The notes beneath the pieces were generated by a model, which saw only the letters and a list, made by a program, of their open reading frames with translations, searched no databases and had not been told where the DNA came from. The position numbers were made by a program, and so were the translations under genes. This document shows positions 1-64,000 of a stretch of DNA of 64,000 nt, in pieces. This stretch comes from Candidatus Nitrotoga sp. MKT. Its GTDB lineage: Bacteria > Pseudomonadota > Gammaproteobacteria > Burkholderiales > Gallionellaceae. The number at the start of each line of letters is the position of its first letter. Within the stretch, counting starts at the first letter, position 1. The stretch covers positions 186,001-250,000 of the forward strand of contig QFXH01000003.1 in assembly GCA_003402345.1 (NCBI GenBank), in the 5' to 3' direction.

Positions 1-448
1 CCAAACCGGCAAAGGTTGTTGTTGGTAGCGCCAGTGTATAAACATTGTCCTCTCTACTTCCGCCACCGTGTGATTCGAACAGTGTATTAAGCTCAGCCGT
101 CAAATCGATGCCGTTAACTTTAAAGGACGAAACCTGATTACCTGTCGCGGCGGATTCGTGGTCATAAATTCCAAGTATGAAATTTACGCCCGTGACATTG
201 ATGAGTGGACCATAAGAAAAGAACCAACTGGCCGAAAAATTCGGGCCGGATACGTCACTGCCAATAAATACTCCATCGAATGGGGCGGGCTCCCCTGAAC
301 TTGCAGTCATAAAAGGAACAATATTCATTGTCGATCCATCGGCAAAATCCTGCTCACCTATAGTCACGATCGTGTTTGCAACAGCAAACGGAGAACCAGC
401 GGTGAGCGCGATTAGCACAGGTATTTTTGAATACATCCATTTTTTCAC
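1..448 (-). CDS. Secreted protein, N-terminal part (cut by window edge)
   Basis: The reverse strand is open from a GTG at 448 to the window edge, about 149 codons. A strong ribosome site (AAGGAGG, about 456-462) lies 7 bases upstream and decides the GTG start; codon 5 is an ATG but has no site of its own. The protein begins with KKW and a hydrophobic stretch ending in AVA, a typical signal peptide, followed by a beta-rich, Ser/Gly/Asn-rich region. This style is common in PEP-CTERM-type exported proteins, but the C-terminus that would show a sorting signal is outside the window. No function can be assigned. Confidence 0.7.
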   Translation of the reverse strand, partial: MKKWMYSKIPVLIALTAGSPFAVANTIVTIGEQDFADGSTMNIVPFMTASSGEPAPFDGVFIGSDVSGPNFSASWFFSYGPLINVTGVNFILGIYDHESAATGNQVSSFKVNGIDLTAELNTLFESHGGGSREDNVYTLALPTTTFAGL

Positions 449-902
449 TGGGGATCCTCCTTCAGATATGCGAATTTTGATTGTTTTTCGTAACGTTCAC
501 GAAGTTACAGAGTGATTGATTATTACGGTCGAGTGGAACTGATTTTTGTCATATCATTATATTATTCCTTCATGCTGTAATCAGGTCAACAAAACTGCGC
601 TAAATTGTGAATCCTAGAATTTCTCAATTTAGAAATACATATGTTGCAATTAGAGTTTTGAAAATGTGGGACACTGTTCAGTGAAACCTTTAGGGAGTCG
701 GGAGAGCTTGGTGCTCTGTCTCAGCCGTACCTACATACTACGTTTGGCCGCCGGTTGCGCTTGACCACAACTATTATCGGTGGAAGCTCACCTGCACTGA
801 GGCGGGTGGCACGGTGATAATGAATTTTGTTGCCCATGTGCATTAGTTGATTGCGTCGCGCGGCTGTTTCTTACTTTTCCCCAATTGATGTTCAGAGGCG
901 GT
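449..902. other. Intergenic region between divergent genes
   Basis: About 450 bases between the leftward secreted-protein gene and the rightward small exported ORF. It must hold the promoter for the leftward gene. It is AT-rich near 540-660, but I see no convincing sigma-70 pair, repeat or RNA gene. Confidence 0.4.
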
Positions 903-1109
903 ATGTCCTTCATTAAATCCAGCATGGCCCTGATTGGGCTAGTGGCATGTCTTTTTAGTTACCTACCTGTGGCAACGGCAGCATCGTTTGACAAATATCT
1001 GGTTGTGCCGCTTGGAACAATTTCCGCGCCTAGAGCGTTCATCCCTTTCTTGGTGAAGGCGTCTGACTCCAGTAATACCGAGTATTTGAACCTTCAATTA
1101 CGGAAATAA
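903..1109 (+). CDS. Small exported hypothetical protein
   Basis: A 68-residue ORF from the ATG at 903; an in-frame ATG at 885 is less likely because GAGGCG just upstream fits 903 better. The N-terminus (SFIKSSMALIGLVAC, then a hydrophobic run to ATAA) looks like a signal peptide with a cut near residue 25. The mature part is only about 43 residues and matches no family I know. It could be a small periplasmic protein or the stub of a longer gene that lost its 3' part. The sequence after the stop shows no obvious continuation. Confidence 0.4.
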   Translation: MSFIKSSMALIGLVACLFSYLPVATAASFDKYLVVPLGTISAPRAFIPFLVKASDSSNTEYLNLQLRK

Positions 1110-1229
1110 TCTTGATGATCTACCCCGCGTGGAATTATCATCCGACGCACGCATTTCAGAGAAAGTGGTTAGGCAATTTTTTACGATCATTGTGGCTATG
1201 CTTCACGAAAAGAGTTGCGTCTCTTGATA

Positions 1230-1254
1230 TAGAATAAGAAATTTTCTTATTCTA
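1230..1254. repeat. AT-rich perfect inverted repeat
   Basis: The arms TAGAATAAGAA (1230-1240) and TTCTTATTCTA (1244-1254) are perfect 11-base complements separated by 3 bases. It could be an operator or a weak hairpin; nothing in the sequence says which. Confidence 0.6.
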
Positions 1255-1306
1255 ATTTGTTAACACCTCTATACCATGTAGTCCTCAGACAGGTGCGACA
1301 GCTAAC

Positions 1307-1336
1307 GCCGGGCAATGAATTGCCTGGCTTTGTTGC
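1307..1336 (+). terminator. Possible terminator hairpin
   Basis: GCCGGGCA (1307-1314) pairs with TGCCTGGC (1321-1328), with one G-T wobble, and is followed by TTTGTTG. The U-tract is poor and the hairpin lies 200 bases past the small exported ORF, so its role is uncertain. The right half (GGCTTTGTTGC) also resembles the end of some insertion sequences. Confidence 0.3.
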
Positions 1337-1575
1337 ATTCGTCCTTATATGAGACACTTAACTCCTTGATTAACGCCAGTGATTACCTCAAGCCAGACAT
1401 CAGCCTTGGGCACGGGATGTACCAACAGCAAAACGAATGATAATGGCTTCGTTAAAGCTAGCGGTATTAAGATGTGAGCTGTTTTAATCCATGCTATTAA
1501 GGCAAGAAAAAACCCAGCTCCCTAGATTCAACATTCTTTGTTCAACTTTTCTGTATTGGAAAATACAGCTCTCGT

Positions 1576-3516
1576 TTGGAGATGGCCATGTTGCATTTAT
1601 TTTTCCCCTTGCGCTACGTTATAGCACTCGCCTTAAGTCTACAGCTTGTTAACGCTGACGCTGCGGCTGAACCAGAGTGGTTGTACGCGATAAATCCCGG
1701 CGACACTTTGATCAGCGTTGCGGCAGGCTATCTAGCCAATCCAAACGACTGGCGCAAGCTCCAAAAACTCAATTACGTGACTAAACCTAAGCGGCTCATA
1801 CCTGGAACCAAGTTGCGTTTACCGGTGGCCCTGCTGAAGCGTGAAGCTGTCATCGCTGAAGTCATTCATGTCCAAGGTAAGGTCACGCATACTGCGAAGA
1901 ATGGCCGCCCTCAAAATCTTATCGCAGGCACACGACTAGAGGTGGGCGACATGATCGAAACCAGCACTGCTGCTAGTGTGTCCATGCGTTTTGTAGACGG
2001 CTCACGCCTCCTGCTCATCCAGAACACGCAAGTGACCTTAGCGGAAATGATTCTCTTTGGAAAAACTGGCATGGCCAAAACGGTTATCGATTTGAATCGA
2101 GGCAGCCTGGACACCCAAGTAGCGGAACAGCAGAAACCAGCCGCACGTTATGAAATCAAGTCACACGCGCTCAACCTGGCTGTGCGCGGAACCAACTTTC
2201 GCGCCCATGTGAGCGACATCGGTCAGATCTCGCGCAGCGAAGTGCTCGAGGGCACCATACAGGCCAGCGGCACCCGCGGTGAGGCAGTTGCCGTTTTGGC
2301 CGGTTTCGGCACGCTGGCCGCGCCGGGGGAGCCACCCCGTGCCCCGCAAGCACTATCGTTGGCTCCTGATTTGAGCATGGTACCCAGCCTATTGCAACGT
2401 GTTCCGCTGCGCTTTGAGTGGCCCACTGTAGTGGGTGCCGAACGCTACCATGCACAGGTGTTTGCGGATCGTTCGTTCGAGCGGCTGCTTCTGGATGGTG
2501 TATTTCAAGGCAACGCCGCGAATTGGCCTGATCTACCGGATGGTCGCTATGTACTGCGTGTGCGGTCGATCGATAGCAACGGTCTGGAAGGTGAAAATGC
2601 AAACCGGGAGTTCATACTTAAGGCACGTCCGGAACCCCCTTCTATCAGCGCACCACAAGACGGTCAGAAAGTCTATGGTTCTCAGGCAACATTGCGCTGG
2701 AACCCCTCTAACGCGGCTCACTCATACCACGTGCAATTGGCTACGAAGCCGGATTTCTCTGAACTGCTGGTCGATTTATCGGAACATGTAAATAACGAAT
2801 ATGTGGTATCGCTCGCACCGGGCCAATACTACTGGCGTATTGCCTCTGTCGCTGCGGAAAAAAATCAGGGCCCGTTCAGCGATATGCAATCCTTCACCCA
2901 GCATAAGGCACCGCCGGAGCCCCCTTTGATCAGCGCGCCACAAAACGGTCAGAAAGTCTATGGCTCCCAGGCAACATTACGCTGGAGCGCCCCTAACGCA
3001 GCTCAGTTTTATCACGTGCAATTAGCCGCGAAACCGGATTTTTCTGAACTGCTGGTCGATTTGCCGGAACATGTAAATAACGAATATGTGGTGTCACTCG
3101 CACCGGGGCAATACTACTGGCGTATTGCCTCTGTCGCTGCGGAACAAAATCAAGGTCCGTTCAGCAATATGCAGTCTTTTACCCAACGCAAGATTCCCGA
3201 AAGCCCGCAACTAGAGGCGCCGCAGATTGACGACAAGCGACTGCTGTTCCGCTGGCGCAGCGGCGAAGTAGGTGAAAAATTTCAGGTTCAAGTGGCGCGC
3301 AATCCTGATTTTACTCAACCGATCATGGACAACGTAGTGAATATTAGCCAGCGCCAGATCGACGGCCCCAAACCAGGCATTTACTATCTGCGCGTCAAAA
3401 CCATCGATGCCGATGGTTTTGCTGGCCCCTTCGGATCCGTGCAACAAATAGAAGTACCAACCAAAACCAATTATTGGTGGCTGCTATTTTTACCGCTCGT
3501 ACTATTTGTTTTGTAA
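1576..3516 (+). CDS. LysM/FecR-domain periplasmic protein with repeated beta-sandwich domains
   Basis: A 646-residue exported protein. A hydrophobic signal segment comes first (about residues 8-28), then a LysM-like segment (about 35-85: NPGDTLISVA and the typical PGTKL), then a FecR-type beta domain (about 95-240, with VRGTNFR). After that come fibronectin-like modules. Two of these, about residues 354-448 and 449-543, are near-identical 95-residue tandem copies. The extreme C-terminus is a hydrophobic WWLLFLPLVLFVL anchor. It lies 14 bases before a CHASE2-GGDEF-EAL gene; FecR-domain proteins are often paired with CHASE2 enzymes, so an envelope sensing or scaffold role for that enzyme is likely but inferred. 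The start could also be an internal Met a few codons later. Confidence 0.85.
   Translation: MEMAMLHLFFPLRYVIALALSLQLVNADAAAEPEWLYAINPGDTLISVAAGYLANPNDWRKLQKLNYVTKPKRLIPGTKLRLPVALLKREAVIAEVIHVQGKVTHTAKNGRPQNLIAGTRLEVGDMIETSTAASVSMRFVDGSRLLLIQNTQVTLAEMILFGKTGMAKTVIDLNRGSLDTQVAEQQKPAARYEIKSHALNLAVRGTNFRAHVSDIGQISRSEVLEGTIQASGTRGEAVAVLAGFGTLAAPGEPPRAPQALSLAPDLSMVPSLLQRVPLRFEWPTVVGAERYHAQVFADRSFERLLLDGVFQGNAANWPDLPDGRYVLRVRSIDSNGLEGENANREFILKARPEPPSISAPQDGQKVYGSQATLRWNPSNAAHSYHVQLATKPDFSELLVDLSEHVNNEYVVSLAPGQYYWRIASVAAEKNQGPFSDMQSFTQHKAPPEPPLISAPQNGQKVYGSQATLRWSAPNAAQFYHVQLAAKPDFSELLVDLPEHVNNEYVVSLAPGQYYWRIASVAAEQNQGPFSNMQSFTQRKIPESPQLEAPQIDDKRLLFRWRSGEVGEKFQVQVARNPDFTQPIMDNVVNISQRQIDGPKPGIYYLRVKTIDADGFAGPFGSVQQIEVPTKTNYWWLLFLPLVLFVL
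2635..3204 (+). repeat. Tandem 285-base coding duplication
   Basis: Two adjacent 285-base units (2635-2919 and 2920-3204) encode near-identical 95-residue beta-sandwich modules of the FecR protein. They share QKVYGSQATLRW, PDFSELLVDL and HVNNEYVVSLAPGQYYWRIA. The high identity points to recent duplication or gene conversion. Confidence 0.9.
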
Positions 3517-3530
3517 ACCCGGCTCCTACC

Positions 3531-6068
3531 ATGCTCACCCTGGCTGCAAAATTTATCCGTACCCTGTGGATTCCGCTGACAGCCTTAACACTAACGTGGA
3601 TTCTGAGTTTTGCCTCGCTGTATCAGCAGCTAGATGTGTTGTCTTTGGATAAACAGACACGCCTGGCCGCCCAGCAGCATTTCTTTCAAGATGCGCTAGT
3701 CATCGATATTGACGATGCTTCCCTGCGCGCCATGCAACCATATTTCGGGTCTTGGCCTTACAAGCGTGACACCTTTGCTTTGCTCCTTGATTATCTGGGC
3801 GAGATGGGTGCACGTGCCGTGGTGTTCGATATTCTTTTAGCCGATCAGAGGGAAAATGATGGGCGGCTGCGGGAAGCGATTGCACGCAATCCCAATGTGG
3901 TGCTTGCCACTACCATGCGCAGTGAAACTGAGGGTGAAAAACAAGCGCTCACTGATCTAAATGGTTTGGCTTGGGATGTCCCGCCTGGATTGCCTTCTTA
4001 TCACTGGCCAGCAATCCAATTACCGTTGGCGTCATTTACCCAACCTGCGCCTAGTTATGCAGGTATCGGCGTAGTGTCTGTGCGGGCGGATCAGGATGGC
4101 GTGCTGCGTCGATTTCCACTATTCCACCGTATTGACGGCCAGGTTATTCCAAGCTTGCCTCTTGCTGCGCATTTTTCTGGGGCACCCCACCCACCGGTGC
4201 GTTTCATTCCGGGTGGTGGCATGCAAGTCGGCTCCTTTAACTGGCCTACGGATAAGAAGGGCGCTGTCCATCTCTTCTACCCGAGCAATCCCAATTCAGT
4301 GCTATCCATGCCCTTCTCGCGTATCGCAATGGCAATGCTGGGGTCGCCCGGCCAAGAATTATCCCCAGCCATGATTCGCGGCAAGACCATTTTCATCGGG
4401 AATACCGCTGTCTTTGCCGACCAAATTCACACCCCAGTGGGTGAATTAAATGGTCTCTATGTACTAGCCATTACCCATCAATCCCTCGCACAAAATCTCG
4501 TACTCACGCCACCCCGCTGGTACTGGTCAGCGGGGTTGCTGCTCATCGCGCTCGTTCCTGCCCTATTGTTGATATGGCAGCCCCGCAGGCATGCACTTGC
4601 CGGTGCGGCAATCAGCATCGGTGCGGCATTTGTTGTTTATGTAATCCATTTAAGCCTGCTCTACTGGCTGAAACAGGAAAGCTCTTTGTTGCTGCCTCTG
4701 CTGACGTTACTGTCCGTCAATATATTGGAAACCATGCATTCACTGCGCCTTTTGAATAAGGAGCAGAAGGCAAAAATTCATGTCCTTACCAACGTTGATC
4801 AACTTACATTGCTGCCTAACCGTTTTGCCCTGCACGCACAGATCGCACATGCCATCGAAGGTGCACACATGAATAAAAGCAGCCTTGCCGTCCTGCTGAC
4901 TGATCTTGACGGCTTTAATGCTATCAACGACACCTTTGGCGCCGAAACGGGAGATCAAATGTTGTTGGACGTAACCGCCCGTTTGAAGTCGAGCGTTCGT
5001 ACCAACGATATTGTCGCGCGTCTGGGTGGAGACGAATTTTGTATTGTTATTAATGGAGTGGAAGCCACTTCAACCGTGCTCTGCGCAGAAAAAATACTGA
5101 ATGCGCTCGCACAGCCCTATCATCTTGCGGGTCAGGAATTGCACATCACTTCCAGTATCGGCATCAGCCTTTATCCGGACGATGGCAGCGATGTCAGCTC
5201 GCTTCTGAAAAATGCGGGTGCTGCCATGTACCACGCCAAGGCCCAGGGTTGTAACAGCTACTGCCAGTTCACATCGGATCTGAGCCGGGATGCCATGGAT
5301 CGTTTGCTGCTGGAGAATCAGTTGCATCAGGCACTGGTACGGGATGAATTAGTGTTGTTCTACCAACCCCAAATTAACGTGCATTCTGGGCGCATGATTG
5401 CTGTGGAAGCTTTGGTACGCTGGAATCATCCAGAACGCGGCCTGCTTTTCCCCGACGTATTCATCCCCATGGCGGAAAGTTCAGGTTTGATTCTACCTTT
5501 GGGGGAATGGGTGTTGCGTACCGCTTGCCGGCAAATGCAGGTATGGCATGCGGCGGGACTTACGCACATCAATCGTGTGGCAATCAATTTGTCGGCCCGC
5601 CAATTCGAGCAGCTTACATTACCAGCGCTTGTGGCGAGTGTTCTCAAAGAGACCCAACTCGATGCGGCCCATCTGGAACTGGAGATCACCGAGTCTGCTG
5701 CCATGAAAAACCCCCAACGCAGCATCGAGATTCTCAATACGCTTAGAAACATGGGTATCACCCTGTCATTGGATGACTTCGGCACTGGCCATTCATCTTT
5801 GACTTACCTCAAACTATTCCCAATCACCACCCTGAAAATTGACAAATCTTTCGTGCGCGATATTGAAACCGATCACCACGCTGCGGAAATCTGTACCTCG
5901 GCCATCGATCTCGCCCATAAGCTTGGTCTGAATGTAGTGGCCGAGGGGGTAGAAAATGCAGGGCAACTTCTCTTCCTGCGCAATATAAAATGTGGCGACG
6001 CGCAAGGCTACCTTTTCAGCCGTCCGCTCTCATCTGCGGATTTGGAAAACTTCAAATTGGCGCTGTGA
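3531..6068 (+). CDS. CHASE2-GGDEF-EAL cyclic-di-GMP enzyme
   Basis: An 845-residue membrane protein. After an N-terminal transmembrane helix comes a periplasmic CHASE2 sensor domain (about 40-330), then three membrane helices (about 335-420), a GGDEF domain with an intact GGDEF at about 499-503, and an EAL domain (EAL at 626-628, with ITES, DDFGTG and LKIDKSF). Both catalytic motifs are complete, so it could make and break c-di-GMP; which activity dominates cannot be read from sequence. I chose the ATG at 3531 because it lies 14 bases after the FecR gene and opens on the membrane helix; an upstream in-frame start at 3474 would overlap that gene. Likely co-transcribed with the FecR protein. 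Confidence 0.92.
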   Translation: MLTLAAKFIRTLWIPLTALTLTWILSFASLYQQLDVLSLDKQTRLAAQQHFFQDALVIDIDDASLRAMQPYFGSWPYKRDTFALLLDYLGEMGARAVVFDILLADQRENDGRLREAIARNPNVVLATTMRSETEGEKQALTDLNGLAWDVPPGLPSYHWPAIQLPLASFTQPAPSYAGIGVVSVRADQDGVLRRFPLFHRIDGQVIPSLPLAAHFSGAPHPPVRFIPGGGMQVGSFNWPTDKKGAVHLFYPSNPNSVLSMPFSRIAMAMLGSPGQELSPAMIRGKTIFIGNTAVFADQIHTPVGELNGLYVLAITHQSLAQNLVLTPPRWYWSAGLLLIALVPALLLIWQPRRHALAGAAISIGAAFVVYVIHLSLLYWLKQESSLLLPLLTLLSVNILETMHSLRLLNKEQKAKIHVLTNVDQLTLLPNRFALHAQIAHAIEGAHMNKSSLAVLLTDLDGFNAINDTFGAETGDQMLLDVTARLKSSVRTNDIVARLGGDEFCIVINGVEATSTVLCAEKILNALAQPYHLAGQELHITSSIGISLYPDDGSDVSSLLKNAGAAMYHAKAQGCNSYCQFTSDLSRDAMDRLLLENQLHQALVRDELVLFYQPQINVHSGRMIAVEALVRWNHPERGLLFPDVFIPMAESSGLILPLGEWVLRTACRQMQVWHAAGLTHINRVAINLSARQFEQLTLPALVASVLKETQLDAAHLELEITESAAMKNPQRSIEILNTLRNMGITLSLDDFGTGHSSLTYLKLFPITTLKIDKSFVRDIETDHHAAEICTSAIDLAHKLGLNVVAEGVENAGQLLFLRNIKCGDAQGYLFSRPLSSADLENFKLAL

Positions 6069-6533
6069 GTAAAATGGAAGCTTGCAAGGCCTTGTTAGCG
6101 ATAGCAGTTTAGGTTTGGACATACCGATGGCACAATCCATCCGCTGCCGTCTCGGATTCAATGAATAATTTCTCGTACCGCCATTAATTGCTGGGCGCCA
6201 CGAAAAATTTGTTTTGTTCTGCCGCAGATGACGACAATCGCCACGCACAGAGTTTGCAATGAGGCAGGACTACGCGCTAATATAGGGTGCCTGCTGAATG
6301 CAGCGCAAATGACGAATTACTCGTCTACTGAATGCACTCAAATGAATGCACTCAAAAATAAATTTCAACGTCTTTAAAAATTAAGGTGTTGGAATAACAG
6401 AAACAAAACATCTATACCAGCAGTTGAGTCCTGAAGAGTAAGCAACGATTCTCGATTGGCAGCATGGGCGTTAGCCCAATACCAGAAAATTAGCCAATTT
6501 ATTAAGCAACTCCAATACTTCAAGGAGATTCGC
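6069..6533. other. Leader region of the eCIS operon
   Basis: About 465 bases with no gene. It should hold the promoter for the 29-kb injection-system operon. I see a perfect 14-base tandem repeat (6329-6356) and a small GGGCGTTAGCCC hairpin near 6467. No clear -35/-10 pair stands out. Confidence 0.45.
6329..6356 (+). repeat. 14-base tandem repeat upstream of eCIS
   Basis: TGAATGCACTCAAA occurs twice head to tail (6329-6342 and 6343-6356), about 180 bases before the first eCIS gene. Two copies spaced 14 bases apart could bind a regulator; that is inference. Confidence 0.75.
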
Positions 6534-6899
6534 ATGGCAGAAAAAATCAATTGGAACTTTGTAGTACAAGCACTTGACGGCCCTTCCGTCTCAGGCGCAG
6601 GCAACCTTAATCTTGATGCTTACGACAAGATTAAGGTGACAATCACTGCCGGTGCGACCCAGCAGGTCAATCTGGTACCAAGTGGCACAGTTTCCCTACT
6701 CATTATCAATCCTGCCATGCCCGACGTTAACCTTAGCTATAAGGTCGGTGCCAATGTGGTTGCACTGGACGGTCCGCACGTGTTGATTGGCACAGGCGCT
6801 GTAAGTCTGCTTGGCGGCGCGGCGAATCTTTCCTTCACTAATAACACAGCCGCCGATGCGACTATCGAGATACTGCTAGGACGCGACGCGACGCCATAA
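6534..6899 (+). CDS. Small eCIS-associated protein, unknown function
   Basis: A 121-residue protein that begins the eCIS operon. The ATG at 6534 has AAGGAGA 6 bases upstream; the in-frame upstream extension has no such site. It is predicted mostly beta-strand, with TAGATQQVNLVP and TGAVSLLGGAANL, no signal peptide and no cysteines. Its place directly before the sheath gene suggests a structural or accessory particle component. I do not recognise a named family, and it is not the tube. Confidence 0.7.
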   Translation: MAEKINWNFVVQALDGPSVSGAGNLNLDAYDKIKVTITAGATQQVNLVPSGTVSLLIINPAMPDVNLSYKVGANVVALDGPHVLIGTGAVSLLGGAANLSFTNNTAADATIEILLGRDATP

Positions 6900-6942
6900 A
6901 TCCGTACCCTAAACATAACCATCACTTTAAAGGAGGAGCAAC

Positions 6943-8526
6943 ATGCCGGTTACCTTATCCTACCCTGGCGTCTATATTGAAGAAGTGTCCAGTGGCGTGC
7001 GTACAATTACCGGTGTGGCTACCTCCATCACCGCCTTTATCGGGCGCACCCTGCGCGGCCCGGTGAATGATCCGGTGCGCGTGCAAAGCTTCGGCGAGTT
7101 TGAACGGCGCTTTGGCGGGCTGTGGCGCGACAGCACCCTGAGCTACGCGCTACAACAGTTCTTCCAGAATGGCGGCACCGATGCCCTTATCGTGCGCGTT
7201 CACAATGGCGCGGCCGCCGCCACGCTCACCTTGGCGGTAGGCTTCAACCTGGTTGCTGCCAATCCCGGCAAGTGGGGCGAAAAGCTGCGGGTGCGGATCG
7301 ATTACAACACCCGCCCGCATCTTCCCACCGATCCTGCTAACAGCCTGTTTAATCTCTCGGTGCGTGACACCGCCACCGGTGCGACCGAGCGTTTCCTTAA
7401 CCTCTCTACCGATCCCAATAATGCGCGCTTTGTCACACGGGTACTCGAACAGGAGTCCAACCTGGTGCGGATTGTCACCCCCCCCGGCACGGTGCCTGCG
7501 CTGCGTCCCACCGCCCATGGCAACCCGCCTGCCGGTGCCGATCCGCTGCTGGATAACGCCTCCTCAACCGCGTTCACGGCAACGGGCAATGAAGGGGCAG
7601 CCATCACCGACAACCAGATATCTCTGGCCTCGCTGGAAGCATCCAAACAGGGGATATGGGCATTACAGAAGGCAGACCTGTTCAATCTGCTGTGCGTTCC
7701 TCCGCTGACGCGTGAACCAGGCGGCGATGTAAATTCCCAAACCCGCAGCGCCGCCGCTGCCTATTGCCTTGCGCGGCGCGCCATGTATATCGTCGACCCG
7801 CTCATGGCCTGGGACGAGCCTTCCGACCTTACCGGCGCCAGCGGCCTGGACAGCGTCAGCTGGGGTCTGGCCCGCAGCGCAAATGCGGCGCTGTATTTCC
7901 CCTATCTTCGCCAGCCCGATCCTTTGCAGGAAAATCGCTTAGCTGACTTTGCCCCCTGCGGTGCGGTGGCCGGAATCATGGCGCGCACCGACGGCCAGCG
8001 CGGCGTGTGGAAAGCCCCTGCCGGCAACGACGCCACCCTTAATGGCGTAGTTGAACTGGCGGTAAAACTTACCGATGGCGAAAATGGCCAACTCAATCCA
8101 CTAGCAGTCAACTGCCTGCGTTCCTTTCCGGTCACTGGCCGGCTTGTTTGGGGTGCCCGCACCTTGCGCGGCGCGGACCAGCTTGCCTCGGAATGGAAAT
8201 ACCTTCCGGTGCGCCGCACGGCGCTATTTCTCGAGGAAAGCCTGTTCCGAGGCTCGCAATGGGTGGTGTTCGAACCGAACGATGAACCGCTATGGGCACA
8301 GATACGCCTCAATCTTGGCGCTTTTATGCAGAACCTATTTCGCCAAGGCGCTTTTCAGGGCCGCAGCCCACGCGAGGCGTATTTCGTTAAATGCGACAAA
8401 GAAACTACCACCCAGAATGACATTGATCTGGGCATCGTCAATATCGTAGTGGGTTTCGCGCCGCTCAAGCCCGCCGAATTCGTGGTGATCAAGCTTCAGC
8501 AGATCGCTGGCCAAGTTCAAGTCTGA
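6943..8526 (+). CDS. eCIS contractile tail sheath protein
   Basis: A 527-residue phage-tail-sheath homologue (the Pvc2/Afp2 type). The N-terminus has the sheath signature SYPGVYIEEV and ITGVATSITAFIGRT. The C-terminal sheath domain has RRTALFLEESL, WVVFEPND, ARTLRG and a final VGFAPLKPAEFVV strand used for the inter-subunit handshake. It would form the outer cylinder whose contraction drives the inner tube out. There is a strong AAAGGAGG site 9 bases upstream. Only one sheath gene is present, whereas PVC and Afp carry three; single-sheath eCIS are known. Confidence 0.95.
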   Translation: MPVTLSYPGVYIEEVSSGVRTITGVATSITAFIGRTLRGPVNDPVRVQSFGEFERRFGGLWRDSTLSYALQQFFQNGGTDALIVRVHNGAAAATLTLAVGFNLVAANPGKWGEKLRVRIDYNTRPHLPTDPANSLFNLSVRDTATGATERFLNLSTDPNNARFVTRVLEQESNLVRIVTPPGTVPALRPTAHGNPPAGADPLLDNASSTAFTATGNEGAAITDNQISLASLEASKQGIWALQKADLFNLLCVPPLTREPGGDVNSQTRSAAAAYCLARRAMYIVDPLMAWDEPSDLTGASGLDSVSWGLARSANAALYFPYLRQPDPLQENRLADFAPCGAVAGIMARTDGQRGVWKAPAGNDATLNGVVELAVKLTDGENGQLNPLAVNCLRSFPVTGRLVWGARTLRGADQLASEWKYLPVRRTALFLEESLFRGSQWVVFEPNDEPLWAQIRLNLGAFMQNLFRQGAFQGRSPREAYFVKCDKETTTQNDIDLGIVNIVVGFAPLKPAEFVVIKLQQIAGQVQV

Positions 8527-8551
8527 CCCTGATAATTTAGGAGGCATATCC

Positions 8552-9076
8552 ATGGCAACATTCACTGTTAACGCACAGCGCTTCGATCCTTACAAAAATT
8601 TCAAATTCCGTGTCAAATGGGATGGCCGATATGTCGCGGGCATTTCCAAGGTGGGCGCAATCAAGCGCAGCACTGAATTGGTTGAACACCGGGAGGGGGG
8701 CGATCCATCAACGTCACGCAAGTCACCTGGCCGCACCAAATTTGAGGCAATTACGCTGGATCGCGGCGTTACCCATGACACCGAATTTGAAAAATGGGCC
8801 AACAAGGTTTGGAACTATGGCTCTGGTTTGGGCGCCGAGGTCTCGTTGAAGGATTTCCGCAAGGATCTCATCATCGAAGTCTATAACGAGGCGGGTCAGC
8901 TTGCGCTCGCCTACAAGGTGTATCGTTGTTGGGTGTCAGAATACCAGGCCTTGCCTGATCTCGACGCCAATGCCAACGCGGTGGCCATCCAGCACATCAA
9001 GCTGGAAAACGAGGGCTGGGAACGTGACTACGATGTAACCGAGCCCAGCGAACCTAGCTTCACGGAACCAGCCTGA
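8552..9076 (+). CDS. eCIS inner tube protein (gp19-like)
   Basis: A 174-residue homologue of the T4 gp19 / Pvc1 tail tube. Supporting features are FDPYKNFKFRVKWDG near the start, the ISKVG and STELVEHREGGDP region, and a TKFEAITLDRGVTHD strand. It stacks as hexamers to form the tube inside the sheath. An AGGAGG site precedes it, and its TGA overlaps the next gene's ATG (TGATG). It is the only clear gp19-type gene; a second tube-fold protein lies at 20576. Confidence 0.93.
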   Translation: MATFTVNAQRFDPYKNFKFRVKWDGRYVAGISKVGAIKRSTELVEHREGGDPSTSRKSPGRTKFEAITLDRGVTHDTEFEKWANKVWNYGSGLGAEVSLKDFRKDLIIEVYNEAGQLALAYKVYRCWVSEYQALPDLDANANAVAIQHIKLENEGWERDYDVTEPSEPSFTEPA

Positions 9077-9813
9077 TGCACATACCAGTGCCTGGTGAAG
9101 CGGAGATACTCGCCCTGTGGGAGCGTGGCCTCGCGCGGCATCCGATTGACCGGGCACTGTTGCTTTACGCTTGGGCGCGACCAGATCTACCGCCTTCCAG
9201 TTTCCCGGATCTGCCGTTAGGAACAATCAACAAGACGCTATTACGCCTGCGCGAAACCTGCTTCGGGCCGCGCATCATTGCCTGCATTGATTGCGGGCAT
9301 TGCGGCACACGCATGGAAATCGCCCTCGATACCGGGCAACTACTGGCTGGTATCAACGAGGACACTACACCCAGCAAATTCGACGATACACCGGCTGAGT
9401 TCGAGGTTTCCAATTTTCGTTTCCGTGTACCATGCAGCCGTGATCTCGCGGCAGTTAGCGGGGAGCGGGATCTCAAGGTGGCGGCAATGAAGCTGTTGGA
9501 ACAATGTTGTCTTGAACATCCAGAAAATAGTGACGCAAATTTTGGAAATCTGCTTGCTGAGGTCGAAGCAGCCATGGAAGAACTCGATCCTGCAGCTGAC
9601 ATCAACCTGTCCCTTAGCTGTGAGGACTGTGGCCACAGCTGGCTGGCGGACTTCAATATCGGCACGTTGTTGTGGGATGAAATCGATGTGCGTGCCCGGG
9701 CCTTGCTTGCCGAAGTGCATAGCCTTGCCCAGGCGTATGGTTGGACTGAACCGGAAATATTCGCGCTCTCACCGCAACGGCGTGCAGTTTATCTCGACAT
9801 GGTGGGTGTATGA
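9076..9813 (+). CDS. eCIS baseplate-associated protein with split zinc ribbon
   Basis: A 245-residue protein, translationally coupled to the tube gene. The N-terminal part (LALWERGLARHPIDRALLLY) resembles the small gp26/gp51-like baseplate proteins that follow the tube in eCIS and phage loci. Two cysteine knuckles, C70-x2-C73 (then C76) and C182-x2-C185 (CEDCGHSW), are spaced like the halves of one zinc ribbon. Role inferred: baseplate assembly factor or adaptor. Family identity is tentative; the zinc site is read directly from the motifs. Confidence 0.65.
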   Translation: MHIPVPGEAEILALWERGLARHPIDRALLLYAWARPDLPPSSFPDLPLGTINKTLLRLRETCFGPRIIACIDCGHCGTRMEIALDTGQLLAGINEDTTPSKFDDTPAEFEVSNFRFRVPCSRDLAAVSGERDLKVAAMKLLEQCCLEHPENSDANFGNLLAEVEAAMEELDPAADINLSLSCEDCGHSWLADFNIGTLLWDEIDVRARALLAEVHSLAQAYGWTEPEIFALSPQRRAVYLDMVGV

Positions 9814-10541
9814 GCGGATTCCTGCATCGGCTCGCCGCACAGGCCATGGGCAGGACAAATACCCTACGTTCCGCAGTACGCACACCGTATGCCCCTTTTT
9901 CACCGGTAAACGGGGTAGAACCGGACACGCAAGCTGCTACGCTGAACCCAATTGATACCGAACGGCAACATAGGGGCAACGGTGATGCGGAAAGGGCTTC
10001 TGTGGCCAATCAAGAGCAGCAACATGTCGATACCTATGCAGAAATCGACATACAGCCCCGCGCCAATGAAATTGCGCCGTCGCTACCTGAAATATTAGTT
10101 ACCAAACCGGACATTAGCTTGCATACAAAATCAGATCGCCCCAGCGGCCTACCCTCATCGGCAAAAACAATGTTGCGGCAACCAAGTATGGAAAAAACGG
10201 TTGCGGGCGAACCTCCAGTTTTGGCTGAGGAAATTGAAATGCGTGTCCCGGAAAATGATTCCACAACGCTCCCAGGGAGCAATTACCCTACGCCACTTTT
10301 GCCGTTGAAGAATGCCGCACGTCCTTCGGCTTTGAATGCAAGTGTGGCAGCGCAACGTAGCGAACACAGTAGCCCTGGTCGACAAGGTCAGGCCGATGAA
10401 ATCACCGAAGTACATGTGAGCATAGGCCGCATCGAGGTTACTGCCGTGCATGAGCCGCCACCACCAAAACGCCAGGCTCCGACATCAGCCAAGCCGCTGT
10501 CGCTCGATGAATATCTTGCTCGCCGAGGTAAAAAAACATGA
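9810..10541 (+). CDS. eCIS-associated low-complexity protein, unknown
   Basis: A 243-residue protein rich in Pro, Ser, Thr, Gln and Glu and probably mostly disordered. The last ~50 residues hold an ordered motif (VSIGRIEVTAVHEPPPPKR, then SLDEYLARR), a pattern I associate with hypothetical proteins in other eCIS loci between the tube module and the DUF4255 gene. It overlaps both neighbours by ATGA, so it is made with the particle. It may be a connector or assembly chaperone. At this length and composition it would be an odd tape measure, though no other candidate is visible. Confidence 0.6.
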   Translation: MSGFLHRLAAQAMGRTNTLRSAVRTPYAPFSPVNGVEPDTQAATLNPIDTERQHRGNGDAERASVANQEQQHVDTYAEIDIQPRANEIAPSLPEILVTKPDISLHTKSDRPSGLPSSAKTMLRQPSMEKTVAGEPPVLAEEIEMRVPENDSTTLPGSNYPTPLLPLKNAARPSALNASVAAQRSEHSSPGRQGQADEITEVHVSIGRIEVTAVHEPPPPKRQAPTSAKPLSLDEYLARRGKKT

Positions 10542-11878
10542 GCAGCGCTCTCGCCATTGCCGGAGTAACCGCCGTGTTGCGCGATCTGCTCAATGACGGG
10601 TTGATCAACAATGACGCAACGGGCACTCTCGGCGCTACAGTCTCAGTAACCGCTGGGCCGCCTGATCGGGTGATACCGCCAAACGGTGGCACTGAGTCCT
10701 CCCAACTCAATCTGTTTATGTACCACGTTACACCTAACAGTGGCTGGCGCAACGAAAGGTTTCCTTCGCTCGATGCCTCCGGTAACCAGCGATTATCCAA
10801 CGCACCGCTCGCCCTCAACCTGCATTACCTGCTTTCAGCCCACGGCAGCGTAGACCTGCACGGTGAAATTCTGCTCGGTTATGCCATGCAACTTCTGCAC
10901 GAAACACCGATACTCAGCCGCAAAGCTATCCGGAAGGCACTCGATCCATCGCCTCCGGTAGGGGGTACGGCACTTCCGCCCGCGCTGAAAGCGTTGGCGG
11001 ATTCTGGACTTGAAAAACAGATCGAGCTGATCAAAATTACACCGGAATATCTCAGTACCGAAGAAATGTCCAAGCTCTGGACCGCCACGCAAAGTCATTT
11101 GCGTCCCACCGCAGCCTACATGGCCAGCGTGGTGTTAATAGAATCGAGCAAATCAGTCCGATCTGCCCTGCCGGTGCTAACGCGGGGGCCTGTGGTAAAG
11201 CCCGATCCACTAAATGTAGATACGTGGTACGAAAGTGGCATCAGTGCTGTGACTGGCCTTATTCCCCCTTATCCGATACTCGTTAGCATAGAACTGCCCA
11301 ACAAGCAAATAGCCGCGCGCCTAGGCGAGACCATTAAACTGAAAGGCTACAATCTCAACGGAACAAATCTTGTCGTGCGTTTTGCGCATTCTAGCCTGAC
11401 GGCACCGATTGATATCGCTTTCGGTACCAATGCAAATGAAGAAAGTTTTTCAGTGGCCTTGCCCAATACCGCTCAGGACAACATCGACTGGCCTGCGGGT
11501 ATATGGGAAGTGACTGCACTTTTACAACGTCCTGGCGAGACCGAAATCCGCAGTACCAATTCGCTTATGTTGTTCCTGGCACCGCGTATCGACGTAGCGG
11601 GCTCCACTGCCACTCGCGACTCTTCCGGAGTAACCATCAATCTTATTTTTGCTCCGCAAGCCCGGCCCGGCCAACGGATAAGCCTCAATGCAGGCGGATA
11701 TGAAGCGTCGCCAGAGAAATTTACCGCCCCGACAGCCAGCCTTCAATTCAAGTATGCGCAATTGCCTGCGGGGAGCCACCTGTTGCGTTTACGCGTCGAT
11801 GGCGCTGACAGCTTGCTGGTGAACCGGCTTACTACGCCGCCGCAATTCGACAACACACAAGTGTTAACCGTGCCATGA
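10538..11878 (+). CDS. DUF4255 tail-terminator/cap protein (Pvc16-like)
   Basis: A 446-residue protein. Residues 1-190 match the DUF4255 (Pvc16 N-terminal) family: ALAIAGVTAVLRDLL, then LNLFMYHVTPN, LALNLHYLLSAHG and a helical stretch ending in ETPILSRKAI. In PVC and Afp this family caps the end of the sheath and tube. The C-terminal half looks like two Ig/IPT-type beta domains (GETIKLKGYNL; ARPGQRISLNAGG), longer than minimal Pvc16. It is coupled by ATGA overlaps on both sides. Confidence 0.9.
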   Translation: MSSALAIAGVTAVLRDLLNDGLINNDATGTLGATVSVTAGPPDRVIPPNGGTESSQLNLFMYHVTPNSGWRNERFPSLDASGNQRLSNAPLALNLHYLLSAHGSVDLHGEILLGYAMQLLHETPILSRKAIRKALDPSPPVGGTALPPALKALADSGLEKQIELIKITPEYLSTEEMSKLWTATQSHLRPTAAYMASVVLIESSKSVRSALPVLTRGPVVKPDPLNVDTWYESGISAVTGLIPPYPILVSIELPNKQIAARLGETIKLKGYNLNGTNLVVRFAHSSLTAPIDIAFGTNANEESFSVALPNTAQDNIDWPAGIWEVTALLQRPGETEIRSTNSLMLFLAPRIDVAGSTATRDSSGVTINLIFAPQARPGQRISLNAGGYEASPEKFTAPTASLQFKYAQLPAGSHLLRLRVDGADSLLVNRLTTPPQFDNTQVLTVP

Positions 11879-13800
11879 ACGCCCCCGGCCCACGCCACGA
11901 CTGGACCGATGCAAATCAACGCCTGATGGGGGCTGAACTCACTCGTATCAAGGCGCGTTTAGCGGGTGAGGAGCAGGAATCGATGGCTACAGCAGCCGAA
12001 ATTCGCGCGGCATTATCGGCACAGTCAGCCATAGATCGCCTGGCTGAATGCTTTGGCTTGAGTCCTTTTGAACGAGACATCCTTCTGCTTTGTGCAGGCG
12101 TGGAAATGGACACAAAATTTTCCTCGCTGTGCGCCACTGCGCAAAATAATCCCCAGCGATCCTATGCGACATTCAGTCTGGCGCTGGCGACGCTGGAAGA
12201 ACCGCATTGGAGTGCACTTAGTCCGATACGCCCCCTGCGCCGGTGGCGTCTAATTGAGGTTACGGAAGAAACCAGTCTGGCAAATACGCGCCTACGCATA
12301 GATGAACGGGTACTGCACTTTCTGGTGGGGATCAATTACCTCGACATCCGTCTGGAACCCCTGCTGCAAAAAAGCAGCGTGGCAGCGATGATGGCGGATG
12401 TCCAACGCAAAACTGCACAAGCCATATTGGAGGCATTGCATGAGCGCAACGCACCTGTTCCAGTCATCCAACTGCTGGGGGATGACTGCGATGGCCAGAC
12501 AGATATCGCCGCCAGTGTCGCGGCTGAACTCGGGATGCAACTTCATATCCTGCATGCGGAAGACATACCAGCGGGTGTTCATGAACGTAACGCCTTCGCC
12601 GTGCTGTGGCAACGTGAATCCGTGCTGCTGTCCAGCGCCTTGCTGATTAAATGCCGCGACCAGACAAATACAGCCGCAGCCATCCGGCTTGCCGAAGATT
12701 TAAGTGGCTTGCTGTTTATCTCCAGCCATGATCCGCTGGAGCTACAACGCAGCACCTTGCGCTTCACCGTAAACAAACCGGGCGCTATGGATCAGAGAGC
12801 CTTATGGCAAGAGGCATTGGGTTCAGCGGCGCAGAAGCTTAATGGTTCGTTGGACGGGATCGCGTCCCAATACCGATTGAGCGCACAAACGATCTTGAGT
12901 ACCGGTGCCGAGATCAGCGACGCTATCAGCGCAAGCGATAAACCGGACGAACTGTTGTGGCGGACCTGCCGCACTTTGGGGCGACGGCAGCTGGATGATC
13001 TGGCGCAGCGTGTTGAACCGACCTCCCGCTGGGAAGATCTGATCCTGCCGGAACATCAAAAAGTGATCCTGGGCCAGGTCGCCAGCCATGTGCGCAACCG
13101 GCTCAAGGTCTGCGACGAATGGGGGTTTGCCCGCAAGAGTGCCCGCGGCATGGGCCTCAGCACCCTATTCGCCGGCGAAAGCGGTACCGGCAAAACCATG
13201 GCCGCCGAAGTGCTGGCCAACGAATTGCACCTCGATCTTTACCGCATAGATCTATCATCAGTGGTCAGCAAATACATCGGTGAGACGGAAAAGAACTTGC
13301 GCAAGGTTTTCGACGCTGCCGAGGACAGCGGCGCAATCCTGCTATTCGACGAGGCCGATGCCCTGTTCGGCAAGCGCAGCGAAGTGAAAGACAGCCATGA
13401 CCGCCATGCCAACATCGAAGTGAGTTATTTGCTGCAACGCATGGAGGCTTACACCGGCCTTGCCATCTTGACCACCAACCTGAAAACGTCGCTGGATACC
13501 GCTTTTCAGCGGCGCTTGCGTTTCGTTGTGCAATTTACTTTCCCCGATACCGAACAGCGCGAGGCCATCTGGCGCAGTGTATTCCCTGGTGCCACACCGA
13601 CCCATGGCCTGGATTACCGCAAGCTAGCGCAGCTCCAAGTGGCAGGCGGAAACATCCGCAACATCGCCCTTAATGCCGCATTTTTGGCCGCCGATACAGG
13701 CGAGGCTGTCGGCATGGTGCATCTACTGCACGCCGCCCACAGCGAGGGTTCAAAACGCGAGCGCCCTTTGACCGACGCAGAAACGCGGGGGTGGGTATGA
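11875..13800 (+). CDS. eCIS AAA+ ATPase (Pvc15-like)
   Basis: A 641-residue AAA+ ATPase. The N-terminal ~400 residues are helical and include a degenerate first nucleotide-binding region. The C-terminal AAA+ module has Walker A (GESGTGKT, about 433-440), Walker B with DEAD (LLFDEADALFGKR, about 489-500) and an arginine region FQRRLRF. The ATPase of this type (Pvc15/Afp15) is needed for particle maturation or cargo loading; its exact job is not settled. Its stop overlaps the start of the next small gene, directly upstream of the cargo array. Confidence 0.95.
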   Translation: MNAPGPRHDWTDANQRLMGAELTRIKARLAGEEQESMATAAEIRAALSAQSAIDRLAECFGLSPFERDILLLCAGVEMDTKFSSLCATAQNNPQRSYATFSLALATLEEPHWSALSPIRPLRRWRLIEVTEETSLANTRLRIDERVLHFLVGINYLDIRLEPLLQKSSVAAMMADVQRKTAQAILEALHERNAPVPVIQLLGDDCDGQTDIAASVAAELGMQLHILHAEDIPAGVHERNAFAVLWQRESVLLSSALLIKCRDQTNTAAAIRLAEDLSGLLFISSHDPLELQRSTLRFTVNKPGAMDQRALWQEALGSAAQKLNGSLDGIASQYRLSAQTILSTGAEISDAISASDKPDELLWRTCRTLGRRQLDDLAQRVEPTSRWEDLILPEHQKVILGQVASHVRNRLKVCDEWGFARKSARGMGLSTLFAGESGTGKTMAAEVLANELHLDLYRIDLSSVVSKYIGETEKNLRKVFDAAEDSGAILLFDEADALFGKRSEVKDSHDRHANIEVSYLLQRMEAYTGLAILTTNLKTSLDTAFQRRLRFVVQFTFPDTEQREAIWRSVFPGATPTHGLDYRKLAQLQVAGGNIRNIALNAAFLAADTGEAVGMVHLLHAAHSEGSKRERPLTDAETRGWV

Positions 13801-14051
13801 AACGTGTCGTCCTGCATATTGATAGTCTGGTATTAAAAGGTTTTCGGCACGAAGACCGGCATGGCATCGCCGAGGGCCTACAGCAGGAGTTGACCCGTCT
13901 GTTTGCCAATCCACAAGCCGCTCAGCAGTTGACGGCGAATGGTGATGTGTCGCGGCTACGGCTCGGCAGCATATCTATCGACCAGAATTCAAAACCGCAG
14001 CGCGTCGGATCGCAAGTGGCACAGGGCATTGGCAAGGGGATGAAGATATGA
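13797..14051 (+). CDS. Small conserved eCIS protein next to cargo genes
   Basis: An 84-residue protein. The ATG at 13797 overlaps the ATPase stop (ATGA), and its own stop overlaps the first cargo start. The sequence (VVLHIDSLVLKGF, HGIAEGLQQELTRLF, ending VGSQVAQGIGKGMKI) looks alpha/beta. I recall similar small ORFs beside DUF4157 genes in other eCIS loci. Position suggests a cargo chaperone or loading adaptor, but no function is known to me. Confidence 0.7.
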   Translation: MKRVVLHIDSLVLKGFRHEDRHGIAEGLQQELTRLFANPQAAQQLTANGDVSRLRLGSISIDQNSKPQRVGSQVAQGIGKGMKI

Positions 14052-15097
14052 GCACTTTTGCAATGCAGGAAAGCACTACTGACAAGTCACAGCTTTTGAG
14101 CAATTCGCCTAACACGGGACTGTTGTCGCAGCGTAAATACGCTTTGGGCTTGCCAAAGCCGTCGCTGATCAACGAGTACGAGAGTAAGACGCGCTTGCAA
14201 GCCAAGCTCACCATAGACGCAAGCAATGATCCGCTGGAGCAGGAAGCGGATCGGGTCGCGGATCAAGTATTGGCCGCACCTGCCCATTCCGCAGTGAGCG
14301 GAGCTGCACCGCGCATCCAGCGCTTTACTGGGCAAGCGGCAGGAGATGGGGAAACTGCAACCGCCAGCGTAGACCGTGTTCTATCTGGTTCCGGTAGGCC
14401 GCTTGATCCGGCAATACAGCAAGACATGGGGCAGCGCTTTGGTCATGATTTTTCGCAGGTGAGGGTGCATACCGGCTCCATCGCTGAGCAATCAGCGCAA
14501 GATATTAACGCCCATGCCTATACGGTGGGTAACAACATCGTGTTTGGTGCAGACGGATTTGCGCCAGGGTCGCACGAGGGGCGCAAATTGCTTGCCCATG
14601 AGTTGACGCATGTGGTACAGCAAACAGGTGCGGCAAGGATCCATGCTGGCCAAGGTGGTGAAAAACTTACATTATCCTCAGGGCGTAACCACACTATACA
14701 AAAACAGGAAGCTAAATCTGATGCGAACCCTGAAAAAAACAAAACTGATGACTCAACGCTTTCCGTCCAACTTGCCGAACCGGACTTTCTAAGCCTCAAG
14801 CAACCTTTTTTCGAGCGGAATATTTTTCAGCTTTGGGATCCAACTTCAGCCCTGGGTGTATGGAAATACAATTTGGACTTCTTCAAACGCTTTGGAGTGA
14901 GTGATAAATGGGCAGGCAAAGCCGCCAATCTGACCGCTCCGCTCGCCATTGATGCGCAATTAAAAGCCAGCAATCCTAAATGGTGGGAAATAACGGACAA
15001 AGAGTTAAAAACAACTTCAATAGTAGCGCCGATACCCATCTTTCAATTTGATGCCAATTTTAGCAATTGGAAGCCACTACCATTTTTACAGAAATAA
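14048..15097 (+). CDS. DUF4157 cargo protein 1 (unknown C-terminal region)
   Basis: A 349-residue protein. Residues 55-195 are the DUF4157 domain: DPLEQEADRVADQVL, the RVHTG motif, AHAYTVGNNIVFG and HELTH at 184-188 (a zincin-like HExxH). The first ~50 residues keep the family spacing but lack the four cysteines seen in the other three copies (QRKYALG in place of QRKCACG). The ~150-residue tail is unrelated to the others and Trp/Phe-rich (FQLWDPTSALGVWKYN, KWAGKAANLTAPL); I recognise no fold. DUF4157 is frequent in eCIS-associated toxins and effectors, so this is a likely payload. It is translationally coupled to the small gene before it. Confidence 0.85.
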   Translation: MSTFAMQESTTDKSQLLSNSPNTGLLSQRKYALGLPKPSLINEYESKTRLQAKLTIDASNDPLEQEADRVADQVLAAPAHSAVSGAAPRIQRFTGQAAGDGETATASVDRVLSGSGRPLDPAIQQDMGQRFGHDFSQVRVHTGSIAEQSAQDINAHAYTVGNNIVFGADGFAPGSHEGRKLLAHELTHVVQQTGAARIHAGQGGEKLTLSSGRNHTIQKQEAKSDANPEKNKTDDSTLSVQLAEPDFLSLKQPFFERNIFQLWDPTSALGVWKYNLDFFKRFGVSDKWAGKAANLTAPLAIDAQLKASNPKWWEITDKELKTTSIVAPIPIFQFDANFSNWKPLPFLQK

Positions 15098-15156
15098 TAT
15101 TTGCATCCATTTTAAAGATCAGATGAACTATAACCATCGCCAAGAGGGTTGAAGTA

Positions 15157-15745
15157 ATGAGTACCGTTGCATCACTGCAAAATAGTGCTGTCAAGTCACC
15201 GCCCGTAAGCGAATCGCCTTACGCGGGATTGATGTTGCAGCGCAAGTGCGCTTGCGGTGGGTCGGCGTCATCGTCATTAAGTGGTGAATGCGGGGAATGC
15301 AATAAAAAACGTTTGCAAAAGAAACTCAGCATAGGCGCTAGTAACGATCCACTGGAACAGGAAGCGGATCGGGTCGCTGATCAGGTGTTGGAAGCGCCGT
15401 CACATTCCTCATTTAGCAGCGCAACACCGAGCATTCAGCGCTTTATGGGTCAAGCGACAGGGAATTTAGATGCTGCACCACCTAGCGTGGATCAAGTGCT
15501 TTCTGGTTCCGGCAAGCCGCTGGATTCTGCATTACAGCAGAACATGGAACAGCGCTTCGGATATGATTTTTCGCAAGTGCGCGTGCATACCGGCCTAGCT
15601 GCCGAGCAATCAGCACGGGACGTAAACGCCCATGCATACACTGTGGGACCAAATATTGTGTTCGGTGCAGACCAGTTTGTGCCGGGGTCGCACGAAGGGC
15701 AGCGGCTACTTGCCCATGAGTTGACGCATGTGGTACAGCAATCAG
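15157..15745 (+). repeat. Cargo leader direct repeat, copy A
   Basis: The first ~590 bases of cargo gene 2 are closely similar at DNA level to 17550-18138 and 19061-19652. For example, the block coding GGSASSSLSGEC through LEQEAD is nearly base-for-base the same. The similarity stops soon after the HELTH codons. It is weaker in cargo gene 1. Confidence 0.85.
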
Positions 15746-16899
15746 GTTCAGATAGGATTCGTGTTGGTCAAAGTAATGAAAACAGTAGCCTGTCCACCAA
15801 TTCTCATGTCGTGCAGCGGCAGCCGGCACCGCCCAAGAAATGGAAAATACTCTCGCTAGAAGAGATCAAGTCTGACTCCATGCGCGAGAAGCGTCGTGAA
15901 AAATCAGGACAGGTCGAAGCCAAAGTCTGCCGAACGACCGGAAAAATCGGTAAACAATTAACTAAAGAAGACTGTCCAACTGTCCTGGAACCGGGTAGAG
16001 AGGTTAACATCGTCAAGAAACTACATGACGGCTTCTGGTTACAGATCGAGAACACGGGCTTTGCCGATATTGGGCCTAAAGAGCTGACATATGTTCTCGG
16101 AGCATTTGTTGATGAACCAATTTCCCCGCTGGATTCGGGCGAAAGTTGGCTGGACCCCAGTTCGAGCATTAGCAATTCCTGGGACCTGTACCAGAAAGCC
16201 CAAGCTGATCCGACCCAATCGAATCTAAAGCTGGTCTGGGCATCGCGTAGCGAAATAAAGGCTTGGCTGACGAGCATAGGCAAAACGCTGGCCCCGCAAG
16301 ATGCCAAACTGACACGGCGCAATCTGGATGATTATCGGCGTATTTATGCGTCTGCCGAACAACTGTGGATAGCAAGCGATAAATTGCTCGCGCTGCATCA
16401 GTATCCTGATGCAGCTAAAGGTACCTATACAGAATGGGCGGTAGGCAGTGGTAACGATCAGGGTGATAGCATCCATGCCAAAAACGTTCCCACTACGGCC
16501 AAGTATCACGTAGACATCTTCGGCGAGGGTTACTTCAAAGGGGCGGTCAACATTGGCATGGCCGAACGCACCAGCACCACCGGTATCAACAACTCACGCG
16601 TGCCCAATTTGATTTACCGCAAGTTTTCCCGCAAGAACACCAACACGCTGCCGATCGCCGACCATGTTGCGGATTTGGTCACTTCAGAAAACGGTCCCAT
16701 TGACATGCCGGGTCTTGCCGAAGAGATTGCCCGCATCATCGCCCCTGGTGGCACCATCGTGCTTATCAATCCGGTAAGTGAAAAGGCCAGCCACGACAAG
16801 GTCGCCAAAGCGACGGGCGGTACCGTTAATCAGGTAGTTACCAACAACAGCAGGAGCGTAGAAACCGTACAGACGACGATTGTCGTTCCAGGACCGTAA
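15157..16899 (+). CDS. DUF4157 cargo protein 2 with methyltransferase-like C-terminus
   Basis: A 580-residue protein. The N-terminal leader (1-200) has a four-cysteine cluster (C31, C33, C45, C48; QRKCACGG and GECGEC), DUF4157 motifs and HELTH at 187-191. Residues about 275-315 look like a small SH3-type barrel (GREVNIVKKLHDGFWLQIE). Residues about 445-575 resemble the second half of a class I methyltransferase fold: LPIADHVADLVTSE (499-512) followed by EEIARIIAPGGTIVLINP (522-539). A canonical glycine-rich SAM motif I is not obvious (FGEGYFKGAVNIG is the nearest), so activity is doubtful. Likely an eCIS payload. The next gene starts 2 bases later, so the two are a unit. Confidence 0.82.
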   Translation: MSTVASLQNSAVKSPPVSESPYAGLMLQRKCACGGSASSSLSGECGECNKKRLQKKLSIGASNDPLEQEADRVADQVLEAPSHSSFSSATPSIQRFMGQATGNLDAAPPSVDQVLSGSGKPLDSALQQNMEQRFGYDFSQVRVHTGLAAEQSARDVNAHAYTVGPNIVFGADQFVPGSHEGQRLLAHELTHVVQQSGSDRIRVGQSNENSSLSTNSHVVQRQPAPPKKWKILSLEEIKSDSMREKRREKSGQVEAKVCRTTGKIGKQLTKEDCPTVLEPGREVNIVKKLHDGFWLQIENTGFADIGPKELTYVLGAFVDEPISPLDSGESWLDPSSSISNSWDLYQKAQADPTQSNLKLVWASRSEIKAWLTSIGKTLAPQDAKLTRRNLDDYRRIYASAEQLWIASDKLLALHQYPDAAKGTYTEWAVGSGNDQGDSIHAKNVPTTAKYHVDIFGEGYFKGAVNIGMAERTSTTGINNSRVPNLIYRKFSRKNTNTLPIADHVADLVTSENGPIDMPGLAEEIARIIAPGGTIVLINPVSEKASHDKVAKATGGTVNQVVTNNSRSVETVQTTIVVPGP

Positions 16900-16901
16900 C
16901 C

Positions 16902-17336
16902 ATGTCCTACAAAGTCACCCGTGATCAAGATAGTTGCCCGAGTATTACTTTAACAGACGAACCACCCTATGTTCATGCATTGGTTGCGGCACCTTCTGCG
17001 CGGGAACCCGAGCTCAATACGGACAATTGGCTAGTAATGGCCTTCGCCGTTTGGAGCACGCCAGACAACTTAGCCATTCAAACGGCTCTTGATGTGGCCA
17101 GACGCTTTAGTGGAAAACTTAATCTTGGACTACGCCCTTTCGATGATACGGAAGAACTTGGCGCTTGGTGTCCCGGCTTAGAGTACTGTGGGCAAAGTCC
17201 GCTTTGGGTGTTGCTCCATGATGGCGAGATATGTATGAAGCGCAGTGGGTTTTTTGCAGTTGATGAACTAGCCGGGGTGATTGGCGATGCCTGTGACCGA
17301 TTTAGCAATCGCCAAATAATTGAAAAGCCTGCGTAA
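16902..17336 (+). CDS. Thioredoxin-like protein lacking the redox cysteines
   Basis: A 144-residue protein starting 2 bases after cargo gene 2. From about residue 43 it follows a thioredoxin layout: hydrophobic strand LVMAFAVW, then STPD where thioredoxin has CGPC, helix NLAIQTALDVARRF, strand GKLNLGLRPFD, a Ser-Pro before strand LWVLLHDGE (the cis-proline position), GFF and a final helix. Both active-site cysteines are therefore replaced, and redox activity is unlikely. It may be a chaperone, immunity or adaptor protein for the adjacent cargo. The fold is inferred by eye. Confidence 0.6.
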   Translation: MSYKVTRDQDSCPSITLTDEPPYVHALVAAPSAREPELNTDNWLVMAFAVWSTPDNLAIQTALDVARRFSGKLNLGLRPFDDTEELGAWCPGLEYCGQSPLWVLLHDGEICMKRSGFFAVDELAGVIGDACDRFSNRQIIEKPA

Positions 17337-17549
17337 GGTGGATGGAGAATTCGCCGTATGATAACGCGTAAATACAATGGCGTAAGTGACAATGGCTTAG
17401 CATATTGCGCCGAATGGAAGGTGATTGATACCTCCATTGCAATACTTGATTGACAGTGAGTAATCATTATTGGAACAAAAGAAAGTTTATCTTAACTGCG
17501 CAGAAGAAAAGTAATCCAGTAAAGACCCTGATAACCAGGAGATGAAGTA

Positions 17550-18138
17550 ATGAGTACCGCTGCACCACTACAAAACACTGTTGCCAAGTCATCGTTCGTG
17601 GGCAAATCGCCGCACGCGGGACTGCTGTTGCAGCGCAAGTGTGCCTGCGGTGGGTCGGCGTCATCATCACTAAGTGGTGAATGCGGGGAATGTAATAAAA
17701 AACGTATGCAAAAGAAACTCAGCATAGGCGCTAGTAACGATCCGCTGGAACAGGAAGCGGATCGGATTGCTGATCAAGTACTGGCAGGGCCAGTAAATTC
17801 CAAAGTCAGCAAGGTACCACCGCGCATTCAACGTTTCACGGGGCAATCCTCCGGGGAGATGGATACGGTGCCAGTCAGTGTCGATCGCGTGCTTGCTGGT
17901 TCGGGCAGGCCGCTTGATACGGCATTACAGCAAGACATGGGGCAACGCTTCGGTCATGATTTTTCGCAGGTGCGCGTGCACACCGGCTTGGCTGCCGAGC
18001 AATCAGCGCGGGACGTACATGCCCATGCCTATACGGTGGGACACAACATTGTGTTTGGGGCAGGCGGATTCGCGCCAGGGTCACACGAGGGGCGCAAACT
18101 GCTTGCGCATGAATTAACGCATGTGGTGCAGATGGAAC
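17550..18138 (+). repeat. Cargo leader direct repeat, copy B
   Basis: Second copy of the ~590-base cargo leader, close to 15157-15745 and 19061-19652. The similarity includes a short upstream stretch with the ribosome site (GATGAAGTAATGAGTACCG here, AAATGAAGTAATGAGTACCG before copy C). Confidence 0.85.
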
Positions 18139-18890
18139 AGGCACCCACTCAGATTAAGCGCAAGATCAGGAGTGATCCCCAAGTCTCACTTAATAAATTC
18201 TTATCTGAAAAGGGGGTTCAACATTACACCGAAAGTAACAGCGTCTACGAACGTCCCAAAGGGGGCGCTGTGAATTTCGAACAGGAGATACTCATCGACA
18301 TGCTGGCTTCACCGCGCATCTTTAACGTCGAAGGCGGCAGTGACCCAGTTGCGGCATCCAATCTGAACAACCATCTCAAAGCGCGGATTGGCATTGTCAC
18401 CTTTGCAGGGCAAAAGAAATACAACTTCGCCGCTTTGGCCGGATGGTCGATGAATCCTAAATACTATGAGTGGGATGTCAACAAAGGAACCTGGAAGATG
18501 AAGCCCGATGTGAATCGCCAAGAAGCTTGGGACGATCTTAATGTTAATGCACAACTTTACGCAATCGGCTGTGCGGCGGCGACGGACCTGACGATGAAAG
18601 GAGGCAGCAAGGGTGCGGACATTATTGACAAGCCCAGCAGCGACATTAATGATTGGGTGCCTGGCGAAGCTGGTTACATCGAGAACACGAATTACCCACC
18701 AGGTGGCGGCATCGGCGTGATGGGGGAGAATCTTATATATACCGGTAACGGAAAGTTTTGGGGACATTTGCCCGGTACAGACACTTACCGTACTCTTCCC
18801 GAGTGGATCAAGGAAGTTCATAGCTGGCATCAAGGTGCCAAAGTGCTCGAGAAGCGCGAATTGCCAGCAACGGGATTAATGGACAAATAA
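17550..18890 (+). CDS. DUF4157 cargo protein 3 with Tgl-type transglutaminase-like domain
   Basis: A 446-residue protein. The leader has C31, C33, C45 and C48, DUF4157 motifs and HELTH at 187-191. Residues about 215-430 resemble Bacillus protein-glutamine gamma-glutamyltransferase (Tgl, the small spore-coat enzyme). IGCAAAT gives a candidate catalytic Cys341. DWVPGEAGYIEN aligns with the Tgl PGD segment. MGEN gives Glu393 and KFWGH gives His406; the 13-residue Glu-His spacing equals that of B. subtilis Tgl as I remember it (Glu187, His200). Such a domain would crosslink or deamidate glutamines in a target protein. Likely an eCIS effector. A GGAG site 7 bases upstream fits the start. No dedicated immunity gene follows. 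Confidence 0.82.
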   Translation: MSTAAPLQNTVAKSSFVGKSPHAGLLLQRKCACGGSASSSLSGECGECNKKRMQKKLSIGASNDPLEQEADRIADQVLAGPVNSKVSKVPPRIQRFTGQSSGEMDTVPVSVDRVLAGSGRPLDTALQQDMGQRFGHDFSQVRVHTGLAAEQSARDVHAHAYTVGHNIVFGAGGFAPGSHEGRKLLAHELTHVVQMEQAPTQIKRKIRSDPQVSLNKFLSEKGVQHYTESNSVYERPKGGAVNFEQEILIDMLASPRIFNVEGGSDPVAASNLNNHLKARIGIVTFAGQKKYNFAALAGWSMNPKYYEWDVNKGTWKMKPDVNRQEAWDDLNVNAQLYAIGCAAATDLTMKGGSKGADIIDKPSSDINDWVPGEAGYIENTNYPPGGGIGVMGENLIYTGNGKFWGHLPGTDTYRTLPEWIKEVHSWHQGAKVLEKRELPATGLMDK

Positions 18891-19060
18891 GTTGAAATTT
18901 TAGCCAAATAAGAAGCTGAATCAATGAATCTTCATTGTTGATTAACAAAGAACCGTAGTTTTATTCATACAGAACTGTAATGACCGCACTAGAAAATCAA
19001 GCAATGAGAAAATTAGGAAAACCTAAATGACCTGCTATTCGAAAACCAGGAAATGAAGTA

Positions 19061-19652
19061 ATGAGTACCGCTACAACACTACAAAACACTGTTGCCAAAT
19101 CTCCGCTCGTGGGCAAATCGCCGCACGCGGGATTCCTCTTGCAGCGCAAGTGCGCTTGCGGCGGGTCAGCGTCATCATCATTAAGTGGTGAATGCGAGGA
19201 ATGCAATAAAAAACGTTTGCAAAAGAAACTTAGCATAGGCGCCAACAACGATCCGCTGGAACAAGAAGCGGATCAGATCGCCGATCAAGTATTAGCAGCG
19301 CCAGCATATTCCACAGTCAGTAGGTCACCGCCACGCATCCTCCAACGCTTCACCGGGCAATCCTCCGGAGAGGCGGATATGGCACCCGCCAGTGTTGATC
19401 GCGTGCTTACTGGTTCCGGCAGACCGCTTGATCCGGTGCTACAGCAAGATATGGGGCAACGCTTTGGATATGATTTTTCGCAGGTGCGGGTGCATACCGG
19501 CGCGGCTGCCGAACAATCGGCAAGGGATGTGAGCGCCCATGCTTACACGGTGGGACATAATATTGTGTTTGGTGCCGGCCAATTCTCGCCGGGGTCAAAT
19601 GCAGGTCAGCGTTTACTTGCCCATGAGTTGACTCACGTGCTACAGCAACAGT
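19061..19652 (+). repeat. Cargo leader direct repeat, copy C
   Basis: Third copy of the cargo leader (see 15157-15745 and 17550-18138). It carries a one-codon insertion (PRILQRF in place of PRIQRF). Homologous leaders before unrelated tails are substrates for tail exchange. Confidence 0.85.
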
Positions 19653-20536
19653 CACTGGGTGCCACGGCGGTACAGATGCAACTCTTACAGCGGCGCGAAT
19701 GTAAGTCTGATCGTAAGTGCAGTGAGACCGAAAATTGTACACAGCCAGATGCGGATGAGAAGAGCGACGGTAGTGAGAGTAAATGGTACAGTCTCACCGT
19801 GAATGTAGATGTTGAAGCGGATGACTTCGAATCCGCGCTGCGATCGATGCGACTTGGACACACCCACGTACGATTCGCGGAGAGCAATGGTACCCAATAT
19901 AGCTATGGTTTCTATCCTGCTGGCGAAACTCCGAACGAAAAAAAGCCCAGCGTACCTGGCTGTGTAAATCACCCTGACACAAAACACGACGCCTGTACTG
20001 ACCGTGCCGTGACTTTTTCCCTGAAAAAAGAGCAATATCTGTCCGGCTTAGAACATGCCCAGGAAATCTGTCGCACGGGTCATTTTTACGGCATTGATAG
20101 CTCTAAAGTTAGTTACACCTGCACCACTTTTGCCGCTAATGTGACAAACGCAGCCGGCAAAAACCTGCCAAGTTCGGCGAGCAAACCTACAACAATTTAC
20201 TATCAAAAAATACCGTCAATCGATAACCCCAATACGTTGAATGAAAATCTGGAAGACGAGCAAAAAGGGATGGGCACCGACGAGGAGGTATTGACGGCGA
20301 TTGAGATGTGGGGCGAAAGCACATTGAATAGTTTCCATCATCAAGAGAAGTCACGTTGGATACGGATGTTGCTCGCAGGCTGGATTAGCGATCGTGACGT
20401 CGATGCAGTCGTGAAGGTTGCCAACGCCACCTCGGCGAGCAATCTGACCAAGATCCGCTCCGATGTTGACAGTTTTGTTAAAGATATGAGTACTGCTGCA
20501 CAGAAAAAGCGTGTTCGCACAGCGCTTGGCTATTAG
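19061..20536 (+). CDS. DUF4157 cargo protein 4 with permuted papain-like domain and annexin-like tail
   Basis: A 491-residue protein. The leader is as in copies 2 and 3 (C31, C33, C45, C48; HELTH at 188-192, here followed by VLQQ). Residues about 245-385 fit a circularly permuted papain-like (NlpC/P60-type) amidase or peptidase: LGHTHVRF (candidate His267) comes first, then YGFYPAG, and later SYTCTTFAANV (candidate Cys354). An extra Cys-rich segment lies at 214-226. The last ~90 residues open with KGMGTDEEVL (402-411), the GxGTDE signature of annexin calcium loops, followed by helices. The target could be a peptide or isopeptide bond, with the annexin-like part possibly for membrane binding; both are inferences. 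Last gene of the cargo array, 39 bases before the baseplate module. Confidence 0.8.
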   Translation: MSTATTLQNTVAKSPLVGKSPHAGFLLQRKCACGGSASSSLSGECEECNKKRLQKKLSIGANNDPLEQEADQIADQVLAAPAYSTVSRSPPRILQRFTGQSSGEADMAPASVDRVLTGSGRPLDPVLQQDMGQRFGYDFSQVRVHTGAAAEQSARDVSAHAYTVGHNIVFGAGQFSPGSNAGQRLLAHELTHVLQQQSLGATAVQMQLLQRRECKSDRKCSETENCTQPDADEKSDGSESKWYSLTVNVDVEADDFESALRSMRLGHTHVRFAESNGTQYSYGFYPAGETPNEKKPSVPGCVNHPDTKHDACTDRAVTFSLKKEQYLSGLEHAQEICRTGHFYGIDSSKVSYTCTTFAANVTNAAGKNLPSSASKPTTIYYQKIPSIDNPNTLNENLEDEQKGMGTDEEVLTAIEMWGESTLNSFHHQEKSRWIRMLLAGWISDRDVDAVVKVANATSASNLTKIRSDVDSFVKDMSTAAQKKRVRTALGY

Positions 20537-20575
20537 ATTATAGGTGGCTAAATTGACAAACAGGTACCTGATGCC

Positions 20576-21232
20576 ATGAGTGGCTATTCGAATTCTCCAA
20601 AAATTCTCAAAGGCGGCATCGTGCTGATCGATGCCGAATCGGGCCGGGTGCTGCGCATCATTTCGCTGCAGTACAACCCGGAAAAAATGACGCGCACCCT
20701 GCAAGTGCAGGGTGCCGGCGGCGAGGGTGGTAACCGCTCGGAAGCCATGCGTTTCAAGGGTCCAGCGGTGGAGACGTTCAAGCTGGAGGCGGACATCGAT
20801 GCGGCGGATCAATTGGAATTTCCCGACCAACACCGCTCCGTGGTGGAAAACGGCATTCAGCCGCAAGTGTCAGTGCTGGAATCGCTGGTCAACCCGACCA
20901 GCAGCCAGTTGCTCGACCGCAATGCAATGTCACAGTCCGGCACACTGGAGATCGCGCCGATGGAGGCGCCACTGGCCCTTTTTGTATGGGGAAAAAATCG
21001 CATCGTGCCGGTGCGAATTACAGATTTCAGCGTGACCGAAGAAGCCTTTGACCCATCCTTGAATCCAATCGTCGCCAAGGTAAGCATTGGCTTTAGGGTG
21101 CTGAACGTGGATGATCTCGGTTTCAGTCATAAGGGCGGTAGTTTGTTCATGAGCTATTTGCAAAACAAGGAACGGCTTGCGGCTAAAGCGCAGGCGGGCG
21201 CTTTCTCCACGCTTGGAATAGGAGGCATTTGA
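20576..21232 (+). CDS. eCIS tube/baseplate adaptor protein (CIS-tube family)
   Basis: A 218-residue protein of the contractile-injection-system tube family found before the LysM gene in eCIS loci (the Pvc6/Afp6 position). Motifs are KGGIVLIDAESGRVL, SLQYNPEKMTRTLQVQ and a conserved PLALFVWGKNRIVPVRITDFSVTEEAFDPSLNPI. It is likely the first tube-like layer on the spike. The stop and the next start overlap (ATGA). It restarts the structural module after the cargo array. Confidence 0.88.
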   Translation: MSGYSNSPKILKGGIVLIDAESGRVLRIISLQYNPEKMTRTLQVQGAGGEGGNRSEAMRFKGPAVETFKLEADIDAADQLEFPDQHRSVVENGIQPQVSVLESLVNPTSSQLLDRNAMSQSGTLEIAPMEAPLALFVWGKNRIVPVRITDFSVTEEAFDPSLNPIVAKVSIGFRVLNVDDLGFSHKGGSLFMSYLQNKERLAAKAQAGAFSTLGIGGI

Positions 21233-21597
21233 TGATAGATCCAATCCAGGCGTTCATGCAGGCGAATTCTCTGGTCACTCCCCTGTTTCCGCCTGAGAGC
21301 CGTTACCACGGTATCGCAGCGGTGCAGTCCACTCAGCCGGATGGCACGGTCGTCGCGTATCTGAAGCGCCGCTTCGTGCCGCCGCCGGAAAACTTCTCGC
21401 TATTGCAGGAGCACATGGTCACTGCGGGCGACCGGCTGGATAATCTTGCCGCGCACTATATCGGGGATCCGTCACAGTACTGGCGCATCTGCGATGCCAA
21501 CGGCGCCATACGCCCCGAAGAATTGACGGATACTGCGGGCAAGCGTCTGCGCATCACTTTGCCAGAAGGCGTTCAGGGAGTGACCGATGCTGGCTAA
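21229..21597 (+). CDS. eCIS LysM-domain baseplate protein (Pvc7-like)
   Basis: A 122-residue protein. The C-terminal half is LysM-like: HMVTAGDRLDNLAAHYIGDPSQYWRICDAN, ending with RLRITLPEG. The N-terminal half has the eCIS/phage pattern SRYHGI and YLKRRFVPPPE. In phage and eCIS baseplates this small LysM protein (gp53/Pvc7) joins the hub to the wedges. It overlaps the next gene by 11 bases. Confidence 0.9.
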   Translation: MMIDPIQAFMQANSLVTPLFPPESRYHGIAAVQSTQPDGTVVAYLKRRFVPPPENFSLLQEHMVTAGDRLDNLAAHYIGDPSQYWRICDANGAIRPEELTDTAGKRLRITLPEGVQGVTDAG

Positions 21598-22729
21598 GGG
21601 GATACATCTCACGCTGATGATCGGCCCTATCGTGCCGGTGCCGGTACCGCAGATGGTGATGAACGCGCTCGATAGCGTGCAGGTCACTACGGCGGCGGGC
21701 GCGGCGAGTGGCTTTCAGATGAGCTTCCAATTCAGCAGCAAGTCGGAATTGAACACGTTCTTCATCATCGCCGGCGCAATGAATAGCGGTCCCGCTACAC
21801 CGCCGTTGCGAGTCATGCTGACCATCACCCTCAACGGTACGCCACAGCCGCTGTTTGACGGGGTAATGACGAATGTAGAGGTGCAGGCGGGAAGCAACGG
21901 CGCTCCGGGCACGGTGACGGTTACCGGGGAGGATCTTACCAAGGTCATGGACATGCTCGATTTCAGCGGCCTGCCTTACCCTGCATTGCCAATCGAGGCA
22001 CGCGTGGCGCTGATTTGCGCCAAATACGCGGCCTTTGGCTTAATTCCGCTGGTTATTCCAGTACTGTTTCCTGATGTTCCTATCCCAGTGGACAAAATTC
22101 CCGCCCATAAGGGTACCGACCTTCAATACATTCAACAGCTCGCTGAAGAGGCCGGCTACATTTTTTACATCGAGCCTGGGCCGGCGGCGGGTACCAACAT
22201 CGCTTATTTTGGGCCCGAGATCAAAGTAGGCGTGCCGCAACCGGCGCTAAACGTGGACATGGACGGGTTAACCAACGTTGAGAATATGAATTTTTCGTTC
22301 GATCCGACCAAGGGTGTGCTGCCGGTCGTGTTCATCCAGAATCAACTTACGCGCTTCCCAATTCCGATCCCGATTCCCAACATTAATCCGTTACAGCCAC
22401 CGCTGGGAGCGCTTTCTACAACGCTCAGCAACCTCAAGATATTGAAGGACACGGCAAAGATGAACCCGATGCAGGCGATTTTAAGGGGGCTCAATGAAGC
22501 GAAGAAGTCGCAGGACTCAGTGAGCGCCAATGGCAGCATTAATGTACTGCGCTACGGTCGGCCACTGAAAGCCAGGCAGCTGGTCGGTGTGCGTGGCGCA
22601 GGCATCGCTTACGACGGCCTGTATTTTGTACAAAGCGTCACCAGCACACTCAAGCGCGGCGAGTTCAAGCAAAGTTTCAACTTGACACGCAACGGTCTGA
22701 TTTCAATTACACCGAGGGTTCCCGTATGA
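21587..22729 (+). CDS. eCIS spike hub, gpD/gp27-like half of Pvc8
   Basis: A 380-residue protein of the phage late-control gpD type. It has two beta-barrel regions and the typical HKGTDLQYIQQLAEEAGYIFYIEPG, plus YDGLYFVQSVTSTLKRGEFKQSF near the end. It forms the trimeric hub between tube and needle. In PVC the hub and needle are fused in one Pvc8/VgrG polypeptide; here the needle part is the separate next gene, overlapping by ATGA. Confidence 0.88.
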   Translation: MLAKGIHLTLMIGPIVPVPVPQMVMNALDSVQVTTAAGAASGFQMSFQFSSKSELNTFFIIAGAMNSGPATPPLRVMLTITLNGTPQPLFDGVMTNVEVQAGSNGAPGTVTVTGEDLTKVMDMLDFSGLPYPALPIEARVALICAKYAAFGLIPLVIPVLFPDVPIPVDKIPAHKGTDLQYIQQLAEEAGYIFYIEPGPAAGTNIAYFGPEIKVGVPQPALNVDMDGLTNVENMNFSFDPTKGVLPVVFIQNQLTRFPIPIPIPNINPLQPPLGALSTTLSNLKILKDTAKMNPMQAILRGLNEAKKSQDSVSANGSINVLRYGRPLKARQLVGVRGAGIAYDGLYFVQSVTSTLKRGEFKQSFNLTRNGLISITPRVPV

Positions 22730-23241
22730 GCGACAGCGGCAATTTTTATGGCAAGTACCGCGGCATGGTACTCAACAATATAGACCCAATGCAGATGGGA
22801 CGATTGCAGGTACAGGTGCCTGATGTGGCGGGCCTTATTCCCACAACCTGGGCAATGCCCTGCGTGCCGGTGGCCGGGATAAATATGGGCATGTTTGCGT
22901 TGCCTATGATCGGTAGCGGCGTATGGGTAGAATTCGAACAGGGTAATCCGGATCACCCGATTTGGGTCGGTTGCTTCTGGGGCAGCGCCGCAGAGCTGCC
23001 GGTGTTGTCACGTATGGTGCCGCCCGCAGTGCCTGGCATCACGTTGCAGACTCCGCTGAAGAATGGCCTGATTATTAGTGACGTACCCGGCCCCACGGGA
23101 GGCATTCAGTTGCAAACCACGACCGGTGCCATGATCTCGGTGACCGACATCGGCATCATGATTTCCAACGGCAAGGGCGCGGTGATCAATCTCACCGGGC
23201 CGACGGTGGACATCAATCTCGGGGCACTCACGGTGATATAA
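22726..23241 (+). CDS. eCIS spike needle, gpV/gp5-like half of Pvc8
   Basis: A 171-residue baseplate-assembly-protein-V type spike. It opens with an OB-fold (GKYRGMVLNNIDPMQMGRLQVQVPDV, then AMPCVPVAG, GSGVWVEFEQGNPDHPIWVG). It ends with a short beta-helix needle (GGIQLQTTTGAMISVTDIGIMISNGKGAVINLTG). It mounts the PAAR-like tip encoded 13 bases downstream. Confidence 0.92.
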   Translation: MSDSGNFYGKYRGMVLNNIDPMQMGRLQVQVPDVAGLIPTTWAMPCVPVAGINMGMFALPMIGSGVWVEFEQGNPDHPIWVGCFWGSAAELPVLSRMVPPAVPGITLQTPLKNGLIISDVPGPTGGIQLQTTTGAMISVTDIGIMISNGKGAVINLTGPTVDINLGALTVI

Positions 23242-23254
23242 GGAGAACGACACT

Positions 23255-23572
23255 ATGCCCGCACCCATCCTTCATCTTGGCGCCACGGTAACCTGCATGC
23301 ATGCAGGGCCAGCGACACCGCTTACGCCATTTCCGCGTGTGCTGCTGAGCGGCCAACCAGTGACCACAGTGGCCACGCCCTATGCGATTACCGGCTGCGC
23401 CCTCACCGGCACACCCAACCCGCCCTGCGTCACCGCGCAATGGGTGGTGGGCGCAGTACGGGTGCTGGCTGGCGGTGTGCCAGTGCTGATACAAACGGGA
23501 CAGGCGGTGTGCGTGCCTACTGGCACTGGTTTGTTGCCATTAGTGGTTCAACCCAGGGTGCTCGCGACATGA
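23255..23572 (+). CDS. eCIS spike tip, PAAR-like (Pvc10-like)
   Basis: A 105-residue tip protein. It has beta-hairpins rich in Gly, Pro and Thr with scattered Cys and His (LGATVTCMHAG; YAITGCALTG; NPPCVTAQW; GQAVCVPTG), which could bind a metal ion at the needle point as PAAR proteins do. It sits between spike and gp25 genes, the usual place for Pvc10. The AAGGAGA site at 23240 supports this start. Confidence 0.85.
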   Translation: MPAPILHLGATVTCMHAGPATPLTPFPRVLLSGQPVTTVATPYAITGCALTGTPNPPCVTAQWVVGAVRVLAGGVPVLIQTGQAVCVPTGTGLLPLVVQPRVLAT

Positions 23573-23579
23573 GGTACTT

Positions 23580-23948
23580 ATGAGCCAGATTGACTATCCC
23601 TTCCAATTCGATGGCCGTGGTCGCACCGCGCAGACGGACGAGTCCGGCTATATTCGCGACCTCATCGAGCAAGTGTTGCTCACTTCGCCGGGCGAACGCG
23701 TAATGCGTCCCACCTTCGGTAGTGGCGTGATGCAATTGGTGTTTGCCGCCGCCAGTCCTGAAGTGGCAGCGACCACACAATTCCTGATTCAAGGCGCCTT
23801 GCAGCAATGGCTTGGCGACCTCATCACCGTGGACACCGTCGATGTGCAGGCACAGGACAGCGCCTTACTCATTACCGTGCAATATGTAGAACGCCGCACG
23901 CAAACTCGCGGCATGGCGCAGATCAGCGCGCCGGGAAGCGGCTTATGA
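23580..23948 (+). CDS. eCIS baseplate protein, gp25/GPW-like (Pvc9-like)
   Basis: A 122-residue gp25-family protein. The motifs are diagnostic: YIRDLIEQVLLTSPGERVMRPTFGSG, then TQFLIQGALQQW and a beta hairpin ending QYVERRTQ. It belongs to the inner baseplate and nucleates sheath assembly. Its stop overlaps the next start (ATGA). Confidence 0.95.
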   Translation: MSQIDYPFQFDGRGRTAQTDESGYIRDLIEQVLLTSPGERVMRPTFGSGVMQLVFAAASPEVAATTQFLIQGALQQWLGDLITVDTVDVQAQDSALLITVQYVERRTQTRGMAQISAPGSGL

Positions 23949-26695
23949 AATACTACTGCTGTGACCAGCGCCGCCGCGAAGTAGTGAAGTTAAACGGCAC
24001 CCTCAACGGTCTGGAATATCTGGAGGTACATGACAGCGGTATGCCTGGCGATCCCACACGCCAGCGCACATTGTTCGTAAAATTCCTGCGTGCAGTGCCC
24101 GCCACTCTCGGCAAGGACAATTTCCGCATCGAAGGCGGCGAGCGCATCAAGGGCGTGGACATTGCATGGGTCGCGATCGCCAATGCGCTGCCCGCCAGTG
24201 AACCGCCCGGTCTGGTTGACGGTCTCGTGCCTCTTAACAAATTCATGGTGGTCCGCACCAAGATTTACGGTGATTTTTCGCTGTATACGCTACGCCTGTT
24301 GAGCGGCCCCGGTAGCGATACGCCGCCGGCTGGTTTCGATCCGCGCCTGAGCGAGATCCAGTTCTCATTCAAGGTGCAGTGCGAATCGGATTTTGATTGC
24401 GCCAGCGTTACCCCCTGTCCTACACCGCCAGCGACGAATCCACGCCTCGATTATCTCGCCAAGGATTACGCCAGCTTCCGCCGCCTGATGCTTGACCGCA
24501 TGAGCGTGCTGATGCCTGATTGGTCCAGCCGCAATGCCGCCGATGTCGGCGTAACTTTAGTGGAAATGCTGGCCTATGTGGGCGATCAACTTTCCTATCA
24601 ACAAGACGCCGTCGCCACCGAAGCTTATCTCGCTACCGCGCGCAAGCGCATCTCTCTGCGCCGCCATGCGCGGCTGGTGGATTACAAGGTGCACGAAGGC
24701 TGCAATGCCCGAGTGTGGGTGCAGCTATTCGTCAACGACGACGGTGTAAACATACCACGCGGCACACCGCTGCTCACGCGCGTGCCTGACACGCCCGAGC
24801 GTATCGCTCCGTTCGGCGACCAACTGCGCGATGCTTTGGCAAACGGTGCGCTGGTATTCGAGACGGTGGAAGACACTTTGCTTTATCAGGATCACGGACG
24901 TATTAGTTTCTATTCCTGGGGCGAACGCGAATGTTGTTTACCTAAAGGTGCGACGCGCGCAACGCTCAACGGACACTATCCCAACCTCAAGGCGGGCGAC
25001 GTGTTGGTGTTCGCGGAAGAATTTGGCCCGCGCACCGGATTTGCCGCAGATGCAGACCGCGCGCATCGCTGGGCGGTACGTCTCACCGACGTGCGTTTGG
25101 ATAGCGACCCCAGCGGGGGGTTGTTCCTGCCGGTACCCAACAATAATCCGTTGAATGTTACCGAGATCCGCTGGGCAGAAGACGATGCACTGCCGTTTCC
25201 ATTATGCCTGTCGACCATCACTGACCTGGATCACGGCGCGACTTATCTCGGTGAAGTGAGCGCGGTTTACGGCAACATTGTGCTGGCCGACCATGGCCGC
25301 ACCCTGACGGGTGAAGATTTGGGTGCCGTTTCCGCCTCGCAACTCACCCTGACATCCAAAAACGACATATTGAGTTGCAAGCGCCCACCTTTGCAGGCCG
25401 TGCCCCCCCGTTTCCGGCCACGACTTACGGAACGTCCGCTCACTCATGCCTTGCCGCTCACAGCCACGCCGTTGTTCGGTTTCACCGCGACAGCGGCCAT
25501 TGCCACCGCGTTGCAGACCCGCAGCTTTACACCGGCGCTGCATGATGCCTTGCAGGCGCAGGGCGTGCTGTTGCAGGCGGGACCGGTGGTAGTGCAAGGT
25601 GGTGACGGCATGTGGTCGGTGTCTGACGGCGTGAGCGCCTATCGCCTGCGGCTGGACAGCGGCCAGGTGCAAGTGTCGCCACTAGCCGATGCCGCCGTAT
25701 TGATTACCGCCGCCGAGCCGCAACGTGCCCGTCCTGCCATCTCTCTTGCCAGCAATTTTCAGGGCACGCCAGGCACTTGGTTGCCGCGCCCCGATCTGCT
25801 CGCCAGCGATGCCGGGGCGAGCGAATTCGTGGTGGAGAGCGAACACGACGGCAGCGCCTTACTGCGTTTCGGCGACGATTATCACGGCAAGCGCCCCGAC
25901 GTCAGCACCACATTCAGCGCGAACTACCGCGTCGGCAATGGCGTGGCAGGCAACATCGGCCTGGAGTCCATCGCGCACATCGTCAGTAACGATGCTCGGC
26001 TATTGCGCGCGTCGAATCCACTGCCGGCGCAAGGCGGCAGCGATCCTGAAAACGCCGAGGACATCAGGCGCGATGCGCCGGAAGCGTTTCGCACCCAAGA
26101 ACGCGCGGTTACCCCCGAAGATTATGCCGAGGTGACTGAACGTCATCCCAGCGTGCAGCGTGCCGCCGCCACTTTCCGCTGGACCGGCAGTTGGTACACG
26201 GTGTTTCTTACCGTCGACCGCAAGGGCGGCGGCGAAGTGGATGCGGTCTACGAGCAAACCATCCGTGACCACGTCGAGCGCTATCGCATGGCTGGCTATG
26301 ACCTGGAGGTGAACGGCCCGAGTTATGTGCCCTTGCTTCTGGAAATGACTGTATGCGTCAAGCCTGATTATTTCCGTGCTGATGTACGCGCCGCGCTGAT
26401 GCGTGTATTCAGCCGCGGCTGGCTGGCCGACGGCACACCTGCCCTGTTCCATCCTGACAATTTCAGCTTCGGCCAGCCAGTTTATCTCAGCGCGATTTAT
26501 GAAGCGGCTCAGGCGATACAAGGCGTGGCTTCGGTGGTGATCAAAACCTTCCAGCGTCTGCGTACGCCACCTGACCCCAAGCCCATGGATGACGGCGTAC
26601 TGACGATTGGACGCCTGGAGATCGCGCGACTGGACAACGATCCCAACTTCCCCGAACGGGGTGTGTTGAAGCTCTCGATAGGAGGCGGCAAATGA
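23945..26695 (+). CDS. eCIS baseplate wedge protein, gpJ-like (Pvc11-like)
   Basis: A 916-residue protein. I set the start at the ATG at 23945, overlapping the gp25 stop; the open frame further upstream only shadows gp25. A conserved region (about 160-235) has RLDYLAKDYASFRRLML, then DVGVTLVEMLAYVGDQLSYQQDAVATEAYLATA. The C-terminal third is typical J-protein: SALLRFGDDYHG, YRVGNGVAGNIG, NPLPAQGGSDPE, RAVTPEDYAEV. It forms the wedge ring around the hub. The N-terminal ~150 residues are an added beta domain. Confidence 0.93.
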   Translation: MKYYCCDQRRREVVKLNGTLNGLEYLEVHDSGMPGDPTRQRTLFVKFLRAVPATLGKDNFRIEGGERIKGVDIAWVAIANALPASEPPGLVDGLVPLNKFMVVRTKIYGDFSLYTLRLLSGPGSDTPPAGFDPRLSEIQFSFKVQCESDFDCASVTPCPTPPATNPRLDYLAKDYASFRRLMLDRMSVLMPDWSSRNAADVGVTLVEMLAYVGDQLSYQQDAVATEAYLATARKRISLRRHARLVDYKVHEGCNARVWVQLFVNDDGVNIPRGTPLLTRVPDTPERIAPFGDQLRDALANGALVFETVEDTLLYQDHGRISFYSWGERECCLPKGATRATLNGHYPNLKAGDVLVFAEEFGPRTGFAADADRAHRWAVRLTDVRLDSDPSGGLFLPVPNNNPLNVTEIRWAEDDALPFPLCLSTITDLDHGATYLGEVSAVYGNIVLADHGRTLTGEDLGAVSASQLTLTSKNDILSCKRPPLQAVPPRFRPRLTERPLTHALPLTATPLFGFTATAAIATALQTRSFTPALHDALQAQGVLLQAGPVVVQGGDGMWSVSDGVSAYRLRLDSGQVQVSPLADAAVLITAAEPQRARPAISLASNFQGTPGTWLPRPDLLASDAGASEFVVESEHDGSALLRFGDDYHGKRPDVSTTFSANYRVGNGVAGNIGLESIAHIVSNDARLLRASNPLPAQGGSDPENAEDIRRDAPEAFRTQERAVTPEDYAEVTERHPSVQRAAATFRWTGSWYTVFLTVDRKGGGEVDAVYEQTIRDHVERYRMAGYDLEVNGPSYVPLLLEMTVCVKPDYFRADVRAALMRVFSRGWLADGTPALFHPDNFSFGQPVYLSAIYEAAQAIQGVASVVIKTFQRLRTPPDPKPMDDGVLTIGRLEIARLDNDPNFPERGVLKLSIGGGK

Positions 26696-29667
26696 GCGGC
26701 GAAGAACAATCATCGCAAGACGCATGCGGTTGTTGCGCCGGTGTGGGCATCCAGGCGCCGGCGCTACTCTACAACCGCCCGGGGCTTGCGGCCATCGCCT
26801 ATCGCATCGGCACGCACAGCGAGGTGCTGGCTAGCATGCAGGCGCGGCTGTCGTCGCAGAAATATCCCGCGCTGGCAAAATTGCGCACCCGTGACACTGA
26901 TGATTTTTCCATCGCGCTGCTGGACGCCTATGCTTGTATGGCCGACGTATTGAGCTTCTATCAGGAACGTCTCGCCAATGAATCCTATTTACGCACTGCT
27001 GGCGAACGCCTGTCATTGAGCGAACTGGCGCGGCTAATCGGCTATCGCCTCAAACCCGGCGTTGCCGCAGAGACTTACCTCGCTTTCACATTGCAAGAGC
27101 AGCCGCCACAAGCCGTGAGTAGCGACCCCAAGCAGGCTACCGGCGTACCAGAAAAAATCACGCTGGACATCGGCATCAAAGTGCAAAGCATTCCCGGTCC
27201 CGATGAGAAACCGCAGACCTTCGAGACTGTCGAGAGTATTGAAGCACGGCCGGCATGGAACGTCCTGCTGCCGAAAATGCACGAGATGAAATTGCCGGTG
27301 TTCGGCACCAAGATCGTTTATCTGCAGGGCACCACGACACAGCTTAAGGCTGGTGACGCGCTGCTGTTCGTCGGCACGGAACGTGAAAACAATACCAGTA
27401 ACGAGAACTGGGATTTCCGCCGTGTCCAAAGCGTGGTGCTCGACAGCAATGCAGATCGTACCATTGTTACGCTGAGTCATGGCTTAGGCACCGCCTCACC
27501 CTACGTCCTGCCGGCTGCTGAGCCTAAGGTATACGCGCTACGCCAACGCGCCTCTCTGTTTGGTTATAACGCCCCTGACTGGCGAATAATGTCCAACGAC
27601 ATTAAAAGCGGCTATCTGGGGCTGCCGACTGGTTCGACCATCACCGCCACCGAATGGCCCGGCTTCACCATTGCCGACATCTCCGACCCACCGACAGCTA
27701 CCGCTACCGGGACGGGTCTTTACGGCGAATATTTCGACAACAAATATCTTTCGAGTCGCAAGCTCACACGCACCGACCCTACGGTGAATTTCGATTGGGG
27801 CAACGGTTCGCCCAATGCGTTGATAGGCGCTGACACGTTTTCGGTGCGCTGGACAGGCTGGGTGCATGCGCCCTCAACCGGCAGTTATAGCTTCCACACC
27901 TTTTCCGACGACGGTGTGCGCCTGTGGGTTAACAATCAGTTGATTATCAACAACTGGACCAATCACGGCGCCACTGAAAACAGTGGCAGTATTACGCTTA
28001 CCGCCGGCAAAAAATACGACATCAAACTGGAGTATTACGAGGACAGTGGTGCGGCAACCATCAAACTCTCGTGGACGCCGCCGGGCCTAGCCAAGCAGAT
28101 CATCCCGCAAGCGCGACTCTATCCGCGCAACGTCCATACGCTGCATCTTGATGCGCTCTATCCGCAGATTGTGCACGACGGCTGGCTGGTGCTGTCCATC
28201 CCCGAATATCAGGAACTGTACCAAATTGACGCCGCAGGCGAGGATGCACGCGCAAGTTTTACACTGACCGGTAAAACCACGCGGCTGAAGGTAAAAGGTG
28301 AGAATTTACGCGAGCTTTTCAATGAACGGCTGCGCGAGACGGCGGTGTTCGCCCACAGTGAAAAATTGATACTGGCGGAAACACCCATTACCACAGATGT
28401 AGCCGGAGACTTCCTGCGCATCGATCGCAAAGTGGAAGAGCTTGCGCCCGGGCGCAAGCTGATAATCAGCGGCACCACCACCGCCGGCGAGGAGACGAGC
28501 GAAGTGTTGACGCTGTTGAAAACCGAAACGGATGGCGATACCAGCAAACTATTCTTCACCGCCTCGTTACAACATCAGTACCAGCGCGCCAGTGTCAAAC
28601 TTTACGCCAACGTTGCGCTCGCCACCCATGGTGAGACTGTGCAGCAGATTTTCGGCAGTGGTGCAGCGCGACTTTCCCATCAACGCTACACCCTCAAACA
28701 CACACCGCTCACTTTCGTTGGCGCCGAGAACGAGACCGGCGCCGAGGCGGCGTTGGAGGTGCGGGTCAACGATATACGCTGGCATGAGACGCCCTCCCTC
28801 TATCAGGCTGGTGCCGATGACCGCTCCTACGTGCTGCGCGTAGAAAAGGACGGTGCGGGGACTATTCAGTTTGGTGATGGCCGCCACGGCGCGCGCCTGC
28901 CGACTGGTCAAGATAATTTGCGCGCCGTTTATCGCAAGGGCATCGGCACAGCGGGCAATCTGCAAGCGGGACAGCTCTCGCAACTGCTCTCGCGACCGTT
29001 GGGCTTAAAAGCGGTGAGCAATCCATTGCCTGCCGCAGGCGGTGTGAATTCGGACAGTGCAGCCCATGCCCGACGCAACATGCCGCTAGGTGTGCGCACA
29101 CTCGGGCGTGTGGTCTCGGTACAGGATTATGAAGATTACGCGCTCGCATTCACTGGCATCGCCAAGGCCCAAGCCAGTGTGCTCAACACCCGCGCCGGGC
29201 GCACGGTATTCATTACTGTCGCCGGCGATGACGGTGGTCAGCCGCCGGATTTGACTCTCGCCAAACTGCTCAACACCCTCAAACAAAACGGTGATCCACT
29301 GGTGCACTGCGAAACGAAGGCGTACAACGAAGCGACCTTTCATCTCGCCCTGCGCATCAAATGCGACCCGGATCACGAGGGCAAAAAGGTATTGGCCGAC
29401 GTAGAGGCTGCCCTGCGCGCCGCCTTTTCCTTTGACGCACGCGACTTCAACCAGATTGTCTCTCGTTCCGAGATTATCGCTATTGCGCAGGGGGTGCAGG
29501 GCGTGTTGGGCGTGGATCTGGATCGTTTCTACCGTGGCACCACCATCGCGCTAGAACAGCGACTGACACCGGCCGCCGCGACGACCGATGCGCAAGGCAA
29601 CGGCGTCGCCGCCGAGATATTATTGCTCAATACCGGCCCATTCGATTATCTGGAGGAGATGCCGTGA
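26692..29667 (+). CDS. Second gpJ-like baseplate protein with inserted PA14 domain
   Basis: A 991-residue J-like wedge protein. The N-terminus is conserved (CGCCAG start, then DDFSIALLDAYACMADVLSFYQERLANESYLRTA). The C-terminus has TIQFGDGRHGARLP, YRKGIGTAGNL and RVVSVQDYEDYA. Residues about 341-470 are a PA14 domain: GLYGEYFDNKYLSS, VRWTGWVHAPSTGSYSFHTFSDDGVRLWVN and DIKLEYYEDSGAATIKLSW. PA14 domains often bind carbohydrate, so this ring may also touch the target surface. The insertion lies between the N-terminal and J-core parts. Start and stop are both ATGA-coupled. Confidence 0.92.
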   Translation: MSGEEQSSQDACGCCAGVGIQAPALLYNRPGLAAIAYRIGTHSEVLASMQARLSSQKYPALAKLRTRDTDDFSIALLDAYACMADVLSFYQERLANESYLRTAGERLSLSELARLIGYRLKPGVAAETYLAFTLQEQPPQAVSSDPKQATGVPEKITLDIGIKVQSIPGPDEKPQTFETVESIEARPAWNVLLPKMHEMKLPVFGTKIVYLQGTTTQLKAGDALLFVGTERENNTSNENWDFRRVQSVVLDSNADRTIVTLSHGLGTASPYVLPAAEPKVYALRQRASLFGYNAPDWRIMSNDIKSGYLGLPTGSTITATEWPGFTIADISDPPTATATGTGLYGEYFDNKYLSSRKLTRTDPTVNFDWGNGSPNALIGADTFSVRWTGWVHAPSTGSYSFHTFSDDGVRLWVNNQLIINNWTNHGATENSGSITLTAGKKYDIKLEYYEDSGAATIKLSWTPPGLAKQIIPQARLYPRNVHTLHLDALYPQIVHDGWLVLSIPEYQELYQIDAAGEDARASFTLTGKTTRLKVKGENLRELFNERLRETAVFAHSEKLILAETPITTDVAGDFLRIDRKVEELAPGRKLIISGTTTAGEETSEVLTLLKTETDGDTSKLFFTASLQHQYQRASVKLYANVALATHGETVQQIFGSGAARLSHQRYTLKHTPLTFVGAENETGAEAALEVRVNDIRWHETPSLYQAGADDRSYVLRVEKDGAGTIQFGDGRHGARLPTGQDNLRAVYRKGIGTAGNLQAGQLSQLLSRPLGLKAVSNPLPAAGGVNSDSAAHARRNMPLGVRTLGRVVSVQDYEDYALAFTGIAKAQASVLNTRAGRTVFITVAGDDGGQPPDLTLAKLLNTLKQNGDPLVHCETKAYNEATFHLALRIKCDPDHEGKKVLADVEAALRAAFSFDARDFNQIVSRSEIIAIAQGVQGVLGVDLDRFYRGTTIALEQRLTPAAATTDAQGNGVAAEILLLNTGPFDYLEEMP

Positions 29668-31703
29668 ACACGACCGCCGACCGCCTCTACGAACTGCTGC
29701 CCGCCATCCACCGCATCCGTGATGCGGAGCAAGGCTATCCGCTGCGCGAGCTGCTCGCCGTCATCGCCGAGCAGGTGGCAGCGATGGAGGAAAACCTCGA
29801 ACAACTCTACGACGACCAATTCATCGAAACCTGCGCGCCGTGGGTGGCGCCCTATATCGGTGATCTCATCGGCTATCGCACCCTGCATGGTGTGGTACCC
29901 AATGTGGCGTCACCGCGCGCCGATGTGGCCAACACCATCCGCTATCGCCGCCGCAAGGGCACGGCATCGATGCTCGAGCAGCTGGCGCGGGATGTCACTG
30001 GCTGGCCGGCACGGGCGGTGGAATTCTTTCAGCTGCTGGGCTGGACGCAGAACATGAATCATCTGCGTACCCATGCGCACTACGCGCCAAATCTGCGCAA
30101 CCGGGAAAAACTGCACTGGCGCGACACCGCATTCGACACCATCGCCCACACCGTGGACGTGCGACGAACCGGCATCGGCACCGGTGCCGCACGCCACAAT
30201 ATTCCCAACATAGGCCTTTATTTGTGGCGGGTACGTGCGTTTCCACTAACCCGGTCACAAGCCGTGCTCGACCCAAATATTGGCGGCGGACTGCGCTTCC
30301 GCTTCAATCCGCTGGGTACCGACATGGCGCTTTACAACACGCCAGAAACGGAAGAAGAAATCAGCCATCTAGCCGAACCGCGTAATGTGCCTATGCCGCT
30401 CGCGCGCCGCTGGCTTAAGGCCCATCTTGACGACTACTACGGTCCGGGCAAGAGTTTATGGTTGGAATTGGACGGCAATCCACCGCAATTAATTACACGC
30501 AACAACATCCGTATCTGCAATCTTAGCGACATCAAGGACGGTGGCGGCAATGTCATCGCCTGGGCGCACCAGCCTGCTGCCGGTTCCGGACTGGTGTCCA
30601 TTGATCCGGTACTAGGCCGCATCGCCTTCGCTGACGCACCGGCCACTGCGCCGCTGGTGAGCTTTTATTACGGCTACACGATTTCTATTGGTGGAGGCGA
30701 ATACGAACGCGGCGACCCCGCCGTGCCGGTCATACCGGTAAAAAAAGTTCATGATGGGGCTGCGCTGCAGCCAGCGCTCAACTTGGTGCAGAATGGCGGC
30801 ACGGTGGAAGTGCTCGACAGCCGCCGTTATGTGGAAACGCCCAGCATTACTGTGAATGCCGGCAAGACGGTCGTGTTGCGCGCGATCAATAGCGCGCGCC
30901 CACTGCTGGCGGCAAGCGGCGATATCACGCTCACGCTCGGTGCCGAAGCCACGTTGATCCTCGACGGCTGGGTGATCAGCGGCGGCACACTCAGGATGGC
31001 TGCTTTCCCCGACACTCTGCCGCGTTATCTCGTGCTGCGCGATTGCACGCTGGTGCCGGGAACGTTCGGAGCGGCCGATACCCCCGGCCTGGTGGTAAGT
31101 CATGCCTTCGCCAAGATAGAGTTGGAACGCTGCATTACCGCACCGCTGCATATCGCCGCCGACGCTGAAATAGCGTTACGCGAATGCATCGTGGATGCAA
31201 CTGCGCGAAACCTCATCGCCTACCGTGGCCCCGGTGCCGACGCACTCGCAGAAGGCGGTGCGCTGACATTGGAAAGCTGTACCGTGATCGGTAAAGTTCA
31301 CACCCGGCAATTGACATTGGCCAGCAATTGCCTTTTCGTCGCCGCGCTAATTAGTGGCAGTGATCCGTGGAAAGCGCCGCTTTGGGCTGAACGCCGCCAA
31401 CAAGGTTGCGTGCGTTTTTCCTATATACCGCCTGGCTCACGCACACCGTCCCGTTATCACTGCCAACCTGAGAATAATGACCAGCAGATATGGCCACAAT
31501 TCACCTCGTTGCATTACGGTGATCCCGGCTATTGTCAGTTACTACAAAGCACCTCAGACAAGATACGCCGTGGCGCCCATGATGAGAGCGAGATGGGTGT
31601 GCTACATGGTTTGTATCAGCCGCAACGCGAAACCAATCTGCGCGTGCGGCTGGAAGAATATTTGCGCTTCGGTCTGGAAGCGGGATTGATCTACGGAAGT
31701 TAA
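29664..31703 (+). CDS. eCIS tail protein, gpI-like (Pvc12-like)
   Basis: A 679-residue protein. The N-terminal ~190 residues match the phage P2 gpI type in eCIS: RLYELLPAIHRIRD, YPLRELLAVIAEQVAAMEENLEQLYDDQFIETCAPWVAPYIGDLIGY and TIRYRRRKGTASMLEQLARDVTGWPARAVEFF. The rest is beta-rich, with a likely parallel beta-helix (about 355-540: TVEVLDSRRY, TLTLGAEATLILDGW). It would close the baseplate periphery and may carry the fibre. 12 bases before the next gene. Confidence 0.88.
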   Translation: MNTTADRLYELLPAIHRIRDAEQGYPLRELLAVIAEQVAAMEENLEQLYDDQFIETCAPWVAPYIGDLIGYRTLHGVVPNVASPRADVANTIRYRRRKGTASMLEQLARDVTGWPARAVEFFQLLGWTQNMNHLRTHAHYAPNLRNREKLHWRDTAFDTIAHTVDVRRTGIGTGAARHNIPNIGLYLWRVRAFPLTRSQAVLDPNIGGGLRFRFNPLGTDMALYNTPETEEEISHLAEPRNVPMPLARRWLKAHLDDYYGPGKSLWLELDGNPPQLITRNNIRICNLSDIKDGGGNVIAWAHQPAAGSGLVSIDPVLGRIAFADAPATAPLVSFYYGYTISIGGGEYERGDPAVPVIPVKKVHDGAALQPALNLVQNGGTVEVLDSRRYVETPSITVNAGKTVVLRAINSARPLLAASGDITLTLGAEATLILDGWVISGGTLRMAAFPDTLPRYLVLRDCTLVPGTFGAADTPGLVVSHAFAKIELERCITAPLHIAADAEIALRECIVDATARNLIAYRGPGADALAEGGALTLESCTVIGKVHTRQLTLASNCLFVAALISGSDPWKAPLWAERRQQGCVRFSYIPPGSRTPSRYHCQPENNDQQIWPQFTSLHYGDPGYCQLLQSTSDKIRRGAHDESEMGVLHGLYQPQRETNLRVRLEEYLRFGLEAGLIYGS

Positions 31704-31715
31704 AGGAGAATAGTC

Positions 31716-34700
31716 ATGAGTGGAGATTACAGCCGAGTTCGATTCGATCCCCGCATCGACCTGTCCGGCGTGCTGATGCAGCAAGGGCGCGTGCAACTGG
31801 ACTCGGATTGGAACGAGTGGGTGGCGGTATTGGACAGGCGCTTGCGCGCCGAGAGCGTGGATACGCTTGGCGTACATGTCACGCCAGGAATCACGGGCGT
31901 GGCGGTGGTCTCACCGCAGACGCCAGACGCCTTCAAAATCGAGGCTACCGGCGGAAACATCAGCATTGGCCGTGGCCGCATGTATGTGGATGGGTTACTG
32001 GCAGAGAATCACGGCGGCGGCACGCCAGAGTTCGACCCGGTGCTGGCCGAGCTGCGTGGTAAATCTGCGCTGACGTACAACTTGCAGCCCTATTTTCCTG
32101 CGCCGCCAGCCTTGCCAAGCGGTGGACCGCACCTCGCCTATCTCGAAGTCTGGCAGCGCGAAGTTACCCATCTTCAACAGCCCAACTTGGTCGAAAGCGC
32201 TGTGGGCGTGGACACCACCACGCGTCTGCAAACTGTCTGGCAGGTTCACTTGCTGGCCAATGTCAGCGGCGCCAACTGCACCACACCTGACACCACGGTA
32301 ACGGGCTGGCAAGCACTTTCCCTTCCCTCCGGCGGGCGCATGTCGATCAAGGCGGAGGGCGTTCCGCCCGGTCTTGATCCATGCGAACTGCCGCCCGGCG
32401 GCGGTTATCGCGGACTGGAGAATCAGCTCTATCGCGTTGAGATTCACGATGGCGGCACCGTGGGCGCGGCGAAGTTCAAATGGTCGCGCGACAACGCGAG
32501 CGTGGCGAGTAATGTAGTGGAAATTGTCTCCCAAACCGCGACCAGCACCGAACTCAAATTGGCCAGCTTGGGCCGTGACGCAGTGCTGCGTTTCAACACT
32601 GGTGACTGGGTGGAGATACTCGATGACCGGCGCGAACTCAGTGGTGAAAACGGCGATCCCGCGCTGCGCCGTGGTGTGATGCGCAAAATTAGCGTCGACG
32701 ACGCCAAGCAAACCATCAGCTTCTCACCCGCGTTGCCGGCGAATCTCATTCCCGGCGGCGGCCTCGACACCCTGGATTCCCGTCACACCCGTGTGCGGCG
32801 CTGGGACCAGAAGGGCACGGTGCGCGATGCCAACAACAATGTTATCGTCAATCTTGACGCGGCGGGTAGCACTGGTCTGATCCCAGTGCCGGCTGCGGGT
32901 GTTTGGGTAGTGCTGGAAAATGGAATTCAAGTTCAATTCGGTCTTGATTCCTCCGGCGGCGGATTTCACTGTGGGGACTATTGGGTGTCTGCGGCACGCA
33001 CCAACGATACATCAGTGGAAACCTACACCCAAGCGCCACCGCGCGGCATTCATCGCCATTACGCGCGGCTGTCCATCGTTACCTTTCCCGACGATGAAAC
33101 CGACTGCCGTGTGAAATGGCCGCCCGAATGCGGCGGATGCTGCACTATCAATGTCGCACCTGGCGAAAATATCCAGACCGCGATCGACTCGCTGCCGGAC
33201 GAGGGCGGTTGCGTATGCCTGAAAACGGGCGTACATAACGTCAGCGCTACCATTCAGATACTCTCCTCGCGCATCATCCTGCGTGGCGAGAGTCCTGGTA
33301 CTATCGTGCGTGCGGCGGGACTAGCCAGAACCTTGCAGATCGGCGACGCCAGTTCACCAGTGAGCGATATTATCGTCGAGGGCATACGCTTTGAGGCAAC
33401 AGCCGCTGCCGCCGATATTGGCGCGCTGCTTTATCTGGATCACTGTACGCGGGTAAGGGTAGAGCATTGTGCGCTTGCCATCATGATTTTGAAGCTGCAA
33501 GCACCACCGTCCTATGTCGGCATCAATTTGAGCAGTGTGACCGATGTCGACCTGGTCGCCAATCGCCTGGATAATTTTCTCGTCGGTATCCTGAGCCAAG
33601 ATTATCAGGGTGGCCTGCACATCACCGACAACGCCATTGCAGGCATCACCGGTAAATTCCTTGACCAGGCCAATGGCTCAAACGGCCAATACGGCATACG
33701 GATAGACACCGGTCTTACGCAAGCTTGCAGTATCGAAAATAATCGCATCCGCCATTTTTGGGTCGGTATCTCTTTGGGCCATAATGCCGTGGGTTCCCGC
33801 ATATCTGGTAATCGCATCAGCCGCAGCGCCGGTATCACGCAAGATAAGGCTCCCTCCGACGTTGCACAAATGCGCAATTACTTGGACGCCCGCTTCTACG
33901 CAATTGATGTCGAAGCGGCCCAATGCGAGGTATGCGGTAACCAGATCGATTTACTCTCGACGGCGTGGGGCGGCATTCGTGCCAGCGGTAATCACGTAGT
34001 AATCGCCGCTAATTTCATGGAGGCGATTGTACCAAAGGGGCAGCTGACGGTGCCCGTCGGCATTTATTGCCTGGCTGATGCAAAAAATGGCCACGCCGCC
34101 GATCACGTTGTGGTGCGTGACAATCAATTACTGGGTCCGCAATTGGGCATTGTCACCTCACGGATTACCTGCCCGACCGTCGTCGGCAATCACATCGACG
34201 GCGGTGGTACCGGATGGTACGGTGTGCGGGTGGATGATTGTAGCGACAGCCGTATCGATAACAACGACCTGCGCGAAGTGTTTTTTGCCGTGCATCTTAG
34301 TGAGGGCGAACGCAACCGTATAACGGGTAATTGCATCGAACAGGCAGGTACCGGCATCACCGCCACACAAGAAACCAATCTGGAGAGTAGCGGTAATCGT
34401 CTGCAATCCTGTCTGCTTTTAGGTATGGCGATGTTCGTGCGAGGCACTACTGCGTTGCTCGAAAATCGGGTACTCAATTGCGGTTACGCCCCCAATTTCT
34501 CGATGGGGATAGGCGTATACGCTGAAGAAATATTAACGCCTTCCGGTGCCCATCTGCGCATTGAAAACTGTGAAGTGGCCGACACCGGAATCTCTGCTGA
34601 CGGCAATCAAGTTACTACTGGCAATGCTGTTGGCATTGGCGGCTGGATGCCCGCCTGCCAGATTAATGGCAACCGTGTCGGTTACACCCAGCTTGCCAAG

Positions 34701-35147
34701 CTCGAACTGCTCAACGAACACCGCGCATTGTTGTTGATCGGGCCGCTTGCTTTACATTATTTGGTTGGTGCAGGCGAAATCGCCTATATGTTTGGCAGCG
34801 CGCAGGTGAATGACAATCACTTTAGTGGCCCGGGTCGTACTCATTTGGTGGAATTCATGCGTATTGTAATAACCGACAACATCGATCTCCGTTTCGAGAA
34901 GGTGACTTTCAACAATAATATTTGCGACCATTTCAGCGCCGAAGCCAATCCACGAGGCGCGAGTGTACGGCTGTGGGGCGGGCATTTGATCGCCATGGGC
35001 AATCATGTCAAAGCTGCGGTCAACGTCAATGCCATGTCACTGGCCAACAGCAGCGCCGCACTCATGGGCAACATTACTACCGGTGATTACACTGGCACCA
35101 ACAAAGTTACCCCGCTACAGTTCAATAATTTCAACGTCAAAATTTAA
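31716..35147 (+). CDS. DUF6519 plus right-handed beta-helix protein, likely eCIS fibre or outer baseplate
   Basis: A 1143-residue protein. The N-terminus (MSGDYSRVRFDPRIDLSGVL, then QQGRVQLDSDWNEW) is the DUF6519 start found in eCIS loci. After about residue 460 there are many short repeats of parallel beta-helix type (ENNRIRHF, GNRISRS, NDNHFSGPG, RITGNCIEQAG), similar to NosD and pectate-lyase-like folds. The size and fold fit a receptor-facing protein, and no separate Pvc13-type fibre gene is seen. A GGAG site lies 7 bases upstream. Confidence 0.82.
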   Translation: MSGDYSRVRFDPRIDLSGVLMQQGRVQLDSDWNEWVAVLDRRLRAESVDTLGVHVTPGITGVAVVSPQTPDAFKIEATGGNISIGRGRMYVDGLLAENHGGGTPEFDPVLAELRGKSALTYNLQPYFPAPPALPSGGPHLAYLEVWQREVTHLQQPNLVESAVGVDTTTRLQTVWQVHLLANVSGANCTTPDTTVTGWQALSLPSGGRMSIKAEGVPPGLDPCELPPGGGYRGLENQLYRVEIHDGGTVGAAKFKWSRDNASVASNVVEIVSQTATSTELKLASLGRDAVLRFNTGDWVEILDDRRELSGENGDPALRRGVMRKISVDDAKQTISFSPALPANLIPGGGLDTLDSRHTRVRRWDQKGTVRDANNNVIVNLDAAGSTGLIPVPAAGVWVVLENGIQVQFGLDSSGGGFHCGDYWVSAARTNDTSVETYTQAPPRGIHRHYARLSIVTFPDDETDCRVKWPPECGGCCTINVAPGENIQTAIDSLPDEGGCVCLKTGVHNVSATIQILSSRIILRGESPGTIVRAAGLARTLQIGDASSPVSDIIVEGIRFEATAAAADIGALLYLDHCTRVRVEHCALAIMILKLQAPPSYVGINLSSVTDVDLVANRLDNFLVGILSQDYQGGLHITDNAIAGITGKFLDQANGSNGQYGIRIDTGLTQACSIENNRIRHFWVGISLGHNAVGSRISGNRISRSAGITQDKAPSDVAQMRNYLDARFYAIDVEAAQCEVCGNQIDLLSTAWGGIRASGNHVVIAANFMEAIVPKGQLTVPVGIYCLADAKNGHAADHVVVRDNQLLGPQLGIVTSRITCPTVVGNHIDGGGTGWYGVRVDDCSDSRIDNNDLREVFFAVHLSEGERNRITGNCIEQAGTGITATQETNLESSGNRLQSCLLLGMAMFVRGTTALLENRVLNCGYAPNFSMGIGVYAEEILTPSGAHLRIENCEVADTGISADGNQVTTGNAVGIGGWMPACQINGNRVGYTQLAKLELLNEHRALLLIGPLALHYLVGAGEIAYMFGSAQVNDNHFSGPGRTHLVEFMRIVITDNIDLRFEKVTFNNNICDHFSAEANPRGASVRLWGGHLIAMGNHVKAAVNVNAMSLANSSAALMGNITTGDYTGTNKVTPLQFNNFNVKI

Positions 35148-35150
35148 GGA

Positions 35151-35513
35151 GTGCACAACATGGACATCAAGACATTGGAGCAAGCGCTCAAACTGCAAAA
35201 TGACCTCACTGCTCGGCTCACACAAAGCATGGCATTGCAGCGCACAGGGAAAATGCCGAACATTGAAGTGACGCTCAAGGAAAAGGAACAATCGGTTGTC
35301 CGTGCCCAAGCTGAGGTCGAAATCGCCATCAAGGAGCGCGACATCGCCGTAAGCCGTTGGGATGAGCGCGTCGCACAACGCAAAGCGAGCGTCGTCAAAC
35401 TGCAAAAAGAATTGGACGATCTCAAAAAACAACTTACGGAACGAAACGATCCACCCAAAGAAAGAAAAACTGCACAGCCAAAAAAAGAAGTGCGCAATAA
35501 AAAATCTCAATAA
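35151..35513 (+). CDS. Small coiled-coil protein at the end of the eCIS operon
   Basis: A 120-residue, highly charged, almost wholly helical protein. Long heptad-like stretches (KLQNDLTARLTQSM; KEKEQSVVRAQAEVEIAIKERDIAV; KASVVKLQKELDDLKKQL) precede a Lys-rich disordered tail. It starts 3 bases after the beta-helix gene, so it is co-translated. Function unknown; it might be a structural coil or assembly factor. Confidence 0.7.
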   Translation: MHNMDIKTLEQALKLQNDLTARLTQSMALQRTGKMPNIEVTLKEKEQSVVRAQAEVEIAIKERDIAVSRWDERVAQRKASVVKLQKELDDLKKQLTERNDPPKERKTAQPKKEVRNKKSQ

Positions 35514-35826
35514 GTAGATGTTTTATTTGTTGGCTTCGAACGAAACGTTGGTTCGGGATAGCGATTAATGAGCAATTAACAAACTGACTGAATCAGGCGT
35601 TGCATCAATAATTACCAACGGATCCCATCCAGCCTCGCACAAAAAATAACGCCCCGGAATTTTCTATCGTTAACCGTGTGCCATGACCATTAAACCCTAA
35701 AATGCTTGGACTGGAAAACCTCTCATAAGGTATTATTTGCTGCGACGCAACACACGGGCGCATCCGACTCTGTATGTACTGCAATATGAACATGAATAGA
35801 ATATGAATAGAAGAGAGGAAGCATAG
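35514..35826. other. Intergenic region between eCIS and cysK
   Basis: About 310 bases with no gene. No clear terminator follows the eCIS operon. A possible cysK promoter is TTGGAC (35706-35711) with TATTAT (35731-35736); the 19-base spacing is long, so this is weak. Confidence 0.35.
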
Positions 35827-36762
35827 ATGAAGATTGCAAAAAATGTTTTGGAACTGATAGGCAACACACCATTGGTGCAATTAAACCGCGTGACCCAAGG
35901 CATAGATGCCACTGTCCTCGCTAAGTTGGAGTTTTTTAGCCCCGCGCTTAGCGTTAAAGACCGTATCGCCGCGTCAATGATTGAAGCTGCTGAAAAAGCA
36001 GACAAAATCAAACCAGACACAATTATTTTGGAACCAACATCTGGCAATACTGGCATCGGCCTCGCTATGGTTTGCGCAGCTCGCGGCTATAAGTGCACTT
36101 TCATCATGCCGGAAAACATGAGCCGTGAGCGCCGCCTATTAATGAAGGCTTATGGTGCGGAGCTTATCCTGACTCCTGGTTCGGACGGTATGCCAGGGGC
36201 GATGAAGAGGGCAAAAGAAATGGCTTTGGCCGATTCACGCTACCTCATACTGCAGCAATTCTCTAATCGCGCTAATCCTGCCATCCATCGAACTGCTACC
36301 GCCGAAGAGATTATGCGCGACACCGATGGCATGATTGATATTTTTGTTGCGGGTGTTGGAACTGGTGGAACTATCACTGGTGTAGGTGAAGCATTGAGAG
36401 AGATTTATTCGGGCGTGCAAATAATTGCCGTGGAACCGGATGCTTCGCCTGTACTTTCAGGTGGACAGCGTGGTCCGCATTCTATTCAAGGGATAGGGCC
36501 GGGTTTTATACCTGAAATTCTCAACAAAAATATATTCCACGAAGCGGTACGTGTTAAAGATGACGATGCATTCAATATGGCGCGGCGCTTGGCAAAAGAA
36601 GAAGGCTTGTTGGTTGGCATTTCCTCCGGTGCGGCTGTTTGGGCTGCCCTTGAAATTGCCAAGCGTCCGTTAAATGTTGGCAAAATGATCGTGGTGATGA
36701 TCCCGTCATTTGGTGAGCGGTATTTGTCCACTAAATTGTTTGCTGATCTTGATGTGGATTGA
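35827..36762 (+). CDS. cysK: Cysteine synthase (O-acetylserine sulfhydrylase)
   Basis: A 311-residue PLP enzyme that makes cysteine from O-acetylserine and sulfide. The PLP lysine is Lys44 in SVKDR; the substrate loop is TSGNTG; the phosphate loop is [10 protein letters not shown]; and GIGPGFIP is typical of the CysK branch rather than Cys[12 protein letters not shown] replaces the more usual NPxxSVKDR, a mild variation. It stands alone with its own upstream region. Confidence 0.92.
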
Positions 36763-36892
36763 TCAGTTATTGAGCAGAATGCAGTACACAAACAAGTAAG
36801 TTGCCAATAATATGATTGGACGCCCTCTCCAAAGCTTGTTAAACACGCAATCTTAATTGACGGCAAATAAACGCTATCTATTAAAAACCATT

Positions 36893-36920
36893 TTGACGGA
36901 TGGTGCCGTTTGTGTATAAT
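36893..36920 (+). promoter_or_regulatory. Sigma-70 promoter of rplU-rpmA
   Basis: TTGACG (36893-36898) and a perfect TATAAT (36915-36920) with a 16-base spacer, 37 bases before the rplU start. This is the clearest promoter in the window and fits a highly expressed ribosomal operon. Confidence 0.85.
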
Positions 36921-36957
36921 GCGCGACTCTGTAAAACCGCATCCAAGCGAGGTTGTT

Positions 36958-37269
36958 ATGTACGCAGTAATCAAAACTGGTGGTAAGCAATATCGTGTTG
37001 TCGCAGGCGAAACCCTGAAAATTGAAACCGTTTCTGGTGAAGTCGGCAGTGCTATCGTGCTGGACAAAGTGCTGATGGTGGGCAGTGGCGAGAAAGTATC
37101 TGTTGGCCAACCTCTATTGGCTGGCGCTACTGTCACGGCAACCATAATATCCAATGGTCGTGGCGAGAAGATTAGAATCTTCAAGATGCGTCGACGCAAG
37201 CATTACCAAAAACATCAAGGTCATCGTCAAAACTTCACTGAAATCCGTATTGACGGCATTTCGGCGTAA
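36958..37269 (+). CDS. rplU: 50S ribosomal protein L21
   Basis: 103 residues, full length for L21. It begins [14 protein letters not shown] and contains the C-terminal [16 protein letters not shown] rRNA-binding stretch and FTEIRIDGI. The ATG at 36958 has GAGG upstream; the open frame before it is untranslated leader. First gene of the rplU-rpmA unit. Confidence 0.98.
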
Positions 37270-37287
37270 TATTGAAGGAGAAAAAAC

Positions 37288-37545
37288 ATGGCATCAAAAA
37301 AAGGCGGCGGCAGTACCAGTAACGGACGCGATTCACACTCAAAACGCCTCGGCGTGAAAACTTATGGCGGCGAATTAATTAATGCTGGCAGCATTATCGT
37401 ACGTCAGCGCGGTACGCGATTCCACGCTGGTGATAACGTTGGCATGGGCAAGGATCACACCTTGTTTGCAAAAATTGCCGGCAAAGTTGTGTTCGCCGTT
37501 AAAGGTGCACAAAAACGCAAAACTATCTTCGTGGTTCCAGCTTAA
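37288..37545 (+). CDS. rpmA: 50S ribosomal protein L27
   Basis: 85 residues. [20 protein letters not shown] at the N-terminus reaches the peptidyl-transferase centre; [19 protein letters not shown] is the family signature. It has a strong GAAGGAG site and lies 18 bases after rplU. Confidence 0.98.
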
Positions 37546-37567
37546 GTACTCCTAGCAAAGTACAATG

Positions 37568-38681
<1,114 letters not shown>

Positions 38682-38687
38682 TGCATC

Positions 38688-39806
38688 ATGAAAACCATTC
38701 TGGCCCAGTGCAAGCGCATCGTCGTCAAAGTTGGAAGTAGTCTGGTCACCAATCAGGGGGAAGGACTGGATATCTCTGCAATCCAGAACTGGGCGCAGCA
38801 AATTGCTACGCTACGTGACAGTGGGCACAAAGTAGTATTGGTCTCCTCTGGTGCGATTGCCGAAGGTATGCAGCGCCTTGGCTGGAAAAAACGCCCCAGC
38901 GCCGTGCATGAATTGCAGGCCGCTGCCGCAATCGGTCAGATGGGCTTGATACAGGTGTACGAAAGCTGCTTTAGCGCACACGGCCTGCATACAGCACAAA
39001 TATTACTCACCCATGCCGATCTCGCCGATCGTGAACGCTACCTCAACGCCCGCTCTACACTGCGCACCCTGCTGACTCTTGGCGTTATTCCCGTCATCAA
39101 TGAAAATGACACGGTGGTCACCGATGAAATCAAGTTTGGTGACAACGACACTTTAGGCGCATTAGTTGCCAACCTGATTGAGGCTGATGCACTCATTATC
39201 CTTACTGACCAAATCGGCCTTTACACTGCTGACCCGCGCAAGGATCCAAATGCTACGCTAGTCAGTTTCGCGCAAGCGGGCGATGAAAAGCTTGAAGCCA
39301 TGGCAGGTGGCGCGGGTAGCCACATCGGGAGCGGCGGCATGCTTACCAAGGTGCTCGCTGCCAAACGGGCTTCACGTAGCGGCGCACACACCGTAATCGC
39401 ATCCGGCCATGAGATAGATGTGTTGCCACGCCTGATGTGTGGCAACAGTATCGGCACTCTACTGGAAGCACAACCATTGCCTTTGAATGCGCGCAAACAA
39501 TGGCTAGCGGATCATTTGCAAATCAGCGGCAAGGTAACGCTAGATGCTGGTGCAGTGCATGCAGTACGTAACGAAGGCAAAAGCCTACTACCGGTCGGCA
39601 TCACCAAAGTCAGCGGGGAATTTGAGCGCGGCACAGTAGTCGCCATTTTAGATACGAATGAACAAGATATCGCGCGCGGCCTGATTAATTACAATGCCAC
39701 AGAAACACGTCGCATCGCCGGGCATCCCAGTAGCGAAATCGAAACTCTCTTGGGTTATGTTGATGAGCCAGAGCTAATACATCGAGACAACTTGATTTTA
39801 TTGTAA
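38688..39806 (+). CDS. proB: Glutamate 5-kinase
   Basis: 372 residues. It phosphorylates glutamate in the first step of proline synthesis. The N-terminal amino-acid-kinase domain has [30 protein letters not shown] and GSGGMLTK. The C-terminal ~95 residues are a PUA domain ([23 protein letters not shown]). It lies 6 bases after obgE, so it is probably co-transcribed; obg-proB is a common betaproteobacterial pair. Confidence 0.97.
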
Positions 39807-40019
39807 ACACAACAAACTAAATTTATTGGTAGTAGTCGCAACTGATCAGACAAATGAACACCAAACGTTGTTTATCTCAATTGGATATGACTTGACTTAT
39901 GGCGATGTTTTTTTGTTTTTGGGTAATGATTACCGGATGTCCAAAAATCCATGACGTTCTTTTCTGAGTGTCAGTGCCTTGATAACCGCATTTACAAAAT
40001 AGCTTGACAGGTTGAAAAC

Positions 40020-40523
40020 ATGATTGTTTTCTCCAGAAATCGCCGCCGGTTAGCTGTCTTGTTGTTAGTGGCTGCCATTTCTATAATGGGCAGCGTTGGT
40101 TGCAAATTCTTCAATAGTCATCGTCCACAACAACGGCTTAAGTTCACGCAAGCAGCACCACAACCTCAAGCCGCAATCGGATACATTGGTAAGTTAACAG
40201 AGGATCCAGCCAACAGCACACAAATCAAGGTAGTTGGGGCTTGGCCAAAGACAGCGTAAGCGTTGTAGAGCTGGTGTTGAATGGCCAATTCCTATCCCTT
40301 TGCAAATCGCTGTCATACGGATGAATGTCGCGCAGGCTTACCCAGATTATCCGGATGCGGCCAAGGCCGGTTTTGAGGGGATCGTCGATACCTCGACAGG
40401 GTCGCTAATCGAAGTGCAATGGAAGTGGTCGTCATCGACAGGAAAGGCAGGGCTTCGGTCATCGGGCGTCGCACTCAACCTGCAATTGGTGTCATGGATA
40501 CGTGGGCCGACCTTCTAAGCTGA
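40020..40523 (+). pseudogene. Decayed lipoprotein-like gene with Ig-like domain
   Basis: The reading frame is broken more than once. Frame 1 gives an N-terminus with a hydrophobic signal and Cys (SIMGSVGCKFF), then PQAAIGYIGKLTEDPA. A shift gives LAKDSVSVVELVLNGQFLS; another gives IRMNVAQAYPDYPDAAKAGFEG, a motif typical of a bacterial Ig-like module; and another gives EVVVIDRKGRASVIGRRTQ to a stop at 40521-40523. Joined together these read as one protein of about 165 residues. I infer a dead gene. Confidence 0.75.
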
Positions 40524-40731
40524 ACTGAAAAACTAATGATAGAAGCCCATTAGTTCTAAAACAAATCGCATTTTATAACCGTTGACCGCATTGTCTCAAA
40601 TCCTCTACGAACATCTTACGATCAGTACAGAAGCTGGCTGGCACTGGCCCTTAACTTCAGCTTAATTTCCATACCCAGACGAGCACTTTGATTCAATATG
40701 AAAAAATAATCTGTTTTAGTCACATTAAAAT

Positions 40732-41828
40732 ATGACCACGATCCAATTGCGCGCCTCAATCTCTGAGAAATTGGCAAGCCGCGAAAATAATTTAAACGCC
40801 TTACGCCTGATCGCTGCGGTATTGGTACTTTTTTCTCACTGCTACGCATTGAGCGGAAATATCCGACTAAAGCCAATTGGTCGTCTTCTTCATATATTTG
40901 ATGGCGGTGCCTTGGCCGTGATAGCTTTTTTCTTTTTGAGCGGCTATCTTATTTCCTCAAGTTGGGCCTCCACGCCACACTTTCCTTCGTTCATGGCAAA
41001 AGAGCGCTGAGAATTTTGCCTGGCTTAGCTGTTGTTGTGGCGATCAGCGCACTTTTGCTTGGTCCCATAGCAAGCTCTCTGGATATCAATCACTATTTTT
41101 CATCTGGCCAGGCATTCAGATATATCCACGACAACGTTAATGTCCTAAGCCTGAAAACTAACACGCTACCTGGCGTTTTTGAAGACCTGCCGATACCTCA
41201 CGCCGTTAATGGTTCTCTATGGACCTTAAAGGTTGAATTCCTGGTTTACATCGCGACTGGAGTGATCGGTGCGACCTGTCTGCTGCCAACCGAAGGAAAA
41301 GGTTGGCGCAGTATTTTATTTGCTACAGTGATACTTTATCTAGCTGTTCGGATGATCACCGTTACCAAAGCCGAATTCGATAGTTGGAATACTGGCCTCG
41401 ATTTATTTTCGTGCCAATTGATCGGGGTCTTTATACTCGGAGCTATTGTGTACACTGTACGCCACTGGATTCCTCGTTCCGGGTTACTAGTGACGGGACT
41501 CATTAGCCTTACATATTTACTTCGGGAAACCAGTCTATTTTTGCTTTTTATATATTTGTCGCATGGATATTTTTTGCTATTCGTAGCTACTTCATCATTT
41601 CATCTATTAGGAAAAAGAACACGAATTAATGATTATTCTTTTGGCGTTTATATCTACGCCTTTCCAATTCAACAAATCATGGTCACTCTGGCACCCGGCA
41701 TTTCGCCAGTTTCCCTGTTCCTCTCCTCGCTCCCCATTGTGACGCTATTTGCAATTGCCTCATGGCATTTTATTGAGAAACCCTGTCTTGGGCTTAAGGT
41801 CTTTTATGGTCTTGAATCCGCCAAATGA
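40732..41828 (+). pseudogene. Acyltransferase-3 family gene with a frameshift
   Basis: Two overlapping frames together make one ~365-residue membrane O-acyltransferase (acyltransferase 3/OafA type). The first (40732-41010) has NLNALRLIAAVLVLFSHCYALSG, with the catalytic-type His after FS, and GYLISSSW, then stops in FMAKER. The second continues as RALRILPGLAVVV, NGSLWTLKVEF and a series of transmembrane helices to the FIEKPCLGL ending. Restoring one A in the AAAA run near 40997-41000 would join them. It may be a true mutation or a sequencing error; the dead gene just upstream supports decay. Confidence 0.8.
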
Positions 41829-41945
41829 AGTGGCGACCACTACCGTAACTTATCATTCAGACTTCGATAAAATCTGCGGGTGGTGGGTGTAAGAAATTTT
41901 GTTTAAACGACCATTTGGCGGGAAATAGCTGTCTTGCACGAAGCG

Positions 41946-42035
41946 ATGGTAACCGTACTGAAAGCGTTATCCCCTAAACTAATTGATGGCCTGTTGGCCG
42001 TCTACAAGAAATCCGAAGATCTAGGGAAATACTGA
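41946..42035 (+). pseudogene. IS256-family transposase N-terminal remnant
   Basis: A 29-codon ORF whose ALSPKLIDGLLAVYKKSEDL matches the start of IS256/mutator transposases (normally followed by a GENGLLKQL-type segment). It then stops, with no continuation in any frame that I can see. Confidence 0.6.
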
Positions 42036-42314
42036 ACAATTCACCCCGTCTTGGTTCGGCAAGATGACCTCTCTAGCGCAAATATCGCGCATGACATCCC
42101 CCGCTAGATCCCTACTGTCCAGGTCATAAATTTACCAGCCAATAATTTTCGGCTAAATAGCTGGCTGGGTGCGGTAACAAAGAGCACACACAACTTGCAG
42201 TGCATGGATTTTTGAGAACAGTACTGATGGGACTAACGATAACCCGTTAGTTTCATTTAATGGCACTCCTGCAATGCTTACGCTGGCCTTGCACACCACA
42301 ATGCATAAAGTAAT

Positions 42315-42340
42315 AAAGACCTGCATCCCTGCAAGTCTTT
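42315..42340 (-). terminator. Hairpin downstream of tRNA-Thr
   Basis: An 11-base stem with one wobble around GGGA on the minus strand, just past the tRNA-Thr 3' end. The T-rich tail on the minus side is imperfect (ATTACTTTA); the plus side has ATTTATTT, so it could work in both directions. Confidence 0.6.
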
Positions 42341-42347
42341 ATTTATT

Positions 42348-42423
42348 TGGTGCCGCTTGTCGGATTCGAACTGACGACCTACCGCTTACAAGGCGGTTGC
42401 TCTACCAACTGAGCTAAAGCGGC
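42348..42423 (-). tRNA. tRNA-Thr (TGT)
   Basis: A 76-base cloverleaf on the minus strand. The acceptor GCCGCTT pairs with AAGCGGC, the anticodon loop CTTGTAA gives TGT, the T-arm contains GTTCGAATC, and CCA is encoded. Confidence 0.95.
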
Positions 42424-42478
42424 GAAAAACCATCGATATTGCGTCCAAATGTCTGAATCATGAACCACATATTAAAAC

Positions 42479-42554
42479 TGGTAGGTCGTGCCAGATTCGA
42501 ACTGGCGACCAACGGATTAAAAGTCCGCTGCTCTACCGGCTGAGCTAACGACCC
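42479..42554 (-). tRNA. tRNA-Lys (TTT)
   Basis: A 76-base cloverleaf on the minus strand. The acceptor is GGGTCGT with ACGACCT (one G-T pair), the anticodon loop CTTTTAA gives TTT, the T-arm contains GTTCGAATC, and CCA is encoded. It lies 55 bases upstream of tRNA-Thr, likely the same transcript. Confidence 0.95.
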
Positions 42555-42616
42555 ATATCCCTAAAGAAGGGCGCATTATACGGACTTTACCCGCCCTGTC
42601 AACGCGACAGGGCGCA

Positions 42617-43294
42617 TCATCCTGCAATACGATAACGTGTCGGATCGACTATTCCAGCGGTTTTAAAACCGGCCCGACGTAATTGGCAGGAATCACATAC
42701 AGCGCATGCACGGCCATCCGAATCAGCTTGGTAACAGGATACTGTCAGGCTGTAATCAACGCCAAGTTCCGTACCTAGCTTGACTATATCGGCCTTAGAC
42801 AAGCGCAACAAAGGTGCGTGCAATGTCAAATAGTTACCCTCTACCGCTGTTTTGGTAGCGAGATTAGCCATGTTTTCAAAAGCCGCTATATATTCTGGAC
42901 GACAGTCGGGATAACCGGAAAAATCAACTGCGTTCACCCCAATAAATATATCCTGTACCTGCAACACTTCCGCCCAAGCCAAGGCGAGTGACAGCATGAT
43001 GGTGTTGCGCGCTGGCACATAGGTCAGCGGAATACCTGTTGTTCTCTGTTCCGGTACTGCAATGCGTGCATCTGTCAAGGCAGAGCCACCAAATCCAGTC
43101 AAATCAACCCTGATGACACGCTGCTCAATCGCGCCCAGAGCCTGTGCCACACGCTCTGCTGCAGCAAGCTCAGCATAATGGCGCTGCCCATAGTCCACAC
43201 TCAACGCATGACAGAGATAGCCCTGCTGCTTCGCCATAGCCATCACTGTGGCGGAATCCAGACCGCCTGACAACAACACTACTGCATTCTTCAT
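42617..43294 (-). CDS. queC: 7-cyano-7-deazaguanine synthase
   Basis: 225 residues. It converts carboxydeazaguanine to preQ0 in queuosine synthesis, using ATP and ammonia. The PP-loop motif is [11 protein letters not shown]; a C-terminal zinc site has CYQ then CAVCDSC. The ATG at 43294 overlaps the queE stop (ATGA), which decides the start over a GTG 21 bases upstream. Confidence 0.95.
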
Positions 43295-43950
43295 TTTCCC
43301 TGCTGGCTGCCCCACAGTAACTTGTGCAATTGCACTTGCAGGCGCACCGGCAAGCTATCGCGCAGAATCCAATCGGCCAGTACTGTAGGTGACAGCTGAT
43401 CTTGTGCGGGTGAAAATAGCACGGTGAATTTTCCAGCCAAATCACGCTCACGCAACACCTGCTTGGCCCAAATGTAATCAGACTCATCACATAAGACAAA
43501 TTTTATTTCGTCGTGCGCATGCAATGCAATAAGATTACTCCACAAGTTCTTTTTTACTTCGCCTGATGCTGGCGTCTTGATGTCCAGAACCTTCATCACA
43601 CGCACATCGACACTAGACACATCCAGCGCCCCGCTTGTTTCCAGCGATACTTCATAACCTGCATTGCACAAGGCACTTAGCAAAAATAGGGAGTTTTTCT
43701 GCGCCAGAGGCTCGCCCCCGGTAACCGTAACATAGCGCGTATTATACCGAGCCACTTCAGTGAGTATTCCTGCAACTGTCATATTCTGTCCACCACTAAA
43801 AGCATAAGCAGTATCGCAGTATGAGCAACGTAACGGACAGCCTGTCAGACGTACAAAAACTGTCGGCAAGCCGACACGGCTCGTTTCGCCTTGTAAGGAA
43901 TAAAAAATTTCGGTGATGCGCAACTGCTCGCTAACGGAGCACGTAATCAT
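43291..43950 (-). CDS. queE: 7-carboxy-7-deazaguanine synthase (radical SAM)
   Basis: 219 residues. The radical-SAM cluster motif [10 protein letters not shown] is preceded by FYSLQGE and VFVRLTG; VTGGEPL follows. It forms the deazaguanine ring from carboxytetrahydropterin for queuosine. Coupled to queC. It follows the tol-pal block on the same strand, as in many proteobacteria. Confidence 0.95.
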
Positions 43951-43983
43951 GAAAACCTGCTTTATTTAAGATTCACCAGCCGT

Positions 43984-44400
43984 TTAAGGCTTTACCGGTC
44001 GGGGTGGCACGGCTACCTCAAGCTTATCTAAACGTCGCAAACGAGCATCCAAATCAATGTAAGAATCTCTCTGCCGCTTGTCCGCTTCTTGCAGGCTATG
44101 CGCCAGCACTTCGTCCTGCCCACGCAATCTACGCAATTCATCTTTTTGCGCCTCGATCTGCGCTTGAAGATCAAATATCTCACGGATTTGCTGCTTACGA
44201 GTTTCAATCTGTTGCTTTATAGTTTCCGCTTGCTGCTTGATTGTTTCAGTTTGCTGCTTACCGCTACCTTCCAAATTAGACACACGTTCTTTTAGTTGCC
44301 GGATTTGATTATGCGCTTCTTCATCAGTAAAGAAAGCAGCATGTGCAGAACAGGCTGCAATGGCACTCCATCCAGTAAGCAGCAAAACGTGAAGTCTCAT
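43984..44400 (-). CDS. CpoB-like coiled-coil protein lacking TPR repeats
   Basis: 138 residues. A signal peptide (to AHA-AFF) is followed by TDEEAHNQIRQLKERVSNLEG, almost the same as the start of the large CpoB at 45224-47437. Then comes a Gln/Lys-rich coiled coil (TIKQQAETIKQQIETRKQQ) and a Pro-rich end. The C-terminal TPR domain of CpoB is absent. With the second pal just upstream it forms a duplicated pal-cpoB pair whose cpoB was cut short. It may still trimerise in the periplasm. Confidence 0.78.
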   Translation of the reverse strand: MRLHVLLLTGWSAIAACSAHAAFFTDEEAHNQIRQLKERVSNLEGSGKQQTETIKQQAETIKQQIETRKQQIREIFDLQAQIEAQKDELRRLRGQDEVLAHSLQEADKRQRDSYIDLDARLRRLDKLEVAVPPRPVKP

Positions 44401-44412
44401 ACCCGGCCTGCT

Positions 44413-45066
44413 TTAAGGATAAATCAAATCCGTACGGCGATTTTTCGACCAAGACGACTCATCATGCGTTTTACCATTAGGCTTTTCCTCGCCATAACTG
44501 ATCGATTCAATCTGACCTTCTCTAACACCACCCATTAGCAACCTCTTTTTTACTCCATCGGCACGACGCTGCCCCAAAGCCAGATTATATTCACTGCTCC
44601 CACGCTCATCTGAATTTCCTTCCAGACGCACTGTGCGGCTTGGGTGCTCGACCAAATATTCAGCATGTGCTTGCACAATGGGTTTATCCTGCTCTGATAT
44701 GGTATCCATGTCAGTTGGATAGTAAATAACGCGCTTAGCCAACAAGCTGTTCGGATTATTAAAGGGGTCATTCACTCCAGCTGAACCTGAACCTGAACCT
44801 GAACCTGAACCTGAACCTGAACCTGAACCTGAACCTGAACCTGAACCTGAACCTGAACCTGAACCTGGGTAAATTGTAACGCCAGAGGCACTAGTAAGCG
44901 GATGATCACCAGTTACTGATGTATTGGGAAGAGAGGGAGCATCCATGGTCACCTCATTATCATTTCCTTTAATACCACCAGCTACAGGAGGCTTAGCGCA
45001 AGCAACTAAAAAATGCATTAATAACATGCCAATCACTAATCTTTTAACATTTTTCATTATCTTCAT
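44413..45066 (-). CDS. Second Pal-type peptidoglycan-associated lipoprotein with Gly-Ser linker
   Basis: 217 residues. The lipobox is FLVAC (Cys23), anchoring it in the outer membrane. A pure Gly-Ser tract (about residues 67-95) links it to an OmpA/Pal domain with RLEGNSDERGSSEYNLALGQRRADGVKK and SYGEEKP, the peptidoglycan-binding motif. I chose the ATG at 45066, with GAGAG 9 bases upstream, over an upstream TTG. It is a paralogue of the pal at 47444-48760, 160 bases after cpoB; the Ser-Gly linker is encoded by a hexanucleotide repeat and may vary in length. Confidence 0.85.
   Translation of the reverse strand: MKIMKNVKRLVIGMLLMHFLVACAKPPVAGGIKGNDNEVTMDAPSLPNTSVTGDHPLTSASGVTIYPGSGSGSGSGSGSGSGSGSGSGSGSGSGSAGVNDPFNNPNSLLAKRVIYYPTDMDTISEQDKPIVQAHAEYLVEHPSRTVRLEGNSDERGSSEYNLALGQRRADGVKKRLLMGGVREGQIESISYGEEKPNGKTHDESSWSKNRRTDLIYP
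44785..44862. repeat. Hexanucleotide tandem repeat, 13 copies
   Basis: ACCTGA (TCAGGT on the coding strand, Ser-Gly) is repeated 13 times without error, plus partial copies at both ends. Unit gain or loss keeps the frame but changes the Pal linker length by two residues per unit. Confidence 0.97.
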
Positions 45067-45223
45067 TATAATCAACTCTCGCAAAGTTGCTATTTTAAAA
45101 AAAGCCTAACGTTAACCGCGTGCACCTTTGGCTTACCAGAACGTCTTATTATCACTCATGCCATCGCTAGAATTAAAGATAACACTCAAATTCTAACTTA
45201 CAAAATATCGGACAAAGACACAC

Positions 45224-47437
45224 TTACTTAAGGACATCGAGGCGTTTCTTAGCTTGATCAGCTATTTTACTGCCGGGAAATTTGACGATTATTTGATTGA
45301 GTGTTTTTTTGGCTCCAACTATAGCCTTAAGTTGATACTGGCAATCTGCAATTTTTAACATAGCATCTGGCACATTCGGGCTGGATGAATGCTTATTTAC
45401 TAGCAACTGATAACTGTCCAATGCACTTTTGTAATCTTTCAACGCAAAATAGGTGTTAGCCATCTCGTAGTGAATATTAGCTACATGCTTTGATTCAGGA
45501 TATTTTTTCAAGAATTCCTGGAACACACTGATGGCATTCTGATAGTCGCCAACTTTAGCATGGCCGTGTGCCAATTCATAAGCACGGTTTTCCATGTTAA
45601 CAGTATCTATTTCCAATGCATCGCCATTAACTACCTTTCCAGCCGTTTTTGCGGACTGAGAGGCAGACGACACAGCTGATGTCCCAGCAACTATCGATTC
45701 AAAATGGCGCAAACTGGCGTCCATATCAATATAGAAATTTTTCTGCCGTTTCTCCGCATCCTGCATGTTGCGCAACAGCTCTTCGTTCTGGCTACGTAGC
45801 ATACGTAATTCTGTATTTTGTGCGTCATCGATCTTAGTCTGCAAATCAAGCATTGAGTTAGTTTGCTGCTTGCTGGCTTCTGCCTGCCGCTGCTTCGATT
45901 CTTGCGAGTTACGCAATAAATCTTCGTTCTGACTGCTCAATTTGTGTAATTCCATATTCAACGCATCAATCTGCGTTTGCAACTTATGTAAAGAACTTGT
46001 TTGTTGCTTACTAATTTCTATCTGCCGTTTCTCCATTTCCTGCATGTTATGCACCAGTTCTTCGTTCTGATCTCGCAACATGCTTGCTTCATCATCATGA
46101 GTTCCAATCTTTTTTTTCAAATCAAGAACGGCTACTGTTTCAACATGGCGCAAGCGATTATTAAAATCACTGTGAAAATTTTTCTGCTTTTTCTCTATTT
46201 CCTGCAGATTGTGCATCAACTCTTCATTCTGACTGCGCATTTCGGTATTCTGCGCCTCAATATTTTTTTGCAAATCAAGCATAAAATTATGCTGTTGTTT
46301 ATTGGCTTCTACCTGCCGCTTTTCGATATCCTGTAAGTTGCGCGTTAATACCTCTTCGTCGTGACTATGCAATTTATGTAATTCTTCATCCAAAGCTTGA
46401 ACTTGCTTTTGTAGTTCCAGTGGAGATACAGTTTCAAAATGGCGTATACGAGTATCCAGATCAGTGTAAACATCTTTCTGCCGCTGATTCACATCCTGTA
46501 ATTTGTGATCCAAATCTTCATTCAGCCCCTGCAACTTGCGAAACTCTGCACGTTGAGCCTCGATCTGTAATTGGATATCCAACATAGCCTGGGTTTGTTG
46601 CTTGCCGCTTTCTTCCAGCGGGGAGATAGTGGCCTTAAACTCTGCTTGCTGCTGATCGAGAACAGAGTTAATTTGTTGCTTGCTGATTTCCTCCAACTGA
46701 GAAATACGTATTTTGAATTGCGCTTGTTGCTGATCAAGCAAAGTATTTATTTGTTGCTTGCCAGTTTCTTCCAGATTTGACATACGCTCATTAAGCTGCG
46801 TTTGCTGGCTGGAAAGAGAACTCATTTGTTGTTTGTATAGTTCGACTTGTTGTTTGCTGTTTTCTTCAATTTTAGAAACACGCACTTTCACCTGCGTTTG
46901 CTGATCTAGCGCAGCATTAACTTGTTGTTTCAAGAACTCTAGTTGTTTTATTATTTCGGCCTGTTGTTTGCTGCTCTCTTCCAACTGAGAAATGTGTACC
47001 TTCAGTTGCGTTTGTTGGTCTAGTACAAAACTAGCCTGTTTTTTATTAGCCTCAGTCTGCCGCTTATCCAGATCTTGTAGATTGTGTATCAACTTGTCAT
47101 ATTGACTACGCAAGTTAAGCAATTCTTTTTCGTGATTACCATAAAGATTTGTCTGTCGCTTTTCCGTATCCTGTAAATTGTGCAAGTGCTCTTCATTTTG
47201 CCCATGCAATTTACGTAATTCTGTTTTTTGAACCTCGATTTGCGTTTGCAGATCATTAATCAGGTCAAATTGTTGCTTGATAGTATCAGCTTGCTGTTTG
47301 CCAGCACCTTCCAACATTGAGAAGCGCTCCCTTAGTTGCCGGATCTGATTATGCGCCTCATCATCGCTGAATAGCGCAGCTTGAACCTGCCCTATAACAA
47401 CGCACAGTCCCGCAAACAGCAAAGCTTGAAACTTCAT
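45224..47437 (-). CDS. cpoB: Extra-long CpoB/YbgF-type periplasmic protein
   Basis: 737 residues, against about 260 in E. coli CpoB, which coordinates peptidoglycan synthesis with Tol-Pal constriction. It has a signal peptide (to QVQA), the DDEAHNQIRQLRERFSMLEG trimer region, about 550 residues of Gln-rich repeated coiled coil (units like SKQQINSVLDQQQ and NLQDIEKRQ), and a normal C-terminal TPR domain (YELAHGHAKVGDYQNAISVFQEFL, then KYPESKHVANIHYEMANTYF). The expansion is in the coil only. It starts 6 bases after pal. Confidence 0.9.
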   Translation of the reverse strand: MKFQALLFAGLCVVIGQVQAALFSDDEAHNQIRQLRERFSMLEGAGKQQADTIKQQFDLINDLQTQIEVQKTELRKLHGQNEEHLHNLQDTEKRQTNLYGNHEKELLNLRSQYDKLIHNLQDLDKRQTEANKKQASFVLDQQTQLKVHISQLEESSKQQAEIIKQLEFLKQQVNAALDQQTQVKVRVSKIEENSKQQVELYKQQMSSLSSQQTQLNERMSNLEETGKQQINTLLDQQQAQFKIRISQLEEISKQQINSVLDQQQAEFKATISPLEESGKQQTQAMLDIQLQIEAQRAEFRKLQGLNEDLDHKLQDVNQRQKDVYTDLDTRIRHFETVSPLELQKQVQALDEELHKLHSHDEEVLTRNLQDIEKRQVEANKQQHNFMLDLQKNIEAQNTEMRSQNEELMHNLQEIEKKQKNFHSDFNNRLRHVETVAVLDLKKKIGTHDDEASMLRDQNEELVHNMQEMEKRQIEISKQQTSSLHKLQTQIDALNMELHKLSSQNEDLLRNSQESKQRQAEASKQQTNSMLDLQTKIDDAQNTELRMLRSQNEELLRNMQDAEKRQKNFYIDMDASLRHFESIVAGTSAVSSASQSAKTAGKVVNGDALEIDTVNMENRAYELAHGHAKVGDYQNAISVFQEFLKKYPESKHVANIHYEMANTYFALKDYKSALDSYQLLVNKHSSSPNVPDAMLKIADCQYQLKAIVGAKKTLNQIIVKFPGSKIADQAKKRLDVLK

Positions 47438-47443
47438 TCCTAA

Positions 47444-48760
47444 TTACTTGACGTTATAGTTTAAGTCGGTGCGACGATTTTGTGACCAGGCAGCCTCATT
47501 ATGTGCGGTAGACATTGGCTTCTCTTCGCCGTAGCTTACCGACTCAATCTGGCCTTCTTTAGCGCCACCCACTAACAGCACTTTCTTCACACCATCAGCA
47601 CGACGTTGACCCAAGGCCAAGTTGTACTCACTACTCCCTCGTTCATCGGCGTGTCCTTCCAAACGTACTAAACGATTTGGATGTTCCGCCAGATACTTAG
47701 CATGAGCTTGCACAGTGCGTTTATCTTGTTCCGGTACAGCATCCATATCTATCGGATAATAAATACTGCGCTTAGCCAGCAAACTGCCCGGGATACCAAG
47801 AGAGTCCTCAGCAACTACTTCCCGCGCTATAGCTGCCTTAGCAGCATCCCGTGCAGCATTCGCCTTAGCAGCATTCTGCGCAGCAGACACATTAGCCGCT
47901 TCGCGTGCAGCAGACGCTTCAGCAGCAGCCTGCGCAGCAGAAGCCTTAACGGCTTCAAGTTCAGCCGCAACCTTAGCTGCATTAGCCACTTCCCGCGCAG
48001 CAGACACATTAGCCGCTTCGCGTGCAGCAGACGCTTCAGCAGCAGCCTGTGCAGCAGCAGCCTTAGCTGCTTCAAGTTCAGCCGCAACCTTGGCTGCGTT
48101 AGCCGCTTCCCGCGCAGCAGCAGCACTAGCCGCTTCGCGCGCTGCTGCTGCATCAGCTGCAGCCTGTGCAGCAGCAGCCTTAGCTGCTTCAAGTTCAGCA
48201 CTATGAACCTCTGCTGCACGGGCAGCTGCCAGCGCTGCCTCTTCAGCTGCCGCTTTGGCAGCTGCTACTCTGGCAGCCTCCAATTCAGCACTATGAACCT
48301 CTGCTGCACGGGCAGCTGCCAGCGCTGCCTCTTCAGCTGCCGCTTTGGCGGCTGCTACTCTGGCAGCCTCAAGTTCAGCATTTTGAACCTCAGCTGCACG
48401 GGCAGCTGCCAGCGCTGCCTCTTCAGCTGCCGCTTTGGCGGCTGCTACTCTGGCAGCCTCAAGTTCAGCATTTTGAACCTCAACAGCACGGGCAGCTGCC
48501 AGCGCTGCCTCTTCAATTGCTGCCTTGGCAGCTGCTGCCTCTTGATCTGACGCCCTAGTAGACTGAGAAGTTTGAGACACACCATTTTGGCCACTCAAAG
48601 TATCAACCGCCACGGATGCGCCAGGAGCAGAATCGACCGCTGCCGACACGGGTACGCCAGCTGCTCGCCCCCTCTTCTTGAGGTCACCCACAGGCGGCTC
48701 GTCGCTGGCACAAGCAACCAACAAGCTTGCCAACAATACTCCAATCGCTATGTTTTTCAT
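47444..48760 (-). CDS. pal: Pal lipoprotein with long alanine-rich helical insert
   Basis: 438 residues, over twice the usual Pal. The lipobox is LLVAC (Cys17). Residues about 75-320 are repeats such as AAKAAAEEAALAAARAAEVQNAELEAARVA, which look like the TolA helical domain. The OmpA/Pal domain at the end is intact: RLEGHADERGSSEYNLALGQRRADGVKKVLL. It lies in the normal position after tolB. The insert would let the lipoprotein span a longer distance from outer membrane to peptidoglycan; that is inference. Confidence 0.92.
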   Translation of the reverse strand: MKNIAIGVLLASLLVACASDEPPVGDLKKRGRAAGVPVSAAVDSAPGASVAVDTLSGQNGVSQTSQSTRASDQEAAAAKAAIEEAALAAARAVEVQNAELEAARVAAAKAAAEEAALAAARAAEVQNAELEAARVAAAKAAAEEAALAAARAAEVHSAELEAARVAAAKAAAEEAALAAARAAEVHSAELEAAKAAAAQAAADAAAAREAASAAAAREAANAAKVAAELEAAKAAAAQAAAEASAAREAANVSAAREVANAAKVAAELEAVKASAAQAAAEASAAREAANVSAAQNAAKANAARDAAKAAIAREVVAEDSLGIPGSLLAKRSIYYPIDMDAVPEQDKRTVQAHAKYLAEHPNRLVRLEGHADERGSSEYNLALGQRRADGVKKVLLVGGAKEGQIESVSYGEEKPMSTAHNEAAWSQNRRTDLNYNVK

Positions 48761-48784
48761 CCTCTATCCCTTATAAAATAATAC

Positions 48785-50044
48785 TTACTGTTTCAAAAAA
48801 GGTCCCCAAGTCGGCTCACGAACCTCACCTGCCTGTGAGGACAACCTTTGCTTAACCCTGCCATCGCTGGAAACGATGGCCAGTATACCACGGCCCTGTG
48901 CCTCAGTTGCAAACAGGACCAGCTTTCCGTTGGGTGAAAAGCTTGGTCGCTTTTCCCATCCGCCCTCGGTCAACAACTGCATCTGCCGACTCTGAAAATC
49001 CTGAACCGCAACATGAAATCGCCCACTAATCTGATGCGCAAACACAAAACTTTTGCCATCTGGACTATATCGCGGCGAGAAATTATTGCTACCTTCAAAA
49101 GTCAGCCGCTCAGCAGCCTTTCCCTCTACAGGCATCCTGTAAATTTGCGCACTTCCTCCACGGTCGGATGTAAACAACAGATATTGTCCATCTGGAGAAA
49201 AGCTAGGTTCAGTATCAATCGCACCGCTAAATGTGAGGCGACGCAAGTCGGTGCCATCCGGACGAACCAGGTATATCTGCGGGCTACCATCGCGCGTCAG
49301 CACGACGGCGAGGTGCTTACCATCCGGCGCCCATACCGGGGCACTATTACTTCCCCGTGCATTGGACAAAACCACTCGTTGATTAGTAACTAAAGATTGC
49401 ACATACACAACCGCATGACCCTGCTCTAATGTTACATAGGCAAGCTGGCTACCATCTGGCGACCACGCTGGCGACATAATAGGTTCATTGATCGACAGCA
49501 CAACTCTATCGTTATAACCATCGCTGTCCGCCACCACCAAGCGGTTGTTCTTGCCTTGCCGGTTTACATACGCAATACGCGTGCTGAACACACCAGGATT
49601 TCCAGTGAGCCTTTCATATATCAAGTCGGCAATGCGATGACCGATGGCACGCATTTGGTCACCCTTAGCGGTTACAGCTTGGCCAAACAATTCGGTTTGC
49701 TTTACTGCATCAAGCAAACGAAATTTAACCATGACACGGCCATCCTGCTGCGTCTCCACACTACCAATGGCCAAAGCTTCCGCTCCACGCCAGTCGGCAT
49801 ATACCACTTCATGTGGCTCATGTGGCGTCTTGCTTGTGGGGCTAACCAACCGGAACAACCCACTACGCTTCAAGTCCATGGACACCACTTCAGTAATGCT
49901 TTGAGCGAGTTTGTCTTCGTTGGCAAATGGCACAATAGCTACCGGAATCTGACGTTCTCCTGCCCCTACAATATCAATGGTCAACGCAGCGCGAGCGGGC
50001 AAGGCAGCACAAAACAAAACCAGCAAAACCCAATAACGTAACAT
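48785..50044 (-). CDS. tolB: TolB periplasmic beta-propeller protein
   Basis: 419 residues. After a signal peptide (to ARA-ALT) comes the N-terminal alpha/beta domain (IPVAIVPFANE) and then WD40-like propeller repeats (SPAWSPDGSQLAYVT, APVWAPDGKHLAVV, EPSFSPDGQYLLFTSD, SPRYSPDGKSFVF). It links Pal and TolA. The ATG at 50044 follows GAGGAGTG and is preferred to the ATG at 50059, which lacks a ribosome site. Confidence 0.96.
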   Translation of the reverse strand: MLRYWVLLVLFCAALPARAALTIDIVGAGERQIPVAIVPFANEDKLAQSITEVVSMDLKRSGLFRLVSPTSKTPHEPHEVVYADWRGAEALAIGSVETQQDGRVMVKFRLLDAVKQTELFGQAVTAKGDQMRAIGHRIADLIYERLTGNPGVFSTRIAYVNRQGKNNRLVVADSDGYNDRVVLSINEPIMSPAWSPDGSQLAYVTLEQGHAVVYVQSLVTNQRVVLSNARGSNSAPVWAPDGKHLAVVLTRDGSPQIYLVRPDGTDLRRLTFSGAIDTEPSFSPDGQYLLFTSDRGGSAQIYRMPVEGKAAERLTFEGSNNFSPRYSPDGKSFVFAHQISGRFHVAVQDFQSRQMQLLTEGGWEKRPSFSPNGKLVLFATEAQGRGILAIVSSDGRVKQRLSSQAGEVREPTWGPFLKQ

Positions 50045-50062
50045 GTTCACTCCTCTCATAAA

Positions 50063-51487
50063 CTATTCCTTTGGACTAAATTTGAGACGCAATTCACGAA
50101 AGTTGCTGAATAACGCCGCATCCGGCGGCAAGGGCAACGGCTCCGCTTTCTTAATGGCGCGTTCCACCGCGCTGTCATACGCCGCACTCCCACTCGGCTT
50201 AACCAATATTGAATTTAAGACCATACCACCAGGTAGCAGTGTCACATCAAATTCCGCGCGCGCATTATATGGTATATCCGGCAACATCACGATATTGCGG
50301 CGTATTTTGGCGATAATCTTAGCTTTATATTCAGCCACTTCCCTACCTACAGCCACTGCTTGGGCAGCACGCGCGCGCTCCTGCTCAGCCTGCATTTTCT
50401 GTTCGGCACGCGCACGCTCCTGTTCAATCTTCGCTTTCTGTTCGGCTTGCGCCTTTTTCTCAGCCTGCTCCTTTTGCTCCGCAAGCAACTTTTGCTCAGC
50501 TTGTATCTTCTGTTTCGCCCGCTCTTTCTCCTCGGCCTGCGCTTTTTTCTCGGCTAAAATTTTCAGTTTTGCCTGCATCTTTCGTTCGGCCTCAGCTCTT
50601 TGCTCCATTTCAGCTTTTCGTTCCGCCTCGGCTCTTTGCTCCATTTCAGCTTTTCGTTCCGCCTCAGCTCTTTGCTCCATTTCAGCTTTTCGTTCCGCCT
50701 CAGCTTTTCGTTCCGCCTGCATCTTTTGTTTCACCAAGGCCTTCTGCTCAGCCTGAGCTTTATGTTCAGCCTCAGCTTTCTGTTCCGCCTCAATCTTCTG
50801 CTCGGCCTGGATTTTAAGTTTAAGTTGAGCATCCACCTTCTCTAGTTGTCGCTTAGACTCAATCTTTACGGCTTCTTGGAATTTTTCCTGCAACCGTTTC
50901 TTTTCAGCCAATTCCAAATCAGCTTTGAGTGACGCCGCAGACTTCACTGGTTCAACCACTTTGGGTGGCTCGGCTTTCTCCAATTCAGCCTTGAGGTTAC
51001 GACGTAACTTAGCAACGATATTAGCCTGCTCAGCGCGAGCTCGCTCATGCTCAGCCCTGGCCTTTTGCACTTCAATCATCTTTTGCTCCACCAGCATTTT
51101 CTGCTCAGCCTGCACCCTCAACCTTTCCTGTTTTTTGTGCTCAGCCACATCTACTTTTTCAATTCGCCGTTTAGACTCTGTTTTCGTCGGCTTGGATTTT
51201 TCCTGGGACCTTTTTTTTGCAGATAACTCTATATCCGCCTTAGGTGGCGCCACAGGCTGCATAGGCTTGTCTAATTTAGGTTGCGCAATCAATTTAGAAG
51301 GCTCAACCTTAACAGGAGCGACCTCCTCCCCAGGCAAACTATCCCAAATATCCACCACCATACCCTGCGGAGGCCGCACCTTCCAGCTGGCACCAAAATA
51401 TAACAATGCGAAGAATGCACAGTGAACAACCAATGCCAATGCCCCAGCACGTAACTTATAGGGTTTGGCATACACGATCGTGCTCAT
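50063..51487 (-). CDS. tolA: TolA inner-membrane energy-transducing protein
   Basis: 474 residues. One N-terminal transmembrane helix (LRAGALALVVHCAFFALLY), then a Pro-rich linker, then a very long Glu/Lys/Ala helical domain (repeats of AERKAEMEQRAE and AEQKMQAE), and the C-terminal TolA III domain (IIAKIRRNIVMLPDI, then FDVTLLPGGMVL). It spans the periplasm to reach Pal and TolB. The helix is long compared with many TolA proteins, in line with the lengthened Pal and CpoB. Start overlaps the tolR stop (ATGA). Confidence 0.95.
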   Translation of the reverse strand: MSTIVYAKPYKLRAGALALVVHCAFFALLYFGASWKVRPPQGMVVDIWDSLPGEEVAPVKVEPSKLIAQPKLDKPMQPVAPPKADIELSAKKRSQEKSKPTKTESKRRIEKVDVAEHKKQERLRVQAEQKMLVEQKMIEVQKARAEHERARAEQANIVAKLRRNLKAELEKAEPPKVVEPVKSAASLKADLELAEKKRLQEKFQEAVKIESKRQLEKVDAQLKLKIQAEQKIEAEQKAEAEHKAQAEQKALVKQKMQAERKAEAERKAEMEQRAEAERKAEMEQRAEAERKAEMEQRAEAERKMQAKLKILAEKKAQAEEKERAKQKIQAEQKLLAEQKEQAEKKAQAEQKAKIEQERARAEQKMQAEQERARAAQAVAVGREVAEYKAKIIAKIRRNIVMLPDIPYNARAEFDVTLLPGGMVLNSILVKPSGSAAYDSAVERAIKKAEPLPLPPDAALFSNFRELRLKFSPKE

Positions 51488-51906
51488 CGCTCCTTGGTTT
51501 GCGCCAACAAGCCAACTTTCTTAATCTGTTGCCGTTGTAACACGTCCATCATACTGATCACTTCTTCATAACGCACATTCTTGTCAGCAGAAATCACAAC
51601 TGGCTGATCCACATTCTGCACCTGCTTTTGTTTGAGAAGCTCAATTAATTCCTCACGTGTAACGCTCTGTTCCTGACCTTTCTTGCTGCGGTCATTTAAC
51701 GCCAGCGTGGTGTCTTTCTTGATAATCACCTCCAATGGCGCAACAGGCGGTGAAAGTGATTTACCCACGCTGGGCAAATCAATCTGCCCAGGATTCATCA
51801 ATGGTGCCGTAATCATAAATATCACTAATAGCACCAACATTACGTCTATGTAAGGCACGACGTTAATATCGCTCATTGGGCGCATGGCAGAACGGCGCGG
51901 GATCAT
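51484..51906 (-). CDS. tolR: TolR proton-channel subunit
   Basis: 140 residues of the ExbD/TolR family. MSDINVVPYIDVMLVLLVIFMITAP holds the single membrane helix with the key aspartate (PYIDV). The periplasmic domain follows (VVISADKNVRYEEVISMMDVLQ). With TolQ it uses proton flow to energise TolA. ATGA overlaps with tolQ and tolA. Confidence 0.97.
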   Translation of the reverse strand: MIPRRSAMRPMSDINVVPYIDVMLVLLVIFMITAPLMNPGQIDLPSVGKSLSPPVAPLEVIIKKDTTLALNDRSKKGQEQSVTREELIELLKQKQVQNVDQPVVISADKNVRYEEVISMMDVLQRQQIKKVGLLAQTKER

Positions 51907-52577
51907 GACTGACGCTGCAAAACGTTAGAGAACTCTTCCATAAAAATTTCAAATCGTGAGGCTAAACGCGTAATATCATGCGAGTAACGATTGTAAGCAA
52001 TCACAGCGGGAATGGCGGCAAACAACCCCATCGCAGTGGCTACCAATGCCTCGGCTATGCCGGGCGCAACATGCGCTAGCGTAGCTTGACCAACATTAGA
52101 CAACCCACGGAATGCATTCATAATCCCCCACACCGTACCAAATAGCCCGACATAAGGACTCACCGAGCCAACTGTGGCTAAAAAAGCCAAATGCGATTCA
52201 AGACTATCCATTTCACGCTGATAAGTGGCACGCATGGCACGACGTGTGCCATCCATCACCGCATTGTTATCCATATCATGTTTCTTTTTAAGCTTAAGGA
52301 ATTCGGTAAAGCCCGCCGCAAAAATCCGTCCCATACTGCCCGAGTCACCGCGCATTACAGAAGTGTTTTGATACAATCTGTTGAGGTCATCGTTATTCCA
52401 GAATGACTCTTCAAATTCCTCACTTTGCTTCACTGCTTGCCTGACAGTAAACATCTTAATGAATATGAACCACCATGACATCAATGAAACAAGTAACAAC
52501 AAACCCATTACCAGCTGGACAAGTACACTGGCATTCTGAATCAAATGGATAAACGATAAATCCTGTGTTACATCCAT
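51903..52577 (-). CDS. tolQ: TolQ proton-channel subunit
   Basis: 224 residues of the ExbB/TolQ family. Three membrane helices, with LAFLATVGSVSPYVGLFGTVWGIMNAF and PGIAEALVATAMGLFAAIPAVIAYN carrying the conserved channel Thr/Ala positions. 15 bases after ybgC. Confidence 0.97.
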   Translation of the reverse strand: MDVTQDLSFIHLIQNASVLVQLVMGLLLLVSLMSWWFIFIKMFTVRQAVKQSEEFEESFWNNDDLNRLYQNTSVMRGDSGSMGRIFAAGFTEFLKLKKKHDMDNNAVMDGTRRAMRATYQREMDSLESHLAFLATVGSVSPYVGLFGTVWGIMNAFRGLSNVGQATLAHVAPGIAEALVATAMGLFAAIPAVIAYNRYSHDITRLASRFEIFMEEFSNVLQRQS

Positions 52578-52592
52578 AATTTACAATATCCT

Positions 52593-53012
52593 TTAGTTTT
52601 TCCATTGCTTTCGCAATATTTCCGGCACGCTCACCGGCTTAAAATTATCCATTGTTACGCATACTAAATGTACTTCTGCCTCAACCAGTACATCTTCACC
52701 GCACAGCACTTCCTGACACAAGGTCACACGACTACGTCCGACATCCTTCAATTGTACGCTGACAGCAAGTAAATCATCCAACAACGCGGGCTTGAGATAA
52801 TCCAGCCTTAGTGAACGAACCACAAATACCGTACCGAATTCGCGCATCAACCCCGCATTACTGTAACCATAACACTCCCGCAACCACTCTGTCCGCGCGC
52901 GCTCTAAAAAGTTCACATAACTAGCATGATATACCACCCCTCCAGCATCTGTGTCCTGAAAATACACACGCACTAGCAGTGAAAATTTTGAGTTAAGGGG
53001 TGACTGAAGCAT
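52593..53012 (-). CDS. ybgC: Acyl-CoA thioesterase of the YbgC type
   Basis: 139-residue hotdog-fold thioesterase. VYFQDTDAGGVVYHASYVNFLERARTEWLR has the catalytic Asp (TDAGG) and YHA motif. The usual first gene of the tol-pal operon. Confidence 0.95.
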   Translation of the reverse strand: MLQSPLNSKFSLLVRVYFQDTDAGGVVYHASYVNFLERARTEWLRECYGYSNAGLMREFGTVFVVRSLRLDYLKPALLDDLLAVSVQLKDVGRSRVTLCQEVLCGEDVLVEAEVHLVCVTMDNFKPVSVPEILRKQWKN

Positions 53013-53769
53013 AGTATTTAAGCTTAAAAAATTTTAATCACCCAAAATTTAACGCGCTATAACCCAACAATATCATCACATATCGTCAGCCGTATTTTCT
53101 TAATATTAACAAGGCATCAGTTGAGTCGACAATCCCACGCAACGTCATCGGTCACCATCACGACTCCTACCCTTAATGATACTCAGTTGTGCGAAGTTCC
53201 AATAATCGCAAAAAATTGAATTCCATACCAACGAAAAATCCCTGATAACACAATTCCTTTCAATTTAACTAGGGAAGCGCTAATTAATTCACGTTTCAAA
53301 AATTCACATACTTCTTATAGAGCTGACCATCAAATTCCAGCCTTCGCTGGTATAACTAATCGTACCATTTAATGACAGATTTTATAATAATCAATTTGTT
53401 ACGCGTGAAATTTCGCGAAATTTTGAATTAATCAGCGTCTCCCTAGTGTCAAGCGCCGCTTGTTTCAACCCGTAAGTCTAATATCGTTGCCCGCTGGCAA
53501 ACTGCTTGCATTTTTTCGTCTACACTCCTTATATCACTTTAACTGGATCGTTTAAGTGGCTCCGATACAAACCCAGCTCGCCACCTAAATTCTCTTAAAG
53601 AAGCACTGAATAATTCACTCCGCCAGAGACTCCGGGTAAATTTTGCGGCTGTAGCTGGAAAATTAGCTTATTTTTGGCATGAATTGCGGCGATTTTCGAG
53701 TCATTTCTTTATTTCCTATTTTCAGAACGCACCTTGGGTGTATGAGTTGAACAATTACCAGCGAGCCAA
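53013..53769. other. Non-coding, transposon-scarred region
   Basis: About 750 bases with no gene. GGGAAGCGCTAATTAATTCA (53272-53291) and AAGCACTGAATAATTCACTCCG (about 53601-53622) look like decayed insertion-sequence ends flanking the IS5 remnant. The tol operon promoter should be near 53020-53100 on the minus strand, but I cannot place it. Confidence 0.4.
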
Positions 53770-54250
53770 CATCAAATTAGCGAAACCGAACTGCTAGCTT
53801 TTGTATATCCAATCTTCTGTAGCAATTCGCCCTCCATTGTTTTGGGTAATAACTTACGTTTTCCCGGTCGCATTGCGATATGCCGGGTTACGGGCGTACC
53901 CAGGTTTTCTTCCGGCTTCCCCTCCTTGTTCTTGGTTGAGGGCGCCGCTGCAATCAGCATGACATGGACGATGGTGCCTTTCTGAAGAAACAGGCTCTTC
54001 TCGGCGAAATGGGTATTGATCGTATTTAAGGATCAACTCGGTCAGTTGATGTGTTTCCAGCAAATGGCGGAAGTTGAGGAGCGTGGTGGCATCCGAGACT
54101 GCTTAGCGGCTCAAACCAATACCGACAAAGTAACGGATGGCCTGACTGTCATAAAGCACATCTTCTGCTCCTTCGTCAGATAACCCAAAGCATTGCTGCA
54201 CAACATGCATGTACAGTATCTGCAAATTCGTGAAATCGGGCTGTTGTGCG
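53770..54250 (-). pseudogene. IS5-family transposase remnant
   Basis: Minus-strand frames, read in order, give MHVVQQCFGLSDEGAEDVLYDSQAIRYFVGIGLSR, an in-frame stop, then DATTLLNFRHLLETHQLTELIL, a frameshift, NTHFAEKSLFLQKGTIV, then LIAAAPSTKNKEGK and MRPGKRKLLPKT. These are consecutive IS5-family landmarks with stops, shifts and an internal deletion. Not functional. Confidence 0.88.
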
Positions 54251-54499
54251 CTCCGGCATTATTGGTGTTGTTTTGGGGATTTTTTCCTGATTTAATTATG
54301 AACAGCAATGTAAGATAGCTGCTGAAAATTGGCTGAGCCGACTGATTCATTAATATTAATTCAATCCCCTCTTGCCAATTTACGCTGACGCTAACCGATT
54401 CATCACCATCTTGACTAGTGGGCTCTTTATCGATACTGTCTGAACCGATGGTTTGCATTTGTTTCCGGCGTTTATATTTATTTTTCAAGGATGAGCAAA

Positions 54500-54949
54500 A
54501 TGAACCCACAAAAAATAGTAATTGCCATGCCAACCGAAGATGAATTTATGCCAAGTATTTCAAGGTGGGGGCATGAGTATGTTTGGACCCATAAAGAAGT
54601 ATATTTTATTCATGTTGCCAGGAAAGATTTTTACGTTCACGAGATGGGTGTTGACGAAATCCCTGGCAAGGTCGAACAAGAAAATATAAAAAAACAACTG
54701 CTGGACTTCATTAAAAATAAAGCAGGTGAGATGATGCCTTCACAGGCATTCAACAAAGCTCATTTTGAAGTTATATTTGCGCAGTCTCCAGCAGATCGAC
54801 TTGCTGAATATGCTAGAGAAATTAATGCAGGAATGGTCGTGGTAGCAACAAGAAACAAAAAAGGCCTCGCTGGGATATTCCTTAGTTCATTTGCAGATCG
54901 CCTTTTGAAGTTATCACCCTGTGATATTTTGGTTTTAAGACCGAATTAA
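54500..54949 (+). CDS. Universal stress protein family
   Basis: About 149 residues of the UspA fold. It has KIVIAMPTEDE at the start, a central variable part, and NAGMVVVATRNKKGLAGIFLSSFADRLLKLSPCDILVLRP at the end. The ATP-type G-x2-G-x9-G-S/T pattern is only partly kept. AAGGA 8 bases before 54500 favours that ATG over the one at 54491, which lies in the same frame. Probably acts with the SulP gene 165 bases downstream, but this is not certain. Confidence 0.85.
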   Translation: MNPQKIVIAMPTEDEFMPSISRWGHEYVWTHKEVYFIHVARKDFYVHEMGVDEIPGKVEQENIKKQLLDFIKNKAGEMMPSQAFNKAHFEVIFAQSPADRLAEYAREINAGMVVVATRNKKGLAGIFLSSFADRLLKLSPCDILVLRPN

Positions 54950-55113
54950 AAATTAATATATCTTTATAAGATGTCGTTAGTCAGTTTTAAGTGGATACTC
55001 TTGCGGTATAAAAGATGTATCTGTTCGTAAAATATAAGCCGTTATTGTTTTTCAATGTTAACCAAGCGTAACAATTAAATTATTTTTAGACCCAAAGTTT
55101 TGGAGGCGAAAAA

Positions 55114-56754
55114 ATGAATCATTACCCAGTGCAACACTACTTACGGCATCTAAAAGATGATTTTCCTGCTGGTGTTGTGGTATTTCTAGTAGCTTTACCG
55201 CTATGTCTTGGTGTCGCTCTTGCATCTGGAGCACCTTTATTTTCTGGTCTTATAGCAGGAATGGTCGGTGGCTTGGTAATTTCTTGGTTGAGCGGTTCGC
55301 AGCTTAGTGTCTCTGGACCAGCGGCTGGTTTAACGGTGATTGTTTTCAATGCTATTGAAACATTAGGCAGTTTCCAAGGGTTTTTGGTTGCTGTTGTACT
55401 AGCAGGCATAATGCAATTAATCGCTGGTTTTCTTAAAGCAGGGATCATTGGAGCTTTTTTTCCTTCAGCGGTTATCAAAGGGATGTTGGCGGCTATTGGC
55501 TTGATTTTAATTATTAAACAAATTCCTCATGCTACTGGCTATAGTGAACATTTTGGAGGCCCTGAAGCCTACAGAGAGGAAGATGTACAAGAGTTCTTAC
55601 TTCCAATATTTGACGCATTTAGTTCGATTTCACAAGGCGTTATACTTATATGCGCGATTGCCCTATTAATATTAATAATTTGGGAAAGACCTTGGTTTAA
55701 AAGTAAAAAATTTTTGAAATTAATTCCTGGCCCTCTAATCGCCGTAATCTGGGGTGTGATCTATAATTTAGCTGCTGAACGATGGGCGCCGGAATGGGCG
55801 GTCAGCGCAGCGCACTTAGTGAATGTTCCTGTCTCAAATGATTTCGGTGAGTTTTTGAATAATTTCTCATTCCCAGATTACAGTTATTGGACAAATCCCC
55901 AAGTTTATATTATTGCAGCAACACTAGCTATTATTGGTAGCCTCGAAACGTTGTTAAGCCTTGAAGCAGTAGATAAGTTAGATCCTTTAAAACGCACTGC
56001 GCCTACCAATAGAGAGCTGAAAGCACAAGGAGTCGGGAATATTATTTCTGGATTAATCGGAGGATTACCGATTACTGCTGTCATTGTGCGCAGCGCAGGT
56101 AATATTAATGCTGGCGGTAAAACCCCAACATCCAGTTTTATTCATGGCTTATGTATATTATTTAGCGTAATGTTCTTCGCAAATTACATAAATTATGTTC
56201 CGCTCGGTTGCTTAGCCGCTATTTTGCTGCATACAGGTTTTAAATTGGCTAAACCCGCCTTATTTATGGATTTTTATCGCAAAGGCTGGAGTCAATTGCT
56301 ACCTTTCGTGATCACAATATCAGCAATTTTGACAACGGATTTATTAAAAGGAATGGCAATTGGCCTCATAATTGGATTATTTTTCGTTATCAAGGCGAAT
56401 TACCGTGCCGCCATTACTATGACTCAAGATGGCTCATCTTATATATTAACGCTTAATAAAGATGTTGCTTTCCTTAACAAGGCCTTGTTAAGGAAGCTTC
56501 TTTTGCATGTCAAACCAAACAGTAGGCTCATAATCGACGCCAGCAAATCTCAATTTATTGATCACGATATTGTAGAAACAATTGATGATTTTTTAGTAAC
56601 CGCACCCAGTCATAACATTTCAGTTGAGCTTCGCGATATATACGGCAAGGAGAGATTAAAAAAACATGAGGAGTTTGTTATATTACAAGACCAATATGAT
56701 AAAAACCTACCTGCCAAAAAAATCCTGATCCAGAACAAGGTGGCGGGACTATGA
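55114..56754 (+). CDS. SulP-family anion transporter
   Basis: 546 residues with 10 or more membrane helices. SulP signatures are DFPAGVVVFLVALPLCLGVALASG, SGPAAGLTVIV, and the LSLEAVDKLDPLKRTAPTNRELKAQGVGNI signature region. A STAS-like end follows (about 440-540: LRKLLLHVKPNSRLIIDASKSQFIDHDI). It could carry sulfate or bicarbonate; the sequence fits SulP groups often linked to bicarbonate, but substrate is not proven. GGAGG 8 bases upstream. Confidence 0.92.
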   Translation: MNHYPVQHYLRHLKDDFPAGVVVFLVALPLCLGVALASGAPLFSGLIAGMVGGLVISWLSGSQLSVSGPAAGLTVIVFNAIETLGSFQGFLVAVVLAGIMQLIAGFLKAGIIGAFFPSAVIKGMLAAIGLILIIKQIPHATGYSEHFGGPEAYREEDVQEFLLPIFDAFSSISQGVILICAIALLILIIWERPWFKSKKFLKLIPGPLIAVIWGVIYNLAAERWAPEWAVSAAHLVNVPVSNDFGEFLNNFSFPDYSYWTNPQVYIIAATLAIIGSLETLLSLEAVDKLDPLKRTAPTNRELKAQGVGNIISGLIGGLPITAVIVRSAGNINAGGKTPTSSFIHGLCILFSVMFFANYINYVPLGCLAAILLHTGFKLAKPALFMDFYRKGWSQLLPFVITISAILTTDLLKGMAIGLIIGLFFVIKANYRAAITMTQDGSSYILTLNKDVAFLNKALLRKLLLHVKPNSRLIIDASKSQFIDHDIVETIDDFLVTAPSHNISVELRDIYGKERLKKHEEFVILQDQYDKNLPAKKILIQNKVAGL

Positions 56755-56814
56755 CAAAAATCATGCCTCCTATTTGTTGAACAAAGCCACTATTCAAAGC
56801 CCCCCAACAAGTTG

Positions 56815-56844
56815 AAAATAAAGAACCCCGCCGCAAAGCGGGGT
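56815..56844 (-). terminator. Terminator-like hairpin, minus strand
   Basis: ACCCCGC (56825-56831) pairs with GCGGGGT (56838-56844). Read on the minus strand it is followed by TCTTTATTTTC, a U-rich tail. No intact minus-strand gene lies upstream, so it may be a relic. Confidence 0.55.
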
Positions 56845-57519
56845 ATTAAGACCACTCTCCAAGTTGCCGACTTTTAGTCAGCCTTCGCCCCAAGGGACGG
56901 GAAATTGATCCCGGAAAGATTAAATAAGGCTTATGCCCCTTCCTGCATCAAACTAATTGTCGCTTCAAAATTCAACAGTGCGGCAAAACTAACCAAAGAT
57001 ATAGCGTGCTCTTTCAACCAATTCATAGGGTTGGGGCGTTGATATTATTTGTCGCAAATATTAAGCACAAGCTAGTACAAATTACAGCCATTTTCACATA
57101 AACTTAAACTACGGTTTTCAGATGAATAGATGAAATTGGTGCGGCCAAATAAAATTTGAAGTGAGAAGTGCTGTTACTACGCGATTTGACTGGCAGATAA
57201 TAAACTATCCTATGCCAGATCAGAGAGCGGGTACATCCGGCGAGGATGAACATAGATAAATGCCTTAATACACCGTCGCATGCCACAAAAAAAGCAACCG
57301 CGTATTGTAATCTTGAGTTGGCAAACTAGTTTTCCCCACGCTACAAGTTTTTGCGGAAATTCACTAGGTGAGAGATGACCAATAGGTTTGTGAATAACAG
57401 AGATATTTTTAATAATAGAAGTAACCTTGCTTAATTATCGGCTACTACCGTACTTTTTGTTTTTCAAGCCATCTTTGTCAATTTTAGATTGCGTGTATTT
57501 AACCGGAGAGTCGGATCGA

Positions 57520-57552
57520 ATAGTAATGGCAGGATAGCCCCGCCACTACTAT
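57520..57552 (-). terminator. Strong hairpin after the Lys/Ala-rich peptide gene
   Basis: On the minus strand a 14-base stem (two G-U pairs) with a 5-base loop, 12 bases past the stop of the gene at 57565-57792. The U-tract is poor (TCGATCC follows), so it may stabilise the mRNA end rather than stop transcription. Confidence 0.55.
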
Positions 57553-57564
57553 CAACTCAGAAAA

Positions 57565-57792
57565 TTAATGAGCTGCTGGAGCTGCAGCGGGAGCTGCTTC
57601 ACTAGCTTTATGTTCGTCAGCTGAATGGGCTTTTTTAGCTTTTTTAGCTTTTTTAGCTTTTTTAGCAGGGGCAGCAGCGTCCGGCGCAGCTGCTGCTGTT
57701 GCAGCAGGGGCAGCAGGGGCAGCATCATTAGCAACAGCGGAGAAAGAAGCAACGGCGAATATAGCAGCAATCAATGTGGACAACAGTTTCAT
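57565..57792 (-). CDS. Small exported Lys/Ala/Pro-rich protein
   Basis: 75 residues. A clear signal peptide (MKLLSTLIAAIFAVASFSAVA-N) precedes an Ala/Pro-rich part and four KKA units (AKKAKKAKKAKKA), then HSADEHKASEAAPAAAPAAH. A GGAG site lies 6 bases before the ATG. The mature protein is basic and unfolded, and would sit in the periplasm. Similar small basic exported proteins occur in betaproteobacteria; no function is known to me. Confidence 0.75.
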   Translation of the reverse strand: MKLLSTLIAAIFAVASFSAVANDAAPAAPAATAAAAPDAAAPAKKAKKAKKAKKAHSADEHKASEAAPAAAPAAH

Positions 57793-57907
57793 GTGAACTC
57801 CAGTTCTTTAGGTTAGGTTGACAATACAATTATGACATCAGTTAGTGTCATGTGACATTAACGCCCCAGTTTACTATTGGTTGACAATTTGGCAATGAAT
57901 CTAGGTT

Positions 57908-57994
57908 TGGTGCCGGGAGAGGGACTCGAACCCTCACACTGTTTCCAGCACCGGATTTTGAGTCCGGCGCGTCTACCAATTCCGCCATCCCGGC
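57908..57994 (-). tRNA. tRNA-Leu (CAA)
   Basis: An 87-base class II tRNA on the minus strand. The acceptor GCCGGGA pairs with TCCCGGC, the anticodon loop CTCAAAA gives CAA, there is a long variable arm (TGCTGGAAACAGTGT), GGTTCGAGTCC in the T-arm, and CCA is encoded. Confidence 0.95.
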
Positions 57995-58099
57995 ACGCTG
58001 AGATGAGGATTATCCATGAAACAGAAGCCTTCTTCAAGTGTAAGCCTCTTCCAACATGAAATAAGCGTAGTAACCGGCCTTCGGCCGCAATACGTTTGA

Positions 58100-58450
58100 T
58101 AGGAACACAATGCGGCGAGATGTGAACCGAGAGTTTAAACATTTTCACAGAAAACCTGGAGGAGTGGGCGGGCTGGCTGATGCGCTGCGGCGTGGATACG
58201 GTGGCAATGGGGCATCAACGAGTATGTACTGGATACCGCTCTACGGGATTCCCACAGCGCGTGGATTGGTCGTGAATCTGGCGGGTAAAAAATATCTCCG
58301 GTCGCAAGCCGCCAGATGTTCTCGATTGCACGTGGCTGTAACAGTTGATGGGTTAGGCCTGCTGTCCGGTACTTTTCGCCTGATGGATGAAATTTGTATA
58401 CTGCGTGCGGCATTACAACAACGCGACTGCCGTGGTACGTAGCTATCTGG
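58100..58450 (+). pseudogene. IS110-family transposase remnant
   Basis: Three plus-strand frames together give IS110/IS1111 landmarks: NIFTENLEEWAGWLMRCGVDTVAM, then YWIPLYGIPTARGLVVNL, then SGRKPPDVLDCTWL, then GLLSGTFRLMDEICILRAALQQRD. At least three frameshifts and stops separate them. Only the N-terminal half of the transposase is represented. Confidence 0.88.
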
Positions 58451-58978
58451 ATGATGCGTATAACCCGCAATATTGCACCAGCTTGGTCAACATCTTCTGT
58501 GCCGCATTCCTAATAAACCCCTTCGTCAATTTCCATTGATCATATTTCTTTCCAGAGGTAATCACAGATACCCAAGAGAACAAACGCAAAAAACACCGTT
58601 ACATAAGCGTGATGACCTCTTATGAAAAATTCAAATCAATATCCAGGGCCAGCGAGTATCTTGAAAAGAGAGCACGTTCAAGCAACTGGATGCGCAGGCA
58701 GCAAAGATGAGCGACAATGATGCCAACCTTGGTTCCGGACAGCACAAGAAAAACAATTACAACGATACCTCTGCAGCAATGAAAAAACAGATTTGAAATC
58801 GATTGGTAATAATAAAATCCAATAGGTTAAACAACGAACGGTTTTATACTTATTGTTACGTGGAGGCAGTACGTAACCAATAGCCCAAATAGGGCTATTT
58901 CCCCTGCCCATTGTGCAGGATCGCAATATACTCAGGTATCTCTAACATTGCCTGCGTTCGGGTGTAGTAATACCAATG
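58451..58978. other. Gap with coding-like scraps
   Basis: No intact gene. Between about 58590 and 58797 two frames give MTSYEKFKSISRASEYLEK and then FKQLDAQAAKMSDNDANLGSGQ, ending in a stop. They read like one short protein broken by a frameshift; I do not recognise the family. The promoter of the antiporter gene should be in the last 150 bases. Confidence 0.35.
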
Positions 58979-60979
58979 ATGAACCAGCTCATTATATTTA
59001 ATACGCACATGACCAATTCGCTACAACTCGTTCTAATTTTGCTCGCCGTTGCCGTAGGTGTGGTGGTGGCATGCCGTGTGTTGCACTTGCCTGTTGTACT
59101 TGGCTACCTAACCGTGGGCATTCTGATCGGTCCGCATGCGCTGGGCTGGATACCTGATACACCAGGCACTCGTCATCTGGCGGAATTCGGCCTGGTATTT
59201 CTAATGTTCAGCATCGGCCTTGAATTCAGCCTTGCGCGTCTTCACAAAATGAAACGCACAGTATTCGGCCTTGGTGGCGCGCAGGTAATGGTAACTCTTT
59301 TGTTGATTATGACAGCTGGGTGGCTGGCAGGATTTGATTGGCGTGCAAGTTTAGCGATGGGCTGTGTGCTGGCGATGTCATCCACCGCTATTGTAAGCAA
59401 GATGCTTGTCGAGCGCGCCGCAATGAGTGCACCGCACGGCCAGCAGATTATTGGCGTATTGCTATTTCAGGATTTAGCTGTAGTGCCGCTGCTCATCATC
59501 ATTCCGGCTTTGGCAAGTCCACCAGGCGATCTACCGCTCACTCTTTCCCTTGCACTGCTTAAAGCCACATTAGTGCTAGCTGTGCTGTTGGTATTCGGCC
59601 AGCGCGTAATGCGATCTTGGTTTCATATCGTGGCTCGGCAAAAATCTTCCGAGCTATTTATGCTCAACGTACTTTTTATCACACTGGGTCTTGCCTATTT
59701 CACTGAATTAGTTGGGCTATCGCTGGCACTGGGAGCATTTGTGGCCGGCATTTTGATTGCTGAGACTGAATACCGCTATCAAGTTGAAGATGACATAAAA
59801 CCGTTCCGCGATGTACTAATGGGCCTATTTTTCGTTACTGTCGGCATGATGCTGGATCTCGGCGAAATGTTTGCCAATATTGGCTGGGTACTTCTAATGC
59901 TACTCTGCTTAGTACTAATTAAATTTACTGTAGTAGCCTTATTAGTGCGCCAGTTTTCCGGCGATTGGGGCGTAGCGATTCGCAGTAGCTTAGGATTGGC
60001 GCAGGCCGGTGAATTCGGCTTCGTGCTTTTAACTCTAGCAGGCGGGGTAAATCTACTGTCCCCTGCAACAGTACAACTCATCCTAGACACTATGCTTCTC
60101 TCCATGCTGGCCGCGCCTTTTTTAATCCAGCATACCGAAGCTATTGTACGGCGCATTGCACCTTCCGAATGGATGAGCCGCGCCATGCAGATACATCAAA
60201 TTGCGGTGCAAAGCATATCCGCCGATGCAAACATCATTATTTGCGGCTACGGTCGAAGTGGACAATCGTTGGCTCGTTTTATGAGACAGGAAAATGTTCA
60301 ATTTATCGTACTCGATCTCGACTCACGCCGTGTACATGAGGCCGCAGCAGCAGGTGAAAACGTGGTGTACGGTGATGCCGCCAAGCGTGAAGTACTTTTG
60401 GCAGCCGGGTTAATGCGCGCTAAAACTCTGGTTGTCACTTACATCGACACTCACTCCGCACTCAAAATTTTACACCTAGTTAATGAACTACGCCCTGATT
60501 TACCAGTGGTAGTTCGAAGTGCCGACGAGACCCATATCGAAGCGCTCAAACAAGCTGGAGCGGCCGAAGTTGTGGCAGATGTGCTAGAAGGCAGTGTAAT
60601 GCTGGCGTCGCAAGCACTACTAATGTCTGGCGTGCCGCTCAACCGCGTTGTCCGCCGCCTTCAAGAAAACCGGGCACGTCGCTATAGCATGTTCAGCACC
60701 TACTTTCGTACTGCCGTGAATGTAGTGGGTGAAATTACAGAAAACCTACAGCCACGCTTCCATAGCGTATTACTGGGAGAACGCGATGCCGCCGTGGGCA
60801 AGACACTTGATGAAATTAACCTAGCCAAATTAAATGTTGAAGTAAATGCAGTACGACGCCACAACGTGCGCGGCAATCAACCTGCAGGCAATATGATCAT
60901 GAAAGCTGGTGACGTACTGGTATTGCTCGGTCAACCAAGGCCACTTGCGGCGGCGAAAAAACACTTGCGCGAAGGATAA
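58979..60979 (+). CDS. KefB-like cation/proton antiporter with TrkA-N domain
   Basis: About 666 residues of the CPA2 family. There are 12-13 membrane helices (VVLGYLTVGILIGPHALGW, EFGLVFLMFSIGLEFSLARL, SLALGAFVAGILIAETEYRYQVEDDIKPFRDVLMGLFF). A Rossmann RCK/TrkA-N domain follows (IIICGYGRSGQSLARF, LDLDSRR), then a TrkA-C domain (about 575-665: GKTLDEINL, GDVLVLLGQP). It likely exchanges K+ or Na+ for H+. Start uncertain: ATGs at 58976, 58979 and 59009 are all in frame and none has a strong ribosome site. Confidence 0.92.
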   Translation: MNQLIIFNTHMTNSLQLVLILLAVAVGVVVACRVLHLPVVLGYLTVGILIGPHALGWIPDTPGTRHLAEFGLVFLMFSIGLEFSLARLHKMKRTVFGLGGAQVMVTLLLIMTAGWLAGFDWRASLAMGCVLAMSSTAIVSKMLVERAAMSAPHGQQIIGVLLFQDLAVVPLLIIIPALASPPGDLPLTLSLALLKATLVLAVLLVFGQRVMRSWFHIVARQKSSELFMLNVLFITLGLAYFTELVGLSLALGAFVAGILIAETEYRYQVEDDIKPFRDVLMGLFFVTVGMMLDLGEMFANIGWVLLMLLCLVLIKFTVVALLVRQFSGDWGVAIRSSLGLAQAGEFGFVLLTLAGGVNLLSPATVQLILDTMLLSMLAAPFLIQHTEAIVRRIAPSEWMSRAMQIHQIAVQSISADANIIICGYGRSGQSLARFMRQENVQFIVLDLDSRRVHEAAAAGENVVYGDAAKREVLLAAGLMRAKTLVVTYIDTHSALKILHLVNELRPDLPVVVRSADETHIEALKQAGAAEVVADVLEGSVMLASQALLMSGVPLNRVVRRLQENRARRYSMFSTYFRTAVNVVGEITENLQPRFHSVLLGERDAAVGKTLDEINLAKLNVEVNAVRRHNVRGNQPAGNMIMKAGDVLVLLGQPRPLAAAKKHLREG

Positions 60980-61337
60980 CTGGGACAGCGCTTTACAATT
61001 CTTGACCAACAGGTTAGCTTTCACCCTTGGCTTTGCAGTACAACTGCCATATCAAATAAGCGCCGCGCCACCATCTGACGCGTTTCAATCGGCCATGGCC
61101 GTATCGCCAAGGTTTAAGTTAAAATGACTACAACCCTAGTCAAGATATACAGATGTTCTGTTATTCATATTTTAATGACCGTGCCCCTCGCATAATGTTT
61201 AATTATAACCACCTGTTTCAGACTCAAACATCGTTAAACGATGCTCCCTGTGGGTATTTTCATGAAATGGGCGTAAACTAGGCGAATTAATTTGTCCCTA
61301 TGTAAAACCGGGCGTACCCGGGCTGCCAGGAAAATAC
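60980..61337. other. Intergenic region before the GGDEF-EAL gene
   Basis: About 360 bases, no gene. It has a short perfect palindrome CATCGTTAAACGATG (61229-61243), which could be an operator for the downstream gene, and a GGGCGTACCC mini-hairpin near 61310-61319. No clear promoter. Confidence 0.4.
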
Positions 61338-63560
61338 ATGAGTAGGAAGACAAGCGGGCCAGGCCAGCTATGCACAAAAACTGAAGTGCAACTTGCTCTC
61401 ACACCAGAGCAGGACGGAATATCGTGGCCTGTTGAGAAATTTCTGCACGAGTTCCAACTACCCTCGGCTGAGCTGGAGATACAGAACAAGGAGTTACGGC
61501 ACGCCCTCGCTGAACTGGAAAAATCCCGTGATTGCTACATGGATCTTTATAATTTTGCTCCTGTCGGTTACCTTACTCTCACCAGTGAAGCCTTAATTGC
61601 CGAAGTAAATCTCACTGGTGCTACGCTATTGGGAATTGAGCGCAAGGAATTGTTGCTACACCATTTTACGCATTTTATTGCAGATGATTACAGCGATCAC
61701 TGGCACCATTTTTTCCTGGGCGTTTTACAACGTGATGAGCGGCAAGATTGTGAATTAGTACTTAAGCGCAGTAATGGCTCGCTCTTTCATGCCCACCTGG
61801 ACTGCTTGCATGTAAAAACTGACAATGGCGGACACTTAGCACGCATCGCATTTACCGATATCAGCGAGCGTAAGCAAGCTGAAGAAACGTTACGCATCGC
61901 CGCCATCGCCTTCGAGTCACAGGAAGGGATCATGGTAACCGATGCCAACGGCGTCATCCAGCGGGTAAACAATGCCTTCACCCGCCTCACGGGCTACAGT
62001 ATGGAAGACGCAGTGGAAAAAACACCGGCGCTGCTGAGTTCCGGACGGCATGACAAACACTTTTACCAGTGCATGTGGACAACCCTGAATGAGCAGAAAT
62101 ACTGGCAGGGCGAGATGTGGAATAAACGTAAAAATGGCAAAATATGTGCCGATTGGCTGACCATTACTGCCGTCGCTGCGCCCGATGGAAACATCACTCA
62201 TTACGTCGGAACTTTTTCCGACATCACCAGCAACCCCGAGTCATTGGCCGAAATCCACCGGTTGGCCTATTATGATTTACTCACCCAGCTTCCCAACCGT
62301 CGCATGCTGCTTGACCGCCTGAGACAGGCACTCGCTGCCAGCAACCGCAGCAAGCATTATGGCGCTCTTCTATTTTTGGACCTGGATAATTTCAAAAACC
62401 TCAACGATACGCGTGGCCACTATATCGGCGACTTGCTGCTAGTTGAAATCGCACACCGTCTAAATGCCAACGTGCGTGAAGGCGATACTGTGGCGCGGTT
62501 GGGGGGTGATGAATTCGTATTGATGCTAGAAAATTTGAGCGACAACATTCAGGAAGCTGCCATTCAGGCAGACTTGGTAGGCGAGAAGGTTCGCGATGCC
62601 GTTGCATTGCCTTATAAGCTTAAGGGCCTCGAATTATGGTGTACCGCCAGTATCGGGGTCAGCCTGTTTTACGGCCATGAAGCTTCAGTTGATGAACTGC
62701 TCAAATATTCCGATTTCGCGATGTATCATGCCAAAAAAGAGGGGCGCAACAGTGTACGTTTCTTCGACCCCGAAATGCAGGCCACGTTGATCGAACGGAG
62801 CGCGCTTGAAAGCGACCTGCGCCATGCACTGGGTCGCCAGCAACTACGTCTCTATTACCAAATACAAGTAAACAATGAGCGTCGTGCCATCGGTGCCGAA
62901 GCATTGCTCCGCTGGATACACCCCGAACGGGGTTTGATTCTTCCTGAACAATTTATTCCGCTGGCCGAAAAAACTGGCCTAATCGTACCGATTGGACTGT
63001 GGGTGCTGCAAACGGCGTGCGCTCAGATCAAGGACTGGTCTGGCAATCCGGCCACCAGCAGCCTGCAACTCGCCCTCAATGCAAGTGCGCTCGAGTTGCG
63101 CCAACCGGATTTCGTCGAACATGTGCGGCAGGCCATTTCCACAACCGGTATCAACCCGGCACTTCTGAAAATCGAACTGACTGAGAGCCAGCTAATTGAC
63201 AATATCAGTGATACCGTCGCTAAAATGAATGCGCTCAAGGCACTCGGCATCCGTTTTTCGATGGATGATTTCGGTACCGCTTACTCCTCACTCGCCTACC
63301 TAAAACAACTACCGCTAGATCAATTAAAAATCGATCAAACCTTCGTCCGCGATCTAGGCGACAACTCCAGCAATGCAGCCCTTGTGCAGGCCATCGTCCT
63401 TATGGGGCGCACATTCGGTTTGGACGTCATTGCCGAAGGTGTAGAAATCGAAGCACAATTAGAGTTCCTAAATTTGCACGGCTGCCATGCTTACCAAGGC
63501 TATCTATTTAGCCGTCCCCTGCCGCTAGAAGAATTCGAAGAATTTATAGAACGCGTTTAA
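61338..63560 (+). CDS. PAS-PAS-GGDEF-EAL cyclic-di-GMP enzyme
   Basis: 740 residues, cytosolic with no membrane helix. A short coiled region (ELEIQNKELRHALAELEKS) leads into PAS 1 (about 70-175), then PAS 2 (about 190-295, GYSMEDAVEKTPALLSSGRH). The GGDEF domain is intact (GGDEF at 389-393), as is the EAL domain (Glu521 in EALLRW, ELTES, DDFGTAYSS, LKIDQTF). Both activities are possible. AGGA lies 9 bases upstream of the ATG. Second c-di-GMP protein in the window, unlinked to the first. Confidence 0.93.
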   Translation: MSRKTSGPGQLCTKTEVQLALTPEQDGISWPVEKFLHEFQLPSAELEIQNKELRHALAELEKSRDCYMDLYNFAPVGYLTLTSEALIAEVNLTGATLLGIERKELLLHHFTHFIADDYSDHWHHFFLGVLQRDERQDCELVLKRSNGSLFHAHLDCLHVKTDNGGHLARIAFTDISERKQAEETLRIAAIAFESQEGIMVTDANGVIQRVNNAFTRLTGYSMEDAVEKTPALLSSGRHDKHFYQCMWTTLNEQKYWQGEMWNKRKNGKICADWLTITAVAAPDGNITHYVGTFSDITSNPESLAEIHRLAYYDLLTQLPNRRMLLDRLRQALAASNRSKHYGALLFLDLDNFKNLNDTRGHYIGDLLLVEIAHRLNANVREGDTVARLGGDEFVLMLENLSDNIQEAAIQADLVGEKVRDAVALPYKLKGLELWCTASIGVSLFYGHEASVDELLKYSDFAMYHAKKEGRNSVRFFDPEMQATLIERSALESDLRHALGRQQLRLYYQIQVNNERRAIGAEALLRWIHPERGLILPEQFIPLAEKTGLIVPIGLWVLQTACAQIKDWSGNPATSSLQLALNASALELRQPDFVEHVRQAISTTGINPALLKIELTESQLIDNISDTVAKMNALKALGIRFSMDDFGTAYSSLAYLKQLPLDQLKIDQTFVRDLGDNSSNAALVQAIVLMGRTFGLDVIAEGVEIEAQLEFLNLHGCHAYQGYLFSRPLPLEEFEEFIERV

Positions 63561-63612
63561 TCAAAATACTGGCCGTGCCCAATCCCGACCATGTGAAACT
63601 CAATTATTAACT

Positions 63613-64000
63613 GTGCGGCCCTTGCTCAAAAAACTCCCGCCCGCCATCGCTGCACTACTGCTGCAAGCAGCAGCAGTAGTGCTCATGTTGCTGACAGTTA
63701 AAGTTATAGGGCAGCACGAATCGCCATTGTTGTTTGCCTTACTTTGCGGCTTACTCGCCGCCACGTTCAGTTTCTTTGCTGGACTTGCCAAATGGTGGCT
63801 GGCCATCCAACTGCTGTTCGCGCCAGCCTTAGTGCTAATGCTCTCAGCCAAATTGCCCCCTTCTCTTTTTCTTGGCGCATTTCTGATATTACTGCTTGTA
63901 TATTGGAGCACTTTTCGCACACAAGTACCGCTATATCTTTCCAGTAATAAAGTGTGGCGTGCCTTGGAACATTTACTACCTGCCGCAAAAGCTAATTCAA
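63613..64000 (+). CDS. Membrane-linked methyltransferase-like protein, 5' part (cut by window edge)
   Basis: An open frame to the window end, about 129 codons. I place the start at the GTG at 63613; an ATG at 63685 is also possible. The sequence begins with LLKKLPPAIAALLLQAAAVVLMLLTV and further hydrophobic helices (LLFALLCGLLAATFSFFAG, LFLGAFLILLLVYWS), then FRTQVPLYLSSNKVWRALEHLLP. That end resembles the segment before the SAM motif in betaproteobacterial class I methyltransferases with an N-terminal membrane part, but the catalytic half is not in view. Confidence 0.6.
   Translation, partial: MRPLLKKLPPAIAALLLQAAAVVLMLLTVKVIGQHESPLLFALLCGLLAATFSFFAGLAKWWLAIQLLFAPALVLMLSAKLPPSLFLGAFLILLLVYWSTFRTQVPLYLSSNKVWRALEHLLPAAKANS
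63652..63682. repeat. Perfect 13-base inverted repeat
   Basis: GCACTACTGCTGC (63652-63664) and GCAGCAGTAGTGC (63670-63682) around AAGCA. It lies in the first 25 codons of the membrane-linked gene (or just before it if the ATG at 63685 is the start), where it could block or tune translation. Confidence 0.85.

Follow-up and report, generated by a model that had tools for sequence, protein, structure and literature searches.

Candidatus Nitrotoga is a nitrite oxidiser, and its genome includes an eCIS operon with four DUF4157 (Pfam eCIS_core) cargo genes. This raises the question of what four cargo genes that begin alike and end differently do in a single operon, and how such an array arises. It is addressed here from a 64,000-nucleotide stretch of the Candidatus Nitrotoga sp. 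MKT genome (the window, to which all coordinates refer) and from related loci in other genomes.

The cargo array and the operon around it

Re-reading of the open reading frames at 14048-20536 returned the same four genes, all on the + strand, as a preliminary description of the window: cargo 1 (14048-15097; 349 aa; tail family T2), cargo 2 (15157-16899; 580 aa; T1), cargo 3 (17550-18890; 446 aa; T3) and cargo 4 (19061-20536; 491 aa; T5). A Pfam profile search, proposed there as a check, matched PF13699 (eCIS_core) to all four with E values of 1.4e-30 to 6.2e-33 (9e-33, 6.2e-33 and 4.7e-32 for cargoes 1, 2 and 4, respectively), and each contains the reported HELTH motif. The shared leader of approximately 195 residues is also borne out, with protein identities of 66-83% and DNA identities of 72-82% that are far beyond chance. 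The description had equated this leader with DUF4157, but eCIS_core corresponds only to its last ~78 residues (118-198). A four-cysteine motif is absent from the leader of cargo 1 and present in the other three. Beyond the leader the tails are unrelated, as claimed: in blastp comparisons, one of the six tail pairs gave no match and the other five matched over short stretches at E values of 0.007 to 6.7.

A fifth gene inside the array, here o144 (16902-17336, + strand), was overlooked in the preliminary description. It encodes a leaderless 144-aa protein and is the partner of cargo 2. An 84-aa protein with no Pfam match is encoded between the ATPase gene and cargo 1 (13797-14051, + strand). This gene overlaps cargo 1 by 4 bp, so the proposed coupling of the genes holds at the start of the array, but not for the spacing between cargoes, which is 59 bp from cargo 1 to cargo 2, 213 bp ahead of cargo 3 and 170 bp ahead of cargo 4. 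A consensus scan of the + strand yielded no terminator-like site, which is weak evidence that the array could form one transcript. PADLOC and PHROGs returned no matches for the six proteins scanned.

The array lies, as described, between the AAA ATPase and the CIS_tube and baseplate genes, all on the + strand. Upstream are genes for the sheath (6943-8526; PF17482/PF04984), the tube protein gp19 (8552-9076; PF06841), two proteins with no match over the Pfam cut-off (9076-9813 and 9810-10541), Pvc16_N (10538-11878; PF14065) and the AAA ATPase (11875-13800; PF00004). Downstream, Pfam matches were obtained for a tube-like CIS_tube protein (20576-21232), the gene that follows it (21229-21597), the spike (base V; 22726-23241), gp25 (23580-23948), a baseplate J protein (23807-26695) and a baseplate J protein with PA14 (26692-29667), while the genes at 21587-22729, 23255-23572 and 29664-31703 have none. 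The probable tail fibre (31716-35147) combines DUF6519 (PF20129, 3.5e-49), which serves in eCIS fibres as the anchoring domain and is termed eBAP5 (PMC12923769), with NosD repeats (PF05048, 1.1e-13). Sheath, tube, spike, gp25, baseplate J, Pvc16 and AAA ATPase thus occur in one locus, and an eCIS particle is predicted from these genes. A homologue of the 84-aa protein is present in 44 of the 51 loci with DUF4157 after the ATPase, a count that takes in the Nitrotoga loci and a single duplicate. A search for solved relatives of this protein gave a single chance-level match, and it may be a loading adaptor.

Association of DUF4157 genes with eCIS

Across 399 sampled genomes of the order, Pvc16_N was found in 30 of the 35 genomes with a strong DUF4157 match (E value of 1e-18 or better) and in 20 of the 364 others (Fisher p 9e-27). 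When weak matches are included, the figure is 41/63. The preliminary description would have been refuted by finding the same genes commonly in genomes without any eCIS; as 30/35 strong-match genomes have Pvc16_N, this is not the case for strong matches, and its reading of eCIS-linked, modular cargoes that share a leader is supported. G091, a genome that looks complete, carries DUF4157 but lacks Pvc16_N, which counts against the link.

Variation of the slot within the genus

The cargo slot was found in 10 of 19 genomes of the genus, where the same flanking genes enclose 2-5 cassettes, giving 33 genes and 11 tail families in total. One further genome (G015) has the eCIS but its slot reads N, and was counted neither way. 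A T2-T1-o144 arrangement on a 3.9-kb contig of G355, a genome that is 87% complete and 6% contaminated, was left uncounted. DUF4157 with an HExxH motif precedes a variable tail in 4/4 window genes and in 33/33 genus-array genes (HELTH in 30, HELVH in two and HELAH in one).

The arrays are mosaic. Alike leaders bear unrelated tails, near-identical tails bear differing leaders, and the junctions can be mapped. Family T2 occurs in seven of the 10 arrays, in the first position each time. Tails also reappear in distantly related taxa, there joined to different leaders (only matches with an E value of 1e-8 or better were considered). The first ~100 residues of the third cargo of G008 are close to those of an Aquabacterium gene, and we conclude that the N-terminal parts move too, a point against the explanation favoured below.

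Predicted functions of the tails

The tail of cargo 3 exceeds the cut-off of the TGL family PF20085 (2e-13; 50.6 bits versus 23.7) and matches 7c9j at an E value of 1.7e-8. The Cys and GEN...GH motifs, which we take to be catalytic, align. By its profile match, this tail is a TGL-type protein-glutamine gamma-glutamyltransferase.

The C-terminal domain of cargo 2 is weakly methyltransferase-like. Among eight T1 members, the best Pfam matches were to Anamorsin_N (0.0029; 6/8) and Methyltransf_11 (0.092; 2/8), both below the cut-off, and the best PDB match of cargo 2 was an rRNA methyltransferase (E value 0.07). In the other branch of T1, the middle part resembles OmpA weakly (E value 0.088 in 1/8), and the by-eye impression that the middle of cargo 2 is SH3-like was dropped when a library search gave no match.

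Searches for solved relatives of the cargo 1 (T2) and cargo 4 (T5) tails found none, and no function could be recognised for either, which counts against the explanation favoured below. The cargo 4 tail shares 33% identity over 166 aa with a tail in one of the fetched loci (L088). A by-eye GTDE motif had suggested an annexin, but PF00191 is absent both from the whole protein (E values up to 1) and from its last 97 aa (E values up to 0.5).

The partner gene of cargo 2

The preliminary description held that no dedicated immunity genes follow the cargoes. However, o144 directly adjoins cargo 2, and the same tail has o144 downstream in 10/10 loci compared, which were those fetched for comparison and are not an exhaustive list. 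Their hosts are Nitrotoga, Methylococcales, Aquabacterium and an acidobacterium, and such fixed adjacency across distant hosts would be expected of a toxin-immunity pair. T1 and o144 were found together in three and both were absent from 47 of 50 genomes, a count that drew on 50 of 75 loci from a peptide-pattern search (best 80 of 204 matches). Among the 399 genomes of the order sample, o144 is present in two, the window's own and G355, and none was found in plasmids or in viral contigs. Another genome (G013) has an Ntox16 cargo with an overlapping DUF6714 gene. Since the T1 and Ntox16 cargoes both have partner genes, candidate immunity genes only, the inference that the weapon is aimed at other cell types has lost its basis.

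The predicted model of o144 has a thioredoxin fold, and CxxC is replaced by WSTPD or WSIPD in 10/10 sequences. We regard o144 as a candidate immunity protein or chaperone of cargo 2.

The N-terminal part as a possible address

The 75 fetched loci were found with peptide patterns inside the leader (best 80 of 204 matches) and hence are a non-random sample. Seven (L042-L048) are Nitrotoga loci and were omitted from non-Nitrotoga counts; one of these, L048, is filed as Nitrosomonadales, and its ATPase is 91% identical to that of the window. The comparison took in 120 genes from 63 loci, each with 40-260 aa ahead of the core; L052, a duplicate of L049, was omitted. The part before DUF4157 (~118 residues) is 1.89 times more alike within loci than between them, versus 1.09 times for the DUF4157 core and 1.03 times for the tails. 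These statistics suggest that the N-terminal part may be an operon-specific loading address. Against this reading, the core too shows a slight excess of within-locus similarity (p 0.0005). The correlation with the ATPase is weak (rho 0.19-0.31, p 0.066-0.010, 18 tests), which counts against the explanation that we favour below.

A probable exchangeable cargo slot and its alternatives

Given the observed anatomy, eCIS link, slot variation, mosaicism and partner linkage, we think that the array is probably an exchangeable eCIS cargo slot, in which each cargo consists of an N-terminal part, a DUF4157 core and a tail, and tails are swapped by recombination. The AAA ATPase encoded next to the array, possibly together with the 84-aa protein, would recognise the N-terminal part (~118 aa, operon-specific) and load the cargo into the tube; the core (~78 aa) has a zincin-like motif, and cargo 2 additionally has a dedicated partner. 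Contraction would free the cargo into a target cell, where the tail would act. Loading, the role of the ATPase and injection are extrapolated here from the AlgoCIS and PVC literature. The leader-coding DNA would offer a stretch of homology, and recombination there could exchange tails, partner included, between strains and with distant bacteria, which may explain the diversity of cargo. A bolder version, which we put forward tentatively and think somewhat less likely to be right than wrong, is a three-part plug-in cargo. The N-terminal ~118 residues would be an address matched to the particle's own ATPase and the DUF4157-coding DNA a conserved recombination joint. Entire modules, each a tail together with its redox-dead thioredoxin-fold guardian, would hop between particles belonging to different classes and phyla, and the N-terminal part present at the new site would give them a new address.

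Tandem duplication alone, with later decay of the tails and no exchange, could account for the 83% identity of the leaders of cargoes 3 and 4 and for the similar stretches ahead of their start codons. It is nonetheless very improbable, as within each of the families T2-T7 the tails of different strains are 87-99% identical, no similarity links one family to another, and tails recur in distant taxa with other leaders. Mis-binning is likewise very unlikely to be the source of the T1-o144 unit seen in distant taxa. Three of its loci (L055, L056 and L085) lie on contigs from metagenome-assembled genomes, but their ATPases are 46-48% identical to that of the window and L055 and L056 differ from one another (59.5% over 126 aa). 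They are therefore distinct operons, whatever host name they bear.

Whether o144 is instead a chaperone, loading adaptor or co-factor, not an immunity protein, is close to evenly balanced. The predicted thioredoxin fold without CxxC would suit such a role, as would the shortened, 111-aa o144 found next to a T1 gene that is still open in one draft genome (G010). o144 also tracks the divergence of T1 loosely: between G000 and G003 it is 94% identical where the T1 domain is 82%, and between G000 and G009 82% where the T1 domain is 97%. DUF4157 proteins have themselves been discussed as chaperones (PMC11297309). Yet downstream adjacency, fixed pairing and the finding of no cargo-free o144 fit a toxin-immunity pair equally, and the identities of T1 and o144 do correlate (rho 0.73 over 10 loci, the pairs being non-independent; 0.49 without L085). 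DUF4157 may also be a zincin autoprotease that cuts off the tail in the course of export or afterwards, with loading a secondary function of the leader. This is a reasonable but less than even prospect. HExxH is kept in every slot gene, and such a function was proposed for PVC-metallopeptidase toxins (PMC3482391). On the other hand, growth inhibition by Cgo1 of AlgoCIS was independent of the metalloprotease motifs, though that assay does not bear on release (PMC8894135), and the predicted AlphaFold structure of cargo 2 (pLDDT 42) is too poor for a structure search or for judging the active site. A releasing protease is compatible with the exchangeable cargo slot, and both can hold.

Comparison with known systems

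A paper of 2021 gave DUF4157 the status of a core eCIS domain whose role was unknown, and also called the missing immunity genes a mystery (PMC8213781). Exchange among the Nitrotoga strains amounts to a set of natural swap experiments in which the part before DUF4157, the core and the tail are separated, and cargo 2 with o144 offers a clean pair of cargo and partner on which toxin-antitoxin action could be tested. Should the N-terminal part prove to be an address, comparative data could reveal its rules. A multi-cargo eCIS in a nitrite oxidiser bears on the roles of these particles outside animal hosts, and our search of one literature library found no paper on contractile injection in Nitrotoga or in nitrifying bacteria, or on phage tails in Nitrotoga genomes.

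A constant DUF4157 N-terminus with variable toxin tails has already been published (Zhang 2012; Geller 2021); the slot survey and its junctions, the o144 linkage and the operon-specific N-terminal part are added here. The PVC-metallopeptidase toxins of Zhang et al. likewise have a constant N-terminal HExxH domain, variable C-terminal toxins (among them Ntox16, transglutaminase, OmpA-type and ALF-type tails), an AAA ATPase neighbourhood and recombination. A notable share of them lack immunity genes, whereas one Nitrotoga tail has a fixed partner, and in Nitrotoga the junctions were mapped inside one genus (PMC3482391). The EAT1-EAT17 toxins also join an N-terminal DUF4157 to a C-terminal toxin, and EAT14, like cargo 3, has a transglutaminase domain, though it is Transglut_prok (PF09017) rather than TGL (PF20085) (PMC8213781, PMC11297309). 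The RES-like toxin EAT5 and its immunity gene resemble cargo 2 and o144 in that the linked partner is conserved across diverse bacteria; immunity was demonstrated for EAT5, while o144 is a candidate immunity protein, encoded downstream and with a predicted thioredoxin fold (PMC8213781).

PVC effectors are loaded via N-terminal signal peptides and the Pvc15 ATPase (PMC11495950). For DUF4157 cargoes, the experimental evidence of loading comes from another species, in AlgoCIS (2022), where two such cargoes, Cgo1 and Cgo2, are loaded independently and the tubes are approximately 93% empty without them (PMC8894135). As in Nitrotoga, these cargoes of one eCIS have similar N-terminal parts, disordered in AlgoCIS, and different C-termini. 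However, AlgoCIS has two cargoes with demonstrated lumen loading, while Nitrotoga has four and a partner, identified as genes (PMC8894135).

Cargo array of the window

The four genes at 14048–20536, with products of 349, 580, 446 and 491 aa, all encode DUF4157 (Pfam eCIS_core) proteins. As the preliminary description had it, they share a leader of ~195 residues, the HELTH motif is present in 4/4, and their tails are without relationship to one another. The leaders are 66–83% identical. The placement it gave was also correct. The array lies between the gene for an AAA ATPase, with an overlapping 84 aa gene, and the CIS_tube and baseplate genes of an eCIS that includes sheath, tube, Pvc16, spike, gp25, two baseplate J proteins and a DUF6519 fibre. 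The 84 aa gene (13797–14051) was found in 44 of 51 loci that have the ATPase and DUF4157, counting the Nitrotoga loci and one duplicate. A Pfam search with the window protein returned no match, and it is a possible loading adaptor. Upstream of the eCIS, 1576–6068 encodes a FecR/LysM protein and a CHASE2-GGDEF-EAL protein, neighbours that raise the possibility of c-di-GMP signalling beside the operon.

The tail of cargo 3 is predicted to be a TGL transglutaminase, with which its Cys and GEN...GH motifs align. For cargo 2, the likeness to methyltransferases is weak at best; the AlphaFold model of this protein was poor (pLDDT 42) and was left out of all readings. No solved relatives were found for the tails of cargoes 1 and 4.

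Distribution of DUF4157 genes

The tie of DUF4157 genes to eCIS, also named in the preliminary description, was evident across 399 genomes sampled from the order, where Pvc16_N was present in 30/35 genomes with a strong DUF4157 match (E 1e-18 or better) and in 20/364 others (Fisher p 9e-27). When weak matches were included, it was present in 41/63. Four of the five genomes with a strong match and no Pvc16_N are drafts of at least 410 contigs each. The remaining one, G091, has 3 contigs and seems to be a genuine exception, as none of the window ATPase and baseplate proteins compared had a match in the 19 kb that surround its DUF4157 gene. Among 61 relatives, DUF4157 was found in 17, Pvc16_N in 17 and both in 15.

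Within the genus, DUF4157 genes occupy the slot in 10 of 19 genomes; an additional genome, G015, has an eCIS in which the slot is unreadable. The ten arrays have 2–5 cassettes each, 33 genes in total, with 11 tail families. T2, the family of window gene 1, is in seven arrays and leads in 7/7, while T1 (gene 2) is in seven, T3 (gene 3) in six and T5 (gene 4) in two. Among the other tails are an Ntox16 domain (E 8.5e-7) and matches below threshold to an ATLF-type peptidase and OmpA. The window's array size is not unique, since among 67 non-Nitrotoga loci from the best 80 of 204 leader-peptide-pattern matches, counted within the fetched stretch only, 28 had one DUF4157 gene, 21 two, 10 three, five four, two five and one six.

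In G013, the Ntox16 cargo (L030:5656–7931) is overlapped by a 210 aa ORF matching DUF6714, possibly a second cargo–partner pair, and an IS200-like transposase ORF (L030:10628–11188; E 4.5e-4, slightly below the cut-off) lies at the 3′ edge of the slot. G014 (L031:7936–9559) and G015 (L119:9354–10574) carry, immediately before the tube gene, a clostripain-family (C11) peptidase gene that lacks DUF4157 and is 90% identical between them. In G014 it is preceded by a shortened second copy of the tube gene start, which looks like an insertion scar.

DUF4157 genes also occur away from the slot. A lone gene of ~470–480 aa with an OmpA-like tail (E 0.024) is present in seven of the ten array genomes, at L041:6832–8241 (contig C8) in the window genome; the other copies (L040, L120–L124) are 89–93% identical to it. 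In G006, G007, G008 and G016 it is 32–42 kb from the eCIS on one contig. In G013, four more DUF4157 genes (L036, L037, L038, L039) are scattered over contigs away from the slot.

Exchange of modules

Two genus genomes carry mosaics, with an unrelated tail behind a slot-1 type leader in G006 and behind a T3-type leader in G008. In both, DNA identity is ~80–100% per 20-codon bin until near residue 180–200 (73% in the last bin before the junction in G008), and beyond this it is no higher than between unrelated sequences. T4 tails that are 92–94% identical are found on three leaders of 63–72% mutual identity. The tail was better conserved than the leader in 21/21 T2, 15/15 T3 and 3/3 T4 pairs but in 10/21 T1 pairs, though pairs have genomes in common and are non-independent.

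T1 tails extend beyond the genus. Those of L055 (filed under Methylococcales) and L056 (filed under Aquabacterium) are 98% identical over 432 aa, and share 88–89% identity with two Nitrotoga tails and 63% with that of the Pyrinomonadaceae locus L085. The ATPases of the three loci are 46–48% identical to the window ATPase, and those of L055 and L056 are 59.5% identical over 126 aa, with leaders 67–93% alike in most bins after the first. The DNA block shared with Nitrotoga runs from near codon 100–130, where the DUF4157 core starts, through o144, the 144 aa gene directly after cargo 2. Only the last ~264 aa are common to the window and L055/L056 branches of T1, so that a middle part must have been exchanged too. 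The acidobacterial T1 gene (L085:7377–10907; 1176 aa) has two LLAHEL..H stretches in the alignment, and its product seems to have two DUF4157 cores.

A locus-specific N-terminal part

Each cargo was divided into three segments, namely the core, the N-terminal part that precedes it (median 118 aa, capped at 130) and the tail, and 120 genes from 63 loci (from the best 80 of 204, Nitrotoga excluded) were compared. The ratio of similarity within loci to that between loci was 1.89 for the N-terminal part, against 1.09 for the core and 1.03 for the tail, which suggests that a loading address may lie in the N-terminal part. The excess had a permutation p of 0.0005 for the N-terminal part and for the core too. 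Among pairs whose core similarity did not exceed the median (29 within, 3538 between) the N-terminal ratio was still 1.79, and thus recent duplication alone is insufficient as an explanation. Most within-locus pairs are unremarkable, as only 27/90 for the N-terminal part and 14/90 for the core were above the 95th percentile of between-locus pairs. Correlation with the ATPase is no more than suggestive, with a best-pair rho of 0.31 (p 0.010) and a mean rho of 0.19 (p 0.066) among 18 tests, and two baseplate proteins showed none; the bootstrap interval for the difference between the N-terminal part and the core was 0.06–0.39. N-terminal parts are mobile too, because the first ~100 residues of the third cargo of G008 resemble those of the Aquabacterium T1 gene.

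Together, an N-terminal address, a DUF4157 joint, and tail and partner modules that move between particles would make up a plug-in cargo. As only 27/90 within-locus pairs stand out, we have lowered our estimate of this reading and offer it tentatively, as somewhat improbable.

Comparison with known systems

A 2012 study (PMC3482391) already describes an unvarying DUF4157 N-terminus joined to toxin tails that differ, their recombination, and a notable proportion of DUF4157 toxins without immunity genes. Later papers report DUF4157 as an eCIS core domain (2021; PMC8213781), two cargoes in one tube system (2022; PMC8894135) and EAT14 as a transglutaminase cargo (2024; PMC11297309). Our literature searches found no paper on Nitrotoga or nitrifying bacteria with eCIS, and titles and abstract openings yielded none on contractile injection effectors with a thioredoxin or immunity partner. 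With the window array and its Nitrotoga relatives, the role of DUF4157 becomes easier to test. As far as these searches go, the slot survey, the mapped junctions, the T1–o144 unit and the N-terminal specificity test are new.
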